Source: Sabellastarte sp. h YS-2021
Taxonomy: Eukaryota > Annelida > Polychaeta > Sabellida > Sabellidae
Assembly (NCBI GenBank): GCA_964017235.1
Contig: OZ024929.1
Location: 64,203,603-64,267,602 of the forward strand
Length of the DNA: 64,000 nucleotides
Reading direction: 5' to 3'
Numbering within the stretch: position 1 is the stretch's first letter; each line of letters opens with the position of its first letter. This document shows, piece after piece, positions 1 through 64,000 of this stretch. The notes beneath the pieces are model-generated. The model saw only the letters and a program-made list of their open reading frames with translations. It ran no database searches and was not told where the DNA came from. A program made the translations under genes and the position numbers.

Positions 1-1022
1 TGAGTTAAAAATAATATTTTATTTGTTAACAAATATAGAAACAGATATGCTCTTTTGAGATTATTAATTTAGAATGGACATTCAATCATCAATCATTTAA
101 ATACTTTGAAAATAGGTTCAGAGTTATCATTGCAGGAAGATTGAAAATATGATCTGTTGAGTTATATATTCGACGTCTGGGGATACACCATCTTCTTTGG
201 GAAGATATAAACTTAGTAGATTGATGTGCTGAAGTTCATATAACTTTTCCCAATATTTATGGCATACAACAAATGGATTAAATAAAAAATTCCCGATCAA
301 AACCTGTGGCGTGAGTGATGACCTGTCTGGGGATATGTTGGCGCCGAGTTGGCCCAATCTAGTTTATTTATTCATAAATTTATATATAAATCTGGGGGTA
401 TAATTTTCCTGTTAAAAATTCCTTATTCATATATTTGATTTTTTATTGCTAATTTTATTAACTGAACTTTTTGGGGCAAGTTTGTAAAATGGATAGATTG
501 GACCATTGATGATTTCTGAGTATTTTTATTACCCCTTTTATATATATTAGAGAGTTTGTTATCTCATTTATGTATCTCATAACATTTATGAAGTATCAGT
601 AGTTCTATTGATCCCAGTGTTAGTGGGGGACTTCATTACCTCATTTGCTCATGCAATTAACATTAAAAGGTATGCATTTACAAAGCGGCCATCTGTGGCC
701 AATCAAACCTCAATTAATTAGTACATAGGGAATTACTAAAATTACTAAATGTGGTTACTCCAAGAGGAATGACCTAGCCCAAATTTGCTCTAAAATAAAA
801 AAATTGCAGAAATTACAATAATTTGCCAATATACCCCTTTTACATTGTCATGAGTGAGCCCCGACCAACCCATTTGTGCTGAAGGGAATTTAATTGTGGA
901 GGTCTGACAAAGTTCTCTTGGCGCTATGTCAGCTATGAAATTATTTCAACATATTATAGGTATCTAGATGTCACATTTCCCATAACACATGTTTTGAAAT
1001 TAACAATCCATTTGTGTTTCAG
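1..1022 (+). other. SEC11 intron, upstream part
   Basis: AT-rich non-coding DNA ending in a splice acceptor (CAG at 1020-1022). A 76-codon minus-strand reading frame at 127-357 resembles no family I can name. I see no promoter, RNA gene or clear repeat here. Because the exon that follows is internal, this is read as the end of an upstream SEC11 intron. Confidence 0.6.
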
Positions 1023-1142
1023 AGAAAATGGTACAGTAAAATTTCTGACAAAAGGAGACAATAATTCCGTGGATGACCGAGGTCTTTATGCTCAGGGACA
1101 GCTATGGCTCGAACATAAAGATGTTGTTGGAAGAGCACGAGG
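1023..1142 (+). CDS. SEC11: SEC11 internal exon (signal peptidase catalytic subunit)
   Basis: This 120-bp exon encodes the part of the ER signal peptidase catalytic subunit around its box E motif (GDNN, then [19 protein letters not shown]). In this family that region carries the catalytic Asp of the Ser-His-Asp site. SEC11 is a membrane-bound serine protease that removes signal peptides from proteins entering the ER. The acceptor is tttcAG before 1023 and the donor is GTATGT at 1143. The exon starts with the last base of a split codon and ends after two bases of the Gly codon, which the exon at 45571 completes. The frame is open throughout. Earlier exons, including the one with the catalytic Ser, lie outside the window. 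Confidence 0.93.
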
Positions 1143-1299
1143 GTATGTACACTTCGATTTTCTGAAAAGTTAAATGGCAATATCAGCTTTTGTGGCTGAA
1201 AGTATTGCTATGTTTTGGCATGCATCTTCCTCTACTGTATCAACAGTTTTTACAGGTCAAGGTTACTACAGCAAGGTCAAAGGTATTGTTTTCACCCAT

Positions 1300-2040
1300 G
1301 GTGTCCGGATGGGCGGGCGGGCGGCAGGAAAAAGTTTTTCCGGGCTGTATCTCAGAAACCGTAAGGTGTAGGAAGTTGATACTTGGTAGGGACATTGGTT
1401 AGGAGGTGTAGGTGTGCAACGTCATGGTCTGACCTTGATTTGACCTTTGACCTTGCCGTAGTGACCTTGAGTTTGAAAATCTTGTCCGAGCTGTATCTCG
1501 GAAACCGTAAGGTGTAGGAAGTTGATACTTGGTAGGGACATTGGTTAGGGGGTGTAGGTGTGCAACGTCATGGTCTGACCTTGATTTGACCTTTGACCTT
1601 GCCGTAGTGACCTTGACCTATAAAATCTTGTCCGGGCTATATCTCGGAAACTGTAAGGCGTAGGAAGTTGATACTTTGTAGGGACATTGGTTAGGGGGTG
1701 TAGGTGTGCAACGTCATGGCGTGACATTGATTTGACCTTTGACCTTGCCGTAGTGACCTTGACCTATAACATCTTGTCCGGGGTATATCTCGGAAACCGT
1801 AAGGTGTAGGAAGTTTATACTGAGTAGGGACATTGGCTAGGGTGTGTAGATGTAAAACGTCATGGTGTGACCTTGATTTGACCTTTGACCTTGCCGTAGT
1901 GACCTTGACCTATAATGCCTTGTCTGGGCTATATTTTGGAAACCATAAGGTGTAGGAAGTTGATATTTGGTAGGGACATTGGTCAAGGGTGTGCAACGTC
2001 ATGGTGTGACCTGGATTTGACCTTTGATCTTGCATATCTG
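1300..2040. repeat. 146-bp minisatellite, about five copies, rich in AGGTCA sites
   Basis: The motif AAACCGTAAGG (and variants) recurs at 1356, 1502, 1648, 1794 and 1940, an exact 146-bp period. Each unit carries TGACCTTTGACCT, the reverse complement of a perfect DR1 (AGGTCA-A-AGGTCA), at 1441, 1587, 1733 and 1879. The fifth unit has a degraded version at 2018. Each unit also has TGACCTTGACCT-like half-sites. DR1 sites bind RXR/HNF4/COUP-TF-type nuclear receptors; any function here is inference. Confidence 0.9.
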
Positions 2041-2650
2041 ATGCTATTTTATGTCTACGAGGATATATCTGATACTATTTATCTCTCTTATATCTCTCTT
2101 ATATCTTTTTACTTGAATCTTGGTTGTTGCACCTTTGGGTGTCTTTTGGTGTAGATTAAGCACTGTTAAAGTCATATTAGAAGTCATTAACTGTTTTACT
2201 TTTGCAACTTCCCATTGTAACAGATGGTATTGCATCACGTGAGCCACAGGTTTTGCCCCAATTCCACATAAAAGCATGTATTGCTACATCTGTATGTATG
2301 AGTAATATTCAAAACATCCAAACCATAGTTCGAACATACAAATGAAAATCAAAATGGGAGAAGTCTTAAAGCTTCATAATTTTTAGTTTACTGAATTGTC
2401 TTGTTTTAATACTTATTCTTTACATGCAATTTCTTTCTCTTAGATGTTATTTTTTCTACTTAAACATTATTTGGACACTGACACTGCTCTGAAAGTATCC
2501 CAATCTGTGTACTGTTTCACTACTTCTATATCTCATGGTGTTGAAAACTATTTTCCCCGGCTGTGGGGTACGGGCATGTCTGATGCTATTTTATAAACCC
2601 AAGCCCATAAAGGCTGGGTTATAGTAGTCTCCTACACTGTCGGGCAGTGG
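2041..2650. other. no recognisable feature
   Basis: AT-rich sequence following the minisatellite. I see no coding region, RNA gene or clear repeat. Confidence 0.5.
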
Positions 2651-3620
2651 CAGGCATTAAGTTTGTGGGTGTTCGACAGCCTAAATGCATGCATAGATTT
2701 TCACCAAATTTTCACGATATGTTGAACCCAAGAGGATCTAGAGCTGATTAGGTTTTGCGTTATCTGGCAGCAACTGTTGTTATTGCAACATTTTAAGATT
2801 TTGTAGTCTTATGCATGGAAACCAAATGGCTATTAAAAATAGCTAAATAGCTATTACTCAGCTGTACAGACATAATCAAATGGCTATTAAAAATAGCTAA
2901 ATAGCTATTACTCAGCTGTACAGACATAATAACTAAAAGCAATACAAAGCAAGCTACTGACCCAATAATATAAGCATAGCAGATTTGGTAAAGATAGATA
3001 TATTTTTTCCTTTTAATGAGCGGAAGCAAAGTATGCATACGGCAGAAAAAAGCCAAAGTTAGATGTTCACCCCGCAGCGGGGTGGACATAAAAATATCAA
3101 CCATAAATAAATTCAATTTTCCATAGATGAGAAAAAGCCTCAGAATGTGTAAAACTCCTTGATGACCATCAAAGAAATGCCAGTGGTGGCCATCTTGTTT
3201 TTAAAATGAGACCAAACATCTACCCAGGCAGGCTTTTGTAATGATGAACATATTTTGCAAATTTGAAAACTCAACCTATAATACCTTTTGCTCTGGAGGG
3301 GTGATAGCAAAAACTCTACACACTGCAACAGCGATGGCATACCCATGTAAAAACCATAGTATCTATCAGATGCTACTTGCTGGACACAAAAAGCTGTATA
3401 TCTGTTTGGGGTCAATATTTCCTGAAAATCTGGTGTAAATCCATGCATGGGTTTAGGCTGTGAAACACCCACAAACTTTATGAAACAAAAATCTTGAAAG
3501 CATTACCAGATAGCCCCCAAAACCTGATTAGCTGTAGATCCTCCTGGAGAAAAAGCATATCTTGAAAATTTGGTGAAAATCGATGCATGGGTTTAGGCTG
3601 TGGAACACCTGCAAAGTTTT
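2650..3620. repeat. imperfect long inverted repeat with internal 54-bp tandem repeat
   Basis: Sequence near 2655-2760 (GTTTGTGGGTGTT, CTAAATGCATGCATAGATTTTC, GAGGATCTAGAGCTGATTAGG in successive pieces) reappears inverted near 3435-3620 as GGTTTAGGCTGTG(A/G)AACACC and related pieces, partly in two copies. Between the arms a segment starting AAATGGCTATTAAAAATAGC is tandemly repeated at 2824 and 2878. It looks like a decayed foldback element; no terminal duplications are visible. Confidence 0.5.
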
Positions 3621-3955
3621 AAAAGGAAACAAATTCAAGATATTTGAACAAAATTTGGTGTGAAAGATTATTGGATAAATAGCTCACTGATATTGCTTTT
3701 GCGAGTCATAGCTGTAAAGCCAAATGAGTAAGCTATTATTCAAAGTGCAGGACCTATCTTAACCAAATTTGGTAAGGGAGATTATAGGGTCCATAGCTTT
3801 CTTTTTGGAGTGCTGTAGCTCCATAGCTATGCTATTAATAGCTAATTAGCTATTTTGAGTTAATATCTTGTCACTTTTTCATGACATTTTGTTTCCACTC
3901 ATTTTAAGGAAAAGTGTTTTAGGTATCCTTACAAAAGATGCTATACATTATTATT

Positions 3956-4921
3956 ATCTCCCGCCGGGCTATAGCACGGGAGGGAGATTATAAAATGCAT
4001 CATGTGTGTGTGTGTGCATCCATGCGTGTGTGCATTAGTTTTTGTTAATTAATTGCCCTAATGAATTTTCACACCCTTGAAAATTTTTTTGGTTTTGTGG
4101 ACTTAGGCCTAAAGATAAGTGAGTAATAGCAATTTTAGCTGCTTAGAGTAAAGGACTCATAACTCAAAAAGTATTGCAGTTACAGTTTTTTCTTGAAATA
4201 TGTTGTTCAGCTACTTTGCCCTTAGCTATAAGATAGTGCATAGTTTGGGGTTCCATTGCATGCCATAAGTGAGTAATAGCTATTTTCTTATTTGTGGCAA
4301 AATAATGGAATAAGTAAATGTCAAATATCTTCAAAAGTATTAAAGTTAGGCAAATCTTTTGAAATATGTCATTCATCTAGTTTTTGATAAGCTATCACAT
4401 AGTAAAGTTTCTGACCTGTTGCACATTGTATAGCTGAGTAATAGCTACTTTAAAATTCTTACTATTGAGTAAAGCCTTTGTAATGCCAAAACTCTTGCAG
4501 TTAGAGTATTTTCCTAACATATGTTGTTCAGCTACTTTGTCCTTAACTATAAGATGACATATAGTTTGAGGTTCCATTGCATGCCATAAGTGATTAATAG
4601 CTATTTTCTTATTTGTGGTAAAATAATGACAGAGGTAAATTTGAAATATTTTAAAAAGTATTAAAGTTAGGCTAATCTTTTCAATATGTTTTTCATCTAG
4701 TTTTTGATAAGCTATCACATAGTAAAGTTTCAGACCTGTTCCACATTGTATAGCTGAGTAATAGCTACTTTGAAATTCTTACTATTGGATAAAGCCTTTG
4801 TAACTCTGTTGTAGTTAGAGTATTTTCCTAAAATATGTTGTTCAGCAACTTTGTCCTTAACTATAAGATGGCATATAGTTTGGAGTTCCATTGCATGCCA
4901 TAAGTGAGTACATTCCCCCAC
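3956..4921 (+). mobile_element. hairpin-headed tandem-repeat element, partial
   Basis: It begins with an imperfect hairpin, ATCTCCC (3956-3962) against GGGAGAT (3982-3988), then a TG-rich leader. Roughly two degenerate copies of a 315-320-bp repeat follow (TTTTTGATAAGCTATCACATAG at about 4380 and 4697, in pieces; GAGTAATAGCTA throughout). The same head and leader recur at 45724 and 46642. No open reading frame of note. The 3' end is not defined. Confidence 0.6.
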
Positions 4922-5400
4922 GCAAGAGCTTGATGGTCAATGGTCAAACTTGTGACCTGCAAGGTCAGATCTATGAAACAGATAAAATCTCAAATTATGA
5001 AAGTGATTCAACTAGCTCTCACAGTTACAGTATTTAATTTACTCATGTTTCATTCAACCCAATCCTGACCTCAAGGTCAGCCAGCAAGGCTGAGACGAAG
5101 GTCAAAATTCAAAAGAATGTCTGACCAAATCAACAGGCCTCAAACATGGCCCGTCACAGCATTTTATAATCTCTCAAGCTCAGAAGGTCAGAGGTGAGAG
5201 AGGAAGGAGCTGAGGTTGGTCAGACAAGGTCAAAGTCAGCCATGAAGGTCACAAACTTCCTGGCCAACAAGGTGCAGACATAACCCACTAGCCATAATAG
5301 CAATTCATAATCCCCCCCCCATCTGAAGTGAAAAAGGTCAGAGGTGAGAAATGAGATCGAATAAACAACCTGATAGTGCCTTCTGCATATCAACACAAGA
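4922..5400. other. non-coding stretch with scattered GGTCAGAGGTGAGA motifs
   Basis: Contains several AGGTCA half-sites and two copies of a GTCAGAGGTGAGA motif (about 5188 and 5338). I see no gene or defined element. A small perfect hairpin, AAAACCCA-AC-TGGGTTTT, follows at 5401-5418. Confidence 0.5.
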
Positions 5401-5424
5401 AAAACCCAACTGGGTTTTTAATTA

Positions 5425-5452
5425 TGTCAGCTGACTTGTCAGTGAGCTGACA
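5425..5452 (+). repeat. TGTCAGCTGAC hairpin, head of a repeat-element leader
   Basis: TGTCAGCTGAC is followed after six bases by an inverted copy with one mismatch. The next bases (CATTATGTCGTCACTC, then AACAACTTCTCCTCC) are the same leader found after the perfect version of this hairpin at 34693 and in the truncated copy at 42756. This is therefore a truncated copy of that element family. Confidence 0.7.
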
Positions 5453-5525
5453 TTATGTCGTCACTCGCATTCGCGTGAACAACTTCTCCTCCAAAACTTC
5501 AAGGCCCAGAGACATGCTGATTTTT

Positions 5526-5561
5526 ATAGAGTTGGACGCGCACATGCGCGTCAAACTCTAT
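5526..5561. repeat. 36-bp near-perfect hairpin
   Basis: ATAGAGTTGGACGCGCA pairs with the following TGCGCGTCAAACTCTAT with one mismatch and a two-base loop. It interrupts the leader started at 5425. It may be the head of another element of the hairpin-headed type, but no array follows. Confidence 0.6.
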
Positions 5562-6306
5562 CATACTTTGTGTTTTTTGCGAGTCTTTGTCCTGGAATTT
5601 GTGGCGTTTCGAGTGCTTACTGATTGCCGTTTTCAGTTAGTTTTGATTAACTTTAATTAAAGGATCGTTCGATTTCTTGGCCATTCTTTCGTCACTTTAT
5701 TAAAAATATCTAAACGAATTTCTTTTTTGGACATGCATAGCACACTAACCTATTTAATTTAAATATAACCTTTTGAACTTAAATTACTGATAAGATCTAT
5801 ATGGGCCGGCTACAGCTAAAGACACAATTCATCAAGGATGAATTTAATCCCGGATATGAAAGCTTGTATTTTTCATTAAAGGCTCTTGTCTTCGTAGATA
5901 TCAGTAACCAACATCTTTTATATAAATTAATCATTTTATTTAACAACTGAAGTGGTGTTAATGCTTCAAAATATATGGATTTGTGTTCGAGTTTTGGGTA
6001 CGGGTTGGCGGTCACTTCATCCATTATTTTCTTTGCGGTTTATTTGTTTGACAATGACTAGCAGAAATCATGCGCAGACAACGATTTTACAATAACAGTG
6101 ACTGCGCGATTCTTGAGGATTTCATTGGATGAGCAATATAATTTATTTTTCCAATGACATAATTGAGATTTTGTGTACTTTTTCCACTGATTTTTGTACT
6201 TTCTCCATTGAATATATACTAAAATTCGGAAATTCACCTCTTTTTAAGCACGAAAAATGCCCCCGGAAATTGCAAGCTTGTCTTTTACATTTAAGGCTCA
6301 CAAACT
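5562..6306. other. no gene recognised
   Basis: AT-rich DNA. The motif ATGCGCAGACAACGATTTT near 6070 recurs near 6459, suggesting a small repeated element around the inverted repeat at 6307-6420. No coding evidence. Confidence 0.45.
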
Positions 6307-6420
6307 CACTTCATCCATTAATTTCTTTGCGATTTATTTATTTGACAAATATTTTTTTCCATTTTGTAATGAAATAAGATGTCAAACAAATAAACCATAA
6401 AGAAATTATGAATGAAGTGA
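6307..6420. repeat. foldback inverted repeat, arms about 40 bp
   Basis: TCACTTCATCCATTAATTTC and the next 20 bases (6307-6346) are inverted with few mismatches at 6380-6420 (TGTCAAACAAATAAACC, then AAAGAAATTATGAATGAAGTGA in two pieces). The central spacer is about 33 bp. This is MITE-like, without a clear target duplication. Confidence 0.65.
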
Positions 6421-6639
6421 TGTCATTGTACATCTTTCATTCAACAAAAATGTGGGGCATGCGCAGACAACGATTTTTGTAGCAGACTGCCAATTAAGTA
6501 AAACGTTTTGTATGTGTGCATTATGAGCATACGACTATACGTGCTTGACAAATGACGAAAAGAAATCTGTATGTTATAAAATAAAATGCATTTTTATATT
6601 ATTTCACTTTAAAATACTGATCATGGATAGCTTACGTAT
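6421..6639. other. no gene recognised
   Basis: Short AT-rich gap between the foldback repeat and the left end of DIRS element A. It contains a second copy of the ATGCGCAGACAACG motif. Confidence 0.4.
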
Positions 6640-6956
6640 TTATTTTATTGCGTTAATACATCTTAACCTAGTGGACAGATGCAATTGTCCAGCGCCCTGC
6701 CAGTCTCGCCAAACGTTAGAAAAAAGCATCCTGAGCTGGGCTCTGGCCGGGACTGGTAGTGTCCTGTTCAATCGCCAGGTGGCTGTGTAGCCTACCTGCC
6801 GGTATACTGCGCATGCTCGCGCATGCGCTCTTCCTCTTTTTGTTTGGCGCGTGAAGGAACGCTTGAAGTTTAAGAGAAACTTTTAAATTTGATTTTATAT
6901 ATGTGTTAACTACAGTTTGGTGAATTTATTTGTGGTAGTGTTGTTTATTAAGTATC

Positions 6957-9080
6957 ATGGCATCTCCAGGAGATAAAAACATGTGGCCAAGTTATGGCAA
7001 GCTTTGATCTGCACGACAAGTGCGCAAGGTCTCGTGATAAGCTTATTGGAGAAGACGATTGTGTTTGTGGATAAACCTTGTAAGATATGTGACGGATTCT
7101 CTGATGCACAGAAAGAACTGTTAGCAACTCCGTCGTACAAAATCAGAAAAGACAAGAAGGCTGGTCTACTCATCTCTCCAAAAGACGTTACTATTTTACA
7201 GCCGGTAGATAATGAACCGACCTTTCAGTCACCAAGTGGTCAGACTGCGCAGCCTTCTGCGCTCCCCTCCTCACCTCCAACTTCTGCTCAGATGGCTAGT
7301 TTTGTTACTGCAGATCAGTTAGCCGCTATCTCAGATAAATGGGTGGAGCAATTTGCACGCATGGAGGCTCTTCTTTCACAAGGCAATGTCTTTTCCACCC
7401 CTGTTTCTGCAGTTAAGCCGGTGGATACCCAACCTCTCATCTCTCCGACTCCATTTTTACCACCAGCTACCCATCCCACCGGACCGGTTGAGGTTCCGGT
7501 AGCTGTTGATGCATCAGTTAAAACTAAATCTGTGGACCAAAAAGAGAAGAAGAAGCCTCATAAATCGAGAAAGGACAAACATTCAGAGAAATCTGTTAAG
7601 ACTCATCCTAAACTTGCCTCCTCTGAATCTAAATCAGACAAGAAAGGTTCTAGCAGATCTGAGAAAAACTGCAACCGGTCTGTCTCACCGGCCTCAAAAC
7701 CATCTTCTAAGAAGCAGGAACATTCTTCTGCCCCTCCGGCTGATACCAGCTCCGGTCCGGAGTCTGCTCATCAGTCCGTTATGTTTAAAGGGGACAACAG
7801 CCAGCCTGCCTCGGGCCCTGACAAGAGTGCTACCGGTTCTCTTTTCCGGTCAACATCCACTGTTTCTCAACCGGAACAAGATCAAGCCTGTACCGGTGCC
7901 TGTGCTTACCCACCGGCTACAGAAGCAGACCCTTATGAGCAAATCTCCGAAGATGATATGGAACGATCAGTGGCATTTTCCGGTTCAGACGATGGACAGT
8001 TTTCGGATTCCACTGAAACACTGGAACAGACGGAAGATATGTCTTATAGGGAAACAGTCCGGTCTATTAGATCATACATGGGCTGGCATCACATCCCCGC
8101 TTTTGAAACTGATTATTCTGAGCCAGACAAATCCAATAATCCCTGGAAGGGCAAAAACCCAAGGATATCTGTGGCCATGCCCCCGGATGACTGGCTCTGC
8201 CAGAAATTGGAGCGGTTAAATTTAACTGTCGCAGAGGGCTACCCCTCAAGATCCCAAGATTCGGCAGTTCTTAAACGTGACCAGTTTATCAAGGTGCCAA
8301 AGTCACAGGAGAAATGGTACAAGATGCATCTGTTGAAATCTGATGGTCCCCACCGTCCAAGCCGTTCGGTTTTTAATTGGAGAAACACTGAGGCAAAGGA
8401 TACCCTTCAACAGGTCCACCTTCCAGACCTATCGCCCAGGAATCTCTTTGTATATGGGAAAGGGCTGCCAGGGAAGACAGTTACATTATTAATCATGCAG
8501 CCGGTTTTAGTCGATGCTCAACAGAACTGCAAGATAAGATGTCTCAGAATATTGCCCTTTTGTGTTCCCGCCTTAACAAGGGCAAGGCACTCAAGGATGT
8601 TACCAATGCTTTGAATGACCTGCGTCACCTCATGGCCTTCCATCAACAGGTATCCGTGGCCATGGGCACGTCTCTTCAGCATTTGGCGGACAGTTTATTT
8701 GTGCACATGTCAAACCTGATCTTACTCAGAAGGGACTCGTATCTGGACTTTGTTAAACCGGGAGTCAAACAAGATACCATGAACCTGTTACGTAACGCCC
8801 CCATGTTTGGGTACAGGTTGTTCCCGGATGCTGCCATTATGATGGCGGAGCAGGATATCCAGAAACATGAAACCAGTAGTGTTGCTCAGGGACCCGGACC
8901 GGGTGCTCCTCAGCACACTAGCTGGAGAGGATCACACCTCCTGCCTCATCTGAACAGACGTCTCAACAGCAGCATCAGCCTTGGAGACAATTTAGTAGGA
9001 GTCGTTCCAGGGGACGCGGAAGGGGACGGGGCTCCAACCCTCGTTTCTCCAAGTCGCAGTCATACAAGCCATATAAATGA
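6957..9080 (+). pseudogene. DIRS A gag-like gene, frameshifted
   Basis: The likely start is ATG at 6957 (MASPG, compare MSSPG in B and C). The N-terminus should encode a Cys-containing region (FDLHDKCARSRDK, GEDDC, CKIC) but it is split between frames near 7060. The main frame, about 6985-8430, encodes a Ser/Pro/Lys-rich stretch, a coiled region (WVEQFARMEALL), an acidic patch and a conserved block (DDWLCQKLERLNLT, EGYPSRS). A further shift before 8455 moves the conserved helix block (WERAAREDS, NHAAGFSRC) to another frame. The last part returns to a third frame and ends in an RG-rich basic tail (SRSRGRGRG, SYKPYK, stop TGA at 9078-9080). The product would be a nucleic-acid-binding structural protein. 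At least three lesions make it a pseudogene. Confidence 0.75.
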
Positions 9081-9479
9081 CACTTATTGTGTTGGTCCAA
9101 CTCTCAATCATGTAAGGGCAATTCAGTTGGACCCAAAGTTTCAGACCAAAGTTATGGCAAAGACTCTAAACTTAGACAGTTTGGTTACACAGACAATGAC
9201 AAATTCAGTGGTGTCAACAACTTTAAATCCCCGGGATGTATTTTATCCTGCTGTAAGTCGTGTTCTTACTGTTCATTCACACGGGCCTCCACAAAGAATG
9301 GAGTGAGACCCGGTCAATGTCTGAGCAAAATAAAGCATGTCAAAGGTGTTTTTTTGTGTAAATCCATGTCTTTCTGTCCCATCTGCTCCCAATGTCCCCA
9401 ATGCTGTCGCCGGACAGACTGTAGGGGGACGATTACAACAGTTTTGGCATATCTGGCAAGAAATGGGTGCGAATCCTAG
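9081..9479 (+). CDS. Cys-rich frame following gag in frame (DIRS A)
   Basis: Directly after the gag TGA the same frame stays open for 132 codons to TAG at 9477-9479. It encodes a Cys-rich protein with SCCKSCSYC, then CKS, CPICSQCPQCC and CRG. Elements B and C carry the same Cys spacing in the same position. The frame overlaps the start of the RT frame, which is +1 relative to gag. In this copy the RT frame has stops at 9304 and just after, while the Cys frame is open, which suggests the Cys frame is the constrained one. The paired CxxC motifs suggest metal binding. It could be made by readthrough of the TGA or by reinitiation; no ATG stands at the junction here (TTG at 9087). I cannot name the family. 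Confidence 0.6.
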   Translation, partial: HLLCWSNSQSCKGNSVGPKVSDQSYGKDSKLRQFGYTDNDKFSGVNNFKSPGCILSCCKSCSYCSFTRASTKNGVRPGQCLSKIKHVKGVFLCKSMSFCPICSQCPQCCRRTDCRGTITTVLAYLARNGCES

Positions 9480-10850
9480 GGTGGTTTCTGTACTGAGGGA
9501 CGGTTATTCCCTCCCCTTCAGTCAGAGACCTCTCTTAACAAGATTCCCTTTGATTCACAGACTCACAGTGGTTACGCAAATCCTACCAAAAGCCGTTTCC
9601 TCAAAGAGGCTTTGCTAAATCTCATAGCAAAGCTGGAAGTAGAAAAAGTGGTTATCAAGTCGTCTCTGGCTTTTTACAACCGGCTCTTTCTTGTCCCCAA
9701 ACCGAACAGAAAATGGAGGCCAATCTTGGATCTAAGTCCGTTAAACCTGTATTTGAAGACCAGTTCCTTCAAGATGGAAAATCCGGAGACGATCTGGTTA
9801 TCCTTGCAGACAGGGAAATGGGTAACCTCGCTGGACTTCAGCGATGCATATTTCCACATTCCAGTCAACCAAAGGTCAAGAAAGTATCTGAGGTTCTTCC
9901 TGAACAACCAAACCTTCCAATTCATAGCTCTCCCCTTTGGTTTGGCCACAGCTCCCCTCAAGTTTACAAAGGTGGTCAAAGAAGTGAAGCTGATGGCTCA
10001 GGCCAGGGGTATCCAAATCCAGCAATACCTAGACGACTGGTTGCTGAGAGCCCAGTGCCGGGAAACCTGCCTACAAGATACCCAGATCCTCTTGGCCCTT
10101 TGCCAACAGTTAGGATGGGTAGTCAACAAGAAGAAATCAGAGTTGGAACCCCAGCAAATTTTCAATTTCGTAGGCTACCGGTTCGACCTTGTATCCGGTC
10201 GGGTCCTTCCCACTCAGCACTGGTGGATAGCTCTCCAGGAAAAATTAAATTTCATCAAGAACCGGAGCAGCTGCACAGTCAGACAGTTCATGTTCCTGAT
10301 AGGGCTGCTTACAACCACAGAGAAGCAAGTTTCGTCGGGACGTCTTCATATGAGGCCTATTCAATGGCATTTGAAATGTCACTGGCATGTCCCCGAAGTT
10401 CTAGAGAAGTTCATCCCGGTTCCCCCGTCACTCCATCCACACCTAGACTGGTGGTTAGACAAAAGCAATGTACTGGGCGGCCAACCTTTGCACCCTCTTC
10501 AACACGCTCTTCAGCTGTTTACAGACGCCCCAAACGCAAGAGGCACTTGGTCTCCCATAGAGAGTCGCCTTCACATAAACTTCTTAGAACTAAAGGCAGT
10601 CCTCCTGGCCCTGAAGAGCTTCGAGCATCTTTGCAGGGACCAGATTGTTCTTGTTGCGACAGACAACACAACAGTGGTCTCCTACATCAACAAGCAGGGC
10701 GGTATGAAGTCAGGCTCTCTGTGTGCCCTCCTTTGGAGACTGCTATCCTGGTGCCATCCTAGGAGAATTGTCCTGAGGGCAAGACACATCCCAGGTGGCT
10801 TGAATGTGATAGCAGACAAGCTTTCCAGACACAATAATTTCAACTTATAA
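9381..10850 (+). pseudogene. DIRS A reverse transcriptase-RNase H, frameshifted and truncated
   Basis: The RT begins around VGGRLQQFW and VVSVLRDGY. A one-base shift near 9545-9580 moves it to the frame that stays open from 9612 to 10850. Visible RT motifs are FYNRLFLVPKPN, RPILDLSPLN, SLDFSDAYFHIPV, ALPFGLATAPL and QYLDDWLL (catalytic DD). The RNase H part has LFTD, then LELKAVLLALKSF, ATDNTTVVSYIN and ARHIPGGLNVIADKLSR. About 13 residues after LFTD are missing relative to B. The frame ends abruptly in the element's right terminus, so the C-terminal domain found in B is absent. This matches DIRS RTs and not LTR or LINE RTs. Confidence 0.85.
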
Positions 10851-10874
10851 AAATTTAATTTACTTATTAAATTT

Positions 10875-10987
10875 TCCAGTTTCGAAAGCAAGACCAAATG
10901 GTTTTCATCAGGGGATATAACTGCTACAAAGATATATTTCTTTTGAAAATAAGGTAATTTATTAGGAATAATTTATAAAAATACTTA
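10875..10987. other. spacer between DIRS A and B
   Basis: About 110 bp between the right end of A and the left end of B, duplicated at 15442-15554. It includes TTTTGAAAATAAGGTAATTT, a motif also seen upstream of the Harbinger element near 21135, so this is probably older flanking DNA. Confidence 0.5.
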
Positions 10988-11064
10988 TTTTATTGCGTTA
11001 ATACATCCTATCCAATGGACAATTGCTTTACCGGTCCCGCCAAACGTCAGAAAAAGACGTCCTG

Positions 11065-11152
11065 TATATAATACCGGCAGGACCGGCCAGGAGAGTGCAT
11101 TCGCCAGGTGGCGCATCGTACTTCCTCTTCCTGTCTAGACATCGTGACGTCA
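11065..11152 (+). promoter_or_regulatory. TATA-like and CRE motifs in left terminal repeat of B (first copy)
   Basis: TATATAA at 11065-11071 and a perfect palindromic CRE, TGACGTCA, at 11145-11152 lie in the left terminal repeat about 130-210 bp before the gag ATG. CREs bind ATF/CREB-type factors. Use as a promoter is inferred from position and from conservation of the CRE in element C. Confidence 0.5.
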
Positions 11153-11280
11153 TAGCATCTTTTTCGTTTGGCGCGTGGAGAGTGAAGACATGTTTTCTCG
11201 ATAAGCGAATATTTTGTTCTACACTGAACGCAACTTTTTTAATTCACTTTTAAAGTTATTTAGAAGTATTACCTACAACT

Positions 11281-12244
11281 ATGTCATCTCCAGGACAAAG
11301 ACGAGGCTCCTGCGGACACGCTATGGCTGGGTTCGACTCCCACTCCAAGTGTGCACGTTGTAGGGACAAAGGGCTAGGCGACGACCCCTGCGTCCAGAAG
11401 AAGGAATGTGCTATCTGTAGAGGGTTTAACCCTGAACAGATCCAGCAATTGTCTACCCCTACTTATAAAGACAGGAAAGACAAGAAGGCGACTGCGTCCT
11501 CCTCCACTCCCACTCTCGTGGACCCTGCACACATTAGTGTGCTGGGTAAAGTGGAGAAGGTCAAGGCTGTTCATTCTACCCCTACTACCAAGAAGACGAA
11601 GCGTAGTGAATCCCCCAAGCCTTCTGCCAGTAAGAAGAAATCTTCCAGCAGTAAACCATCAGCTGAAGATTTGAAGCAACTTGATGAGAAGTGGGCAGAG
11701 AGATTCTCCCGTCTTGAGGCAATGTTATTGGCCAAGACTTTCACAGTACCAGTTGAACCAGTTGTGAAACCAGCTTCAGATGTTACTACCAGCCAGAAGC
11801 CATTTTTTTTATCCTGGTGCCACCACCAGCAAGCTGGCTGTAGAGAAACCCGGTCCCGGCCTTGATCAGGTCACCGGTGAAGCTGTAGAGGAGATGGAGA
11901 CTGCCACCCAACCCCTTGGGGTTCCCGGTGCAGGGATAGCAACCCAGCCTGTTCAGGCCCCGTCTCCAGTACATCTAAATGCACTGTTCCCGGATCAGCT
12001 TATCACCAAGGCTGAAGAGGAAATCAGTAGGAATGACGAGAGGCGTTCGTCGGGTACATCACACCGACAGCAAAATCGTTTCCTGCCTTACCCTTCAAGT
12101 GATAGATCTACGGGTCACCATGACAGGAAACCTACCCTTCCGGCTTGGAAGCAGATTAAAGACAAGCAACAGGCCAGGAAAGGTCGTGGCAAGGCCTCAA
12201 CGTTCTCCCAGAAGCCTGCCAAGGGGTTCAAGCCTCATAAATGA
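11281..12244 (+). pseudogene. DIRS B gag-like gene, first copy
   Basis: ATG at 11281 (MSSPGQRRGSCGH). The N-terminal Cys pattern C-x13-C-x2-C, then C, C-x2-C (KCARC, DDPC, CAIC) is shared with A, C and D and suggests a metal-binding module. A Ser/Lys-rich stretch and WAERFSRLEAMLL follow. An indel near 11810 shifts the frame. The second part ends with PAWKQIKDK, a basic tail and KPHK, TGA at 12242-12244. Relative to A and C, the central domain (WLCxKL, AAGFxRC, LLRRDSY) is absent: the sequence passes from a Pro-rich segment straight to LFPDQL. The protein is thus internally deleted as well as frameshifted. Confidence 0.75.
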
Positions 12245-12640
12245 CAATCAATGTGTAAATTATGTGACCGGTCAGAAGAACTCTGTACATGTCACCGGTC
12301 AGGGAGGCTTGAACCCAGCACCAGTGGTGTCCAAGAACAGCAAAGTGACTTTAAATTTCAATGTAGACTCACATGTTGCAAATGCTCATATTGTCACCGG
12401 GTTGCCACAAAGGAAAGGCGTAAATCCCGCCTTTTGTCAAATGTACACAGAAATAAAATATGTGAAAAATGTTTCTTGTGTAGGTCACTTGTGTTCTGTA
12501 GATCCTGTCACCAATGCCCAACATGCTGTTATAGATCCTCCTGTAGGGGCAAGGTTAAAACAGTATTGGCAAAAATGGGAGTCCTTGGGTTCGAGTCCAA
12601 AAGTAGTTACCACACTAAGGGAGGGTTATACCCTCCCGTT
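12245..12640 (+). CDS. Cys-rich frame following gag in frame (DIRS B, first copy)
   Basis: The gag frame continues after TGA with QSM (ATG at 12251), then CKLCDR, CTC, CRLTCCKCSYC, CEKCFLC, CRSCHQCPTCC and CRG. The frame stays open past 13228, but similarity to A and C ends near codon 130, so 12640 is an approximate functional end. The RT frame overlaps at +1. An ATG six bases after the gag stop would allow reinitiation; readthrough is the alternative. Confidence 0.6.
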
Positions 12641-13228
12641 CAGGTACAGACCCTACTTGACAAGGTCACCGACTGTAATAAGCAGCTACCACAATCCAAC
12701 CAAACAGTCCTTCCTTGTGGAGGCACTGTATCAGCTGATAAACAAAAATGCAGTCGAACCGGTAGAAAACCAAAATTCACTGGGGTTTTACAACCGGCTA
12801 TTTTTGGTACCCAAACCCAACAACCGGTGGAGACCCATCCTGGACCTGAGCACCTTGAACACCTTTTTAAACACAGAGTCGTTCAAGATGGAGACCCCAG
12901 AGACAATAAGAACCTCCCTACAGGCAGGGGAGTGGGTCACATCCATAGATTTCAAAGACGCATACTTCCACATACCCATTCACAGTCAGTCCAGGAAGTA
13001 CTTGCGTTTTCATCTCCAGGGTCGATCTTACCAGTTCAAAGCCCTACCCTTTGGCCTATCCACAGCCCCCATGGAGTTCACAGTGGTGGCCAAAGAGGTC
13101 AAACTTATGGCACTTCAGAAGGGTGTAAGGACCCACCAGTACCTAGACGACTGGCTGGTGAGAGCCTCTACCCACGACACTTGTCTCCAGCATACTCAAA
13201 CTCTGGTCACACTTTGTCAGGGACTAGG
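12500..13228 (+). pseudogene. DIRS B reverse transcriptase, 5' part cut at duplication junction
   Basis: The RT frame is open from within gag (11979) to the junction. It shows VGARLKQYW, TLREGYTLPF, FYNRLFLVPKPN, RPILDLSTLN, IDFKDAYFHIPI, ALPFGLSTAPM and QYLDDWLV. After QGLGW the sequence switches to gag A (duplication junction at 13229). RNase H and everything after it are missing from this copy. Confidence 0.85.
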
Positions 13229-13647
13229 ATGGGCACGTCTCTTCAGCATTTGGCGGACAGTTTATTTGTGCACATGTCAAACCTGATCTTACTCAGAAGG
13301 GACTCGTATCTGGACTTTGTTAAACCGGGAGTCAAACAAGATACCATGAACCTGTTACGTAACGCCCCCATGTTTGGGTACAGGTTGTTCCCGGATGCTG
13401 CCATTATGATGGCGGAGCAGGATATCCAGAAACATGAAACCAGTAGTGTTGCTCAGGGACCCGGACCGGGTGCTCCTCAGCACACTAGCTGGAGAGGATC
13501 ACACCTCCTGCCTCATCTGAACAGACGTCTCAACAGCAGCATCAGCCTTGGAGACAATTTAGTAGGAGTCGTTCCAGGGGACGCGGAAGGGGACGGGGCT
13601 CCAACCCTCGTTTCTCCAAGTCGCAGTCATACAAGCCATATAAATGA
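13229..13647 (+). pseudogene. DIRS A gag-like, C-terminal fragment (second copy)
   Basis: Begins at the duplication junction with MGTSLQHLADS and ends in the RG-rich tail and TGA at 13645-13647. It contains the conserved LLRRDSYLDFVK and LFPDAA blocks and the same internal frameshift as the first copy. Confidence 0.75.
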
Positions 13648-14046
13648 CACTTATTGTGTTGGTCCAACTCTCAATCATGTAAGGGCAATTCAGTTGGACC
13701 CAAAGTTTCAGACCAAAGTTATGGCAAAGACTCTAAACTTAGACAGTTTGGTTACACAGACAATGACAAATTCAGTGGTGTCAACAACTTTAAATCCCCA
13801 GGATGTATTTTATCCTGCTGTAAGTCGTGTTCTTACTGTTCATTCACACGGGCCTCCACAAAGAATGGAGTGAGACCCGGTCAATGTCTGAGCAAAATAA
13901 AGCATGTCAAAGGTGTTTTTTTGTGTAAATCCATGTCTTTCTGTCCCATCTGCTCCCAATGTCCCCAATGCTGTCGCCGGACAGACTGTAGGGGGACGAT
14001 TACAACAGTTTTGGCATATCTGGCAAGAAATGGGTGCGAATCCTAG
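13648..14046 (+). CDS. Cys-rich frame, DIRS A second copy
   Basis: Same protein as 9081-9479 apart from the region of the single substitution near 13800. Open from the gag TGA to TAG at 14044-14046. Confidence 0.6.
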   Translation, partial: HLLCWSNSQSCKGNSVGPKVSDQSYGKDSKLRQFGYTDNDKFSGVNNFKSPGCILSCCKSCSYCSFTRASTKNGVRPGQCLSKIKHVKGVFLCKSMSFCPICSQCPQCCRRTDCRGTITTVLAYLARNGCES

Positions 14047-15417
14047 GGTGGTTTCTGTACTGAGGGACGGTTATTCCCTCCCCTTCAGTCAGAGACCTCT
14101 CTTAACAAGATTCCCTTTGATTCACAGACTCACAGTGGTTACGCAAATCCTACCAAAAGCCGTTTCCTCAAAGAGGCTTTGCTAAATCTCATAGCAAAGC
14201 TGGAAGTAGAAAAAGTGGTTATCAAGTCGTCTCTGGCTTTTTACAACCGGCTCTTTCTTGTCCCCAAACCGAACAGAAAATGGAGGCCAATCTTGGATCT
14301 AAGTCCGTTAAACCTGTATTTGAAGACCAGTTCCTTCAAGATGGAAAATCCGGAGACGATCCGGTTATCCTTGCAGACAGGGAAATGGGTAACCTCGCTG
14401 GACTTCAGCGATGCATATTTCCACATTCCAGTCAACCAAAGGTCAAGAAAGTATCTGAGGTTCTTCCTGAACAACCAAACCTTCCAATTCATAGCTCTCC
14501 CCTTTGGTTTGGCCACAGCTCCCCTCAAGTTTACAAAGGTGGTCAAAGAAGTGAAGCTGATGGCTCAGGCCAGGGGTATCCAAATCCAGCAATACCTAGA
14601 CGACTGGTTGCTGAGAGCCCAGTGCCGGGAAACCTGCCTACAAGATACCCAGATCCTCTTGGCCCTTTGCCAACAGTTAGGATGGGTAGTCAACAAGAAG
14701 AAATCAGAGTTGGAACCCCAGCAAATTTTCAATTTCGTAGGCTACCGGTTCGACCTTGTATCCGGTCGGGTCCTTCCCACTCAGCACTGGTGGATAGCTC
14801 TCCAGGAAAAATTAAATTTCATCAAGAACCGGAGCAGCTGCACAGTCAGACAGTTCATGTTCCTGATAGGGCTGCTTACAACCACAGAGAAGCAAGTTTC
14901 GTCGGGACGTCTTCATATGAGGCCTATTCAATGGCATTTGAAATGTCACTGGCATGTCCCCGAAGTTCTAGAGAAGTTCATCCCGGTTCCCCCGTCACTC
15001 CATCCACACCTAGACTGGTGGTTAGACAAAAGCAATGTACTGGGGGGCCAACCTTTGCACCCTCTTCAACACGCTCTTCAGCTGTTTACAGACGCCCCAA
15101 ACGCAAGAGGCACTTGGTCTCCCATAGAGAGTCGCCTTCACATAAACTTCTTAGAACTAAAGGCAGTCCTCCTGGCCCTGAAGAGCTTCGAGCATCTTTG
15201 CAGGGACCAGATTGTTCTTGTTGCGACAGACAACACAACAGTGGTCTCCTACATCAACAAGCAGGGCGGTATGAAGTCAGGCTCTCTGTGTGCCCTCCTT
15301 TGGAGACTGCTATCCTGGTGCCATCCTAGGAGAATTGTCCTGAGGGCAAGACACATCCCAGGTGGCTTGAATGTGATAGCAGACAAGCTTTCCAGACACA
15401 ATAATTTCAACTTATAA
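13948..15417 (+). pseudogene. DIRS A RT-RNase H, second copy
   Basis: Duplicate of 9381-10850 with the same frameshift near 14115-14145 and the same truncated end (NNFNL). One visible change puts Arg (CGG) in place of Trp (TGG) in the PETI(R/W)LSLQ stretch. B and C also suggest Arg there, so the second copy keeps the ancestral state. Confidence 0.85.
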
Positions 15418-15554
15418 AAATTTAATTTACTTATTAAATTTTCCAGTTTCGAAAGCAAGACCAAATGGTTTTCATCAGGGGATATAACTGCTACAAAGAT
15501 ATATTTCTTTTGAAAATAAGGTAATTTATTAGGAATAATTTATAAAAATACTTA

Positions 15555-15748
15555 TTTTATTGTGTTAATACATCCTATCCAATGGACAATTGCTTTACCG
15601 GTCCCGCCAAACGTCAGAAAAAGACGTCCTGTATATAATACCGGCAGGACCGGCCAGGAGAGTGCATTCGCCAGGTGGCGCATCGTACTTCCTCTTCCTG
15701 TCTAGACATCGTGACGTCATAGCATCTTTTTCGTTTGGCGCGTGGAGA
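15555..15748 (+). repeat. left inverted terminal repeat of DIRS B
   Basis: Starts TTTTATTG(T)GTTAATAC. The stretch from CCAAACGTCAG to GTGACGTCATAGCATCTTTT is found inverted at 20585-20720. It carries TATATAA at 15632-15638. Compared with the first copy the start has one C-to-T change. Confidence 0.88.
15712..15719. promoter_or_regulatory. palindromic CRE (TGACGTCA) in DIRS B left repeat
   Basis: Perfect TGACGTCA, 129 bp before the gag ATG. The same octamer sits in the right repeat at 20605-20612 and in both repeats of element C (32887-32894 and 41622-41629), although the surrounding sequence has diverged. Element A lacks it. Confidence 0.55.
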
Positions 15749-15847
15749 GTGAAGACATGTTTTCTCGATAAGCGAATATTTTGTTCTACACTGAACGCAA
15801 CTTTTTTAATTCACTTTTAAAGTTATTTAGAAGTATTACCTACAACT

Positions 15848-16808
15848 ATGTCATCTCCAGGACAAAGACGAGGCTCCTGCGGACACGCTATGGCTGGGTT
15901 CGACTCCCACTCCAAGTGTGCACGTTGTAGGGACAAAGGGCTAGGCGACGACCCCTGCGTCCAGAAGAAGGAATGTGCTATCTGTAGAGGGTTTAACCCT
16001 GAACAGATCCAGCAATTGTCTACCCCTACTTATAAAGACAGGAAAGACAAGAAGGCGACTGCGTCCTCCTCCACTCCCACTCTCGTGGACCCTGCACACA
16101 TTAGTGTGCTGGGTAAAGTGGAGAAGGTCAAGGCTGTTCATTCTACCCCTACTACCAAGAAGACGAAGCGTAGTGAATCCCCCAAGCCTTCTGCCAGTAA
16201 GAAGAAATCTTCCAGCAGTAAACCATCAGCTGAAGATTTGAAGCAACTTGATGAGAAGTGGGCAGAGAGATTCTCCCGTCTTGAGGCAATGTTATTGGCC
16301 AAGACTTTCACAGTACCAGTTGAACCAGTTGTGAAACCAGCTTCAGATGTTACTACCAGCCAGAAGCCATTTTTTTATCCTGGTGCCACCACCAGCAAGC
16401 TGGCTGTAGAGAAACCCGGTCCCCGGAGATCAGGTCACCGGTGAAGCTGTAGAGGAGATGGAGACTGCCACCCAACCCCTTGGGGTTGCCGGTGCAGGGA
16501 TAGCAACCCAGCCTGTTCAGGCCCCGTCTCCAGTACATCTAAATGCACTGTTCCCGGATCAGCTTATCACCAAGGCTGAAGAGGAAATCAGTAGGAATGA
16601 CGAGAGGCGTTCGTCGGGTACATCACACCGACAGCAAAATCGTTTCCTGCCTTACCCTTCAAGTGATAGATCTACGGGTCACCATGACAGGAAACCTACC
16701 CTTCCGGCTTGGAAGCAGATTAAAGACAAGCAACAGGCCAGGAAAGGTCGTGGCAAGGCCTCAACGTTCTCCCAGAAGCCTGCCAAGGGGTTCAAGCCTC
16801 ATAAATGA
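15848..16808 (+). pseudogene. DIRS B gag-like gene
   Basis: ATG at 15848. Same organisation as 11281-12244: N-terminal Cys module, Ser/Lys-rich linker, then KPHK and TGA at 16806-16808. The first frame stops at 16444 after a shift near 16420-16440. The second part is open from 16458. The central conserved domain of A and C is absent, as in the first copy. The expected product binds element RNA/DNA in particle assembly; this is inferred from position. Confidence 0.75.
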
Positions 16809-17205
16809 CAATCAATGTGTAAATTATGTGACCGGTCAGAAGAACTCTGTACATGTCACCGGTCAGGGAGGCTTGAACCCAGCACCAGTGGTGTCCAAGA
16901 ACAGCAAAGTGACTTTAAATTTCAATGTAGACTCACATGTTGCAAATGCTCATATTGTCACCGGGTTGCCACAAAGGAAAGGCGTAAATCCCGCCTTTTG
17001 TCAAATGTACACAGAAATAAAATATGTGAAAAATGTTTCTTGTGTAGGTCACTTGTGTTCTGTAGATCCTGTCACCAATGCCCAACATGCTGTTATAGAT
17101 CCTCCTGTAGGGGCAAGGTTAAAACAGTATTGGCAAAAATGGGAGTCCTTGGGTTCGAGTCCAAAAGTAGTTACCACACTAAGGGAGGGTTATACCCTCC
17201 CGTTC
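16809..17205 (+). CDS. Cys-rich frame following gag in frame (DIRS B)
   Basis: Same as 12245-12640. TGA, CAA, TCA, then ATG at 16815 in the gag frame, and Cys clusters CCKCSYC, CEKCFLC, CRSCHQCPTCC and CRG. The end given is where similarity to A and C stops; the frame itself runs on to 18011 inside the RT gene. Confidence 0.6.
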
Positions 17206-19132
17206 AGGTACAGACCCTACTTGACAAGGTCACCGACTGTAATAAGCAGCTACCACAATCCAACCAAACAGTCCTTCCTTGTGGAGGCACTGTATCAGCT
17301 GATAAACAAAAATGCAGTCGAACCGGTAGAAAACCAAAATTCACTGGGGTTTTACAACCGGCTATTTTTGGTACCCAAACCCAACAACCGGTGGAGACCC
17401 ATCCTGGACCTGAGCACCTTGAACACCTTTTTAAACACAGAGTCGTTCAAGATGGAGACCCCAGAGACAATAAGAACCTCCCTACAGGCAGGGGAGTGGG
17501 TCACATCCATAGATTTCAAAGACGCATACTTCCACATACCCATTCACAGTCAGTCCAGGAAGTACTTGCGTTTTCATCTCCAGGGTCGATCTTACCAGTT
17601 CAAAGCCCTACCCTTTGGCCTATCCACAGCCCCCATGGAGTTCACAGTGGTGGCCAAAGAGGTCAAACTTATGGCACTTCAGAAGGGTGTAAGGACCCAC
17701 CAGTACCTAGACGACTGGCTGGTGAGAGCCTCTACCCACGACACTTGTCTCCAGCATACTCAAACTCTGGTCACACTTTGTCAGGGACTAGGATGGCTGG
17801 TGAACAAGGAAAAGTCCGAACTGGCACCCAAACAGGTCTTCAACTTCGTAGGTTACCAGTTCGACCTGAAAGAGGGCAAGGTCAGACCAACAGCAGAACG
17901 TTGGCAGACCTTGACAGACAAGATCAGATCAATACTGTCGGATCCGGTTTGCCCGGTCCGACAATTCATGTCCCTCATAGGTCTACTCAACAGAAAAGCA
18001 AGTACACTTAGGGCGACTCCACATGAGACGCATACAGTGGCACTTGAAAAACAACTGGAGGGTTCCAGAATCACTGGAAAAAGTGATCCCGGTCCCCAAG
18101 TCCCTCCACCCCCATCTAAGGTGGTGGCTGGAGGAAAGCAATGTGCTACTAGGTCAACCATTACACCCTCTAGAACATGCTCTGCAAATATTTACAGACA
18201 CATCAAAAGAAGGGTGGGGCGCTCACTTAGACGAGCACACTGCAAGGGGAACTTGGTCCCTTCCAGAGAGCAAGCTGCACATAAACCACTTAGAGCTAAA
18301 AGCAGTGTTTCTAGCTCTAAAAGAGTTTCGAACCCTCTGTTACAACAAGACAGTACTGATAGCTACAGACAACACAACAGTGGTTGCCTATATCAACAAA
18401 GAGGGGGGGATGAAGTCGGGATCACTGTGTGCCCTACTGTGGCGAATCCTGTCCTGGTGTACCAGACAGCAGATAACCCTCAGGGCACGCCACATCCCCG
18501 GCCGGCTGAACGTGATAGCAGACAAGCTATCCAGACTTGGCCAGACCATTCAAACAGAATGGTCACTTCATCCAGAAGTATTCCAAGCTGTATGCTCAAG
18601 GTGGCACCAGCCACAAGTGGACCTGTTTGCCACCAGTTTCAACAACAAACTGCCACAGTTTGTGTCACCGGTGCCAGATCCCCAGGCTTGGCCAGTGGAT
18701 GCACTCAGCCTCTCCTGGGAGGACCTGGACCCATATGCCTTTCCACCAGCAGCCATTTTGGGCAAAGTGGTGGAGAAGTTACAGGACTACCCTTGCAACA
18801 GAATAATTCTGATTGCCCCAGGGTGGCCCAACATGCCCTGGTTCTGGGATCTAGTGGCAATGTCCAGTCAAATCCCACTGTGCCTGCCCAACATACCAAA
18901 CCTGGTATCTCAGCCATTCAACCAGGTCCTTCACAGGAACCTGTCAAATCTGAACTTACATGCCTGGCTCCTAGAGCCTCAGCAATCAAGGAGCAGGGCT
19001 TCTCTGAGGCAGTGGCAGCACGAATTGAGGCTCCTCAAAGAGGATCAACCAGATCTGTCTATGAGGCAAAGTGGACCATTTTTACAAAGTGGTGCCTCAG
19101 TAATCAGGTGGACTTCAGGGCACCACCTCTGA
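17064..19132 (+). pseudogene. DIRS B reverse transcriptase-RNase H-MT-like gene
   Basis: The RT has LPFGLSTAPM, YLDDW (about 17704) and FVGYQFDL. A small deletion near 17985-18010 (after SLIGLL) shifts the frame. The rest is open from 18023 to TGA at 19132. It covers the linker WHLKNNWRVPE, RNase H (IFTDTSKEGWGAHL, HLELKAVFLALKEF, ATDNTTVVAYIN, ARHIPGRLNVIADKLSR) and a C-terminal region (VDLFATSFNNKLPQFVSP, DALSLSWEDLDPYAFPP, RIILIAPGWPNMPWF) at the position of the Dam-methyltransferase-like domain described for DIRS elements. All RNase H acidic residues appear present. One frameshift separates RT from RNase H. Confidence 0.88.
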
Positions 19133-20085
19133 AAGCCATTGCTGACTTCCTCCTGCACTTGTTTCAGGACAAGAAGTTGCAACCAGGCACTATTGATGGC
19201 TACAGATCAGCCATTGCTGACAAACTGGGCAATTCCACCATTAATGTCAGCAAGGATGAAAATCTCACTCGTCTCCTGGACAGTTTCCATTGAGACAGAC
19301 CCAAGGGCAGGAGGGGCATCCCCTCTTGGAACCTTTCCCTGGTGCTTCACCAGCTGACAAAGGCTCCCTTTGAACCCCTTAAAGAGGCCTCCTTGAAACA
19401 TCTGACTTTCAAGACTGTTTTCTTGCTGGCCTTAGGTTCTGGTAAACGCAGGAGTGAGATCCATGCTTGGTTACATAAGAACATCAGACACCAGTCAGAC
19501 TGGTCTAAGGTGTCCTTGTACCCCTCACCCAGCTTCCTTTCCAAGAATCAGCTGGCCAAGGAGGGTCCAGACAGCGTGGCTGCAGTGGTCATTCCAGCCC
19601 TGGCACCATCTCTGGATAAATCACTCAAGGGTGATAGGTCCCTATGTCCAGTTAGAGCCCTACGCTACTACTTGGACAGGACCTCAGACCTTAGGCAGAA
19701 TAAGGAGTTGGTCTTTGTCTCCTTCAAGAAGGGGTTTGACAAAGACATCTCACCTGCCACCATCTCCTCATGGATCAAACAGACTGTGATTCTGTGCTAT
19801 GAGCTCTCCGACCAAGAGGCCCTATCCTTACATCAGGTTAAAGCCCATGATGTTAGGGCCTTTGCTGCTTCTAAGGCCTTCCATTCAGGGATCTCCTTAG
19901 ACCAGATTTTGTCAGCCTGCCACTGGAAATCCCACAACACCTTCACTCAGTTTTATTTGAAGGATGTTGCCTGGGCTGACTCAAGAGCTTTTCCACCTGG
20001 GACCTGTAGTGGCTGCCCAGCAGGTGCACCACCAGGCCCAGAAGTGAGGAGATGTTGTATATATGTAAATATGTACATATTGTAA
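18964..20085 (+). pseudogene. DIRS B tyrosine recombinase, one nonsense mutation
   Basis: It overlaps the end of the RT gene in another frame. The N-terminal core-binding part reads SVYEAKWTIFTKW, DFLLHLFQ and IDGYRSAIADKLG. Element C starts this gene with ATG (MAPRA), but B has lost that ATG (LAPRA). TGA at 19291-19293 replaces the Arg codon AGA of C. The frame then continues with the catalytic domain: GSGKRRSEIHAW (first Arg), HDVRAFAASKAF (His and second Arg), ACHWKSH and FTQFYLKDVAW (Tyr nucleophile). A small indel near 19982 shifts the last ~20 codons; the family's ending (ELFHLGPVVAAQQ) is in the other frame, with a stop near 20048. In life it would integrate circular element DNA. Confidence 0.88.
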
Positions 20086-20433
20086 ATATGCCAGATATGT
20101 ACATAGTGTAAATAGTTTTCAATGTACATATTTTTCTATAAAAAAAAAAAAAACAAAAAAAAACTGTGATTTGCTTCCTTTGGGAAGTTTATTTCTTCTG
20201 GGACTGAACTCAGCCCTCTCTCTCTCTATCTTCCCCTACTCAGATCAACTCTGGGAGGGAAAGAAAAAGAGGGGGGCAACGACGGTAGACTCCCGGTTAA
20301 CCGGTGAGTTGGTAGCCGACCTTGACCTCTCAGGGTTCTCTGACCCTAGGTCAAATGGGCCTGCGCAATTTGTTTTGTTATGAGTTCACTTAAGTCCCTA
20401 GCTGCTTACCCGCCTACCAAGCAGTAGTTATTC
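20086..20433 (+). other. DIRS B 3' non-coding region
   Basis: TGTAAATA-rich sequence, an A-rich run (20142-20163), then a C/T-rich part and a GC-richer stretch before the complementary region. The same order is found in element C (40860-41450), apart from the SINE there. No coding frame. Confidence 0.7.
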
Positions 20434-20530
20434 AGCAATTGTCCATTGGATAGGATGTATTAACGCAATAAAATTGCAAATTTAATAAGTAAATTAAATT
20501 TTTATAAGTTAATACCCTATCCAATGGACA
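20434..20530. repeat. DIRS B internal complementary region
   Basis: 20434-20473 is the reverse complement of the outer left end (ATTGTCCATTGGATAGGATG, TTAACGCAATAAAA). 20474-20530 is the reverse complement of the outer right end (TTGCAAATTTAATAAG, then TTATAAGTTAATACCC). The head-to-head junction inside AATAAAATTGCAAA defines the element's outer ends as TTTTATTGC (left, 15555) and TTTGCAA (right, about 20805). Confidence 0.9.
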
Positions 20531-20805
20531 GGCAAGGCCCACCCAACCGGCCCCGCTATCAGCTTACTAGGGGTCTTACTAAGACTAGACACAAAAAGAT
20601 GCTATGACGTCACGATGTCTAGACAGGAAGAGGAAGTACGATGCGCCACCTGGCGAATGCACTCTCCTGGCCGGTCCTGCCGGTATTATATACAGGACGT
20701 CTTTTTCTGATGTTTGGCAGGACCGGTCGCGCCGACCGGTAAAGCAATTGTCCATTGGATAGGGTATTAACTTATAAAAATTTAATTTCCTTATTAAATT
20801 TGCAA
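20500..20805 (-). repeat. right inverted terminal repeat of DIRS B
   Basis: Bounded by TTAATACCCTATCCAATGG and its inverse TTGTCCATTGGATAGGG near 20748. The interior is the inverse of the left repeat, including the CRE at 20605-20612 and the inverted TATA-like element. It overlaps the complementary region at its inner edge. Confidence 0.85.
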
Positions 20806-21187
20806 GTTTGCTTGTGTTAAGTATCCGTGTTACAATATTTTATAAAATCCATCCACGAAAGCATGAAGGAAGGCATTTTCTTATTTTAAATGAAATTGTT
20901 AAATATTTTATCAAAATACTTACAGTTTGGTTGTGTAAAATATCTGTTTTACAATATTTTTATAAAATTCAAATAGATTATATATTTATAAAATGAACTA
21001 CTACAATGTACTAGTTTGCTCATCCGCTGTGTACGCTTCAAACTTAAAATATGTCTTCTCCCTTCGAAATCCAAATTCAAACTGCGTAGTTATAGATAAA
21101 TCCCTGTACTTATAAACCTGTATTTAGAAACCTACATTTCTTCTGAAAATAAGGTAATTTTATTTCACTTTAAAATGTTTATAAATC
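20806..21187. other. AT-rich gap between DIRS B and Harbinger
   Basis: Contains repeated ATTTTATAAAATACTTACAG-like strings (about 20836, 20911, 20955) similar to 29105 beyond the Harbinger element. It is probably old flanking intron DNA into which both elements inserted. No gene seen. Confidence 0.5.
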
Positions 21188-21199
21188 TTATGCCCCTGT

Positions 21200-21540
21200 T
21201 CCACCACAGGATTAAGTCCCGATCCTGTCTGGGACCCTTAATCGTGGACAGTCGGTGGAAAAAAAACAAAAATGGGCGGGAATACTGAGTCGGTATTGAA
21301 GTCTGGGATTAAGTACAGATTGGCCTCAGGACGCCTCAGGCGGCCGCAGACAGTCCCCGACTGGTCTGGGACTAAGAACCGACTAAGCCAGTTTTCTGGT
21401 CGGTTTCAACCACGATCCTGTCGTACACATACCGACTGGGTCCCAGGACACCTCAGGCCTCCTGGGACTAAGAGCCGACTAACCCACGATTAAGTCCCGG
21501 CGTCCTCAGGCCTCCTCAGTCTTCCCCAGACCAGGATCGC
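21200..21540. repeat. left subterminal motif cluster of Harbinger
   Basis: GGGACTAAG, GATTAAGTCCC and CCTCAGG(A/C)CGCCTCAGG motifs repeat in both orientations. The right side mirrors this at 28430-29040. Such arrays are typical sites for transposase or accessory-protein binding; that use is inferred. Confidence 0.7.
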
Positions 21541-21633
21541 CGATTCTTGTTTTGCAAAGTTGCTGGATTTTCTGGGTATATATATATAAAATCCGCGATC
21601 TAATCACCATTGCTTTTCTAGGAACACAGCAGG

Positions 21634-23204
21634 ATGCCACCTTTTAATGGAAGACAGATTCAACAACAACTTAGGGCTTTTTTGGTTTTTATTCAGTTAC
21701 AAATAATCATGTATTTCCAATTTTTACGTCAAGCACAGCAACCACCACCACCAGCACCACCAGCACCCATACAGAGACCTAGAAGAAGGCACAACATGTG
21801 GGTCAGGCCATGGCTACTGCAGAGAGAGGAGAGGGGGGCCTACCACAACATTATGGCTGATCTGTATGCCACAGACATTCCAGGATTCACCAATTACATG
21901 AGGATGACCCCAGAATTCTTTGAAATGATAAAGACCAGACTGGAACCACGTCTAGCCAGGCAGGCCACCAACTACAGAGATCCAATCAGTGTTGGGGAGA
22001 AGTTAGCCCTCACCATCAGATATCTGGCCACTGGAGAGTCATACACATCATTATCCTGTCAGTTCAGGGTTGGCAGATCCACCATTTCCAAGTTTCTACC
22101 AGAGGTCTGCAGGGCCATCCAGGATGAGTTCACCAGAGAGTACCTCAGATGTCCTACTACTCCAGATGAGTGGAAAGAACTGGAAAGGGAATTCAGGATC
22201 AGGTGGAATGTTCCACATGCCCTGGGAGCCCTGGATGGGAAGCATGTGGCCCTGAAGAAACCCAAGAACTCTGGAGCCCTCTACCACAACTACAAGGGGT
22301 TCTTTTCCATTGTCATGTTGGCCCTGGTAGATGGACAGTACAAGTTCAGATGGGTGGATGTGGGTACAGCTGGATCTTGCTCAGATGCCCAGATATTTAA
22401 TGCCTCTCAGCTGAAGAGGAGGATTGAAGATGGCAGGATAGGCTTCCCTGACCCAGCTCCTATAACCCAGGGTGGTAGAGATGTCCCCTGATTCATTCTG
22501 GCAGACGATGCTTTTGCCCTGAAGACCTGGCTCATGAAACCCTATGGCAGAAGGCTGTTAACAAGAGAGGAAAGGATTGCCAACTATAGAATATCAAGGG
22601 GCTGGAGAGTTGTGGAGAACGCTTTTGGCATCCTGGTTTCAAGATTCAGAGTGATGAGGACCACCATTGAACTACCCCCAGAAACAGATGTTTTTTTTAT
22701 TTATTTATTTGGGGTTTTACGTCGCTTTCAACACTGTACAGGTCATATCACGACGGGTAGTTGGAAGGGCAGAGGAAACCAGTACATAGAGTTCGCTAGG
22801 GTTGTGTACTGTAAACTGCCGACCAACGGCAAGCAACTACCAGCTTTCCCACTTAAGGCCATAACGGGGATCGAACCCCGGCCTCAGAGGTGGAAGGCGA
22901 GAGTGTTACCACTCTGCCACCGTGCCCCCCCCCCCCCCCCCCCCCACCAGAAACAGTTAGAGAAGTGGTCATGACCTGTGTGGTTCTGCACAACATACTC
23001 AGAAGCCAGTATCAAGGTCAACCTGCTGGTCAGCAGCCTGGGGAGGATGATGATGATGTGCCTGGTGATTGTGGATTGATTGGTGGTGCTGCTGGTGGTG
23101 GCCAAGACAGAAACCCTGCTAGAGAGGCCAAAAGACAGAGGGATTACCTGAAGGACTACTTCAATAATGAGGGAGCAGTGGCCTGGCAACATGGCAGAAT
23201 ATAA
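21634..23204 (+). pseudogene. Harbinger DDE transposase (HARBI1-like), stop codon plus SINE insertion
   Basis: ATG at 21634. A Gln/Pro-rich N-terminus is followed by a helix-turn-helix-like part (SYTSLSCQFRVGRSTISKFLPEV) and the DDE_Tnp_4 catalytic core: GALDGKHVALKKP (first Asp), GSCSDAQIF (second Asp), [14 protein letters not shown] and VVENAFGIL (Glu). TGA at 22489-22491 interrupts the frame just before FILADDAF; the frame is otherwise unchanged across it. A SINE (22689-22946) with a 10-bp target duplication splits the gene after [11 protein letters not shown]. The C-terminus resumes ([12 protein letters not shown], acidic DDDD stretch, AREAKRQRDYL) and ends at 23202-23204. It would cut and join the element at TWA sites with help from the MADF partner. 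Confidence 0.9.
22689..22946 (-). mobile_element. tRNA-derived SINE, antisense, in Harbinger transposase
   Basis: Read on the minus strand it has a tRNA-like head with A box (TGGCAGAGTGGTAAC) and B box (GGGTTCGATCCC), a middle part, then the tail GTGTTGAAAGCGACGTAAAA followed by AAATAAATAAATAAA. It is flanked by CCAGAAACAG at 22678-22688 and 22947-22956, the target duplication. The 5' end carries a run of about 22 G (C on the + strand, ending 22945), longer than in the copy at 40922. RNA polymerase III transcription is implied by the boxes. Confidence 0.9.
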
Positions 23205-23259
23205 GTCCTGTTGCAGTAAACAGTCCTTTTCAGGACTAACTATAACAGTCCTTTTCAGG

Positions 23260-23520
23260 CAAACCCCATGCCAAACATAACTTGTTCAGACGGACAAACA
23301 GACAAACCCCATGCCAAACATAACTTGTTCAGATGGACAAACAGACAAACCCCATGCCAAACATAACTTTTTCAGACGGACAAACAGACAAACCCAATGC
23401 CAAACATAACTTGTACAGACGGACAAACAGACAAACCCCATGCCAAACATAGCTTGTTCAGACTGACAGACAACCACAAGTTACCCACCCAACAAACAGA
23501 CAAACCCAGTGTTAAACAAA
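23260..23520. repeat. 43-bp tandem repeat in Harbinger 3' region
   Basis: CCCATGCCAAACATAACTTG with AGACGGACAAACAGACAAAC repeats at 23265, 23308, 23351 and onward, about five copies. A related T/G-rich inverted version lies at 26500-26670 (GGTTTGTCTGTTTGTGGG), beyond the inserted element, so the pair flanks the insertion. Confidence 0.8.
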
Positions 23521-23944
23521 AGCCACACACAAAGCCACACATAATATCCTAAATGGAATTATTGTATCCCCGACGCGAAGCGGGGATACTATGGATTCAT
23601 CATCGTCGTCGTCCGCGCCCTCGTCCGCGTCCGCAGAGATTTCTTGTTAGCGACCTACAGTCCACATTTCTTTCCGGATTTCTTTCATATTTGGCAGGTG
23701 GCTTGATATGGTAGAGGACTCGCCACCCTATCTTTTTGGTAGGCTTTATGTCTAAATTAGGCCTGTGGTAGACAAAAATGTCCAAAATGTGGAATATTGC
23801 TTGTTAGCGACCTACAGTCCACATTTCTTTCCAGATTTCTTTCATATTTGGCAGGTGGCTTGGTATGCTAGAGGACTCGCCACCCTATCTTTTTGGTAGG
23901 CTTTATGTCTAAATTAGCCCTTTGGTAGATAAAAATGTCTAAAA

Positions 23945-25075
23945 TGCATTAAAATTCATGAAATCATGCACTAAATCGCTTGTAACTTGAAAAGTGTTGC
24001 ATTTAGAGCATTTTGTTAAAATATGTTATTCAGATACTTTTTTCATAGCTACAACATGGTGAGTAACTTGGGTGTCAGTCTCAATAGCTAAGTGAGTAAT
24101 AGCTACTTTTGGGCTTTTCAGTAACTTCCATCGTGAGTAAAATCACTTGTAACTTGAAAACTATTGCATTTAGAGTATTTTGTTTCAATATGTTATTCAG
24201 CTATTTTTGGGTCAGCTATAACATAGTAAAATTTCAGACCTGTAGCTCATGGCATAGCTGAGTAATAGCTACTTTTAAGTTATCACTGTTGAGTAAATTG
24301 CTTATAACTTCAAAAGTATTACATTTAGAGTATTTTGTTTCAATATGTTATTCACCTATTTCGGAGTCAGCTATAACATAGTGAAGTTCCAGACCTGTGG
24401 CTCATTGCATAGCTGAGTAATAGCTACTTTGAAGTTCACACTGTTGAGTAAATCAGTTGTAATTGGAAAACTATTGCATTTACAGAAATTTGTGTAAATA
24501 TGTTATTCAGCTACTTTTGGGTCAGCTATAACATAGTGAAATTACAGACCTGTAGCTCATGGCACAACTGAGCAATAGCTATTTTCAGGTACTGACTGTT
24601 GAGTAAATGACTTGTAACTTGAAAAATATTGCATTTGGAGTATTTTGTTAAAATATGTTGTTCACCTACTTTTGGGTCAGCTATAACGTCGTGAAATTAC
24701 AGACTTATAGCTCATGGCATAGCTGAGCAATAGCTATTTTTAGGTTCTCACTATTGAGTAAATCAGTTGTAACTTGAAAACTATTGCATTTACAGTATTT
24801 TGCTTAAATATGTTGTTCACCTAATTTTGGGTCAGCTATAACATAGAAAAAATTCAGACATGTAGCTCATTGTATAGCTGAGTAATAGCTACTTTGAGGT
24901 TATCACTGTTGAGTAAATCAGTTATAACGTGAAAACTATTACATTTACAGTATTTTGTTTAAATATGTTATTCACATAATTTTTGGTCAGCTATAACAGA
25001 GTGAAATTGCAGACCTCTATGTCATGGCATAGCTTACCAATATCTACTTTCAGGTTCTCACTGTTGAGTAAATCA
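23945..25075 (+). repeat. 155-bp monomer array (about 7 copies)
   Basis: CAGCTATAAC recurs every 155 bp (24213, 24368 and on) within units carrying CATAGCTGAGTAATAGCTAC and TTGAGTAAATC. It is the same family as 35100-37455. Confidence 0.88.
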
Positions 25076-25259
25076 TTGTATCCACTGGATAGCCGCAGTG
25101 TGTAGAGAGATTTCACCATTACCGCTCTAACGAAAAAAATATTATAGCTAGCCTTCTCAAGTTTGCAAGGTATATTAGAGGGTGCACCACAGTATTCTAT
25201 TGGTAGGCTTTATGTCTAAATTAGGCCTGTGGCTAAATTACTTGCCTACTAAAAATGAG

Positions 25260-25985
25260 TAATTCTGCATTTTCTCTAAAAGTATTGCAGATAGCAAATT
25301 TTTCTTAAATAACTCATTCACCTACTTTTGGGAGAGCTTTCACATGCTGAAGTTCCAGACCTGTAGCTAATTACTCACCTACTCAAAATGAGTAAATGCG
25401 AATTATCTCTAAAAGTATTGCAGATAGCCAATTTTTCTCAAATAACTCATTCACCTACTTTTGGGAGAGCTTTCACTTGGTGAAGTTTCAGACCCGTAGG
25501 TAATTACTCACCTACTGAAAATGAGTAAATGCAAATTATCTCTAAAAGTATTCCAGATAGCCAATTTTTGTCAAATAACTCCTTCACCTACTTTTGGGAG
25601 ACCTTTCACTTGGTGAAGTTTCAGACCAGTAGCTAATTATTCACCTACTCAAAATGAGTAAATACTAATTATCTCTAAAAGTATTGCAGATATCCAATTT
25701 TTATCAAATAACTCATTCATCTACTTTTGGGACAGCTTTCACATGGTGAAGTTCCACACCCGTAGGTAATTACTCACCTACTGAAAATGAGTAAATTCGA
25801 ATTATCTCTAAAAGTATTGTAGGTAGCCAATTTTTCTCAAATAACTCATTCGCCTACTTTTGAGAGAGCTTTCACTTGGTGAAGTTTCAGACCCGTAGCT
25901 AATTATTCACCTACTCAAAATGAGTAAATGCGAATTATCTCTACAAGTATTGCAGATAGCCAGTATTTCTCAAATAACTCATTAA
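25260..25985 (+). repeat. 133-bp monomer array (about 5-6 copies)
   Basis: TCTCTAAAAGTATTGCAGATAG recurs with a 133-bp period (25273, 25406, 25539). The units share CATTCACCTACTTTTGGG, GTGAAGTTTCAGACC and ATGAGTAAATG with the 155- and 143-bp families, so these are diverged forms of one ancestral monomer. Confidence 0.85.
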
Positions 25986-26190
25986 TATGAAAACAACTTA
26001 TAGGAAGTCATGGGCTGCAAATCTTTTCATGTGGTCAGATTTGACCTTGGGCCCCTCCTGCTTATTATTGGTCCTAGAGGTTTGCAATGTGAAAACGACT
26101 TATAGGAAATCATGGGCTGCGAATCTTTTGATGTGGTCAGACTTCACCTTGGGCCCCTGGTACAGGGTCAAATAAGGGTAGCCAAACTTA
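25986..26190 (+). repeat. fragment of 147-bp monomer family
   Basis: About one and a half diverged units with GGAA(G/A)TCATGGGCTG and GACCTTGGGCCCCT. The same family is at 29975-30728 and 37461-38290. Confidence 0.75.
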
Positions 26191-26310
26191 AAAGTGCTTT
26201 CAGCTTGCTTATTAACGAAAAATGCTTTTTATCTTCTAAACTATGTTAGTTGGCCTTTGTCGGTGGATACATCCAGCATCTGGCCACAGATGCGTCCTTT
26301 TTCTAGTTTT

Positions 26311-27038
26311 TTTATATATTTTGAAATCCACATCATGATTCCACCAATTTTTTTTTGTTCATGGGTGGAAACTTACTTGTAGCAGAAATGTTTTCATGAA
26401 AATCTTCAATTTTAAATCATCACTTCTATTCAGAAATATGTGGAAAATATAACCATGGAGCTAGTTTTGTTTTCAATAATGGGGGATTGTGTTTGCAAAA
26501 TAGTTTGTCAGTTCGTTGGCATGGGTTCTATTTACTTTTGGGTTTGTGTGTTTCTTGGTTGGTGGTTACTGGTGTTGGGTTTGTTTTTTGGTAGTTGGGT
26601 GTTAGGTTTGGTACTGGGTTTGTTATTTGGGGGTTATGTTTGGTATTGGGTTTGTCTGTTTGTGGGTTGGTAAGTATGTAATAATGCCTTTTAACTCTAG
26701 GGAAGGTGTAAGTGTTGGACTTTTCAATTACAGATTTTAAACTATCCCATGGATTTTAATCTAAAAATGGGCTGATTAATGGCCATATTGGGAGTTATTT
26801 TTAAATTTTTTTTATGTGGCCTTTTTTGTTATGTGTGGTACCATGGGTTATTTATTTCGTGTTTGGGGTGGTGTGGGTGTTGGACTTTAATTTTTTTTTT
26901 CTTGTGATAAGTATTTGTACTGAACTTTTTTGTTTTGGGAGGGGAATTGGAATAACTTGCAGCTAAATAATTGTTTTCGGAAGATTTGGTGGCCCTGAAA
27001 AGGGCCTGGCAGGTCAAAGACCCGCCCTGACTGGATGG
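26311..27038. other. Harbinger non-coding middle region
   Basis: T/G-rich DNA with the inverted relative of the 43-bp repeat at 26500-26670. No gene seen. It probably contains the 3' untranslated region of the MADF gene. Confidence 0.55.
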
Positions 27039-28244
27039 CTACTGAGGAGGCTGCTGCTGCTGTTGAGGCGGTGCTGAAGTGGTGATAGTAAAGAGCTGCG
27101 GTTGCTGCTGCTGCTGAGGCTGCTCGACGATCTGTGTTGATGTCAGATCAGGTAGCTGGCTTAATAGTCCACTCAGCTTGTGTCTGCTCCCTTCGTCCTG
27201 TGCAGTTAGGACAGATGTAGGGTTGCTGAAGCCAATGGGGCTTGGTGTATAGTACACAAAACTGCTGCTAGCTGCTGCTTGAGTGGAACTAGACGCCTGT
27301 GGAGTGGTTGTTGGCAGTAGGCCGAACCTCTGGGACTCCGTGGTAACAGTGGCTGATCTTCTGGGCTATGGCTGACGTCTACGGTTGCTCTTAATACTTT
27401 CGATGTCTCTAAATATCTTGCCCTTTAATTCTTCAAATTCTTCTTGAGTCATCTTTTCGGCCTCTGATGCCACGTAGTCAAAGAAGGGCTGCCTGTCTGA
27501 CTTCTGATGCAGAAAACCTGAGATAAGTGTCCTCATCAGCTCAAAGTGTTCGAGAATCTTGGCGTCTGTAGTTGAAACGGGTGTAGATGTAATGATGGAC
27601 TGACTCCTCTCCCTCAGGACACTGGACTCAAGGTGTTCTGTGTCAGTAGTTGACCCACGTGATTCGTCCTGCCTGCTGGTATTTGGACTGGCCTCAAAAC
27701 CTGAACTTCTGTTGGCCCCCTTTCTTCTGATGTGGGTTTTAAGAAAACCCATCTGTTGGTAGACCCAGGACTGTCTCTTGGTCATCTCCCTCGGGGCTTG
27801 GCCAGATTGGAGCTTAGACAGCTTTCCATAACGCGTTCGCTGGGACTCGAACCAACGTCTCACATCAAAGGGCTGGAGCTTGAGTTCTGCAGATATTTCT
27901 GCCCAGAGAGCCTCTCTTCTGGTCCTGTCACGGAAACGTGGATGTTCTTTGTCATACAGTTCTGGGTGCAGCTTTACAAATTCCACAATGGAAATTTCCT
28001 GACTGTCTGTAAAAGTTGCACACACCCTGGCTCTCTTGGCTGAAGAATGGCATTCTATATCTTCTTCACACCTCTCTTCTTCTTGTTCCACAGCTTCCTC
28101 AATAGCTGGACGTTCCTCAATCTCCTCCTCCTCTCTCCTCTCAATCACCTCCTCTGTAATTTCCACTCTTTCCTCTACTTCACTTTCCTTCTCCCTCTCA
28201 TCCATCTTTTTCCTTCCTCTCTTCCCTCCTTTCTCTTTCCTCAT
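27039..28244 (-). pseudogene. Harbinger MADF/Myb-like accessory protein, one in-frame stop
   Basis: ATG at 28242-28244 on the minus strand. The N-terminus is Lys-rich then very Glu-rich (about residues 1-65). A MADF/Myb-SANT-like DNA-binding domain follows (EISIVEFVKLHPELYD, ALWAEISAEL, VRRWFESQRTRYGKL; about residues 80-150). A C-terminal region with an EHFELMRTLISGFL helix comes next. TAG at 27366-27368 stops the frame at 292 codons, but the same frame continues for about 108 codons to 27039 with a Gln/Pro-rich tail, so the stop is probably a point mutation (for example CAG to TAG). PIF/Harbinger elements need such a partner for nuclear entry and DNA binding of the transposase. Confidence 0.85.
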
Positions 28245-28429
28245 AATCCAGTCGACAAAATAACAAAAAAATAGTAAAATGTGTCTCCTAACTGTGAAAT
28301 TTGCCTTAAGCTCAAGTATAATATATATAAAATAAAAACTGAAAACCCCTACAAATCAGTGACACACGTCTCTCAGTAGCCAAACAGTCAGTAACAATGA
28401 CATGTAGTGTGCGCGGTCGCTTATATAGT

Positions 28430-29047
28430 CCCAGACCTGCTCATTGCCTCGTTTTAAATTCCGACGCGCGGAAAACAGTCGGTTCTTAATCGGTTGTTAG
28501 TCCCAGGCCTCCTGGGGCGTCCTCAGACCGTCGCAGACTAAATTTGTGCTGTCTCAGGCGTCCTGGGGAGGCCGGTTTGGATCAGTTAGGGTCGGTTACC
28601 CTTAGTCGGGGCTTAGTCCCAGACCTTGATTTTTGGGTCCCAGGACACCGCAGACGGTCTGAGGCTTCCGGGGACTAATGCAACCGACTCACTTTCACAT
28701 GCATGAAATTCATACGCATCATATTTGAGTCTGGGATTAACAACCGGCCTCCTGGGACTAAGGTACGGAGGTCTGGGACTAAGGGTCGCAGGCGGCCTGG
28801 GACAACACACGACTGTGTAAATTTGGGTCTGAGGAGGCCTGAGGATGCCTGGAACTGGATATTTTGTTGACGGCGGGAAATATGAATCGGTTGTAGTCGT
28901 GAGAAATATCAAACATGTTTGATTTTTCACACGGCCCCAACCGACAACAACCGACCCTTACAGAAGGTCTGGGACTAAGCAAATATTTCAAACCGACCCC
29001 CCAAAAACCTTAATCGGGAGCGTTAGTCGTGTGGTGGAACACCCACA
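28430..29047. repeat. right subterminal motif cluster and TIR of Harbinger
   Basis: Repeated CTTAGTCCCAGACC, CTGGGACTAAGG and AGGCCTCCTGGG motifs in both orientations, mirroring 21200-21540. The terminal inverted repeat ends at 29047, next to TTA. Confidence 0.75.
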
Positions 29048-29234
29048 TTAAATATTATGGCCACGAGAAATATTGACGAAGACTGCACAGAACGCATTTG
29101 AATATTTTATAAAAATACTTACAGTTAGCTAGTTTAAAATATCCATAAAACAATTATGTCTGTAACCATCTTTGCAAGTTTTGTTGCAAATGGGCGGTAG
29201 TTCACAGACCTTAATTCCCAGTGCTGTTCAAAGA

Positions 29235-29510
29235 TTTCACTCCCGTCTTTGGCAGAGAGCCAAACACTGCACCCTTATTTTAAAATATTACACTGGTCTC
29301 TCAACTCTGAGGTCAGAGGTTCAAGCCACAGACCCTATGTGGGAAAGTTGTTAGTTTCTTACCAGTGGTCGAAAGTTTATATTTTATAAGTACAAAAATT
29401 GGAGTAACTGTATGTACTGGTTTCCTCTGGCCATAAAACTACCGGTCATGATATAACCTTTACAGTGTTGAAAGCGACGTTAAATAATAATAATAATTAA
29501 ATAAATAAAA
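29235..29510 (+). mobile_element. diverged tRNA-derived SINE
   Basis: The head is degraded (B-box-like AGGTTCAAGCC at about 29318), then GTGGGAAAGTTGTTAGTTTC, CTATGTACTGGTTTCCTCTG-like sequence and the diagnostic tail GTGTTGAAAGCGACGTTAAA with TAATAATAATAATTAAATAAA. It is the same family as the SINEs at 22689 and 40922 but much older. The 5' end and target duplication cannot be set. Confidence 0.75.
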
Positions 29511-29644
29511 TATTGCTTGGAAATCCACAACAGTTCGGTGACTTCACGTTTTCTAATTTGCATATAAATTCCAAGAAATATTTGGGGAAAAAATCGTCAC
29601 TCCAGTTGGATATATGTTTTTATATTTCTTGGAAAGTTAACATA

Positions 29645-30728
29645 ATTGTATCCACCAGATAGCATCTGGTGGATACAATGGTTTCACTTTGTTATGCCGT
29701 CGCCGCTGCCGCAGTGTGTAGAGAGATTTCACCGTTACCACTCTAATGGAAAAAAATATTATAACTAGCCTTCTCAAATTTGCAGGATATATTCATAACC
29801 ATAAAATCTTGCCTGGGAATATTTTTGGCCTCATTTTGAAAAACAAGATGGCCGCCAGCAAGGACTTTCGTTGGCCCTCTAGAGCAAAGGATATTATAGC
29901 GAGAGATCTCAAATTCGCAGGATATGTTCCTCATTACAAAATCTTGACTGGGAATATTTTTAGCCTCATTTTGAAAATGATTATTATTATTATTGGTCGT
30001 ACAGGTTTGGGATGGTAAACCAATCTATAGGATATCATGGGCTGGGAATCTTTTGGTATGGTGAGATTTGACCTTGGACCCCTCCTTCAAGGTCAAACGA
30101 GGATAGCCAAACTTAAAAGTGCTTATAACTCGCTTATTATCTGTTGTACAGCTTTGGGATGGTAAACCAACCTATGGGAAATCATGGACTGGGAATCTTC
30201 TGGTGTGGTCGGATTTGACCTTGGGCCCCCCCTTCAAGGTCAAACGAGGATAGCCAAACTTAAAAGTGCTTATAACTCTATTATTATTGGTCCTAGAGGT
30301 TTGGGATGGCAAACCAACCAATGGGAAATCATGGGCTGGAAATCTTGTGGTGGTCGGATTTGGCCTTGGGCCCCTCCTTCAAGGTCAAACGAGGATAGCC
30401 AAACTTAAAAGTGCTTATAACTCGCTTATTATTGGTCTTAGAGGTTTGCAATGTGAAATCAACTCATAGGAAATCATGGGCTGGGAATCTTTTGATGTGG
30501 TCAGATTTGACCTTGTGCCCCTTCTTCAAGGTCAAATGAGGATAGCCAAATTTAAAAGTGCTTATAAACTCGCTTATTATTGGTCCTAGAGGTTTGCAAT
30601 GTGAAACCAACTTATAGGAAATTATGGGCTGGGAATCTTTTGATGTGGTCAGATTTGACCTTGAGCCCCTCCTTCAATATCAAACGAGGACAGCCAAACC
30701 TAAAAGTGCTTATAACTTGCTTATTATT
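29645..30728 (+). mobile_element. hairpin-headed tandem-repeat element
   Basis: The head is a perfect hairpin with 16-bp arms, ATTGTATCCACCAGAT (29645-29660), loop AGC, and its inverse to 29679. The leader GCAGTGTGTAGAGAGATTTC is shared with 25095 and has two copies of a CTGGGAATATTTTTxGCCTC unit. A 147-bp array follows. The array runs directly into hAT sequence at 30729, so the 3' end is missing or was deleted. Confidence 0.7.
29975..30728 (+). repeat. 147-bp monomer array (about 5 copies) with internal palindrome
   Basis: GTGCTTATAACTCGC recurs at 30123, 30270, 30415, 30562 and 30710. Most units contain TTTGACCTTG and, after about 11 bases, CAAGGTCAAA (for example 30214-30223 and 30235-30244): a 10-bp-arm palindrome made of two TCAAGGTCA-type nuclear-receptor half-sites. 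Confidence 0.88.
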
Positions 30729-31142
30729 AAGGAAATTGATATCTTGAGTCACCATTATGGACATGATTTTGTTGATGTCACTTTTAAGAGATTAGTTGAT
30801 CCAGATAAGCTGCCCTATGAATGGTCTCTTGCTAAGCAAACTGTTCTTGAACAATTGTATCCTAGAGACAAAACTAATCAGTTGTTAAAGTTATTACACA
30901 TGTACCACCAGGACTCTTTCCCAAATCTTATGGTTTTGGCAAACTTATCAATGATCATGCCATATCAAATCGCTGATTGCGAGCGTGGATTCAGTGCTCA
31001 AAACCATATGAAATCTTCCAAAAGAAATCGAATGCAATCCAAGCATCTCAATACACTTATGATGATCAGAATTGAAGGTGGCAAATTGGAAGAATTTAAT
31101 TTCAGTAATTCTGTTGATCTTTGGAGGGACCTGAAAAAGTGA
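30729..31142 (+). pseudogene. hAT transposase C-terminal fragment
   Basis: An open frame of about 138 codons to TGA at 31140-31142 ends with the hAT dimerisation region: SFPNLMVLANLSMIMPYQI, CERGFSAQN, MKSSKRNRMQSKHLNTLMM. This is the C-terminal signature of hAT transposases and of domesticated hAT-derived zinc-finger proteins. The catalytic core and N-terminus are absent, and the upstream frame is repeat DNA. AATAAA signals follow at 31193, 31303 and 31365. It could be a 3' exon of a domesticated gene, but a transposon fragment is more likely. Confidence 0.75.
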
Positions 31143-31939
31143 AGAATTGACAATGAACAAAAGTAAATTGATGGTTTTGGGCATTGAACTGAAAATAAAG
31201 TAATGTTTATTGCTATTAAGTTGCAGGCATGCCTCTGAATAATTGTTAACAGCAGTGAATGTAATTTTTACCTTGACATAAGAACTTTGAAGTGGTACAA
31301 GTAATAAAGTTGTACTGCAGAGGATGATATATAACAGAAATACACTTGTGTTAAAATTTTGACTAATAAACCTGAAAAAGTATTTTTCATTACTTTAAAC
31401 TTTATCATGAAATCAACACCCTACAATATTTAGCTCCTCCCCCACATTTTGTGCAGTGGTGGGGGATCACCCCCACTTTTTAAAATTCCTAGAATCAACA
31501 CTGAGTGAATGTGGCTACGGGCAAGCCCGGCACCAAAGTAGAAATTATTCATCTTCACATTAAAATTGATTATAATCAAGATGCAGTTGATTCATAATGT
31601 ACTCTTAAAGGTGAAATTTATACAATTAAGCCCTAATCTAATGCCAATTGATAATTTTTACATACCATAACTTCCTAATACAGTACAATAGAGTAAAGAA
31701 TAAAAATTGAATGTCACAGTTAGCAATAGCATTTTCCAAATTTTTACAATTATAAATGACACAGGAGGTTAACCTCGAAGAAGTTAAATTTTAGGTGATG
31801 TGAGATATGAAATAGTGTTAGATAAGCTGAGCCCAATGAAAATACCCCAGGGGAATTTATTCCCTAAATTTACTTACTTAAAGCAATAAGAAGAAGAAGG
31901 CATAATAATAAAACAAAGAACCATTCACCCAAACACCCA
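31143..31939. other. no gene recognised
   Basis: AT-rich DNA with three AATAAA-type signals from the hAT tail. No coding frame or repeat that I recognise. Confidence 0.5.
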
Positions 31940-32684
31940 TCAATGGGGTAGGTGTAGTTTGAAAGCTTGTAAGAGAGGATCAGAAACAGTGTTAGTCTGT
32001 GTATGAATATATCGCCACACACAGTCTGAAGACCATGTACCCTGGTCTTTAATGGCATTGATCGGGATCCCATGTTGGAAAGCCCAGGAAGCCCCAGACC
32101 TCCTGAAGGTGTGAAAAGTCACCTGCAGCTGTTCCCAACCCAAAGTATGAGTAAAAAATTTAAGGTGCTTTATAACTGTACTGTCAGTGAGGGGGAGCCG
32201 ACGGCCCAGCCTACTTATACAGAACAATGGATCATTTTGAGAACCTGTCACTTGGGATAGCACGTGTTTTAAAGTTGTAACAGGACATAGTTTGGATGCA
32301 GGCAGTACTGGAATGTGAATACATGCAATCTTGTCCCTACACTGAATGGTTTTTGACCATTTAATCAGAATAATGGCCACATCATGAGCCAAGTGTCTTG
32401 AAAGATCAAAACTTCCAAAACTATGGGGCAACAATGGAAACTATGGAAAGTCTGAGGAAAAAGAAAAATGGTAGTAAGTCCAGGGCTGTAAAGACCTGTG
32501 GGGCCTTCAGCTTTACAGTAACCTTCAAAATTTCCAAAATCATGGAATCTGTGAGCACAGAGGTGTTTGTGATGGTAAGGGGTCTGTTAATTTTGAAGGA
32601 CTTAACAAACATTGGAATTTTCTGCTCTCTAAATGGAGTGGTAGGAAGGTTATAGATGACAAAATAAGCACAAATGCCCGCCAA
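31940..32684 (-). pseudogene. tyrosine recombinase of element E, frameshifted
   Basis: Read on the minus strand, one frame (32684-32421) has NLPTTPFREQKIPMF, KSFKINRPLTITN and the first catalytic Arg region (FFFFLRLS). The other (32434-31940) has HDVAIILIKWSKTIQ, KLCPVTTLKHVL, FHTFRRSGASWAFQ (His-x-x-Arg), GTWSSDCVWRYI (Trp and Tyr). A small indel near 32425 separates them. This matches the stand-alone recombinases of Ngaro/Crypton-like elements common in marine invertebrates and is only distantly like the recombinase of DIRS B and C. It is cut at its 5' side by the left end of DIRS C. The gag-like fragment at 41817-42755 is probably the other half of the same element. Confidence 0.8.
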
Positions 32685-32712
32685 ATAGTTTGAAATGTTA
32701 GATGAAGAATAC

Positions 32713-32920
32713 TTATTTTTACTGCGTTAATACATCCTATCCAATGGATAATAGCTTATCCGGTCGGCGCAGACCGGCCCGCCAAACGTCAGAAAAAGAC
32801 GTCCTGTGTTTCCACCTGCTTGCCGGTCTGTAGTACCAGTGCACTCGCCAGATAGCGTGTCATACTTCCTTCCTGTCTAGACAGCGTGACGTCATAGCAT
32901 CTTTTTTGTTTGGCGCATGT
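32713..32920 (+). repeat. left inverted terminal repeat of DIRS C
   Basis: TACTGCGTTAATACATCC, CGTCAGAAAAAGACGTCCTG and the palindromic CRE TGACGTCA at 32887-32894 are found inverted at 41560-41790. Confidence 0.85.
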
Positions 32921-33032
32921 ACCTTGTGCACGGATTTATTCTGAGTTTAAAGTTTTCAGTTTTTTTGTGAGTATATCTACGAATTTGCTTTTTAAAGCTT
33001 ATTATTTGATTCTTGGTAGTGTATAGCACATT

Positions 33033-34691
33033 ATGTCATCTCCTAGTCAGCGACGTGGAGGGTGTGGCCATATGATGGCAGGTTTTGATCTACATGGTTT
33101 CTGCGCGCGTTGTCGTGACAAGAAGAAGGGTAAGGACCCCTATGTTGAGAAACCAGGATCTGATTGCCAACACTGTAAAGCCTTGACCCCTGAACAACTT
33201 ATGCAATTATCCACCCCTTCCTATAAACTGAAGAAGGAGAAACGTGATAAGGCTGACACTACCCCTTCAAAGAACACTTCATCTACCAAAGTCACTCTCA
33301 GTCCCACCCTTGTGGACCCGGCACGAGTGTTGGTAATGAGGGCAGTGGATGGCCAGGATACTGGTTTGAGTGCACAGCCGGCTGAAAAGAAGAAAAAAGT
33401 AGAAGACAAGAAGAAGTCTTTCAAGTCTAAACCTTCAGCTTCAGCTAGCCGGCTGGCTGCAGTGTCCACCGACCAGAGGTTCGACGAGTTAGACCAGAAA
33501 TGGTCAGACCGGTTTAACCGGCTGGAAGCCCTTTTGCTAGCAAGAACTCTGGACCAACCTCAACAAGAACCTACCTTTGGTGCGGTCAAGGTTGTCCCAG
33601 CTCATTCACCACCAGCTAGTGTCATCAGGTCGGAACCTTTCATCAGACCCACCGACCAACCAGCTTCTCAGGCTGCTGACCGACCCTCTGGACCTACTGA
33701 CCGACCTTCTACATCTACCGCCACCGACCCACCGACCTCTAGGTCTCAGGCTGACCGACAGCAACTATCAGACCGACCAGCAGCTTCTGATAGACCTTCT
33801 ACAAGCATATCCCATGCCTTTCAACCGACCAGAAAGATTTCTTCCAGTGAATCGGATTCAGACAGTGTGGTATCTGACCGACCCCTGTTGATATTTTTGT
33901 TGAGGAGGGAGAGTTGTCGGATGAACTGGATGCTACAGTTACAGATCCAGATCATTCCCCTTCGGAAGAACAATCTTACAATCTTGAGTATGCTGGAGAC
34001 AGACCTGGTGGGATCTGGCTCTCACCAACCAGTCGTCTAGGTACTGGTGGATCCACCAGTGGACAATGAGGGGAATCCGGTCTTTTATGGGATAGACCCA
34101 TATCCGGATATGGATACCACCACTGGCTCTTCAGAAGATAATCCTTTTGCTGGACCTAAACTGCAGACACCGGGCAAGATATCAGTTCATTTACCCACTG
34201 ACGAGTGGCTCTGCCGGAAACTCTCCAAGCTGAACTTAACCCTCACTGATGGATACCCATCTCGAAGTGCAGAGGCCGGTGGTTTGCAGAGAGATCAGTT
34301 ATTAAAGCCCCCTAGATCTCAGGCCAAATGGTACGGTTGTCACCCTCAGCAGAAGAGTGACACTACAGAGACTCTTACGTCCTGGAGTACAGATTCATCC
34401 AAGCTCAACAGTGGTTACCTGAGGATAGCAAGACAGGCTGGAATCACCACCAGCCCTCCCCAGTCGCGGCCAATCTCTCAAGATACCTTGAGGAAGTGGG
34501 AGAAATCCGCCCGGGAGTCGTCGGTTATCTGCAACCAGGCTGCAGGTTTCAATAGATGCTTGATGAAGGTACAACAGGACATGCAGTCCCAGCTTAAAGC
34601 CACAGAAGAGTTACAGTTTCTCATGGACTTTAATTCTAGCATTTGCCAGGCTATGGCCAAGTCCATGGAGCATTTGACAGACTCTGTTTTT
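33033..34691 (+). pseudogene. DIRS C gag-like gene, 5' part, interrupted
   Basis: ATG at 33033 (MSSPSQRRGGCGH). Cys module (CGH, FCARCRDKK, CQHC), Ser/Lys-rich linker, WSDRFNRLEALLL, then a Thr/Asp/Pro-rich stretch with repeated TDRP-type motifs. Around 33885 the frame shifts; an acidic stretch is read in the other frame until about 34035, where the original frame returns. Then come DEWLCRKLSKLNLT, DGYPSRS, AAGFNRC and SMEHLTDSVF. The codon TTT at 34689-34691 is directly followed by an inserted element. The gene resumes at 38567 in the same reading phase. Confidence 0.82.
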
Positions 34692-35094
34692 ATGTCAGCT
34701 GACTTGTCAGTCAGCTGACATTATGTCGTCACTCTGCGGCGTGGGCGTACGCGTCCGCGTACGCGTCCGCGTGAACAACTTCTCCTCCAAAACTACAAGG
34801 CCTAGAGACGTGCTGTTTTTTTTAAAAGATACCTTATCTATCGAGGATGAAAAATTGTTCAAGGCATGCAAATCTGTCTGTTCGTCTGTTTGCTAGAGAC
34901 ATTACAAGGGGGGTACCCCCACCAAAAGTGTGAAAATTTCAACACTTAATCACAATTTTCTCAGTGACTATTGCAGGGATTTCTATCATATCTTGCATAT
35001 ATGTACTAGGCCACAGGTAGATTCTCTTGTGTGAGTATGAGACCTGGATCTGTCTTACTTTTTTTTTAATAAATTTTTTTAATAATTTTTAATG

Positions 35095-37460
35095 CATTAA
35101 AATTCATGAAATCATGCACAAAATCATTTATAACTTGAAAAGTGTTGCATTTAGAGCATTTTGTTAAAATATGTTATTCAGCTACTTTTTTCATAGCTAC
35201 AATATGGTGAGTAAGTTGGGTGCCTGTCTCAATAGCTAAGTGAGTAATAGCTACTTTTGGGCTTTTCAGTAACTTCCATCATGAGTAGAATCACTTGTAA
35301 CTTAAAAACTATTGCATTTACAGAATTTCGTATAAATATGTTATTCAGCTACTTTTGGGTCAGCTATAACATAGTAAAATTTTAGACCTGTAGCTCATGG
35401 CATAGCTGAGTAATAGCTACTTTTAGGTTATCACTATTGAGTAAATCGCTTATAACTTCAAAACTATTGCATTTAGAGAATTTCGTATAAATATGTTATT
35501 CAGCTACTTTTGGGTCAGCTATAACATAGTAAAATTTCAGACCTGTAGCTCATGGCATAGCTGAGTAATAGCTACTTTTAGGTTATCACTGTTGAGTAAA
35601 TCGCTTATAACTTGGAAACTATTGCATTTAGAGTATTTTGTTGCAATATATTATTCACCTATTTTGGGATCAGCTATAACATAGTGAAGTTTCAGATCTG
35701 TGGCTCATTGCATAGCTGAGTAATAGCTACTTTAAAGTTCTCACTATTGAGTAAATCAGTTGTAATTGGAAAACTATTGCATTTAGAGAATTTCGTATAA
35801 ATATGTTATTCAGCTACTTTTGGGTCAGCTATAACATAGTAAAATTTCAGACCTGTAGCTCATGGCATAGCTGAGTAATAGCTACTTTTAGGTCATCACT
35901 ATTGAGTAAATCAGTTGTAACTTGAAAACTATTGCATGTACAGTATTTTGCTTAAATATGTTGTTCACCTACTTTTGAGTCAGCTATAACATAGTGAAAT
36001 TTCAGACCTGTAGCTCATTGCATAGCTGAGTAATAACTACTTTGATGTTCTCACTATTGAGTAAATCAGTTGTAATTGCAAAACTATTGCATTTAGAGAA
36101 TTTAGTATAAATATGTTATTCAGCTACTTTTGGGTCAGCTATAACATAGTAAAATTTCAGACCTGTAGCTCATGGCATAGCTGAGTAATAGCTACTTTTA
36201 GGTCATCACTATTGAGTAAATCAGTTGTAACTTGAAAACTATTGCATGTACAGTATTTTGCTTAAATATGTTGTTCACCTACTTTTGGGTCAGCTATAAC
36301 ATAGTAAAATTTCAGACCTGTAGCTCATGGCATAGCTGAGTAATAGCTACTTTGAGGTTATCACTGTTGAGTAAATTGCTTATAACTTGGAAATTATTGC
36401 ATTTAGAGTATTTTGTTTCAATATGTTATTCACCTATTTTGGGGTCAGCTATAACATAGTGAAGTTCCAGACCTGTGACTCATTGCATAGCTGAGTAATA
36501 GCTACTTTGAAGTTCTCAGTGTTGAGTAAATCACTTATAATTTGAAAACTATTGCATTTAGAGAATTTAGTATAAATATGTTATTCAGCTACTTTTGGGT
36601 CAGCTATAACATAGTAAAATTTCAGACCTGTAGCTCATGGCATAGCTGAGTAATAGCTACTTTTAGGTCATCACTATTGAGTAAATCACTTATAACTTGC
36701 AAACTATTGCATTTAGAGTATTTTGTTGCAATATGTTATTCACCTATTTTGGGGTCAGCTATAACATAGTGAAGTTCCAGACCTGTGGCTCATTGGATAG
36801 CTGAGTAATAGCTACTTTGAAGTTCTCACTGTTGAGTAAATCAGTTGTAATTGGAAAACTATTGCCTTTACAGAAATTTGTGCAAATATGTTATTCAGCT
36901 ACTTTTGGGTCAGCTATAACATAGTGAAATTACAGACCTGTAGCTCATGGCACAACTGAGCAATAGCTATTCTCGGGCACTGACTGTTGAGTAAATCGGC
37001 TATAACTTGAAAAATATTGCATTTGGAGTATTTTGTTAAAATATATTGTTCACCTACTTTTGGGTTAGCTATAACATAGTGAAATTACAGACCTATAGCT
37101 CATGGCATAGCGTAGCAATAGCTATTTTCAGGTTCTCACTATTGAGTAAATCAGTTGTAACTTGAAAACTATTGCATTTACAGTATTTTGCTTAAATATG
37201 TTGTTCACCTACTTTTAGGTCAGCTATAACAGAGCAAAAATTCAGACATGTAGCTCATTGCATAGCTGAGTAATAGTTCCTTTGAGGTTCTCACTGTTGA
37301 GTAAATCAGTTGTAACTTGAAAACTATTACATTTAGAGTATTTTGTTAAATATGTTATTCACAGACGTTTTGGTCAGCTATAACATAGTGAAATTGCAGA
37401 CCTCTATGTCATGGCATAGCTGAGCAAAGCTTCTTTCAGGTTCTCACTGTTGAGTAAATC
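35095..37460 (+). repeat. 155-bp monomer array (about 15 copies)
   Basis: CAGCTATAAC at 35361, 35516, 35671, 35826 and on, an exact 155-bp step. Two or three monomer subtypes alternate (TTTCGTATAAATATG, TTTTGCTTAAATATG, TTTTGTTxCAATATG). The array ends with TTGAGTAAATCATTGTA, the same string as at 25070, followed by a switch to another family, suggesting a fixed array order. Confidence 0.92.
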
Positions 37461-38290
37461 ATTGTACCCAACCTGTAGGAAATCATGGGCTGGGAATCTG
37501 TTAATATGGTCCGATTTGACCTTGGAACCCTCCTTCAAGGTCAAATGAGGATAGCCAAACATAAAAGTGCTTATAACTCGCTTATTATTGGTCCTAGAGG
37601 TTTGGAATGAAAACCAACCTATAGAAAATCATGAGCTGGGAATTCTTTGGTGTGGTCGGATTTCACCTTGGACCCCTCCTTCAAGGTCAAATGAGGATAG
37701 CCAAACTTAAAAGTGCTTATAACTCGCTTATTATTGGTCCTAGAGGTTTGGAATGGAAAACCAACCTATAGAAAATCATGGGCTGGGAATCTTTTGGTGT
37801 GGTCGGATTTCACCTTAGACCCCTCCTTCCAGGTCAAACGAAGATAGCCAAACTTAAAGTGCTTATAACTCGCATATTATTGGTCTTGGAGGTTTGGGAT
37901 GGTAAACCAACATATAGGAAATCATGGGCTGGGATTCTTTTGGTGTGGTCAGATTTGACCTGGGACCCCTCCTTCAAGGTCAATTGAGGATAGCCAAACT
38001 TACAATTGCTTATAACTCACTTATTATTGGTCCTACAAGTTTGGGATGGTAAACAAGCTACAGGAAATCATGGGCTGGGAATTTTTTTGTGTGGTCGGAT
38101 TTGACCTTAGACCCCTCCGTCAAGGTCAAACAAGGATAGCCAAACTTAAAAAGTGCCTATGACTCACTTATTATTGGTCCGACAGGTTTGTGATGGTAAA
38201 CCATCCTAAATTCTTTGGCTGGGAATCTTTTGGTATGGTCAGATTTGACCTTTGGATCCCTTCTTCATGGTCGAACGAGGATATTGCATT
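37461..38290 (+). repeat. 147-bp monomer array (about 6 copies)
   Basis: TTATAACTCGC/TCAC at 37571, 37717, 37863 and 38010, a 146-147-bp step. It is the same family as 29975-30728, with the TTGACCTTGG/CAAGGTCAA palindrome in most units. Confidence 0.9.
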
Positions 38291-38566
38291 TATAGTATTT
38301 CTTTAAATATTTTTAACCTACTTTTTACACTTAAACAATTACCTTGTTACTTTATTTCATAATACCATTTGCAGGGCACAACTTTTTTGTCCTTTTCTTC
38401 TGTCAGCTTCGGAATATCTTTCGAACATGCTGTTCAGTTGCCATTTACTGTATTTCTGTACAGCCCTTTCCCTGATAATTATGCTTTCCTCTCATTATCA
38501 CCATCACAAATCAAAAACATTCAGTCAGCTGACACAGTGCCCGTTCACGGGCACTCTCCTCTTGTT

Positions 38567-38926
38567 GTAAATATGGCAAATGTCACACTTCTCAGAAGGG
38601 ACTCTTATCTAGCTTACTTGAAGGCAGGAATCAAGGCGGATACTCTGGCAGCTCTCAGGACTGCTCCACTTCTTATCTCCACCTTGTTTCCGGATACGGC
38701 TCTGAAACAAGCAGAAAAAGACATCTCCAACGCTGATAAAGGTCGGTCGGGGTCGGTTTACAAAAAAGGTTGCTACCACCCCTATGAAAGACAAGAAAGC
38801 AAGTCAGATAACGGAAGGCAGGACAGGCCTCCTTGGAAGAATATATCAAGGGGTCACAACAAGAGGAGTAAAGGCAAGCACCAGTATTCATCGCGACCTG
38901 CCAAGGGTCAACAGCCTTATAAATGA
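38567..38926 (+). pseudogene. DIRS C gag-like gene, 3' part
   Basis: Resumes with GTA AAT ATG (VNMANV, compare VHMSNL in A), then LLRRDSYLAYLKAGIK, TLFPDTALKQAEKDI, RPPWKNISRG, a Lys/Arg-rich tail and QPYK with TGA at 38924-38926. The frame is intact here. Confidence 0.82.
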
Positions 38927-39222
38927 CAATCAATGTATAACTTTGTTACAGGAAAGGCTGTTGACCGGGAGCACTTCAATACCAAGGACAATAAACTCTT
39001 TAAATGTAAATTGTCATGTTGCCAATCTTGTTCATACTGCCCCGGGCACTCACAAAGGAAAGAGTTAAGTCCCGGGTCAGCAGGTTGTTATTTGATTCAA
39101 GAGAAATTAAAATATGTCAAAGGTGCTTCCTGTGTCACTCAATTGTCTTGTGCAAAACCTGTAACAGATGTCCCAATTGTTGTCACAAATCTACCTGTAG
39201 GGGCCAGACTTCAAAACTTTAG
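38927..39222 (+). pseudogene. Cys-rich frame following gag (DIRS C), frameshifted
   Basis: After TGA come CAA, TCA and ATG (38933) in the gag frame, identical in layout to B. CKLSCCQSCSYC is in frame. A small indel near 39040-39060 moves the rest to another frame, where CQRCFLC, CKTCNRCPNCC and CRG follow to 39222. The Cys pattern is the same as in A and B, with different residues between the cysteines. Confidence 0.6.
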
Positions 39223-39951
39223 GTCGGGCCCACTTTGTGCCCTTCTATGGAGAATATTGACCTGGTGCACCAGTCATCAAGTAATTCTCAGAGCCCGACA
39301 CATCCCAGGCCGGCTGAACGTGGTAGCAGACAAGCTATTTGTCTGCTATCACGTCTAGGCCAGACCATTCAAACAGAATAGTCCCTCCTTCAAGAGGTTT
39401 TTCAGACCATATGCAGCAGGTGGCACCGGCCAAACATAGACCTATTTGCCACGAGGTTCAACAACAAATTACCTCAGTTTGTGTCACCAGTACCGGACCC
39501 CCTGGCCACTGCAGTGGACGCCCTCAGTCTGCCATGGGAGGATCTGGACGCTTATGCCTTCCCACCAGCAGCCATCTTGGGCAAAGTGGTGGAGAAGTTG
39601 CAGGACTCCCCATGCAAGAGAATCATTCTGATTGCTCCGGGGTGGCCCAACATGCCTTGGTTTTGGGATCTAGTGGCCACATCTAGCCAGATCCCACTGA
39701 GTCTGCCCAATCTGCCCAACCTGTTGACACAGCCCTTCAATCAGATTCCCCACAGAAATCTGGCAAACCTAAATCTCCATGCATGGCTCCTAGAGCCACA
39801 GCAATCAAGGAGCAGGCTTTCTCTGCGGCAGTGGCAGCGAGAATTGAGGCTCCTCAAAGAGGATCTACCAGAGCAGTCTATGAGGCAAAGTGGACCCTTT
39901 TTACAAGATGGTGCGTCACTAATCAGGTGGACTTCAGGGCACCCCCTGTGA
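39150..39951 (+). pseudogene. DIRS C polymerase remnant: RT core deleted, RNase H end and MT-like domain
   Basis: The RT start (NLPVGARLQ) is joined near 39215 directly to late RNase H (GPLCALLWRILTW, ILRARHIPGRLNVVADKL). All RT palm motifs, including YxDD, and the first RNase H acidic residues are deleted, about 1.2 kb compared with B. A shift follows near 39345. The C-terminal region (VDALSLPWEDLDAYAFPP, RIILIAPGWPNMPWFWDL, LHAWLLEPQQ) is open from 39481 to the stop at 39951. Its last ~55 codons overlap the recombinase gene in another frame, as in B. Confidence 0.85.
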
Positions 39952-40853
39952 AGTCAGTTGCTGACTTCCTTTTGTACCTCTTTGAGGACAGGAAGTTACA
40001 GCCCAGCACCATTGATGGTTACAGGTCAGCCATTGCTGATAAACTGGGAAATTCCCCCTTCAACATCAGCGAAGACGAAAATCTCACTCATCTCCTGGAT
40101 AGTTTCCATAGAGACAGACCCAAAGGTAGGAGGGGTATCCCCTCTTGGAACCTATCCCTGGTGTTACATCAGCTGACTAAGGCTCCATTCGAACCTATCC
40201 AAGAGGCCTCCTTGAAGCACCTTACCTTCAAGACTGTTTTCCTCTTGGCCCTTGGGTCAGGCCAACGAAGAAGTGAGATTCATGCCTGGCAAAATAAGAA
40301 TATTAGACACCAATCTGATTGGTCAAAGGTGTCCCTGTATCCATCAGTCAGCTTTCTCTCTAAGAACCAGCTGGCCAAAGAAGGTCCTGAAAGTGTGGCC
40401 CCAGTGGTTATACCTGCCCTGGCCCCAACTCTGGATAGGTCCCTCAAGTCTGATAGGTCCCTCTGCCCAGTCAGAGCTTGACGCTACTATTTGGACAGGA
40501 CCTCAGACCTAAGGCAGAATAAGGAGTTGGTCTTTGTCTCCTTCAAGAAAGGTTTTGACAAGGACATCTCACCTGCGACCATCTCCTCATAGATCAAACA
40601 AACTGTGATCCTATGTTACGAGCTCTCATACCAAGAGGCCCTCACCCTGCATCAGGTTAAAGCCCATGATGTCAGGGCCTTTGCTGCCTCCAAGGCCTTC
40701 CAGTCAGGAGTTTCACTGGAACAAATATTGGCAGCCTGTCACTGGAAGTCACACAATACCTTCACCCAGTTCTACCTGAAGGATGTGGCTTGGGCTGACA
40801 CTGAGCTCTTCCATCTGGGTCCAGTGGTGGCTGCTCAGCAGATCCACCAATGA
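39783..40853 (+). pseudogene. DIRS C tyrosine recombinase, two nonsense codons
   Basis: ATG at 39783 (MAPRATAIKEQAF) is the likely native start of this gene in the family. The core-binding part matches B. RDRPKGRRG bridges the position of the stop in B. Catalytic motifs are GSGQRRSEIHAW, HDVRAFAASKAF, ACHWKSH and FTQFYLKDVAW. TGA at 40479-40481 replaces a Leu codon and TAG near 40590 replaces a Trp codon (TGG in B). The gene ends at TGA 40851-40853 (VVAAQQIHQ). Confidence 0.88.
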
Positions 40854-40921
40854 CCTGATAATTTGAGGAGACTTGTATATATGTAAATAGTTTGTACATA
40901 GTTATATATTAAAAACAAAAA

Positions 40922-41152
40922 GGGGGCCACGGTGGCAGAGTGGTAACACTCTCGCCTCCCACCTCTGAGGCCGGGGATCGATCCCCGTACGGGCTCAAGT
41001 GGGAAAGCTGGTAGTTGCTTACCGTTGGTCGGCAGTTTACAGTACACAACCCTAGCGAACTCTATGTACTGGTTTCCTCTGCCCTTCCAACTACCCGTCG
41101 TGATATGACCTGTACAGTGTTGAAAGCGACGTTAAACCCCAAATAAACAAAT
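40922..41152 (+). mobile_element. tRNA-derived SINE in DIRS C 3' region
   Basis: GGGGCCACGGTGGCAGAGTGG (A box, in two pieces) and GGGGATCGATCCCC (B box) form a tRNA-like head. The tail is GTGTTGAAAGCGACGTTAAAC, then CCCAAATAAACAAATAAA. It inserted into the A-rich run of the DIRS 3' region; AAAAACAAAAA on both sides may be the target duplication. It is close in sequence to the copy at 22689. Confidence 0.9.
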
Positions 41153-41450
41153 AAAAAACAAAAAAAAAACAAAAAAAAACCACTCAGACGTGCTTCCTTC
41201 GGGAGGTTTATTTCCTTTCTCATGGGACTGAACTCATCCCTCTCTTCCCCTACCTCAGAGCAGGTCTGTAAAAAAAGGGGGGGGGGGTAAGTCGGTTTGG
41301 GCCGATTTACCGGCTTCTGTTGACCGACTATGGCCTTAAGGGTTTCTTGACCTCAGGGTCGATCCAGGCGTGGATGAAATTTTGTTAGTTCTATGTATGA
41401 GTTCACTTAAGTCCCCAGTAACCTACCTGCCGACCAAGTGGTAGTTATTC

Positions 41451-41547
41451 AGCTATTGTCCATTGGATAGGATGTATTAACGCAATAAAATTGCAAATTT
41501 AATAAGTAAATTAAATTTTTATAAGTTAATACCCTATCCAGTGGACA
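41451..41547. repeat. DIRS C internal complementary region
   Basis: Same head-to-head structure as in B: inverse of the left end (TTGTCCATTGGATAGGATG to AATAAAA, 41451-41490), then inverse of the right end (TTGCAAATTTAATAAG to CCCTATCC, 41491-41547). It is nearly identical to B although the coding parts have diverged. Confidence 0.88.
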
Positions 41548-41797
41548 CACAAGACCCTCCCACCGACCCCGCTATGAGCTTACTAGGGGTCTAATAGGTT
41601 TAGACACCGAAAAAGATGCTATGACGTCACGCTGTCTAGACAGGAAGGAAGTACGACATGCCATCTGGAGAGTGCACTGGTACTACGGACCGGCAAGCCA
41701 GTGGAAACACAGGACGTCTTTTTCTGACGTTTGGCGGGCCGGTCTGCGCCGACTGGATAAGCTATTGTCCATTGGATAGGGTATTAACTTATAAAAG
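41527..41797 (-). repeat. right inverted terminal repeat of DIRS C
   Basis: Inverse of the left repeat with the CRE at 41622-41629, ending GGGTATTAACTTATAAAA. The last ~25 bp seen in B are missing, so the end is slightly truncated or was cut on integration. Confidence 0.82.
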
Positions 41798-41816
41798 TCC
41801 TGCCTGGATGTCAAGA

Positions 41817-42755
41817 TCAAATATCAGAATCATCAGACATTGAAACCTCTTCCATCAGGGGTTCGAACCTATTTGTACATACAATGAAGCTACTTGCAGT
41901 TTGGTTATATTCATTATTACTTGATTTAGTAGTACAAAATGATCTGGCATACTTTTGATTTGCATGATGTGCAGTATCATAAGACAGCTTAGTATCCTCC
42001 TTGAACAACTCAAGAGGCTCACCTGATTTGCTTGCAACTTGAGTACCCACCAGAGGTCTAGCTTGTCCATGGCCCTACTGACCCAAATTAGCCCTAACAA
42101 CATCAGCAAAGGAGATGCCAGAGACAACAGGCTTGTAGCTGTTGCTACTGCTGTACCACTCACTCCACTCCTTTCTGGAAGCCTGACACTCAGTATATAC
42201 AGTTTTTGTACAAAAAGAACCATTAACAACATACCTATCAACAATTTTTTTACTTTTACAATGAACTATAACATCTTTCTGGGCACAATCAGGCTGCCAT
42301 GTAGCCCTATCGACCATGCCCAGAGTTAATCATTTTTTTAAATTTTTTGTTTCACAATCCAGAGCACTGTGAGCACTGATCTTACCATCCTGGGCAAAGC
42401 ATGAGCTGCATATATGGCAATAAAAAATACCTTTGGTTTCGTGATGCTTTTGCAAATTGCATGAATTATCCTTGTAATGCACATAAGGCATGGACTTACT
42501 TGCTTTCTGAGCAGATTGATTTTTTCGAAATTTTTGTGCATTATTTGAAGCCTGAGTAGGTACTACATGTCTCTGAGCATTTGCATGTCGGATCCGGTTA
42601 ATTTTTTCCGTATCTGACCAGCTGGTCACCTCACCCTGTTCCATGTCACATAGCAACACAGCATGGCTGGCTTTGGCTGCCTGCCACGAAAAATTGTTTG
42701 AATCATCGAGGAGAGCAATTAAATAATTTAACGTATGATCCTTAGTTTTTATGTC
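41817..42755 (-). pseudogene. gag-like gene of element E, two in-frame stops
   Basis: On the minus strand one frame runs from about 42755 to a stop at 41817, interrupted by TGA at 42330-42332 and TAG at 42075-42077 without a change of frame. The first third has NNFSWQAAKASHAVLLCDMEQGEV and RIRHANAQRHV (in pieces). A Cys/His region follows (SCNLQKHH, FYCHICSSCF, SAHSALDC), possibly a metal-binding knuckle. The last part ends VCTNRFEPLMEEV and an acidic tail. I cannot name the family. Strand and position suggest it is ORF1 of the element whose recombinase is at 31940-32684. TTTAAAA lies just before the first stop and could be a slippery site, but the frame continues unshifted beyond the stop. 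Confidence 0.6.
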
Positions 42756-43345
42756 GTCACTCTCCGGCGTGGACGTACTTGTGAGCAACTTCTCCTCCGA
42801 AACTATAAGGCCCAGAGACATGCTGTTTTTTTTAAGGTAGCTTATCTATCTAGCATGAAAAATTGTTCAAGGCATCCAGATCTGTTTGTTCATCTGTTTG
42901 CTAGAGCCATTATAAGTGAGGTACCCCCCACCCTAAGTATGAAAATTGTAACACTTTATCACAATTTTCTCAGTGACTATTGCAAGGATTTCTCTCATGT
43001 CTTGCACATATGTACTAGGCCACAAGTAGATTCCCATGTGTAAGTATCAGGACTGGATCTTTCTTAATTATTTCTTTATGAATTTTTTAATTAATTTTTA
43101 ATGCATTAAAATTCATGAAATCATGCACTAAATTATTTATAACTTGAAAAGTATTGCATTTAGAGCATTTTGTTAAAATATGTTATTCAGCTACTTTTTC
43201 CATAGCTACAACATGGTGAGTAACTTGGGTGTCTATCTCAATAGCTAAGTGAGTAATAGCTACTTTTGCACTTTTCAGTAACTTCCATCATGAGTAAAAT
43301 CACTTATAACTTGAAAACTATTGCTTTTATTGCACTACAATAGCT
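42756..43345 (+). mobile_element. truncated copy of the TGTCAGCTGAC-type repeat element
   Basis: Starts at TTATGTCGTCACTC with the leader GAGCAACTTCTCCTCC and AAAATTGTTCAAGGCATCC, matching 34725-35090, then about one 155-bp-type unit (GCATTTAGAGCATTTTG). The head hairpin and the rest are missing. Confidence 0.75.
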
Positions 43346-43392
43346 TACCATGTGGGATTGAATGCTGTATGGGATGGCCGCAGGGCATCACG

Positions 43393-44530
43393 GCCAACGT
43401 CTAAGAAAAATAGACATTTATAGTTGGCCGTAGCCTCAGGTTGTCCTCTCGTGGTACACTACGAGATCTCTTCCTACTTTCTCATTGGCCGCATGAATTG
43501 GTAGCGTCTGTAACTTACACAGATATTTTCATCTATTTCTCAGCACATATTGTTGGATGTTGATTTTTGGTTATTTTATGTAATATATCTCATAGTTTAT
43601 TCTGTGAAAGTTCCGTTTCGACAGGATAAGTATTTTTTCTTATTTTGGTTTTTGAGTTTTCTTCGGTACAAGCTTTTTCATCTACGTCTTTTTATTGCGT
43701 TTCACTATGTCTGCCCACCAAACGAATAAAGATAAGCTGATATCTAGTAAGTGTCATCACTTTTGCTTTGCGTTTGATGCACATAATTACTGCCCTACCT
43801 GTAGGGCATCTGGCAAGGGATGACCCCTGTGTCACGTTTGATACTCCATGTGAAATATGTGCTTCTTTCACAGAAGAACAACTGATAAAAAAGAAAACGC
43901 TATATTAAGAAGCAAAAGAGGGACACTGCTAGTTCAAAAGACGATGAACTAGATCTTTAGATGATGACATGGATTCATTTACTGGATCCCATGCAGACTT
44001 GAGAGTGCTGCAGATAACTTAGTTACTTCGGCCCGGCATCCTCAGCCCCTACCCTTCAGTTCATTGTCTATCAAAACACCAGCGAAAACTGTCCCACCCA
44101 TCCCAGGTACTGCCTTACAGCAGAAGATTGAATCAAATCCCTGGGTAACACACTTAACATCCATTTACAGCAGCAAATGGTTCTTTCCAGGCATATATGT
44201 TAGAACCTTTCCAGTCTCTCCGAGACGAATTGACAACTAAAAAACAAGCAGAGGTGGATCAGACCTCGGCTTCAGCTTCTAAGCCTGGACCCTCCACTAG
44301 TGCTATTAATCTGGACCTACCCCCTCCGAGACCTAGAACTACCTCACATGCCGAGGAAATGGAAGTGGACTATGGTCCAACACTTCCTCCACGTCTCGGT
44401 TATGACCTTCGAGGGGGTACGGGCAAATTTACAACTCAAAAGAAGGGCGTATCAGCGGTATTTAACCATGGGGTTCACTTCCTGTAGAGGCACCGCCCAG
44501 TACTAAATGTCTATTTTTCTTGGACGTTGG
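43393..44530 (+). mobile_element. DIRS-type element D, internally deleted remnant
   Basis: GCCAACGTCTAAGAAAAATAG and TAGACATTTA (43393-43420, in pieces) are inverted at 44504-44530 with one mismatch, forming short terminal inverted repeats. Between them are two gag-like pieces and no RT, RNase H or recombinase. D belongs to a different DIRS family from A, B and C, judged by its gag. Confidence 0.7.
43707..44487 (+). pseudogene. DIRS D gag-like gene, frameshifted
   Basis: ATG at 43707 (MSAHQTNKDKL) leads into CHHFCFAFDAHNYCPTCR, the Cys module seen at the gag N-terminus of A, B and C. An indel at about 43818 breaks the frame; DPCVTF, CEICASFTEEQL continues in another. The intact later part (44197-44487) has MLEPFQSLRDELTTKKQAE, a Ser/Pro-rich stretch and an acidic segment, and stops at 44485-44487. 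The rest of gag is gone. Confidence 0.75.
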
Positions 44531-44559
44531 TCGGGATTGCAGCCTCCCGAGATAAGCAT

Positions 44560-44640
44560 GCTAAGGTTGTAGCTTATAAAAGCTATATTTAAATAATTAA
44601 AAGTTTCAATTTTAGGTCATTTGTTTGAACTATACTACTT
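44560..44640. other. short AT-rich gap
   Basis: No feature recognised between DIRS D and the LINE fragment. Confidence 0.4.
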
Positions 44641-44644
44641 TTAA

Positions 44645-45562
44645 TCCAATTTGGGAAGTAAAGCATATCACCCATTTTATTAGTTATATGTCTTTAACAG
44701 CAGTGTTTTTATCTTGGGAAATGTGGGATACATTACATTGAATAGAGCCCTGAACAACCTGTTTGTAGAATGGCGGTATATTTTTAAAAGGAGTTTGGTT
44801 CGTTATTTCATGGGAGCTCATATATGAATATTTGTGTTTCTCAAGTAAAATGCGGGAATATGATACCAAGAGCTGTTTACATACAAGCTTCATACAAGCA
44901 TTTAATCCATGACGCCTTTAAAGAAGGGCAATGAGCTTCAAAATCTATCATTTTTAAACCTCCTTGTTGTATCTCTCCAATCATAGTATAACGCTTCACT
45001 TTTTCTGTTTTCCCCAAAGAAATTTGAAGAGAAGTTTAGATACTCATTTTACAATCCAAGAAGGCAATGCACAATGTAGAACACAGAAAGAAATTAGAGA
45101 CACAGTTAATGTCTTAATAATCAAAATGTTATCAATTATTGTAATCTGTCACAACACCTCTGAAGAAGTGATTCCATTTTATTGATCTTTGTCGAATTTT
45201 TTAAGATATACATAGTTCTGTATCATAGCCAACACACACCCTTAGAGATTTTACATTTTCAGTATATTCTATATTATTACAAATGTCATACTCTTTCGTG
45301 AAGAACCAAGTAAAATAATTTTGTCTTTTCGAAGTTGAGTTTTAACCCAGCATTTTCTCCAAATTTTTCAACTAGAGCTGTAGCATATGATACTTGGTTA
45401 ACATCTTTAAGAATAATGACAGAATCATCGGCATATTGGGATATTTTAAAGGTTTTCCCTGTTTATTGTATGATAGTGTGCAACCACTTAGCTTTGTATC
45501 AGCTTGCAGTTTTACAGCTAATATTAATAAACCTATTGCTTTCAAGTAAGATTCATATTTTT
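44645..45562 (-). pseudogene. L1-like LINE reverse transcriptase fragment, antisense
   Basis: On the minus strand, in shifting frames: LLILAVKLQ, SQYADDSVIILKD (catalytic YADD; its complement is at 45424-45435), FGENAGLKLNFEKTK, then LWGKTEKVKR and GGLKMIDFEAH, a segment typical of the L1/Tx1-type RT C-terminal region. Frameshifts and stops occur throughout. The 5' part and 3' tail are missing. The fragment ends only about 10-30 bp from the SEC11 acceptor at 45570. Confidence 0.78.
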
Positions 45563-45570
45563 TTGAACAG

Positions 45571-45628
45571 GTTTGTGCCTTACGTGGGAATAGTGACAAT
45601 CTTGATGAACGACTATCCTAAATTTAAG
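45571..45628 (+). CDS. SEC11: SEC11 internal exon, following the 44.4-kb intron
   Basis: 58 bp. Its first base completes the Gly codon begun at 1141-1142; 19 codons follow (FVPYVGIVTILMNDYPKFK). This matches the stretch of signal peptidase subunit SEC11 just before the C-terminal hydrophobic segment. The acceptor is TTTTTTTGAACAG and the donor is GTAGGC at 45629. The exon ends on a codon boundary. The final exon, which should encode the hydrophobic C-terminus, is not visible in the rest of the window. Confidence 0.93.
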
Positions 45629-45669
45629 GTAGGCCTATATGTGTTGCTTTTGAAATGTGATGTGTATTA

Positions 45670-45693
45670 TGTCAGCTGATGAAGTCAGTGACA
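45670..45693. repeat. imperfect TGTCAGCTGA hairpin
   Basis: TGTCAGCTGA, then TCAGTGACA after five bases. A degraded relative of the heads at 5425 and 34693, 42 bp after the SEC11 exon. Confidence 0.5.
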
Positions 45694-45723
45694 TATAGGC
45701 ATGGTCTTGCATTGACATTTGTT

Positions 45724-48055
45724 ATCTCGCACCGGGCTTTAACCTGGGAAGGAGATTATAAAATGCATCATGTGGGTACGTGTGGGGTGTGTGCATGTGG
45801 GTGTGTGTGCATTAGTGTGTCAGATTTCTCCAAAACTACTAAAGCTAGAGATTTTTTGTCAATTAATTGTCACAATGAATTTTCATGCCCTTGAAAATTT
45901 TTTCGGTTTTGTGGACTTAAGCCTAAAGATAAGCAAGTAATAGCAATTTTAGCTACTTTGAGTAAAGGACTCGTAACTCAAAACCTGTTGCAGTTAGAGG
46001 TTTTTCTTCAAATATGTTGTTCAGCTACTTTGCCCTTAGCTTTAAGATGGTACATAGTTTGGGGTTCCATTGCATGCCACAAGTGAGTAATAGCTATTTT
46101 CTTATTTGTGGCAAAATAATGACAGAAGTAAATGTCAAATGTCTTCAGAAGTACTAAAGTTAAGCAAATCTTTTCGATATGATATTCATGTAGTTTTGAT
46201 AAGCTATCACATAGTGAAGTTTCAGACCTGTTGCACATTGGATAGCTTAGTAATAGCTACTTTAATATTCTTACTGTTGAGTAAATCCATTGTCACTCCA
46301 AAACTATTACAGTTACAGTATTTTCTGAAAATATGTTGTTCAGCTACTTTGTCCTTAGCTACAAGATGGTACATAGTTTGGGATTCCATTGCATGCCATT
46401 AGTAATAGCTATTTTCTCATTTCTAGCAAAATAATGACAGAAGTAAATGTAAAATATCTTCAAAAGTATTAAAGTTAAGCAAATCTTTTCTATATGTTAT
46501 TCATGTAGTTTTTCATAAGCTATCACATAATAAAGTTTCAGAGCTGTTCCACATTGTATAGCTGAGTAATAGCTACTTTGAACTTGTTATTGTTGAGTAA
46601 ATCCATTGTAACTCCAAAACTGTAGCAATTAGAGTATTTTTATCTCCCGCCGAGCTTTAGCCCGGGAGGGAGATTATGAAATGATGCCTGTGTGTGCGTG
46701 CATGCGTGCGTGTGTTAGTTAGTCACGCAGATTTCTCCAAAACTACTACAGCTACAGATTTTTTGTAAATTAATCATCCCAATGAATTTTCACGCCCTTG
46801 AAAATTTTTTTGGTTTTATGGACTTAGGCCTAAAGATAAGTGAGTAATAGCAATCTTAGCTACTTGGAGTAAAGGGCTCATAACTCAAAAACTATTGCAA
46901 TTACAGCTTTTTCTTCAAATATGTTGTTCAGCTACTTTGTCCTTAGCTATAAGATGGTATATAGTTTGAGGTCCCATTTGCATGCCATAAGTGAGTAATA
47001 GCTATTTTCTTATTTGTAGGAAAATAATGACATAAGTAAATGTCAAATATCTTCAAAAGTATTAAGGTTAGGGAATTCTTTTCAAATATGTTATTCATCT
47101 ACTTTTTGATAGGCTATCACATAGTAAAGTTTCAGATCTGTTGCACATTGGATAACTGAGTAATAGCTACTTAGAAATTGTGACTGTTGAGTAAATCCAT
47201 TGTAACTCCAAAACTATTGCAGTTACAGTATTTTCATAAAATATGTTATTCAGCTACTTTGTCCTTAACTATAAGATGGCATATAGTTTGGGGTTCTACT
47301 GCATGTCATACGTGAGTAATAGCTATTTCCTTATTTGAAGCAAAATAACGACGTAAGTAAATGTCAAATATCTTCAAAAGTATTAAGGTTAGGGAATTCT
47401 TTTCAAATATGTTATTCATCTACTTTTTGATAAGCTTTCACATAGTAAAGTTTCAGACCTGTTGCACATTGGATAGCTGAGTAATAGCTACTTTGAAATT
47501 GTTACTGTTGAGTAAATCCATTGTAACTCCAAAACTATTGTAGTTACAGTATTTTCCTAAAATATGTTATTCAGTTATTTTGTCCTTAACTATAAGATGG
47601 TACATAGTTTGGGGTTCTATTGCATGCCATAAGTGAGTAATAGCTATTTTCTTATTTGTAGCAAAATAACAACATAAGTAAATGTCAAATATCTTCAAAA
47701 GTATTACAGTTAAATCTTTCAACGTGTTATTCATCTAGTTTTTGGTAAGCTATCACATAGTAAAGTTTCAGACCTGTTGCGCATTGCATAGCTGAGTAAT
47801 GGCTACTTTGAAATTGTTACTGTTGAGTAAATCCATTGTAACTCCAAAACTATTGCAGTTAGAGTATTTTCGTAAAATATGTTGTTCAGCTACTTTTTCC
47901 TTAACAATAAGATGGCATATCGTTTGGGGTTCTATTGCATACCATAAGTCAGTAATAGCTATTTCCTTATTTGTAGCAAAATAACAACATAAGTAAATTT
48001 CAAATATCTTTAAAAGTATTCAAGTTAGGGAAATATTTTCAAATATGTTATTAAT
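45724..48055 (+). mobile_element. ATCTCCCG-headed repeat elements with dimeric 315-320-bp array
   Basis: Two heads are seen: 45724-45756 (imperfect) and 46642-46674 (ATCTCCC paired with GGGAGAT). Each is followed by a TG-rich leader and CCCTTGAAAATTTTTT. Repeats follow, in which GAGTAAATCCATTGTAACTCC recurs about every 315-320 bp (46596, 47189, 47510, 47825). Each unit is a dimer of two diverged ~157-bp halves (GCTACTTTGTCCTTA half and TAGTTTTTGATAAGC half). The second element probably extends to about 49400 around an insertion. Confidence 0.75.
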
Positions 48056-49037
48056 ATGTTATTAAGCGTTTAAAATATTCGCCTGAAATTTGATATATGG
48101 ATGCACGGTATAAAGATCTGCAAATGATTAGATTTTGGTAGACTTCCATTAAAAAATGGCTAATTAATTAAGCATTAAAATTTTTATTAACGAGGAAAAT
48201 ACAAATCCCTTAATAATAGAGCGATTTCGACGAAATTTTTGACCCACAGGGTATCTCTGCTAAGTACTCTGCTCAATTCAAAAAAAATTTCCTCGCTTCA
48301 AATATGGCAGCCATTTTGAATTTTGTAATTTTTGACAAAAATGGCAAAAATTTAAAGGTCTGCACTCTGATTTGTGGGAACACAATGCACTCGTGTAGTG
48401 TTCATCACAAATAATTCACAAATAATTCAGAATTGTCTGATTAATGGGAACACAAATCACTCATGTAGTGTTCATCACAAATAATTCACATATAACTCAG
48501 AAATAATTAATTCATAATGTGCTTGTATATTTGTTACAGGTAAGCATTATCAAATTGTACAGCACAAAAATGCTTGTATCTCCTAAACCATGCGAGATAG
48601 AGCAATTTTAATGAATATTTTGAGCCACACGGTACCTAAGCGAGATACTCTGCCCAATTTTCAAAAAAAATTTCCTCTTTCCAAAAATGGCAGCCATTTT
48701 GAATTTTCGAATTTTTGACAAAAATGGTAAAACTTAAATTTGTTTGTATCTCCTAAACCGTGCGAGATAGAGCGATTTTGGCAAAATTTTTGGCCCACAG
48801 GGTATATATGCAAGATACTCTGCTCAATTCTCAAAAATTTTTCCTCTTTCCAAAAGTGGCGTCCATTTTGAATTTAAACCATTTTAAATTTTCCAATTTT
48901 TTTTTTCGATATAATTTCAGATTGACGGGGTATCTAGGCAAGATCTTATTTCTATTATAAGTAGCCAACACCATCTTTCTTTTGGGACGCTTTGTTTTTG
49001 CATGGCAAAAATCGCTTTGCTTCACTAGCGGTCCTCT
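48056..49037. mobile_element. inserted ~980-bp repeat segment with three TATCTCCTAAACC units
   Basis: It interrupts the array between ATGTTATT and CATCTAGTTTTTGATAAGC, which are adjacent in other units. Inside, a ~190-bp unit (TATCTCCTAAACCGTGCGAG, ATGGCAGCCATTTTGAATTT) occurs about three times with divergence. No terminal repeats or coding frame are clear, so its class is unknown. Confidence 0.55.
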
Positions 49038-49399
49038 AGTTCATCTAGTTTTTGATAAGCTATGAGATAGTAAAGTTACAGACCTGTTGCACATTGGATG
49101 GCTGAGTAATAGCTACTTTGAAATTCTGACTTTTGAGTAAATCCATTGTAACTCAAAAACTACTGCAGTTACAGTATTTTCACAAAATAATTTGTTCAGC
49201 TACTTTTCCCTTAACTATAAGATGGCATATCGTTTGGGGTTATCGTTTGGGGTTCCATTGTATGTCATAAGTGAGCAATAGGCATTTCCTTATTTGTAGC
49301 AAAATTATGATGGAAATAAATGTGAAATACCTTCACAAGTATTAAAGTTAGGCAAATCTTTTCATTTGTTATTCATCTAGTTTTTGATAAGCTTACTTT

Positions 49400-52300
49400 C
49401 CTGTGTCCTTTATATTTTTGTTGCTTTTGCAGATCGAGGTTAATAGCTAAGTGAGTAGATAGCTGAATAATAGCTACTACAATGAGTAAATGTCTTTTAT
49501 CTCTAAAAGTATTATAGGTAGGCAATTCCTTCTAAATAAGTCATTCACCTACTTTTGGGTGATCTACCACATAGTGAAGTTGCAGATCTATAGCTTTTTG
49601 CATAGCACACTCATAGCTACTAAAATAAGTAAATGCCTTTTATCTGTAAAAGTATTGCATACACGCAATTTCTTCTAATAAGTCATTCACCTACTTTTGG
49701 GTGATCTACCACATAGTTAAGTTGCAGAACTGTAGCTTTTTCGATAGCTGAGTAATAGCTACTAAAATGAGTAAATGTCTTTTATCTCTAAAGTATTACA
49801 GATAGGCAATTTCTTCTAAATAAGTCATTCACCTACTTTTGGGTGATCTACCACATAGTGAAGTTGCAGAACTGTAGCTCTTTGGATAGCTGAGTAATAG
49901 CTACTAAAATGAGTAAATGTCTTTTATCTCTAAAAGTATTACAGGTAGGCAATTTCTTCTAAATAAGTCATTCACCTACTTTTGGCTGATCTACCACATA
50001 GTGAAGTTGCAGAACTGTAGCTCTTTGGATAGCCGAGTAATAGCTACTAAAATGAGTAAATATCTTTTATCTCTAAAAGTATTAGAGGTAGGCAATTTCT
50101 TCTAAATAAGTCATTCACCTACTTTTGGGTGATCTACCACATAGTGAAGTTGCAGAACTGTAGCTGTTTGGATAGCTGAGTAATAGCTACTAAAATGAGG
50201 AAATGTCTTTTATCTCTAAAAGTATTACAGATAGGCAATTTCTTCTAAATAAGTGATTCACCTATTTTTGGCTGATCTACCACATAGTGAAGTTGCAGAA
50301 CTGTAGCTCTTTGCATAGCTGAGTAATAGCTACTAAAATGAGTAAATATCTTTTATCTCTAAAAGTATTGCAGATAGGCAATTTCTTCTAAATAAGTCAT
50401 TCACCTACTTTTGGGTGATCTACCACATATTGAAGTTGCAGAACTGTAGCTCTTTGGATAGCTGAGTAATAGCTACTAAAATGAGGAAATGTCTTTTATC
50501 TCTAAAAGTATTACAGAAAGGCAATTTCTTCTAAATAAGTCATTCACCTACTTTTGGGTGATCTACCACATAGTGAAGTTGCAGAACTGTAGCTCTTTGG
50601 ATAGTTGAGTAATAGCTACTAAAATGAGTAAATGTCTTTTATCTCTAAAAGTATTACAGATAGGCAATTTCTTCTAAATAAGTCATTCACCTACTTTTGG
50701 GTGATCTACCACATAGTGAAGTTGCAGAACTGTAGCTCTTTGCATAGCTTAGTAACAGCTACTAAAATAAGTAAATATCTTTTATCTCTAAAAGTATTAC
50801 AGATAGGCAATTTCTTCTAAATAAGTCATTCACTTACTTTTGGGTGATCTACCACATAGTGAAGTTGCAGAACTGTAGCTCTTTGGATAGTTGAGTAACA
50901 GCTACTAAAATAAGTAAATGTCTTTTATCTCTAAAAGTATTACAGATAGGCAATTTCTTCTAAATAAGTCATTCACCTACTTTTGGGTGATCTACCACAT
51001 AATGAAGTTACAGAACTGTAGCTCTTTGGATAGTTAATTAATAGCTACTAAAATGAGGAAATGTCTTTTATCTCTGAAAGTATTACAGATAGGCAATTTC
51101 TTCTAAATAAGTCATTCACCTAGTTTTGGCTGATCTACCACATAGTGAAGTTGCAGAACTGTAGCTCTTTGGATAGCTGAGTAATAGCTACTAAAATGAG
51201 GAAATGTCTTTTATCTCTAAAAGTATTACAGATAGGCAATTTCTTCTAAATAAATCATTCACCTACTTTTGGCTGATCTACCACATAGTGAAGTTGCAGA
51301 ACTGTAGCTCTTTGGATAGTTGAGTAATAGCTACTAAAATGAGTAAATGTCTTTTATCTTTAAAAATATTACAGGTAGGCAATTTCTTCTAAATAAGTCA
51401 TTCACCTACTTTTGGCTGATCTACCACATAGTGAAGTTGCAGAACTGTAGCTGTTTCCATAGCTGAGTAACAGCTACTAAAATGAGTAAATGTCTTTTAT
51501 CTCTAAAAGTAATACAGGTAGGCAATTTCTCCTAAATAAGTCATTCACCTACTTTTGGCTGATCTACCACATAGTGAAGTTGCAGAACTGTAGCTCTTTG
51601 CATAGCTGAGTAATAGCTACTAAAATGAGTAAATATCTTTTATCTCTAAAAGTATCACAGTTAGGCATTTTCTTCGAGATAAGTCATTCACCTACTTTTG
51701 TGTGATCTACCACATAGTGAAGCTGCAGAACTGTAGCTGTTTGGATAGCTGAGTAATAGCTACTAAAATGAGGAAATGTCTTTTATCTCTAAAAGTATTA
51801 CAGATAGGCAATTGTTTCTAAATAAGTCATTCACCTACTTTTGGGTGGTCTACCACATAGTGAAGTTGCAGAACTGTAGCTCTTTGGATAGCTGAGTAAT
51901 AGCTACTAAAATGAGGAAATGTCTTTTATCTCTAAAAGTATTACAGATAGGCAATTTCTTCTAAATAAGTCATTCACCTACTTTTGGGTGATCTACCACA
52001 TAGTGAAGTTGCAGAACTGTAGCTGTTTGGATAGCTGAGTAATAGCTACCAAAATGAGGAAATGTCTTTTATCTCTGAAAGTATTACAGATAGGCAATTT
52101 CTTCTAAATAAATCATTCACCTACTTTTGGGTGATCTACCACATAGTGAAGTTGCAGAACTGTAGCTCTTTGCATAGCTGAGTAATAGCTACTAAAATGA
52201 GTAAATATCTTTTATCTCTAAAAGTATTACAGGTAGGCAATTTCTTCTAAAGTCATTCACCTACTTTTGGCTGATCTACCACATAGTGAAGTTGCAGAAC

Positions 52301-52837
52301 TGTAGCTGTTTCCATAGCTGAGTAACAGCTACTAAAATGAGTAAATGTCTTTTATCTCTAAAAGTAATACAGGTAGGCAATTTCTTCTAAATAAGTGATT
52401 CACCTACTTTTGGCTGATCTACCACATAGTGAAGTTGCAGAACTGTAGCTGTTTGGATAGCTGAGTAGTAGCTACTAAAATGAGGAAATGTCTTTTATCT
52501 CTAAAAATATTACAGATAGGCAAATTCTTCTAAATAAGTCATTCACCTACTCTTGGGTGGTCTACCACATAGTGAAGTTGCAGAACTGTAGCTCTTTGGA
52601 TAGTTGAGTAATAGCTACTAAAATGAGTAAATGTCTTTTATCTCTAAAAGTATTACAGATAGGCAATTTCTTCTAAATAAGTCATTCACCTACTTTTGGG
52701 TGATCTACCACATAGTGAAGTTGCAGAACTGTAGCTCTTTGCATAGCTTAGTAACAGCTACTAAAATGAGTAAATATCTTTTATCTCTAAAAGTATTACA
52801 GATAGGCAATTTCTTCTAAATAAGTCATTCACTTACT
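49400..52837 (+). repeat. 143-bp satellite-like array, proximal block (about 23 copies)
   Basis: CAGAACTGTAGCT recurs at 49867, 50010 and 50153, an exact 143-bp step. Units contain CATTCACCTACTTTTGGG, GATCTACCACATAGTGAAG and GAGTAATAGCTACTAAAATG. The first few units (before about 49700) are more diverged, as expected at an array edge. Small repeated reading frames inside are by-products of the repeat. Confidence 0.95.
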
Positions 52838-54066
52838 CAGTGATTCTGCTACATGAAAAGTCCGGCCAGACATTCTGTCCTAAGACTAGGAAAACGTTTA
52901 GGACATTTTCGGAGACTTTAGGACAGAATTCTTGTCAGTCAAATTTTCATTCTACAGGTTGCTAAAATTAAGTCATTAAAGTCAATGACCCCATATGAAT
53001 GGCATATAAAGTAAAATTTACTGAATCATAATAAAAATCTCATTTTAGTTAAAATGTCAAAAAGTCTTTATGATGTTCAATGATCATGTATTACTAAAAC
53101 GAGAACTCACGGCCACAGAACCTAAGTATGGTGAATCAGTGATCCATGAGATTTTCATGCTATTAAAATGTCCACTGGCAGTAAACATTACAGCTAGCAA
53201 ATAAACTTTCAATCTGATTTTTTTTCAGTGCAATTATTAATAAAAAGATATATTAATCAAAGCAAAAATTCAGAATATTACAGTAAAATTTATGTGGAAC
53301 CCTACAGAAAACAAAATCTACAATTACACGAAAATACCAGATGACCATAATTAATATTCATGAGAAGATATGAGGACATAGATTTTCCCTGGGATTTCCT
53401 TGCAATATTTTATAAAAGGTTTATAAAATGGAAGCACAGACAAAAATCAAATAATTTAAACTCGAGAACTCACGGCCATAGCACCCAAGTCATTAATATT
53501 CATGAGAAGATATGAGGACACAGATTTTCCATTTGATTTCCTTGCAATATTTTTTAAAATGGAAGCATAGACGAAAAGCAAACAATTTAAACTCGAGAAC
53601 TCACGGCCATAGCACCCAAGTCATTAATATTCATGAGAAGATATGAGGACACAGATTTCCCCTGGGATTTCCTTGCAATATTTTATAAAATGGAAGCATA
53701 GGCGAAGATCAAATACTTTAAACTCGAGAACTCACGGCCACAGCACCCAAGTCATTAATATTTATGAGAAGATATGAGGACACGGATTTCCCCTGGGATT
53801 TCCTTGCAGATCACGTGGCTTGTCACGAGATTTCATAAAAGACGTCTAGACCTTGCTACAATAAATAAATTTAAAATCACGTAGATCTCGCGAGATTTTA
53901 GGGTTGTAACGTGACTTCATATTTTGTAAATAAAAAGACGTCTAGATCTTCTATTATCGCCCACGGATACGACTCGGACAATATGTCCTAATATTCTACT
54001 TAAAATTCGGGGTTTTGTTGCAAAATTCGGTCAATGGCCGATGGCCGACGCGAATCTGAAACCCTG
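52838..54066. mobile_element. 1,229-bp element inserted in the 143-bp array
   Basis: Flanked by CTTACT at 52832-52837 and 54067-54072; the uninterrupted site CACTTACTTTTGGG exists in a sister monomer near 50830. Its ends CAGTGATTCTG and (inverse of the right end) CAGGGTTTCAG match at 8 of 11 positions and begin with CAG, as hAT ends do. The target duplication looks like 6 bp rather than the 8 bp of hAT. Inside, a 131-bp unit starting CTCGAGAACTCACGG is repeated (53461, 53592, 53723, with a partial copy near 53099). No transposase frame is present. Confidence 0.7.
53340..53830. repeat. 131-bp tandem repeat inside the inserted element
   Basis: CTCGAGAACTCACGGCCA, then CATTAATATTCATGAGAAG and ATATGAGGACA recur at a 131-bp step in about four copies, one shortened. 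Confidence 0.85.
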
Positions 54067-57000
54067 CTTACTTTTGGGTGATCTACCACATAGTGAAGTT
54101 GCAGAACTGTAGCTCTTTGGATAGTTGAGTAACAGCTACTAAAATAAGTAAATGTCTTTTATCTCTAAAAGTATTACAGATAGGCAATTTCTTCTAAATA
54201 AGTCATTCACCTACTTTTGGCTGATCTACCACATAATGAAGTTGCAGAACTGTAGCTCTTTGGATAGTTAATTAATAGCTACTAAAATGAGGAAATGTCT
54301 TTTATCTCTGAAAGTATTACAGATAGGCAATTTCTTCTAAATAAGTCATTCACCTACTTTTGGCTGATCTACCACATAGTGAAGTTGCAGAACTGTAGCT
54401 CTTTGGATAGCTGAGTAATAGCTACTAAAATGAGGAAATGTCTTTTATCTTTAAAAATATTACAGGTAGGCAATTTCTTCTAAATAAGTCATTCACCTAC
54501 TTTTGGCTGATCTACCACATAGTGAAGTTGCAGAACTGTAGCTGTTTCCATAGCTGAGTAACAGCTACTAAAATGAGTAAATGTCTTTTATCTCTAAAAG
54601 TAATACAGGTAGGCAATTTCTCCTAAATAAGTCATTCACCTACTTTTGGCTGATCTACCACATAGTGAAGTTGCAGAACTGTAGCTCTTTGCATAGCTGA
54701 GTAATAGCTACTAAAATGAGTAAATATCTTTTATCTCTAAAAGTATCACAGTTAGGCATTTTCTTCGAGATAAGTCATTCACCTACTTTTGTGTGATCTA
54801 CCACATAGTGAAGCTGCAGAACTGTAGCTGTTTGGATAGCTGAGTAATAGCTACTAAAATGAGGAAATGTCTTTTATCTCTAAAAGTATTACAGATAGGC
54901 AATTGTTTCTAAATAAGTCATTCACCTACTTTTGGGTGGTCTACCACATAGTGAAGTTGCAGAACTGTAGCTCTTTGGATAGCTGAGTAATAGCTACTAA
55001 AATGAGGAAATGTCTTTTATCTCTAAAAGTATTACAGATAGGCAATTTCTTCTAAATAAGTCATTCACCTACTTTTGGGTGATCTACCACATAGTGAAGT
55101 TGCAGAACTGTAGCTGTTTGGATAGCTGAGTAATAGCTACTAAAATGAGGAAATGTCTTTTATCTCTGAAAGTATTACAGATAGGCAATTTCTTCTAAAT
55201 AAATCATTCACCTACTTTTGGGTGATCTACCACATAGTGAAGTTGCAGAACTGTAGCTCTTTGCATAGCTGAGTAATAGCTACTAAAATGAGTAAATATC
55301 TTTTATCTCTAAAAGTATTACAGGTAGGCAATTTCTTCTAAATAAGTCATTCACCTACTTTTGGCTGATCTACCACATAGTGAAGTTGCAGAACTGTAGC
55401 TGTTTCCATAGCTGAGTAACAGCTACTAAAATGAGTAAATGTCTTTTATCTCTAAAAGTAATACAGGTAGGCAATTTCTTCTAAATAAGTGATTCACCTA
55501 CTTTTGGCTGATCTACCACATAGTGAAGTTGCAGAACTGTAGCTCTTTGGATAGCTGAGTAGTAGCTACTAAAATGAGGAAATGTCTTTTATCTCTAAAA
55601 ATATTACAGATAGGCAAATTCTTCTAGATAAGTCATTCACCTACTCTTGGGTGGTCTACCACATAGTGAAGTTGCAGAACTGTAGCTCTTTGGATAGCTG
55701 AGTAATAGCTACTGAAATGAGTAAATATCTTTTATCTCTAAAAGTATCACAGGTAGGCATTTTCTTCTAAATAAGTCATTCACCTACTTTTGGCTGATCT
55801 ACCACATAGTGAAGTTGCAGAACTGTAGCTGTTTGGATAGCTGAGTAATAGCTACTAAAATGAGTAAATGTCTTTTATCTCTGAAAGTATTACAGATAGG
55901 CAATTTCTTCTAAATAAGTCATTCACCTACTTTTGGCTGATCTACCACATAGTGAAGTTGCAGAACTGTAGCTCTTTGGATAGTTGAGTAATAGCTACTA
56001 AAATGAGTAAATGTCTTTTATCTCTAAAAGTATTACAGGTAGGCAATTTCTTCTAAATAAGTCATTCACCTACTTTTGGCTGATCTACCACATAGTGAAG
56101 TTGCAGAACTGTAGCTGTTTCCATAGCTGAGTAACAGCTACTAAAATGAGTAAATGTCTTTTATCTCTAAAAGTAATACAGGTAGGCAATTTCTCCTAAA
56201 TAAGTCATTCACCTACTTTTGGCTGATCTACCACATAGTGAAGTTGCAGAACTGTAGCTCTTTGCATAGCTGAGTAATAGCTACTAAAATGAGTAAATAT
56301 CTTTTATCTCTAAAAGTATTACAGGTAGGCAATTTCTTCTAAATAAGTCATTCACCTACTTTTGGCTGATCTACCACATAGTGAAGTTGCAGAACTGTAG
56401 CTGTTTCCATAGCTGAGTAACAGCTACTAAAATGAGTAAATGTCTTTTATCTCTAAAAGTAATACAGGTAGGCAATTTCTTCTAAATAAGTGATTCACCT
56501 ACTTTTGGCTGATCTACCACATAGTGAAGTTGCAGAACTGTAGCTGTTTGGATAGCTGAGTAGTAGCTACTAAAATGAGGAAATGTCTTTTATCTCTAAA
56601 AATATTACAGATACGCAAATTCTTCTAAATAAGTCATTCACCTACTCTTGGGTGGTCTACCACATAGTGAAGTTGCAGAACTGTAGCTCTTTGGATAGCT
56701 GAGTAATAGCTACTGAAATGAGTAAATATCTTTTATCTCTAAAAGTATCACAGGTAGGCATTTTCTTCTAAATAAGTCATTCACCTACTTTTGGCTGATC
56801 TACCACATAGTGAAGTTGCAGAACTGTAGCTGTTTGGATAGCTGAGTAATAGCTACTAAAATGAGGAAATGTCTTTTATCTCTGAAAGTATTACAGATAG
56901 GCAATTTCTTCTAAATAAGTCATTCACCTACTTTTGGCTGATCTACCACATAGTGAAGTTGCAGAACTGTAGCTCTTTGGATAGTTGAGTAATAGCTACT

Positions 57001-60000
57001 AAAATGAGTAAATGTCTTTTATCTCTAAAAGTATTACAGGTAGGCAATTTCTTCTAAATAAGTCATTCACCTACTTTTGGCTGATCTACCACATAGTGAA
57101 GTTGCAGAACTGTAGCTGTTTCCATAGCTGAGTAACAGCTACTAAAATGAGTAAATGTCTTTTATCTCTAAAAGTAATACAGGTAGGCAATTTCTCCTAA
57201 ATAAGTCATTCACCTACTTTTGGCTGATCTACCACATAGTGAAGTTGCAGAACTGTAGCTCTTTGGATAGCTGAGTAATAGCTGCTAAAATGAGTAAATG
57301 TCTTTTATCTCTAAAAGTAATACAGGTAGGCAATTTCTCCTAAATAAGTCATTCACCTACTTTTGGCTGATCTACCACATAGTGAAGTTGCAGAACTGTA
57401 GCTCTTTGGATAGCTGAGTAATAGCTACTAAAATGAGTAAATATCTTTTATCTCTAAAAGTATTACAGATAGGCAATTTCTTCTAAATAAGTCATTCACC
57501 TACTTTTGGGTGATCTACCACATAGTGAAGTTGCAGAACTGTAGCTGTTTGGATAGCTGAGTAATAGCTACTAAAATGAGGAAATGTCTTTTATCTCTGA
57601 AAGTATTACAGATAGGCAATTTCTTCTAAATAAATCATTCACCTACTTTTGGGTGATCTACCACATAGTGAAGTTGCAGAACTGTAGCTCTTTGCATAGC
57701 TGAGTAATAGCTACTAAAATGAGTAAATATCTTTTATCTCTAAAAGTATTACAGGTAGGCAATTTCTTCTAAATAAGTCATTCACCTACTTTTGGCTGAT
57801 CTACCACATAGTGAAGTTGCAGAACTGTAGCTGTTTCCATAGCTGAGTAACAGCTACTAAAATGAGTAAATGTCTTTTATCTCTAAAAGTAATACAGGTA
57901 GGCAATTTCTTCTAAATAAGTGATTCACCTACTTTTGGCTGATCTACCACATAGTGAAGTTGCAGAACTGTAGCTGTTTGGATAGCTGAGTAGTAGCTAC
58001 TAAAATGAGGAAATGTCTTTTATCTCTAAAAATATTACAGATAGGCAAATTCTTCTAAATAAGTCATTCACCTACTCTTGGGTGGTCTACCACATAGTGA
58101 AGTTGCAGAACTGTAGCTCTTTGGATAGTTGAGTAATAGCTACTAAAATGAGTAAATGTCTTTTATCTCTAAAAGTATTACAGATAGGCAATTTCTTCTA
58201 AATAAGTCATTCACCTACTTTTGGGTGATCTACCACATAGTGAAGTTGCAGAACTGTAGCTGTTTGGATAGCTGAGTAATAGCTACTAAAATGAGGAAAT
58301 GTCTTTTATCTCTGAAAGTATTACAGATAGGCAATTTCTTCTAAATAAGTCATTCACCTACTTTTGGCTGATCTACCACATAGTGAAGTTGCAGAACTGT
58401 AGCTCTTTGCATAGCTGAGTAATAGCTACTAAAATGAGGAAATGTCTTTTATCTCTAAAAGTATTACAGATAGGCAATTTCTTCTAAATAAATCATTCAC
58501 CTACTTTTGGGTGATCTACCACATAGTGAAGTTGCAGAACTGTAGCTCTTTGGATAGTTGAGTAATAGCTACTAAAATGAGTAAATGTCTTTTATCTCTA
58601 AAAGTATTACAGGTAGGCAATTTCTTCTAAATAAGTCATTCACCTACTTTTGGGTGATCTACCACATAGTGAAGTTGCAGAACTGTAGCTGTTTCCATAG
58701 CTGAGTAACAGCTACTAAAATGAGTAAATGTCTTTTATCTCTAAAAGTAATACAGGTAGGCAATTTCTCCTAAATAAGTCATTCACCTACTTTTGGCTGA
58801 TCTACCACATAGTGAAGTTGCAGAACTGTAGCTATTTGGATAGCTGAGTAATAGCTACTAAAATGAGTAAATGTCATCTCTAAAAGTATTACAGATAGGC
58901 AATTTCTTCTAAATAAGTCATTCACCTACTTTTGGGTGGTCTACCACATAGTGAAGTTGCAGAACTGTAGCTCTTTGGATAGCTGAGTAATAGCTACTAA
59001 AATGAGTAAATATCTTTTATCTCTAAAAGTATCACAGGTAGGCAATTTCTTCTAAATAAGTGATTCACCTACTTTTGGCTGATCTACCACATAGTGAAGT
59101 TGCAGAACTGTAGCTGTTTGGATAGCTGAGTAGTAGCTACTAAAATGAGGAAATGTCTTTTATCTCTAAAAATATTACAGATAGGCAAATTCTTCTAAAT
59201 AAGTCATTCACCTACTTTTGGGTGATCTACCACATAGTGAAGTTGCAGAACTGTAGCTGTTTGGATAGCTGAGTAATAGCTACTAAAATGAGGAAATGTC
59301 TTTTATCTCTGAAAGTATTACAGATAGGCAATTTCTTCTAAATAAGTCATTCACCTACTTTTGGCTGATCTACCACATAGTGAAGTTGCAGAACTGTAGC
59401 TCTTTGCATAGCTGAGTAATAGCTACTAAAATGAGGAAATGTCTTTTATCTCTAAAAGTATTACAGATAGGCAATTTCTTCTAAATAAATCATTCACCTA
59501 CTTTTGGGTGATCTACCACATAGTGAAGTTGCAGAACTGTAGCTCTTTGGATAGTTGAGTAATAGCTACTAAAATGAGTAAATGTCTTTTATCTCTAAAA
59601 GTATTACAGGTAGGCAATTTCTTCTAAATAAGTCATTCACCTACTTTTGGGTGATCTACCACATAGTGAAGTTGCAGAACTGTAGCTGTTTCCATAGCTG
59701 AGTAACAGCTACTAAAATGAGTAAATGTCTTTTATCTCTAAAAGTAATACAGGTAGGCAATTTCTCCTAAATAAGTCATTCACCTACTTTTGGCTGATCT
59801 ACCACATAGTGAAGTTGCAGAACTGTAGCTATTTGGATAGCTGAGTAATAGCTACTAAAATGAGTAAATGTCATCTCTAAAAGTATTACAGATAGGCAAT
59901 TTCTTCTAAATAAGTCATTCACCTACTTTTGGGTGGTCTACCACATAGTGAAGTTGCAGAACTGTAGCTCTTTGGATAGCTGAGTAATAGCTACTAAAAT

Positions 60001-63000
60001 GAGTAAATATCTTTTATCTCTAAAAGTATCACAGGTAGGCAATTTCTTCTAAATAAGTGATTCACCTACTTTTGGCTGATCTACCACATAGTGAAGTTGC
60101 AGAACTGTAGCTGTTTGGATAGCTGAGTAGTAGCTACTAAAATGAGGAAATGTCTTTTATCTCTAAAAATATTACAGATAGGCAAATTCTTCTAAATAAG
60201 TCATTCACCTACTCTTGGGTGGTCTACCACATAGTGAAGTTGCAGAACTGTAGCTCTTTGGATAGCTGAGTAATAGCTACTGAAATGAGTAAATATCTTT
60301 TATCTCTAAAAGTATCACAGGTAGGCATTTTCTTCTAAATAAGTCATTCACCTACTTTTGGCTGATCTACCACATAGTGAAGTTGCAGAACTGTAGCTGT
60401 TTGGATAGCTGAGTAATAGCTACTAAAATGAGGAAATGTCTTTTATCTCTGAAAGTATTACAGATAGGCAATTTCTTCTAAATAAGTCATTCACCTACTT
60501 TTGGCTGATCTACCACATAGTGAAGTTGCAGAACTGTAGCTCTTTGGATAGTTGAGTAATAGCTACTAAAATGAGTAAATGTCTTTTATCTCTAAAAGTA
60601 TTACAGGTAGGCAATTTCTTCTAAATAAGTCATTCACCTACTTTTGGCTGATCTACCACATAGTGAAGTTGCAGAACTGTAGTTGTTTCCATAGCTGAGT
60701 AACAGCTACTAAAATGAGTAAATGTCTTTTATCTCTAAAAGTAATACAGGTAGGCAATTTCTCCTAAATAAGTCATTCACCTACTTTTGGCTGATCTACC
60801 ACATAGTGAAGTTGCAGAACTGTAGCTCTTTGGATAGCTGAGTAATAGCTACTAAAATGAGTAAATATCTTTTATCTCTAAAAGTATTACAGATAGGCAA
60901 TTTCTTCTAAATAAGTCATTCACCTACTTTTGGGTGATCTACCACATAGTGAAGTTGCAGAACTGTAGCTGTTTGGATAGCTGAGTAATAGCTACTAAAA
61001 TGAGGAAATGTCTTTTATCTCTGAAAGTATTACAGATAGGCAATTTCTTCTAAATAAATCATTCACCTACTTTTGGGTGATCTACCACATAGTGAAGTTG
61101 CAGAACTGTAGCTCTTTGCATAGCTGAGTAATAGCTACTAAAATGAGTAAATATCTTTTATCTCTAAAAGTATTACAGGTAGGCAATTTCTTCTAAATAA
61201 GTCATTCACCTACTTTTGGCTGATCTACCACATAGTGAAGTTGCAGAACTGTAGCTGTTTCCATAGCTGAGTAACAGCTACTAAAATGAGTAAATGTCTT
61301 TTATCTCTAAAAGTAATACAGGTAGGCAATTTCTTCTAAATAAGTGATTCACCTACTTTTGGCTGATCTACCACATAGTGAAGTTGCAGAACTGTAGCTG
61401 TTTGGATAGCTGAGTAGTAGCTACTAAAATGAGGAAATGTCTTTTATCTCTAAAAATATTACAGATAGGCAAATTCTTCTAAATAAGTCATTCACCTACT
61501 CTTGGGTGGTCTACCACATAGTGAAGTTGCAGAACTGTAGCTCTTTGGATAGTTGAGTAATAGCTACTAAAATGAGTAAATGTCTTTTATCTCTAAAAGT
61601 ATTACAGATAGGCAATTTCTTCTAAATAAGTCATTCACCTACTTTTGGGTGATCTACCACATAGTGAAGTTGCAGAACTGTAGCTGTTTGGATAGCTGAG
61701 TAATAGCTACTAAAATGAGGAAATGTCTTTTATCTCTGAAAGTATTACAGATAGGCAATTTCTTCTAAATAAGTCATTCACCTACTTTTGGCTGATCTAC
61801 CACATAGTGAAGTTGCAGAACTGTAGCTCTTTGCATAGCTGAGTAATAGCTACTAAAATGAGGAAATGTCTTTTATCTCTAAAAGTATTACAGATAGGCA
61901 ATTTCTTCTAAATAAATCATTCACCTACTTTTGGGTGATCTACCACATAGTGAAGTTGCAGAACTGTAGCTCTTTGGATAGTTGAGTAATAGCTACTAAA
62001 ATGAGTAAATGTCTTTTATCTCTAAAAGTATTACAGGTAGGCAATTTCTTCTAAATAAGTCATTCACCTACTTTTGGCTGATCTACCACATAGTGAAGTT
62101 GCAGAACTGTAGCTGTTTCCATAGCTGAGTAACAGCTACTAAAATGAGTAAATGTCTTTTATCTCTAAAAGTAATACAGGTAGGCAATTTCTCCTAAATA
62201 AGTCATTCACCTACTTTTGGCTGATCTACCACATAGTGAAGTTGCAGAACTGTAGCTATTTGGATAGCTGAGTAATAGCTACTAAAATGAGTAAATGTCA
62301 TCTCTAAAAGTATTACAGATAGGCAATTTCTTCTAAATAAGTCATTCACCTACTTTTGGGTGGTCTACCACATAGTGAAGTTGCAGAACTGTAGCTCTTT
62401 GGATAGCTGAGTAATAGCTACTAAAATGAGTAAATATCTTTTATCTCTAAAAGTATCACAGGTAGGCAATTTCTTCTAAATAAGTGATTCACCTACTTTT
62501 GGCTGATCTACCACATAGTGAAGTTGCAGAACTGTAGCTGTTTGGATAGCTGAGTAGTAGCTACTAAAATGAGGAAATGTCTTTTATCTCTAAAAATATT
62601 ACAGATAGGCAAATTCTTCTAAATAAGTCATTCACCTACTCTTGGGTGGTCTACCACATAGTGAAGTTGCAGAACTGTAGCTCTTTGGATAGCTGAGTAA
62701 TAGCTACTGAAATGAGTAAATATCTTTTATCTCTAAAAGTATCACAGGTAGGCATTTTCTTCTAAATAAGTCATTCACCTACTTTTGGCTGATCTACCAC
62801 ATAGTGAAGTTGCAGAACTGTAGCTGTTTGGATAGCTGAGTAATAGCTACTAAAATGAGGAAATGTCTTTTATCTCTGAAAGTATTACAGATAGGCAATT
62901 TCTTCTAAATAAGTCATTCACCTACTTTTGGCTGATCTACCACATAGTGAAGTTGCAGAACTGTAGCTCTTTGGATAGTTGAGTAATAGCTACTAAAATG

Positions 63001-64000
63001 AGTAAATGTCTTTTATCTCTAAAAGTATTACAGGTAGGCAATTTCTTCTAAATAAGTCATTCACCTACTTTTGGCTGATCTACCACATAGTGAAGTTGCA
63101 GAACTGTAGTTGTTTCCATAGCTGAGTAACAGCTACTAAAATGAGTAAATGTCTTTTATCTCTAAAAGTAATACAGGTAGGCAATTTCTCCTAAATAAGT
63201 CATTCACCTACTTTTGGCTGATCTACCACATAGTGAAGTTGCAGAACTGTAGCTCTTTGGATAGCTGAGTAATAGCTACTAAAATGAGTAAATATCTTTT
63301 ATCTCTAAAAGTATTACAGATAGGCAATTTCTTCTAAATAAGTCATTCACCTACTTTTGGGTGATCTACCACATAGTGAAGTTGCAGAACTGTAGCTGTT
63401 TGGATAGCTGAGTAATAGCTACTAAAATGAAGAAATGTCTTTTATCTCTGAAAGTATTACAGATAGGCAATTTCTTCTAAATAAATCATTCACCTACTTT
63501 TGGGTGATCTACCACATAGTGAAGTTGCAGAACTGTAGCTCTTTGCATAGCTGAGTAATAGCTACTAAAATGAGTAAATATCTTTTATCTCTAAAAGTAT
63601 TACAGGTAGGCAATTTCTTCTAAATAAGTCATTCACCTACTTTTGGCTGATCTACCACATAGTGAAGTTGCAGAACTGTAGCTGTTTCCATAGCTGAGTA
63701 ACAGCTACTAAAATGAGTAAATGTCTTTTATCTCTAAAAGTAATACAGGTAGGCAATTTCTTCTAAATAAGTGATTCACCTACTTTTGGCTGATCTACCA
63801 CATAGTGAAGTTGCAGAACTGTAGCTGTTTGGATAGCTGAGTAGTAGCTACTAAAATGAGGAAATGTCTTTTATCTCTAAAAATATTACAGATAGGCAAA
63901 TTCTTCTAAATAAGTCATTCACCTACTCTTGGGTGGTCTACCACATAGTGAAGTTGCAGAACTGTAGCTCTTTGGATAGTTGAGTAATAGCTACTAAAAT
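54067..64000 (+). repeat. 143-bp satellite-like array with higher-order structure (about 69 copies)
   Basis: It continues the array after the insertion and runs off the window. Monomer variants recur in fixed order. ACTGAAATG stands at 55711, 56712, 60279 and 62706 (steps of 7, 25 and 17 monomers). A 4-bp-deleted variant (AATGTCATCTC) is at about 58871, 59868 and 62295 (steps 997 and 2,427). A variant AGTTGTTTCC is at 60681 and 63108 (2,427). Repeats of 7 monomers (about 1,001 bp) and 17 monomers (2,427 bp) are therefore layered. Confidence 0.93.

Follow-up and report, generated by a model that had tools for sequence, protein, structure and literature searches.

A putative leaky Gag stop codon leading into a cysteine-rich domain and the tyrosine recombinase of DIRS-like retrotransposons

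Introduction

In a stretch of 64,000 nucleotides from Sabellastarte sp. (in the following, the window) DIRS-like retrotransposons carry a cysteine-rich open frame directly behind the gag stop codon. What does this frame encode, and how would ribosomes reach it? The initial annotation had proposed a novel Cys-rich product, conserved in three families and overlapping the reverse transcriptase (RT) frame. In the accessible part of a survey of 28 DIRS elements, a long overlap of pol and the tyrosine recombinase (YR) ORF is reported for half of them, with no molluscan element among these; its main text does not use the terms stop codon, zinc or cysteine (PMC3266345). How DIRS elements express YR is not stated in the accessible portions of the literature examined.

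Materials and Methods

All comparisons were made within one genome; no relatives outside the host genome were confirmed in viral_contigs or genome_contigs. Loose first-look searches of the host genome gave 51,715 candidates with the RT query of family B, 46,755 with that of family A, and 14,444–15,355 individually unverified candidates with two Cys queries. The A-type sample consisted of eight loci, two of them the window's own. Family B was represented by 30 and 30 partly overlapping loci (B RT and B Cys queries) and by 20 more. Ten divergent loci (L089–L098) were hand-picked among 150 listed A RT matches on RT similarity, the Cys frame being disregarded. Further samples were one 2.9 kb stretch of family D and 20 short loci from 150 listed D Cys matches. 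The family letters D to I are labels coined here for loci. Family D (L089, L099 and listed A RT matches) showed many equal scores and an RT frame of 892 aa, which suggests recent activity.

Results and Discussion

DIRS-Like Elements in the Window

The window contains the DIRS-like copies A, A2, B and B2 and a deleted copy C. A tandem duplication of 4.57 kb (8662–13232 versus 13229–17796, 99.76% identical) covers the 3' portion of element A together with the 5' portion of B. Consequently, A-B and A2-B2 are tandem duplicates, and the copies represent three families, but not five independent cases.

Copy B2 exhibited the features of a DIRS1-like retrotransposon. Its termini are inverted (15597–15731 versus 20593–20727, 98.5%), and its internal complementary region contains inverted matches of 33 and 41 bases at 20434–20510. 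The left end spans 15554–15731 on the plus strand, with 15554–15594 as inverted repeat of 20434–20474; the internal complementary region and the right end extend from 20434 to 20820 (plus strand). Two Rfam miRNA-model matches in this region (20440–20530) were well below the cut-offs and fit a hairpin-like inverted repeat. An ORF of 916 aa (16543–19293, plus strand) begins in the RT frame, where Pfam detected the reverse transcriptase domain RVT_1 (residues 277–440, E 6.2e-22), and continues in the gag/YR frame after a frameshift near 18000. A Phage_integrase-type domain follows RVT_1 (E 1.6e-5) with 25.2 bits, just below the curated Pfam cut-off of 27.1. This match and the homologous family D stretch in the gag frame provide the tyrosine recombinase. 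Its C-terminal part lies at 19294–20085 (plus strand) in the gag/YR frame of the family, behind a stop at 19291 where family D has Arg. No Pfam match to a methyltransferase domain after RNase H (RH) was obtained in the scan, which was limited to this chimeric ORF. In having Gag, RT/RH and YR, and in B2 also inverted termini as well as an internal complementary region, the elements resemble the DIRS1-like elements described in the accessible part of PMC3266345.

Another phage-integrase-type recombinase domain occurs in a second fragment, at 31940–32440 on the minus strand. Matches to DDE_Tnp_4 and hAT transposons and an ORF with a MADF domain were found at 21622–22974 (plus strand), 30618–31142 (plus strand) and 27366–28355 (minus strand). 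Two adjoining open stretches of 337 and 225 aa (33027–34040 and 34041–34718, plus strand) share one frame with one stop between them and gave no Pfam match at E 0.01.

The Cysteine-Rich Frame and Its Recurrence

In agreement with the initial annotation, the gag frame of A and B is open again directly behind the TGA and contains the Cys layout, with the RT frame at +1. In copy A the stop is located at 9078–9080 and the Cys-rich frame at 9081–9479 (plus strand, 132 aa), with the core starting at 9237. Comparison with relatives revealed compensating indels in this core at roughly 9295–9350. The duplicate A2 carries the equivalent stop at 13645–13647 and the Cys-rich frame at 13648–14046 (plus strand). 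In copy B, TGA and the hexamer CAATCA occupy 12242–12250 and the gag frame stays open from 12245 to 13873 (plus strand, 542 aa), its end falling in the duplicated A2 segment. In copy B2 the same stop and hexamer are found at 16806–16814, the gag/YR frame is open for 400 aa until the next stop (16809–18011, plus strand), and the conserved Cys core lies at 16926–17114 (plus strand). Copy C had been counted as a third single-frame case. Its TGA, CAATCA and Cys motif extend over 38924–39207 (plus strand), but the motif is divided between two frames: CKLSCCQSCSYC (39005–39040) is in the gag frame and ICQRCFLC...CRGQ (39112–39207) in another one, and the RT region is missing downstream.

The layout is more than a chance pattern, as it recurs in the divergent loci. 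A/A2 and B/B2 contribute no independent cases owing to the tandem duplication. The Cys frame was present in all ten loci chosen by RT similarity, some of them damaged: the core of L091 lacks its first half, that of L092 and of L098 is interrupted by a stop, and L097 has a stop at codon 3. In L094 the gag stop is replaced by TGT and the hexamer is retained. A TAG just past the core of L089 cannot occur in those D copies that have 1089 open codons. The RT-frame stops described for copy A are indeed present but specific to the window copy, as the RT frame of L003, L004 and L008 is open there; judged from these relatives, they are decay of that copy. The A relatives L005–L007 have RT-frame breaks of their own in the region.

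An alignment of nine core sequences showed 24 invariant gag-frame columns, 13 of which are Cys. The profile search proposed by the initial annotation revealed no significant match: no Pfam family matched any of the nine core sequences, and for a known Cys-rich fold of the RING/MYND type the best PDB matches had E values of 0.22 and 0.055. A CCHC zinc knuckle (CX2CX4HX4C) was not found, and the alignment contains no invariant His. Fold prediction with four window sequences was uninformative (pLDDT 33.6). The domain is probably zinc-binding. The CCHC zinc fingers of PAT and VIPER Gag, as described in the accessible parts of PMC4157794 and PMC6681497, are likewise Cys-rich, Gag-linked and perhaps nucleic-acid binding. 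Unlike them, the domain found here has no invariant His, shows about 14 Cys in different spacing and lies beyond the gag stop.

Selection in the Three Reading Frames

For the Cys core one copy each of eight families was compared (A L004, B L061, D L089, E L090, F L098, G L095, H L096 and I L097); further copies of these families were omitted, as were C and the copies in the window. Amino acid identity of the core was 0.68 in the gag frame, 0.56 in the RT frame and 0.52 in the third frame. The normalised N/S ratio was derived from codons with a single difference and a fixed transition weight; it is a rough measure, and the argument rests on the contrast between frames and regions. Over 56 codon steps and 28 pairs this ratio was 0.20 in the gag frame (bootstrap 0.11–0.30), 0.72 in the RT frame (0.46–1.34) and 1.10 in the third frame (0.61–2.09). 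The four pairs without shared sequence gave 0.22, 0.94 and 1.03, respectively. In the 66 codon steps just downstream of the core the order was reversed, with 0.16 in the RT frame, 1.78 in the gag frame and 1.47 in the third. L003 was used here for family A because L004 is frameshifted in this part.

Comparison thus revealed purifying selection on the Cys core in the gag frame. A frame-specific substitution test of this type had been proposed by the initial annotation, and its outcome across eight families supports a conserved Cys-rich product overlapping the RT frame. By this measure the constraint switches from the gag frame to the RT frame at the end of the Cys motif, and on the evidence of substitutions and recurrence the Cys-rich frame is real and coding. 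A within-family variant test with 64 B copies gave no significant signal for the Cys core (13 shared variants); in the RT region the same test showed an RT-frame signal (P 2.3e-5). Given the gag-frame protein, the openness of the RT frame over the gag end and the Cys region was not significant in 10 of 11 sequences (H_L096, 0.019).

The Cysteine-Rich Frame Runs into the Recombinase

The gag frame of family D stays open behind the gag stop for 1089 codons, up to the end of YR. The N-terminal YR domain begins at about codon 743, and the end of the RT ORF corresponds to codon 786. Among the 150 matches listed for the D query, 28 had 1089–1090 aa open after the stop, two of these with a stop in the matched stretch. 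Four of the 150 matches listed for the B query had 1080 aa open. The remaining listed matches were shorter or different, as expected of a mostly decayed group. The extent of about 130 codons originally given for B is accordingly far too short. Read from these frames, the Cys frame is the 5' end of a long YR ORF (ORF2), which starts directly after the gag stop in the gag frame and overlaps RT/RH. A separate novel product is hence not supported, and a long overlap of the YR ORF with pol has been described (PMC3266345, accessible part).

The absence of stops was examined with 5000 shuffles of synonymous codons in which the RT protein was kept. In the RT overlap of family D no gag-frame stop occurred in 623 codons versus 26.9 expected. 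Family B showed none in 524 codons versus 16.1 (L061) and none versus 16.7 (L064), and the decayed window copy A two versus 18.7. None of the shuffles was as low as observed for D, B or window A, and the remaining frame contained 55, 43 and 36 stops, respectively. The absence follows from a rule of codon use in these copies: RT codons with T in the third position were found before AA/AG/GA codons in 0 of 128 cases in D versus 131 of 494 elsewhere, and in 0 of 126 cases in B versus 73 of 397 elsewhere. Six other window ORFs served as controls, and stops were not missing from either of their shifted frames (12 tests with P from 0.02 to 0.98). The smallest P belonged to the MADF ORF, with 23 stops versus 29.4; the ORF at 7503–8219 was left out because it is not in the gag frame. 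The non-overlapping YR part of D had 14 stops versus 19.9 (P 0.03). In the RT region of B, 3 of 109 shared variants and 20 of 353 singletons create gag-frame stops, and two shared variants create RT-frame stops. The shared gag-frame stops indicate that some copy groups have lost the frame.

Between core and YR the gag-frame sequence itself is not kept. The spacer showed no amino acid constraint (gag-frame ratio 2.2–2.9 over 412–470 codons), which is odd for a translated segment. Since the frame is kept open and the sequence is not, we take it to mean that translation continues to YR. In D, codon 597 of ORF2 is a Met ahead of the YR domain, and a separate YR start at this position is possible. 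Stops are absent on both sides of this codon (0 versus 16.2 expected before, 0 versus 8.8 after). AUG depletion in ORF2 (P 0.018 in B, 0.09 in D, 0.68 in A) was not used as evidence.

The change of constraint at CRG / VG-RL would also fit a readthrough of the gag stop followed by a +1 shift where the Cys core ends. This would yield Gag-Cys-RT, with the Cys domain as the N-terminal part of the Pol product. Such a shift leaves the absence of gag-frame stops over the next 500–600 codons unexplained. It would also be unnecessary, as the RT frame is already open upstream in 9 of 11 sequences, and inspection of 12 sequences by eye revealed no constant slippery site. We regard this reading as unlikely, although it fares best among the alternatives to a readthrough product that extends to YR.

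Context of the Gag Stop

The stop context of family B was surveyed in 82 entries (66 distinct), of which 64 were kept for coverage. The gag stop was TGA in 61 copies and TGT in one, with gaps in two, and was preceded by AAA in all 62 copies read. The codon after the stop was CAA in 60, CAG in two and CGA in one copy, and the next was TCA in 57 and TTA in five. The full context AAA-TGA-CAR-YYA was present in 59 of 64 copies, and the following codon varies freely. AAA TGA CAR TTA was found in all of 20 further loci. They were picked among matches that begin with the first codon, which biases the sample mildly, and they do not count as independent, since 61 of 190 pairs exceed 0.9 identity. CARYYA follows the stop in nine of the ten divergent loci, the tenth being L094. 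Among the A loci, CAATTA was observed in six of eight (L003–L008) and CACTTA in both window copies (9081–9086 in copy A, plus strand). Comparison thus revealed a conserved stop context. Leu TTA interchanges with Ser TCA, whereas T-Y-A is constant, which points to the RNA; the overlapping RT codons are a less likely cause. A role of two adenines ahead of the stop is indicated by the title of Tork et al. 2004. Selenocysteine at the TGA has no support, as an Rfam scan of 6000–21000 detected no SECIS and only the two weak miRNA-model matches.

The sequence stop-CAR-YYA is the tobamovirus (TMV-type, type I) readthrough motif, which also works on UGA (PMC3542737, accessible part). For UGA-CARYYA about 15% readthrough was measured in a mammalian reporter (PMC4132726, accessible part). 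The six bases directly after the stop in the B copies and the 20 further loci fit this motif. Natural type I cases are generally UAG according to the accessible part of PMC3542737, whereas the putative case here is UGA in an animal retrotransposon. Gammaretroviral gag-pol (type III, same source) shares the leaky gag stop that leads to a Gag fusion. There, however, UAG and a pseudoknot lead into Pol, whereas here UGA-CARYYA would lead into the Cys domain and the recombinase, with RT in another frame.

A Stem-Loop Downstream of the Stop

A stem-loop was predicted in copy A at 9094–9133 (plus strand; arms 9094–9102 and 9125–9133, 9 bp, loop of 22, computed on L004) and in copy B2 at 16829–16865 (plus strand; arms 16829–16836 and 16858–16865, 8 bp, loop of 21). 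The A, D, G, H and I copies have a perfect stem of 7–9 bp from 14 nt past the stop (shuffle P 0.003–0.06), and B has one of 8 bp at 21 nt (shuffle P 0.01). The stem of E is weak (6 bp at 15 nt, other arms, P 0.21), and F showed no significant stem (6 bp at 24 nt, P 0.29 and 0.48 in two copies).

In the A-type group (21 distinct rows) 98.2% of cells pair without any two-sided change, and shifted registers reach 2–51%; because the arms hardly vary, 500 shuffles pair as often as these data. Of 504 pairs in 63 B copies 486 hold. The arms of the B stem are about as variable as its loop (0.030 and 0.031 versus 0.033). L086, a divergent B copy, has three pairs changed on both sides with pairing kept, one pair gained and one lost; other registers show at most one two-sided change. 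Folding of 91-nt regions from 15 sequences gave weak z-scores of -1.5 to +1.2. Comparison thus showed that pairing is kept, and the stem downstream of the gag stop is likely, rather than proved, to be real.

These features also bear on two further routes to the Cys domain. A spliced mRNA could remove the stop or join the Cys domain to YR. It is very unlikely, as an RT overlap that is spliced out would not need freedom from stops, and splicing would not keep CAR-YYA and the stem. Reinitiation at a nearby ATG, which would yield a small free Cys protein, appears slightly less probable still. The window copies of B and C do have ATG as the third codon after the stop. In the 64 B copies this codon was CTG in 20, ATG in 18, TTG in 12, ATA in eight and GTG in two, with gaps in four. 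ATG is thus not conserved: it occurs in 18 of 60 fully read B copies and in none of the 20 further loci. In the families surveyed there is no conserved ATG between stop and core; the D copy L089 has no in-frame ATG ahead of the core or anywhere in the 178 codons read, and the first ATGs of the E to I copies are located at codons 73–92 inside the core. Moreover, reinitiation explains neither CAR-YYA nor the open spacer. Of the two routes left side by side by the initial annotation, readthrough is therefore favoured.

The least probable explanation attributes the Cys frame to RT-frame or base-composition constraint. Val/Ala residues of the RT frame, evenly fixed in their spacing, do mirror the Cys codons, and the RT-frame core identity and N/S ratio leave some room for it. 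However, the gag-frame ratio of the core is far below the RT-frame ratio, the order flips just downstream, and the invariant gag-frame columns with their Cys are shared by nine sequences.

Proposed Expression of Gag-Cys-Spacer-YR

Readthrough of the gag TGA probably produces Gag-Cys-spacer-YR in these DIRS-like elements. ORF2 lacks a conserved start codon at its beginning and would be entered by readthrough, aided by AAA-TGA-CAR-YYA and probably by the stem-loop 14–21 nt downstream. Most ribosomes would terminate and release Gag. A minority would continue and synthesize Gag followed by the Cys-rich domain, a spacer of roughly 600 residues, for which the frame before RT/RH codes, and finally YR. 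RT/RH would be read from the +1 frame through a separate event. Such a fusion may carry YR into Gag particles; the occurrence and rate of readthrough, like zinc binding, we infer from the comparisons.

In its full form the proposal is somewhat less secure: on balance, a Gag stop made leaky by hexamer and RNA stem appears to give a Gag fusion with a new domain of about 14 Cys and the integrating recombinase, and selection would keep about 600 RT codons free of stops in another frame only as a connector. The overlap of pol and YR is already known. What sets the present elements apart from the description in the accessible part of PMC3266345 is an ORF2 that begins at the gag stop, is in the gag frame and combines a Cys domain with a leaky-stop context. 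A literature search that most subscription papers lay outside yielded no mention of this Cys domain or of stop readthrough in DIRS elements, and the Cys domain and the leaky stop are regarded as provisionally new.

The readthrough reading gives a testable answer to the question of YR expression in DIRS elements and would explain the known overlap of the pol and YR ORFs. It also brings in a conserved Cys-rich domain that has no model in Pfam. If confirmed, it would be a case of a CARYYA leaky stop in an animal genome, in a very large group of elements. If general, many DIRS elements would set the dose of their integrase by readthrough.
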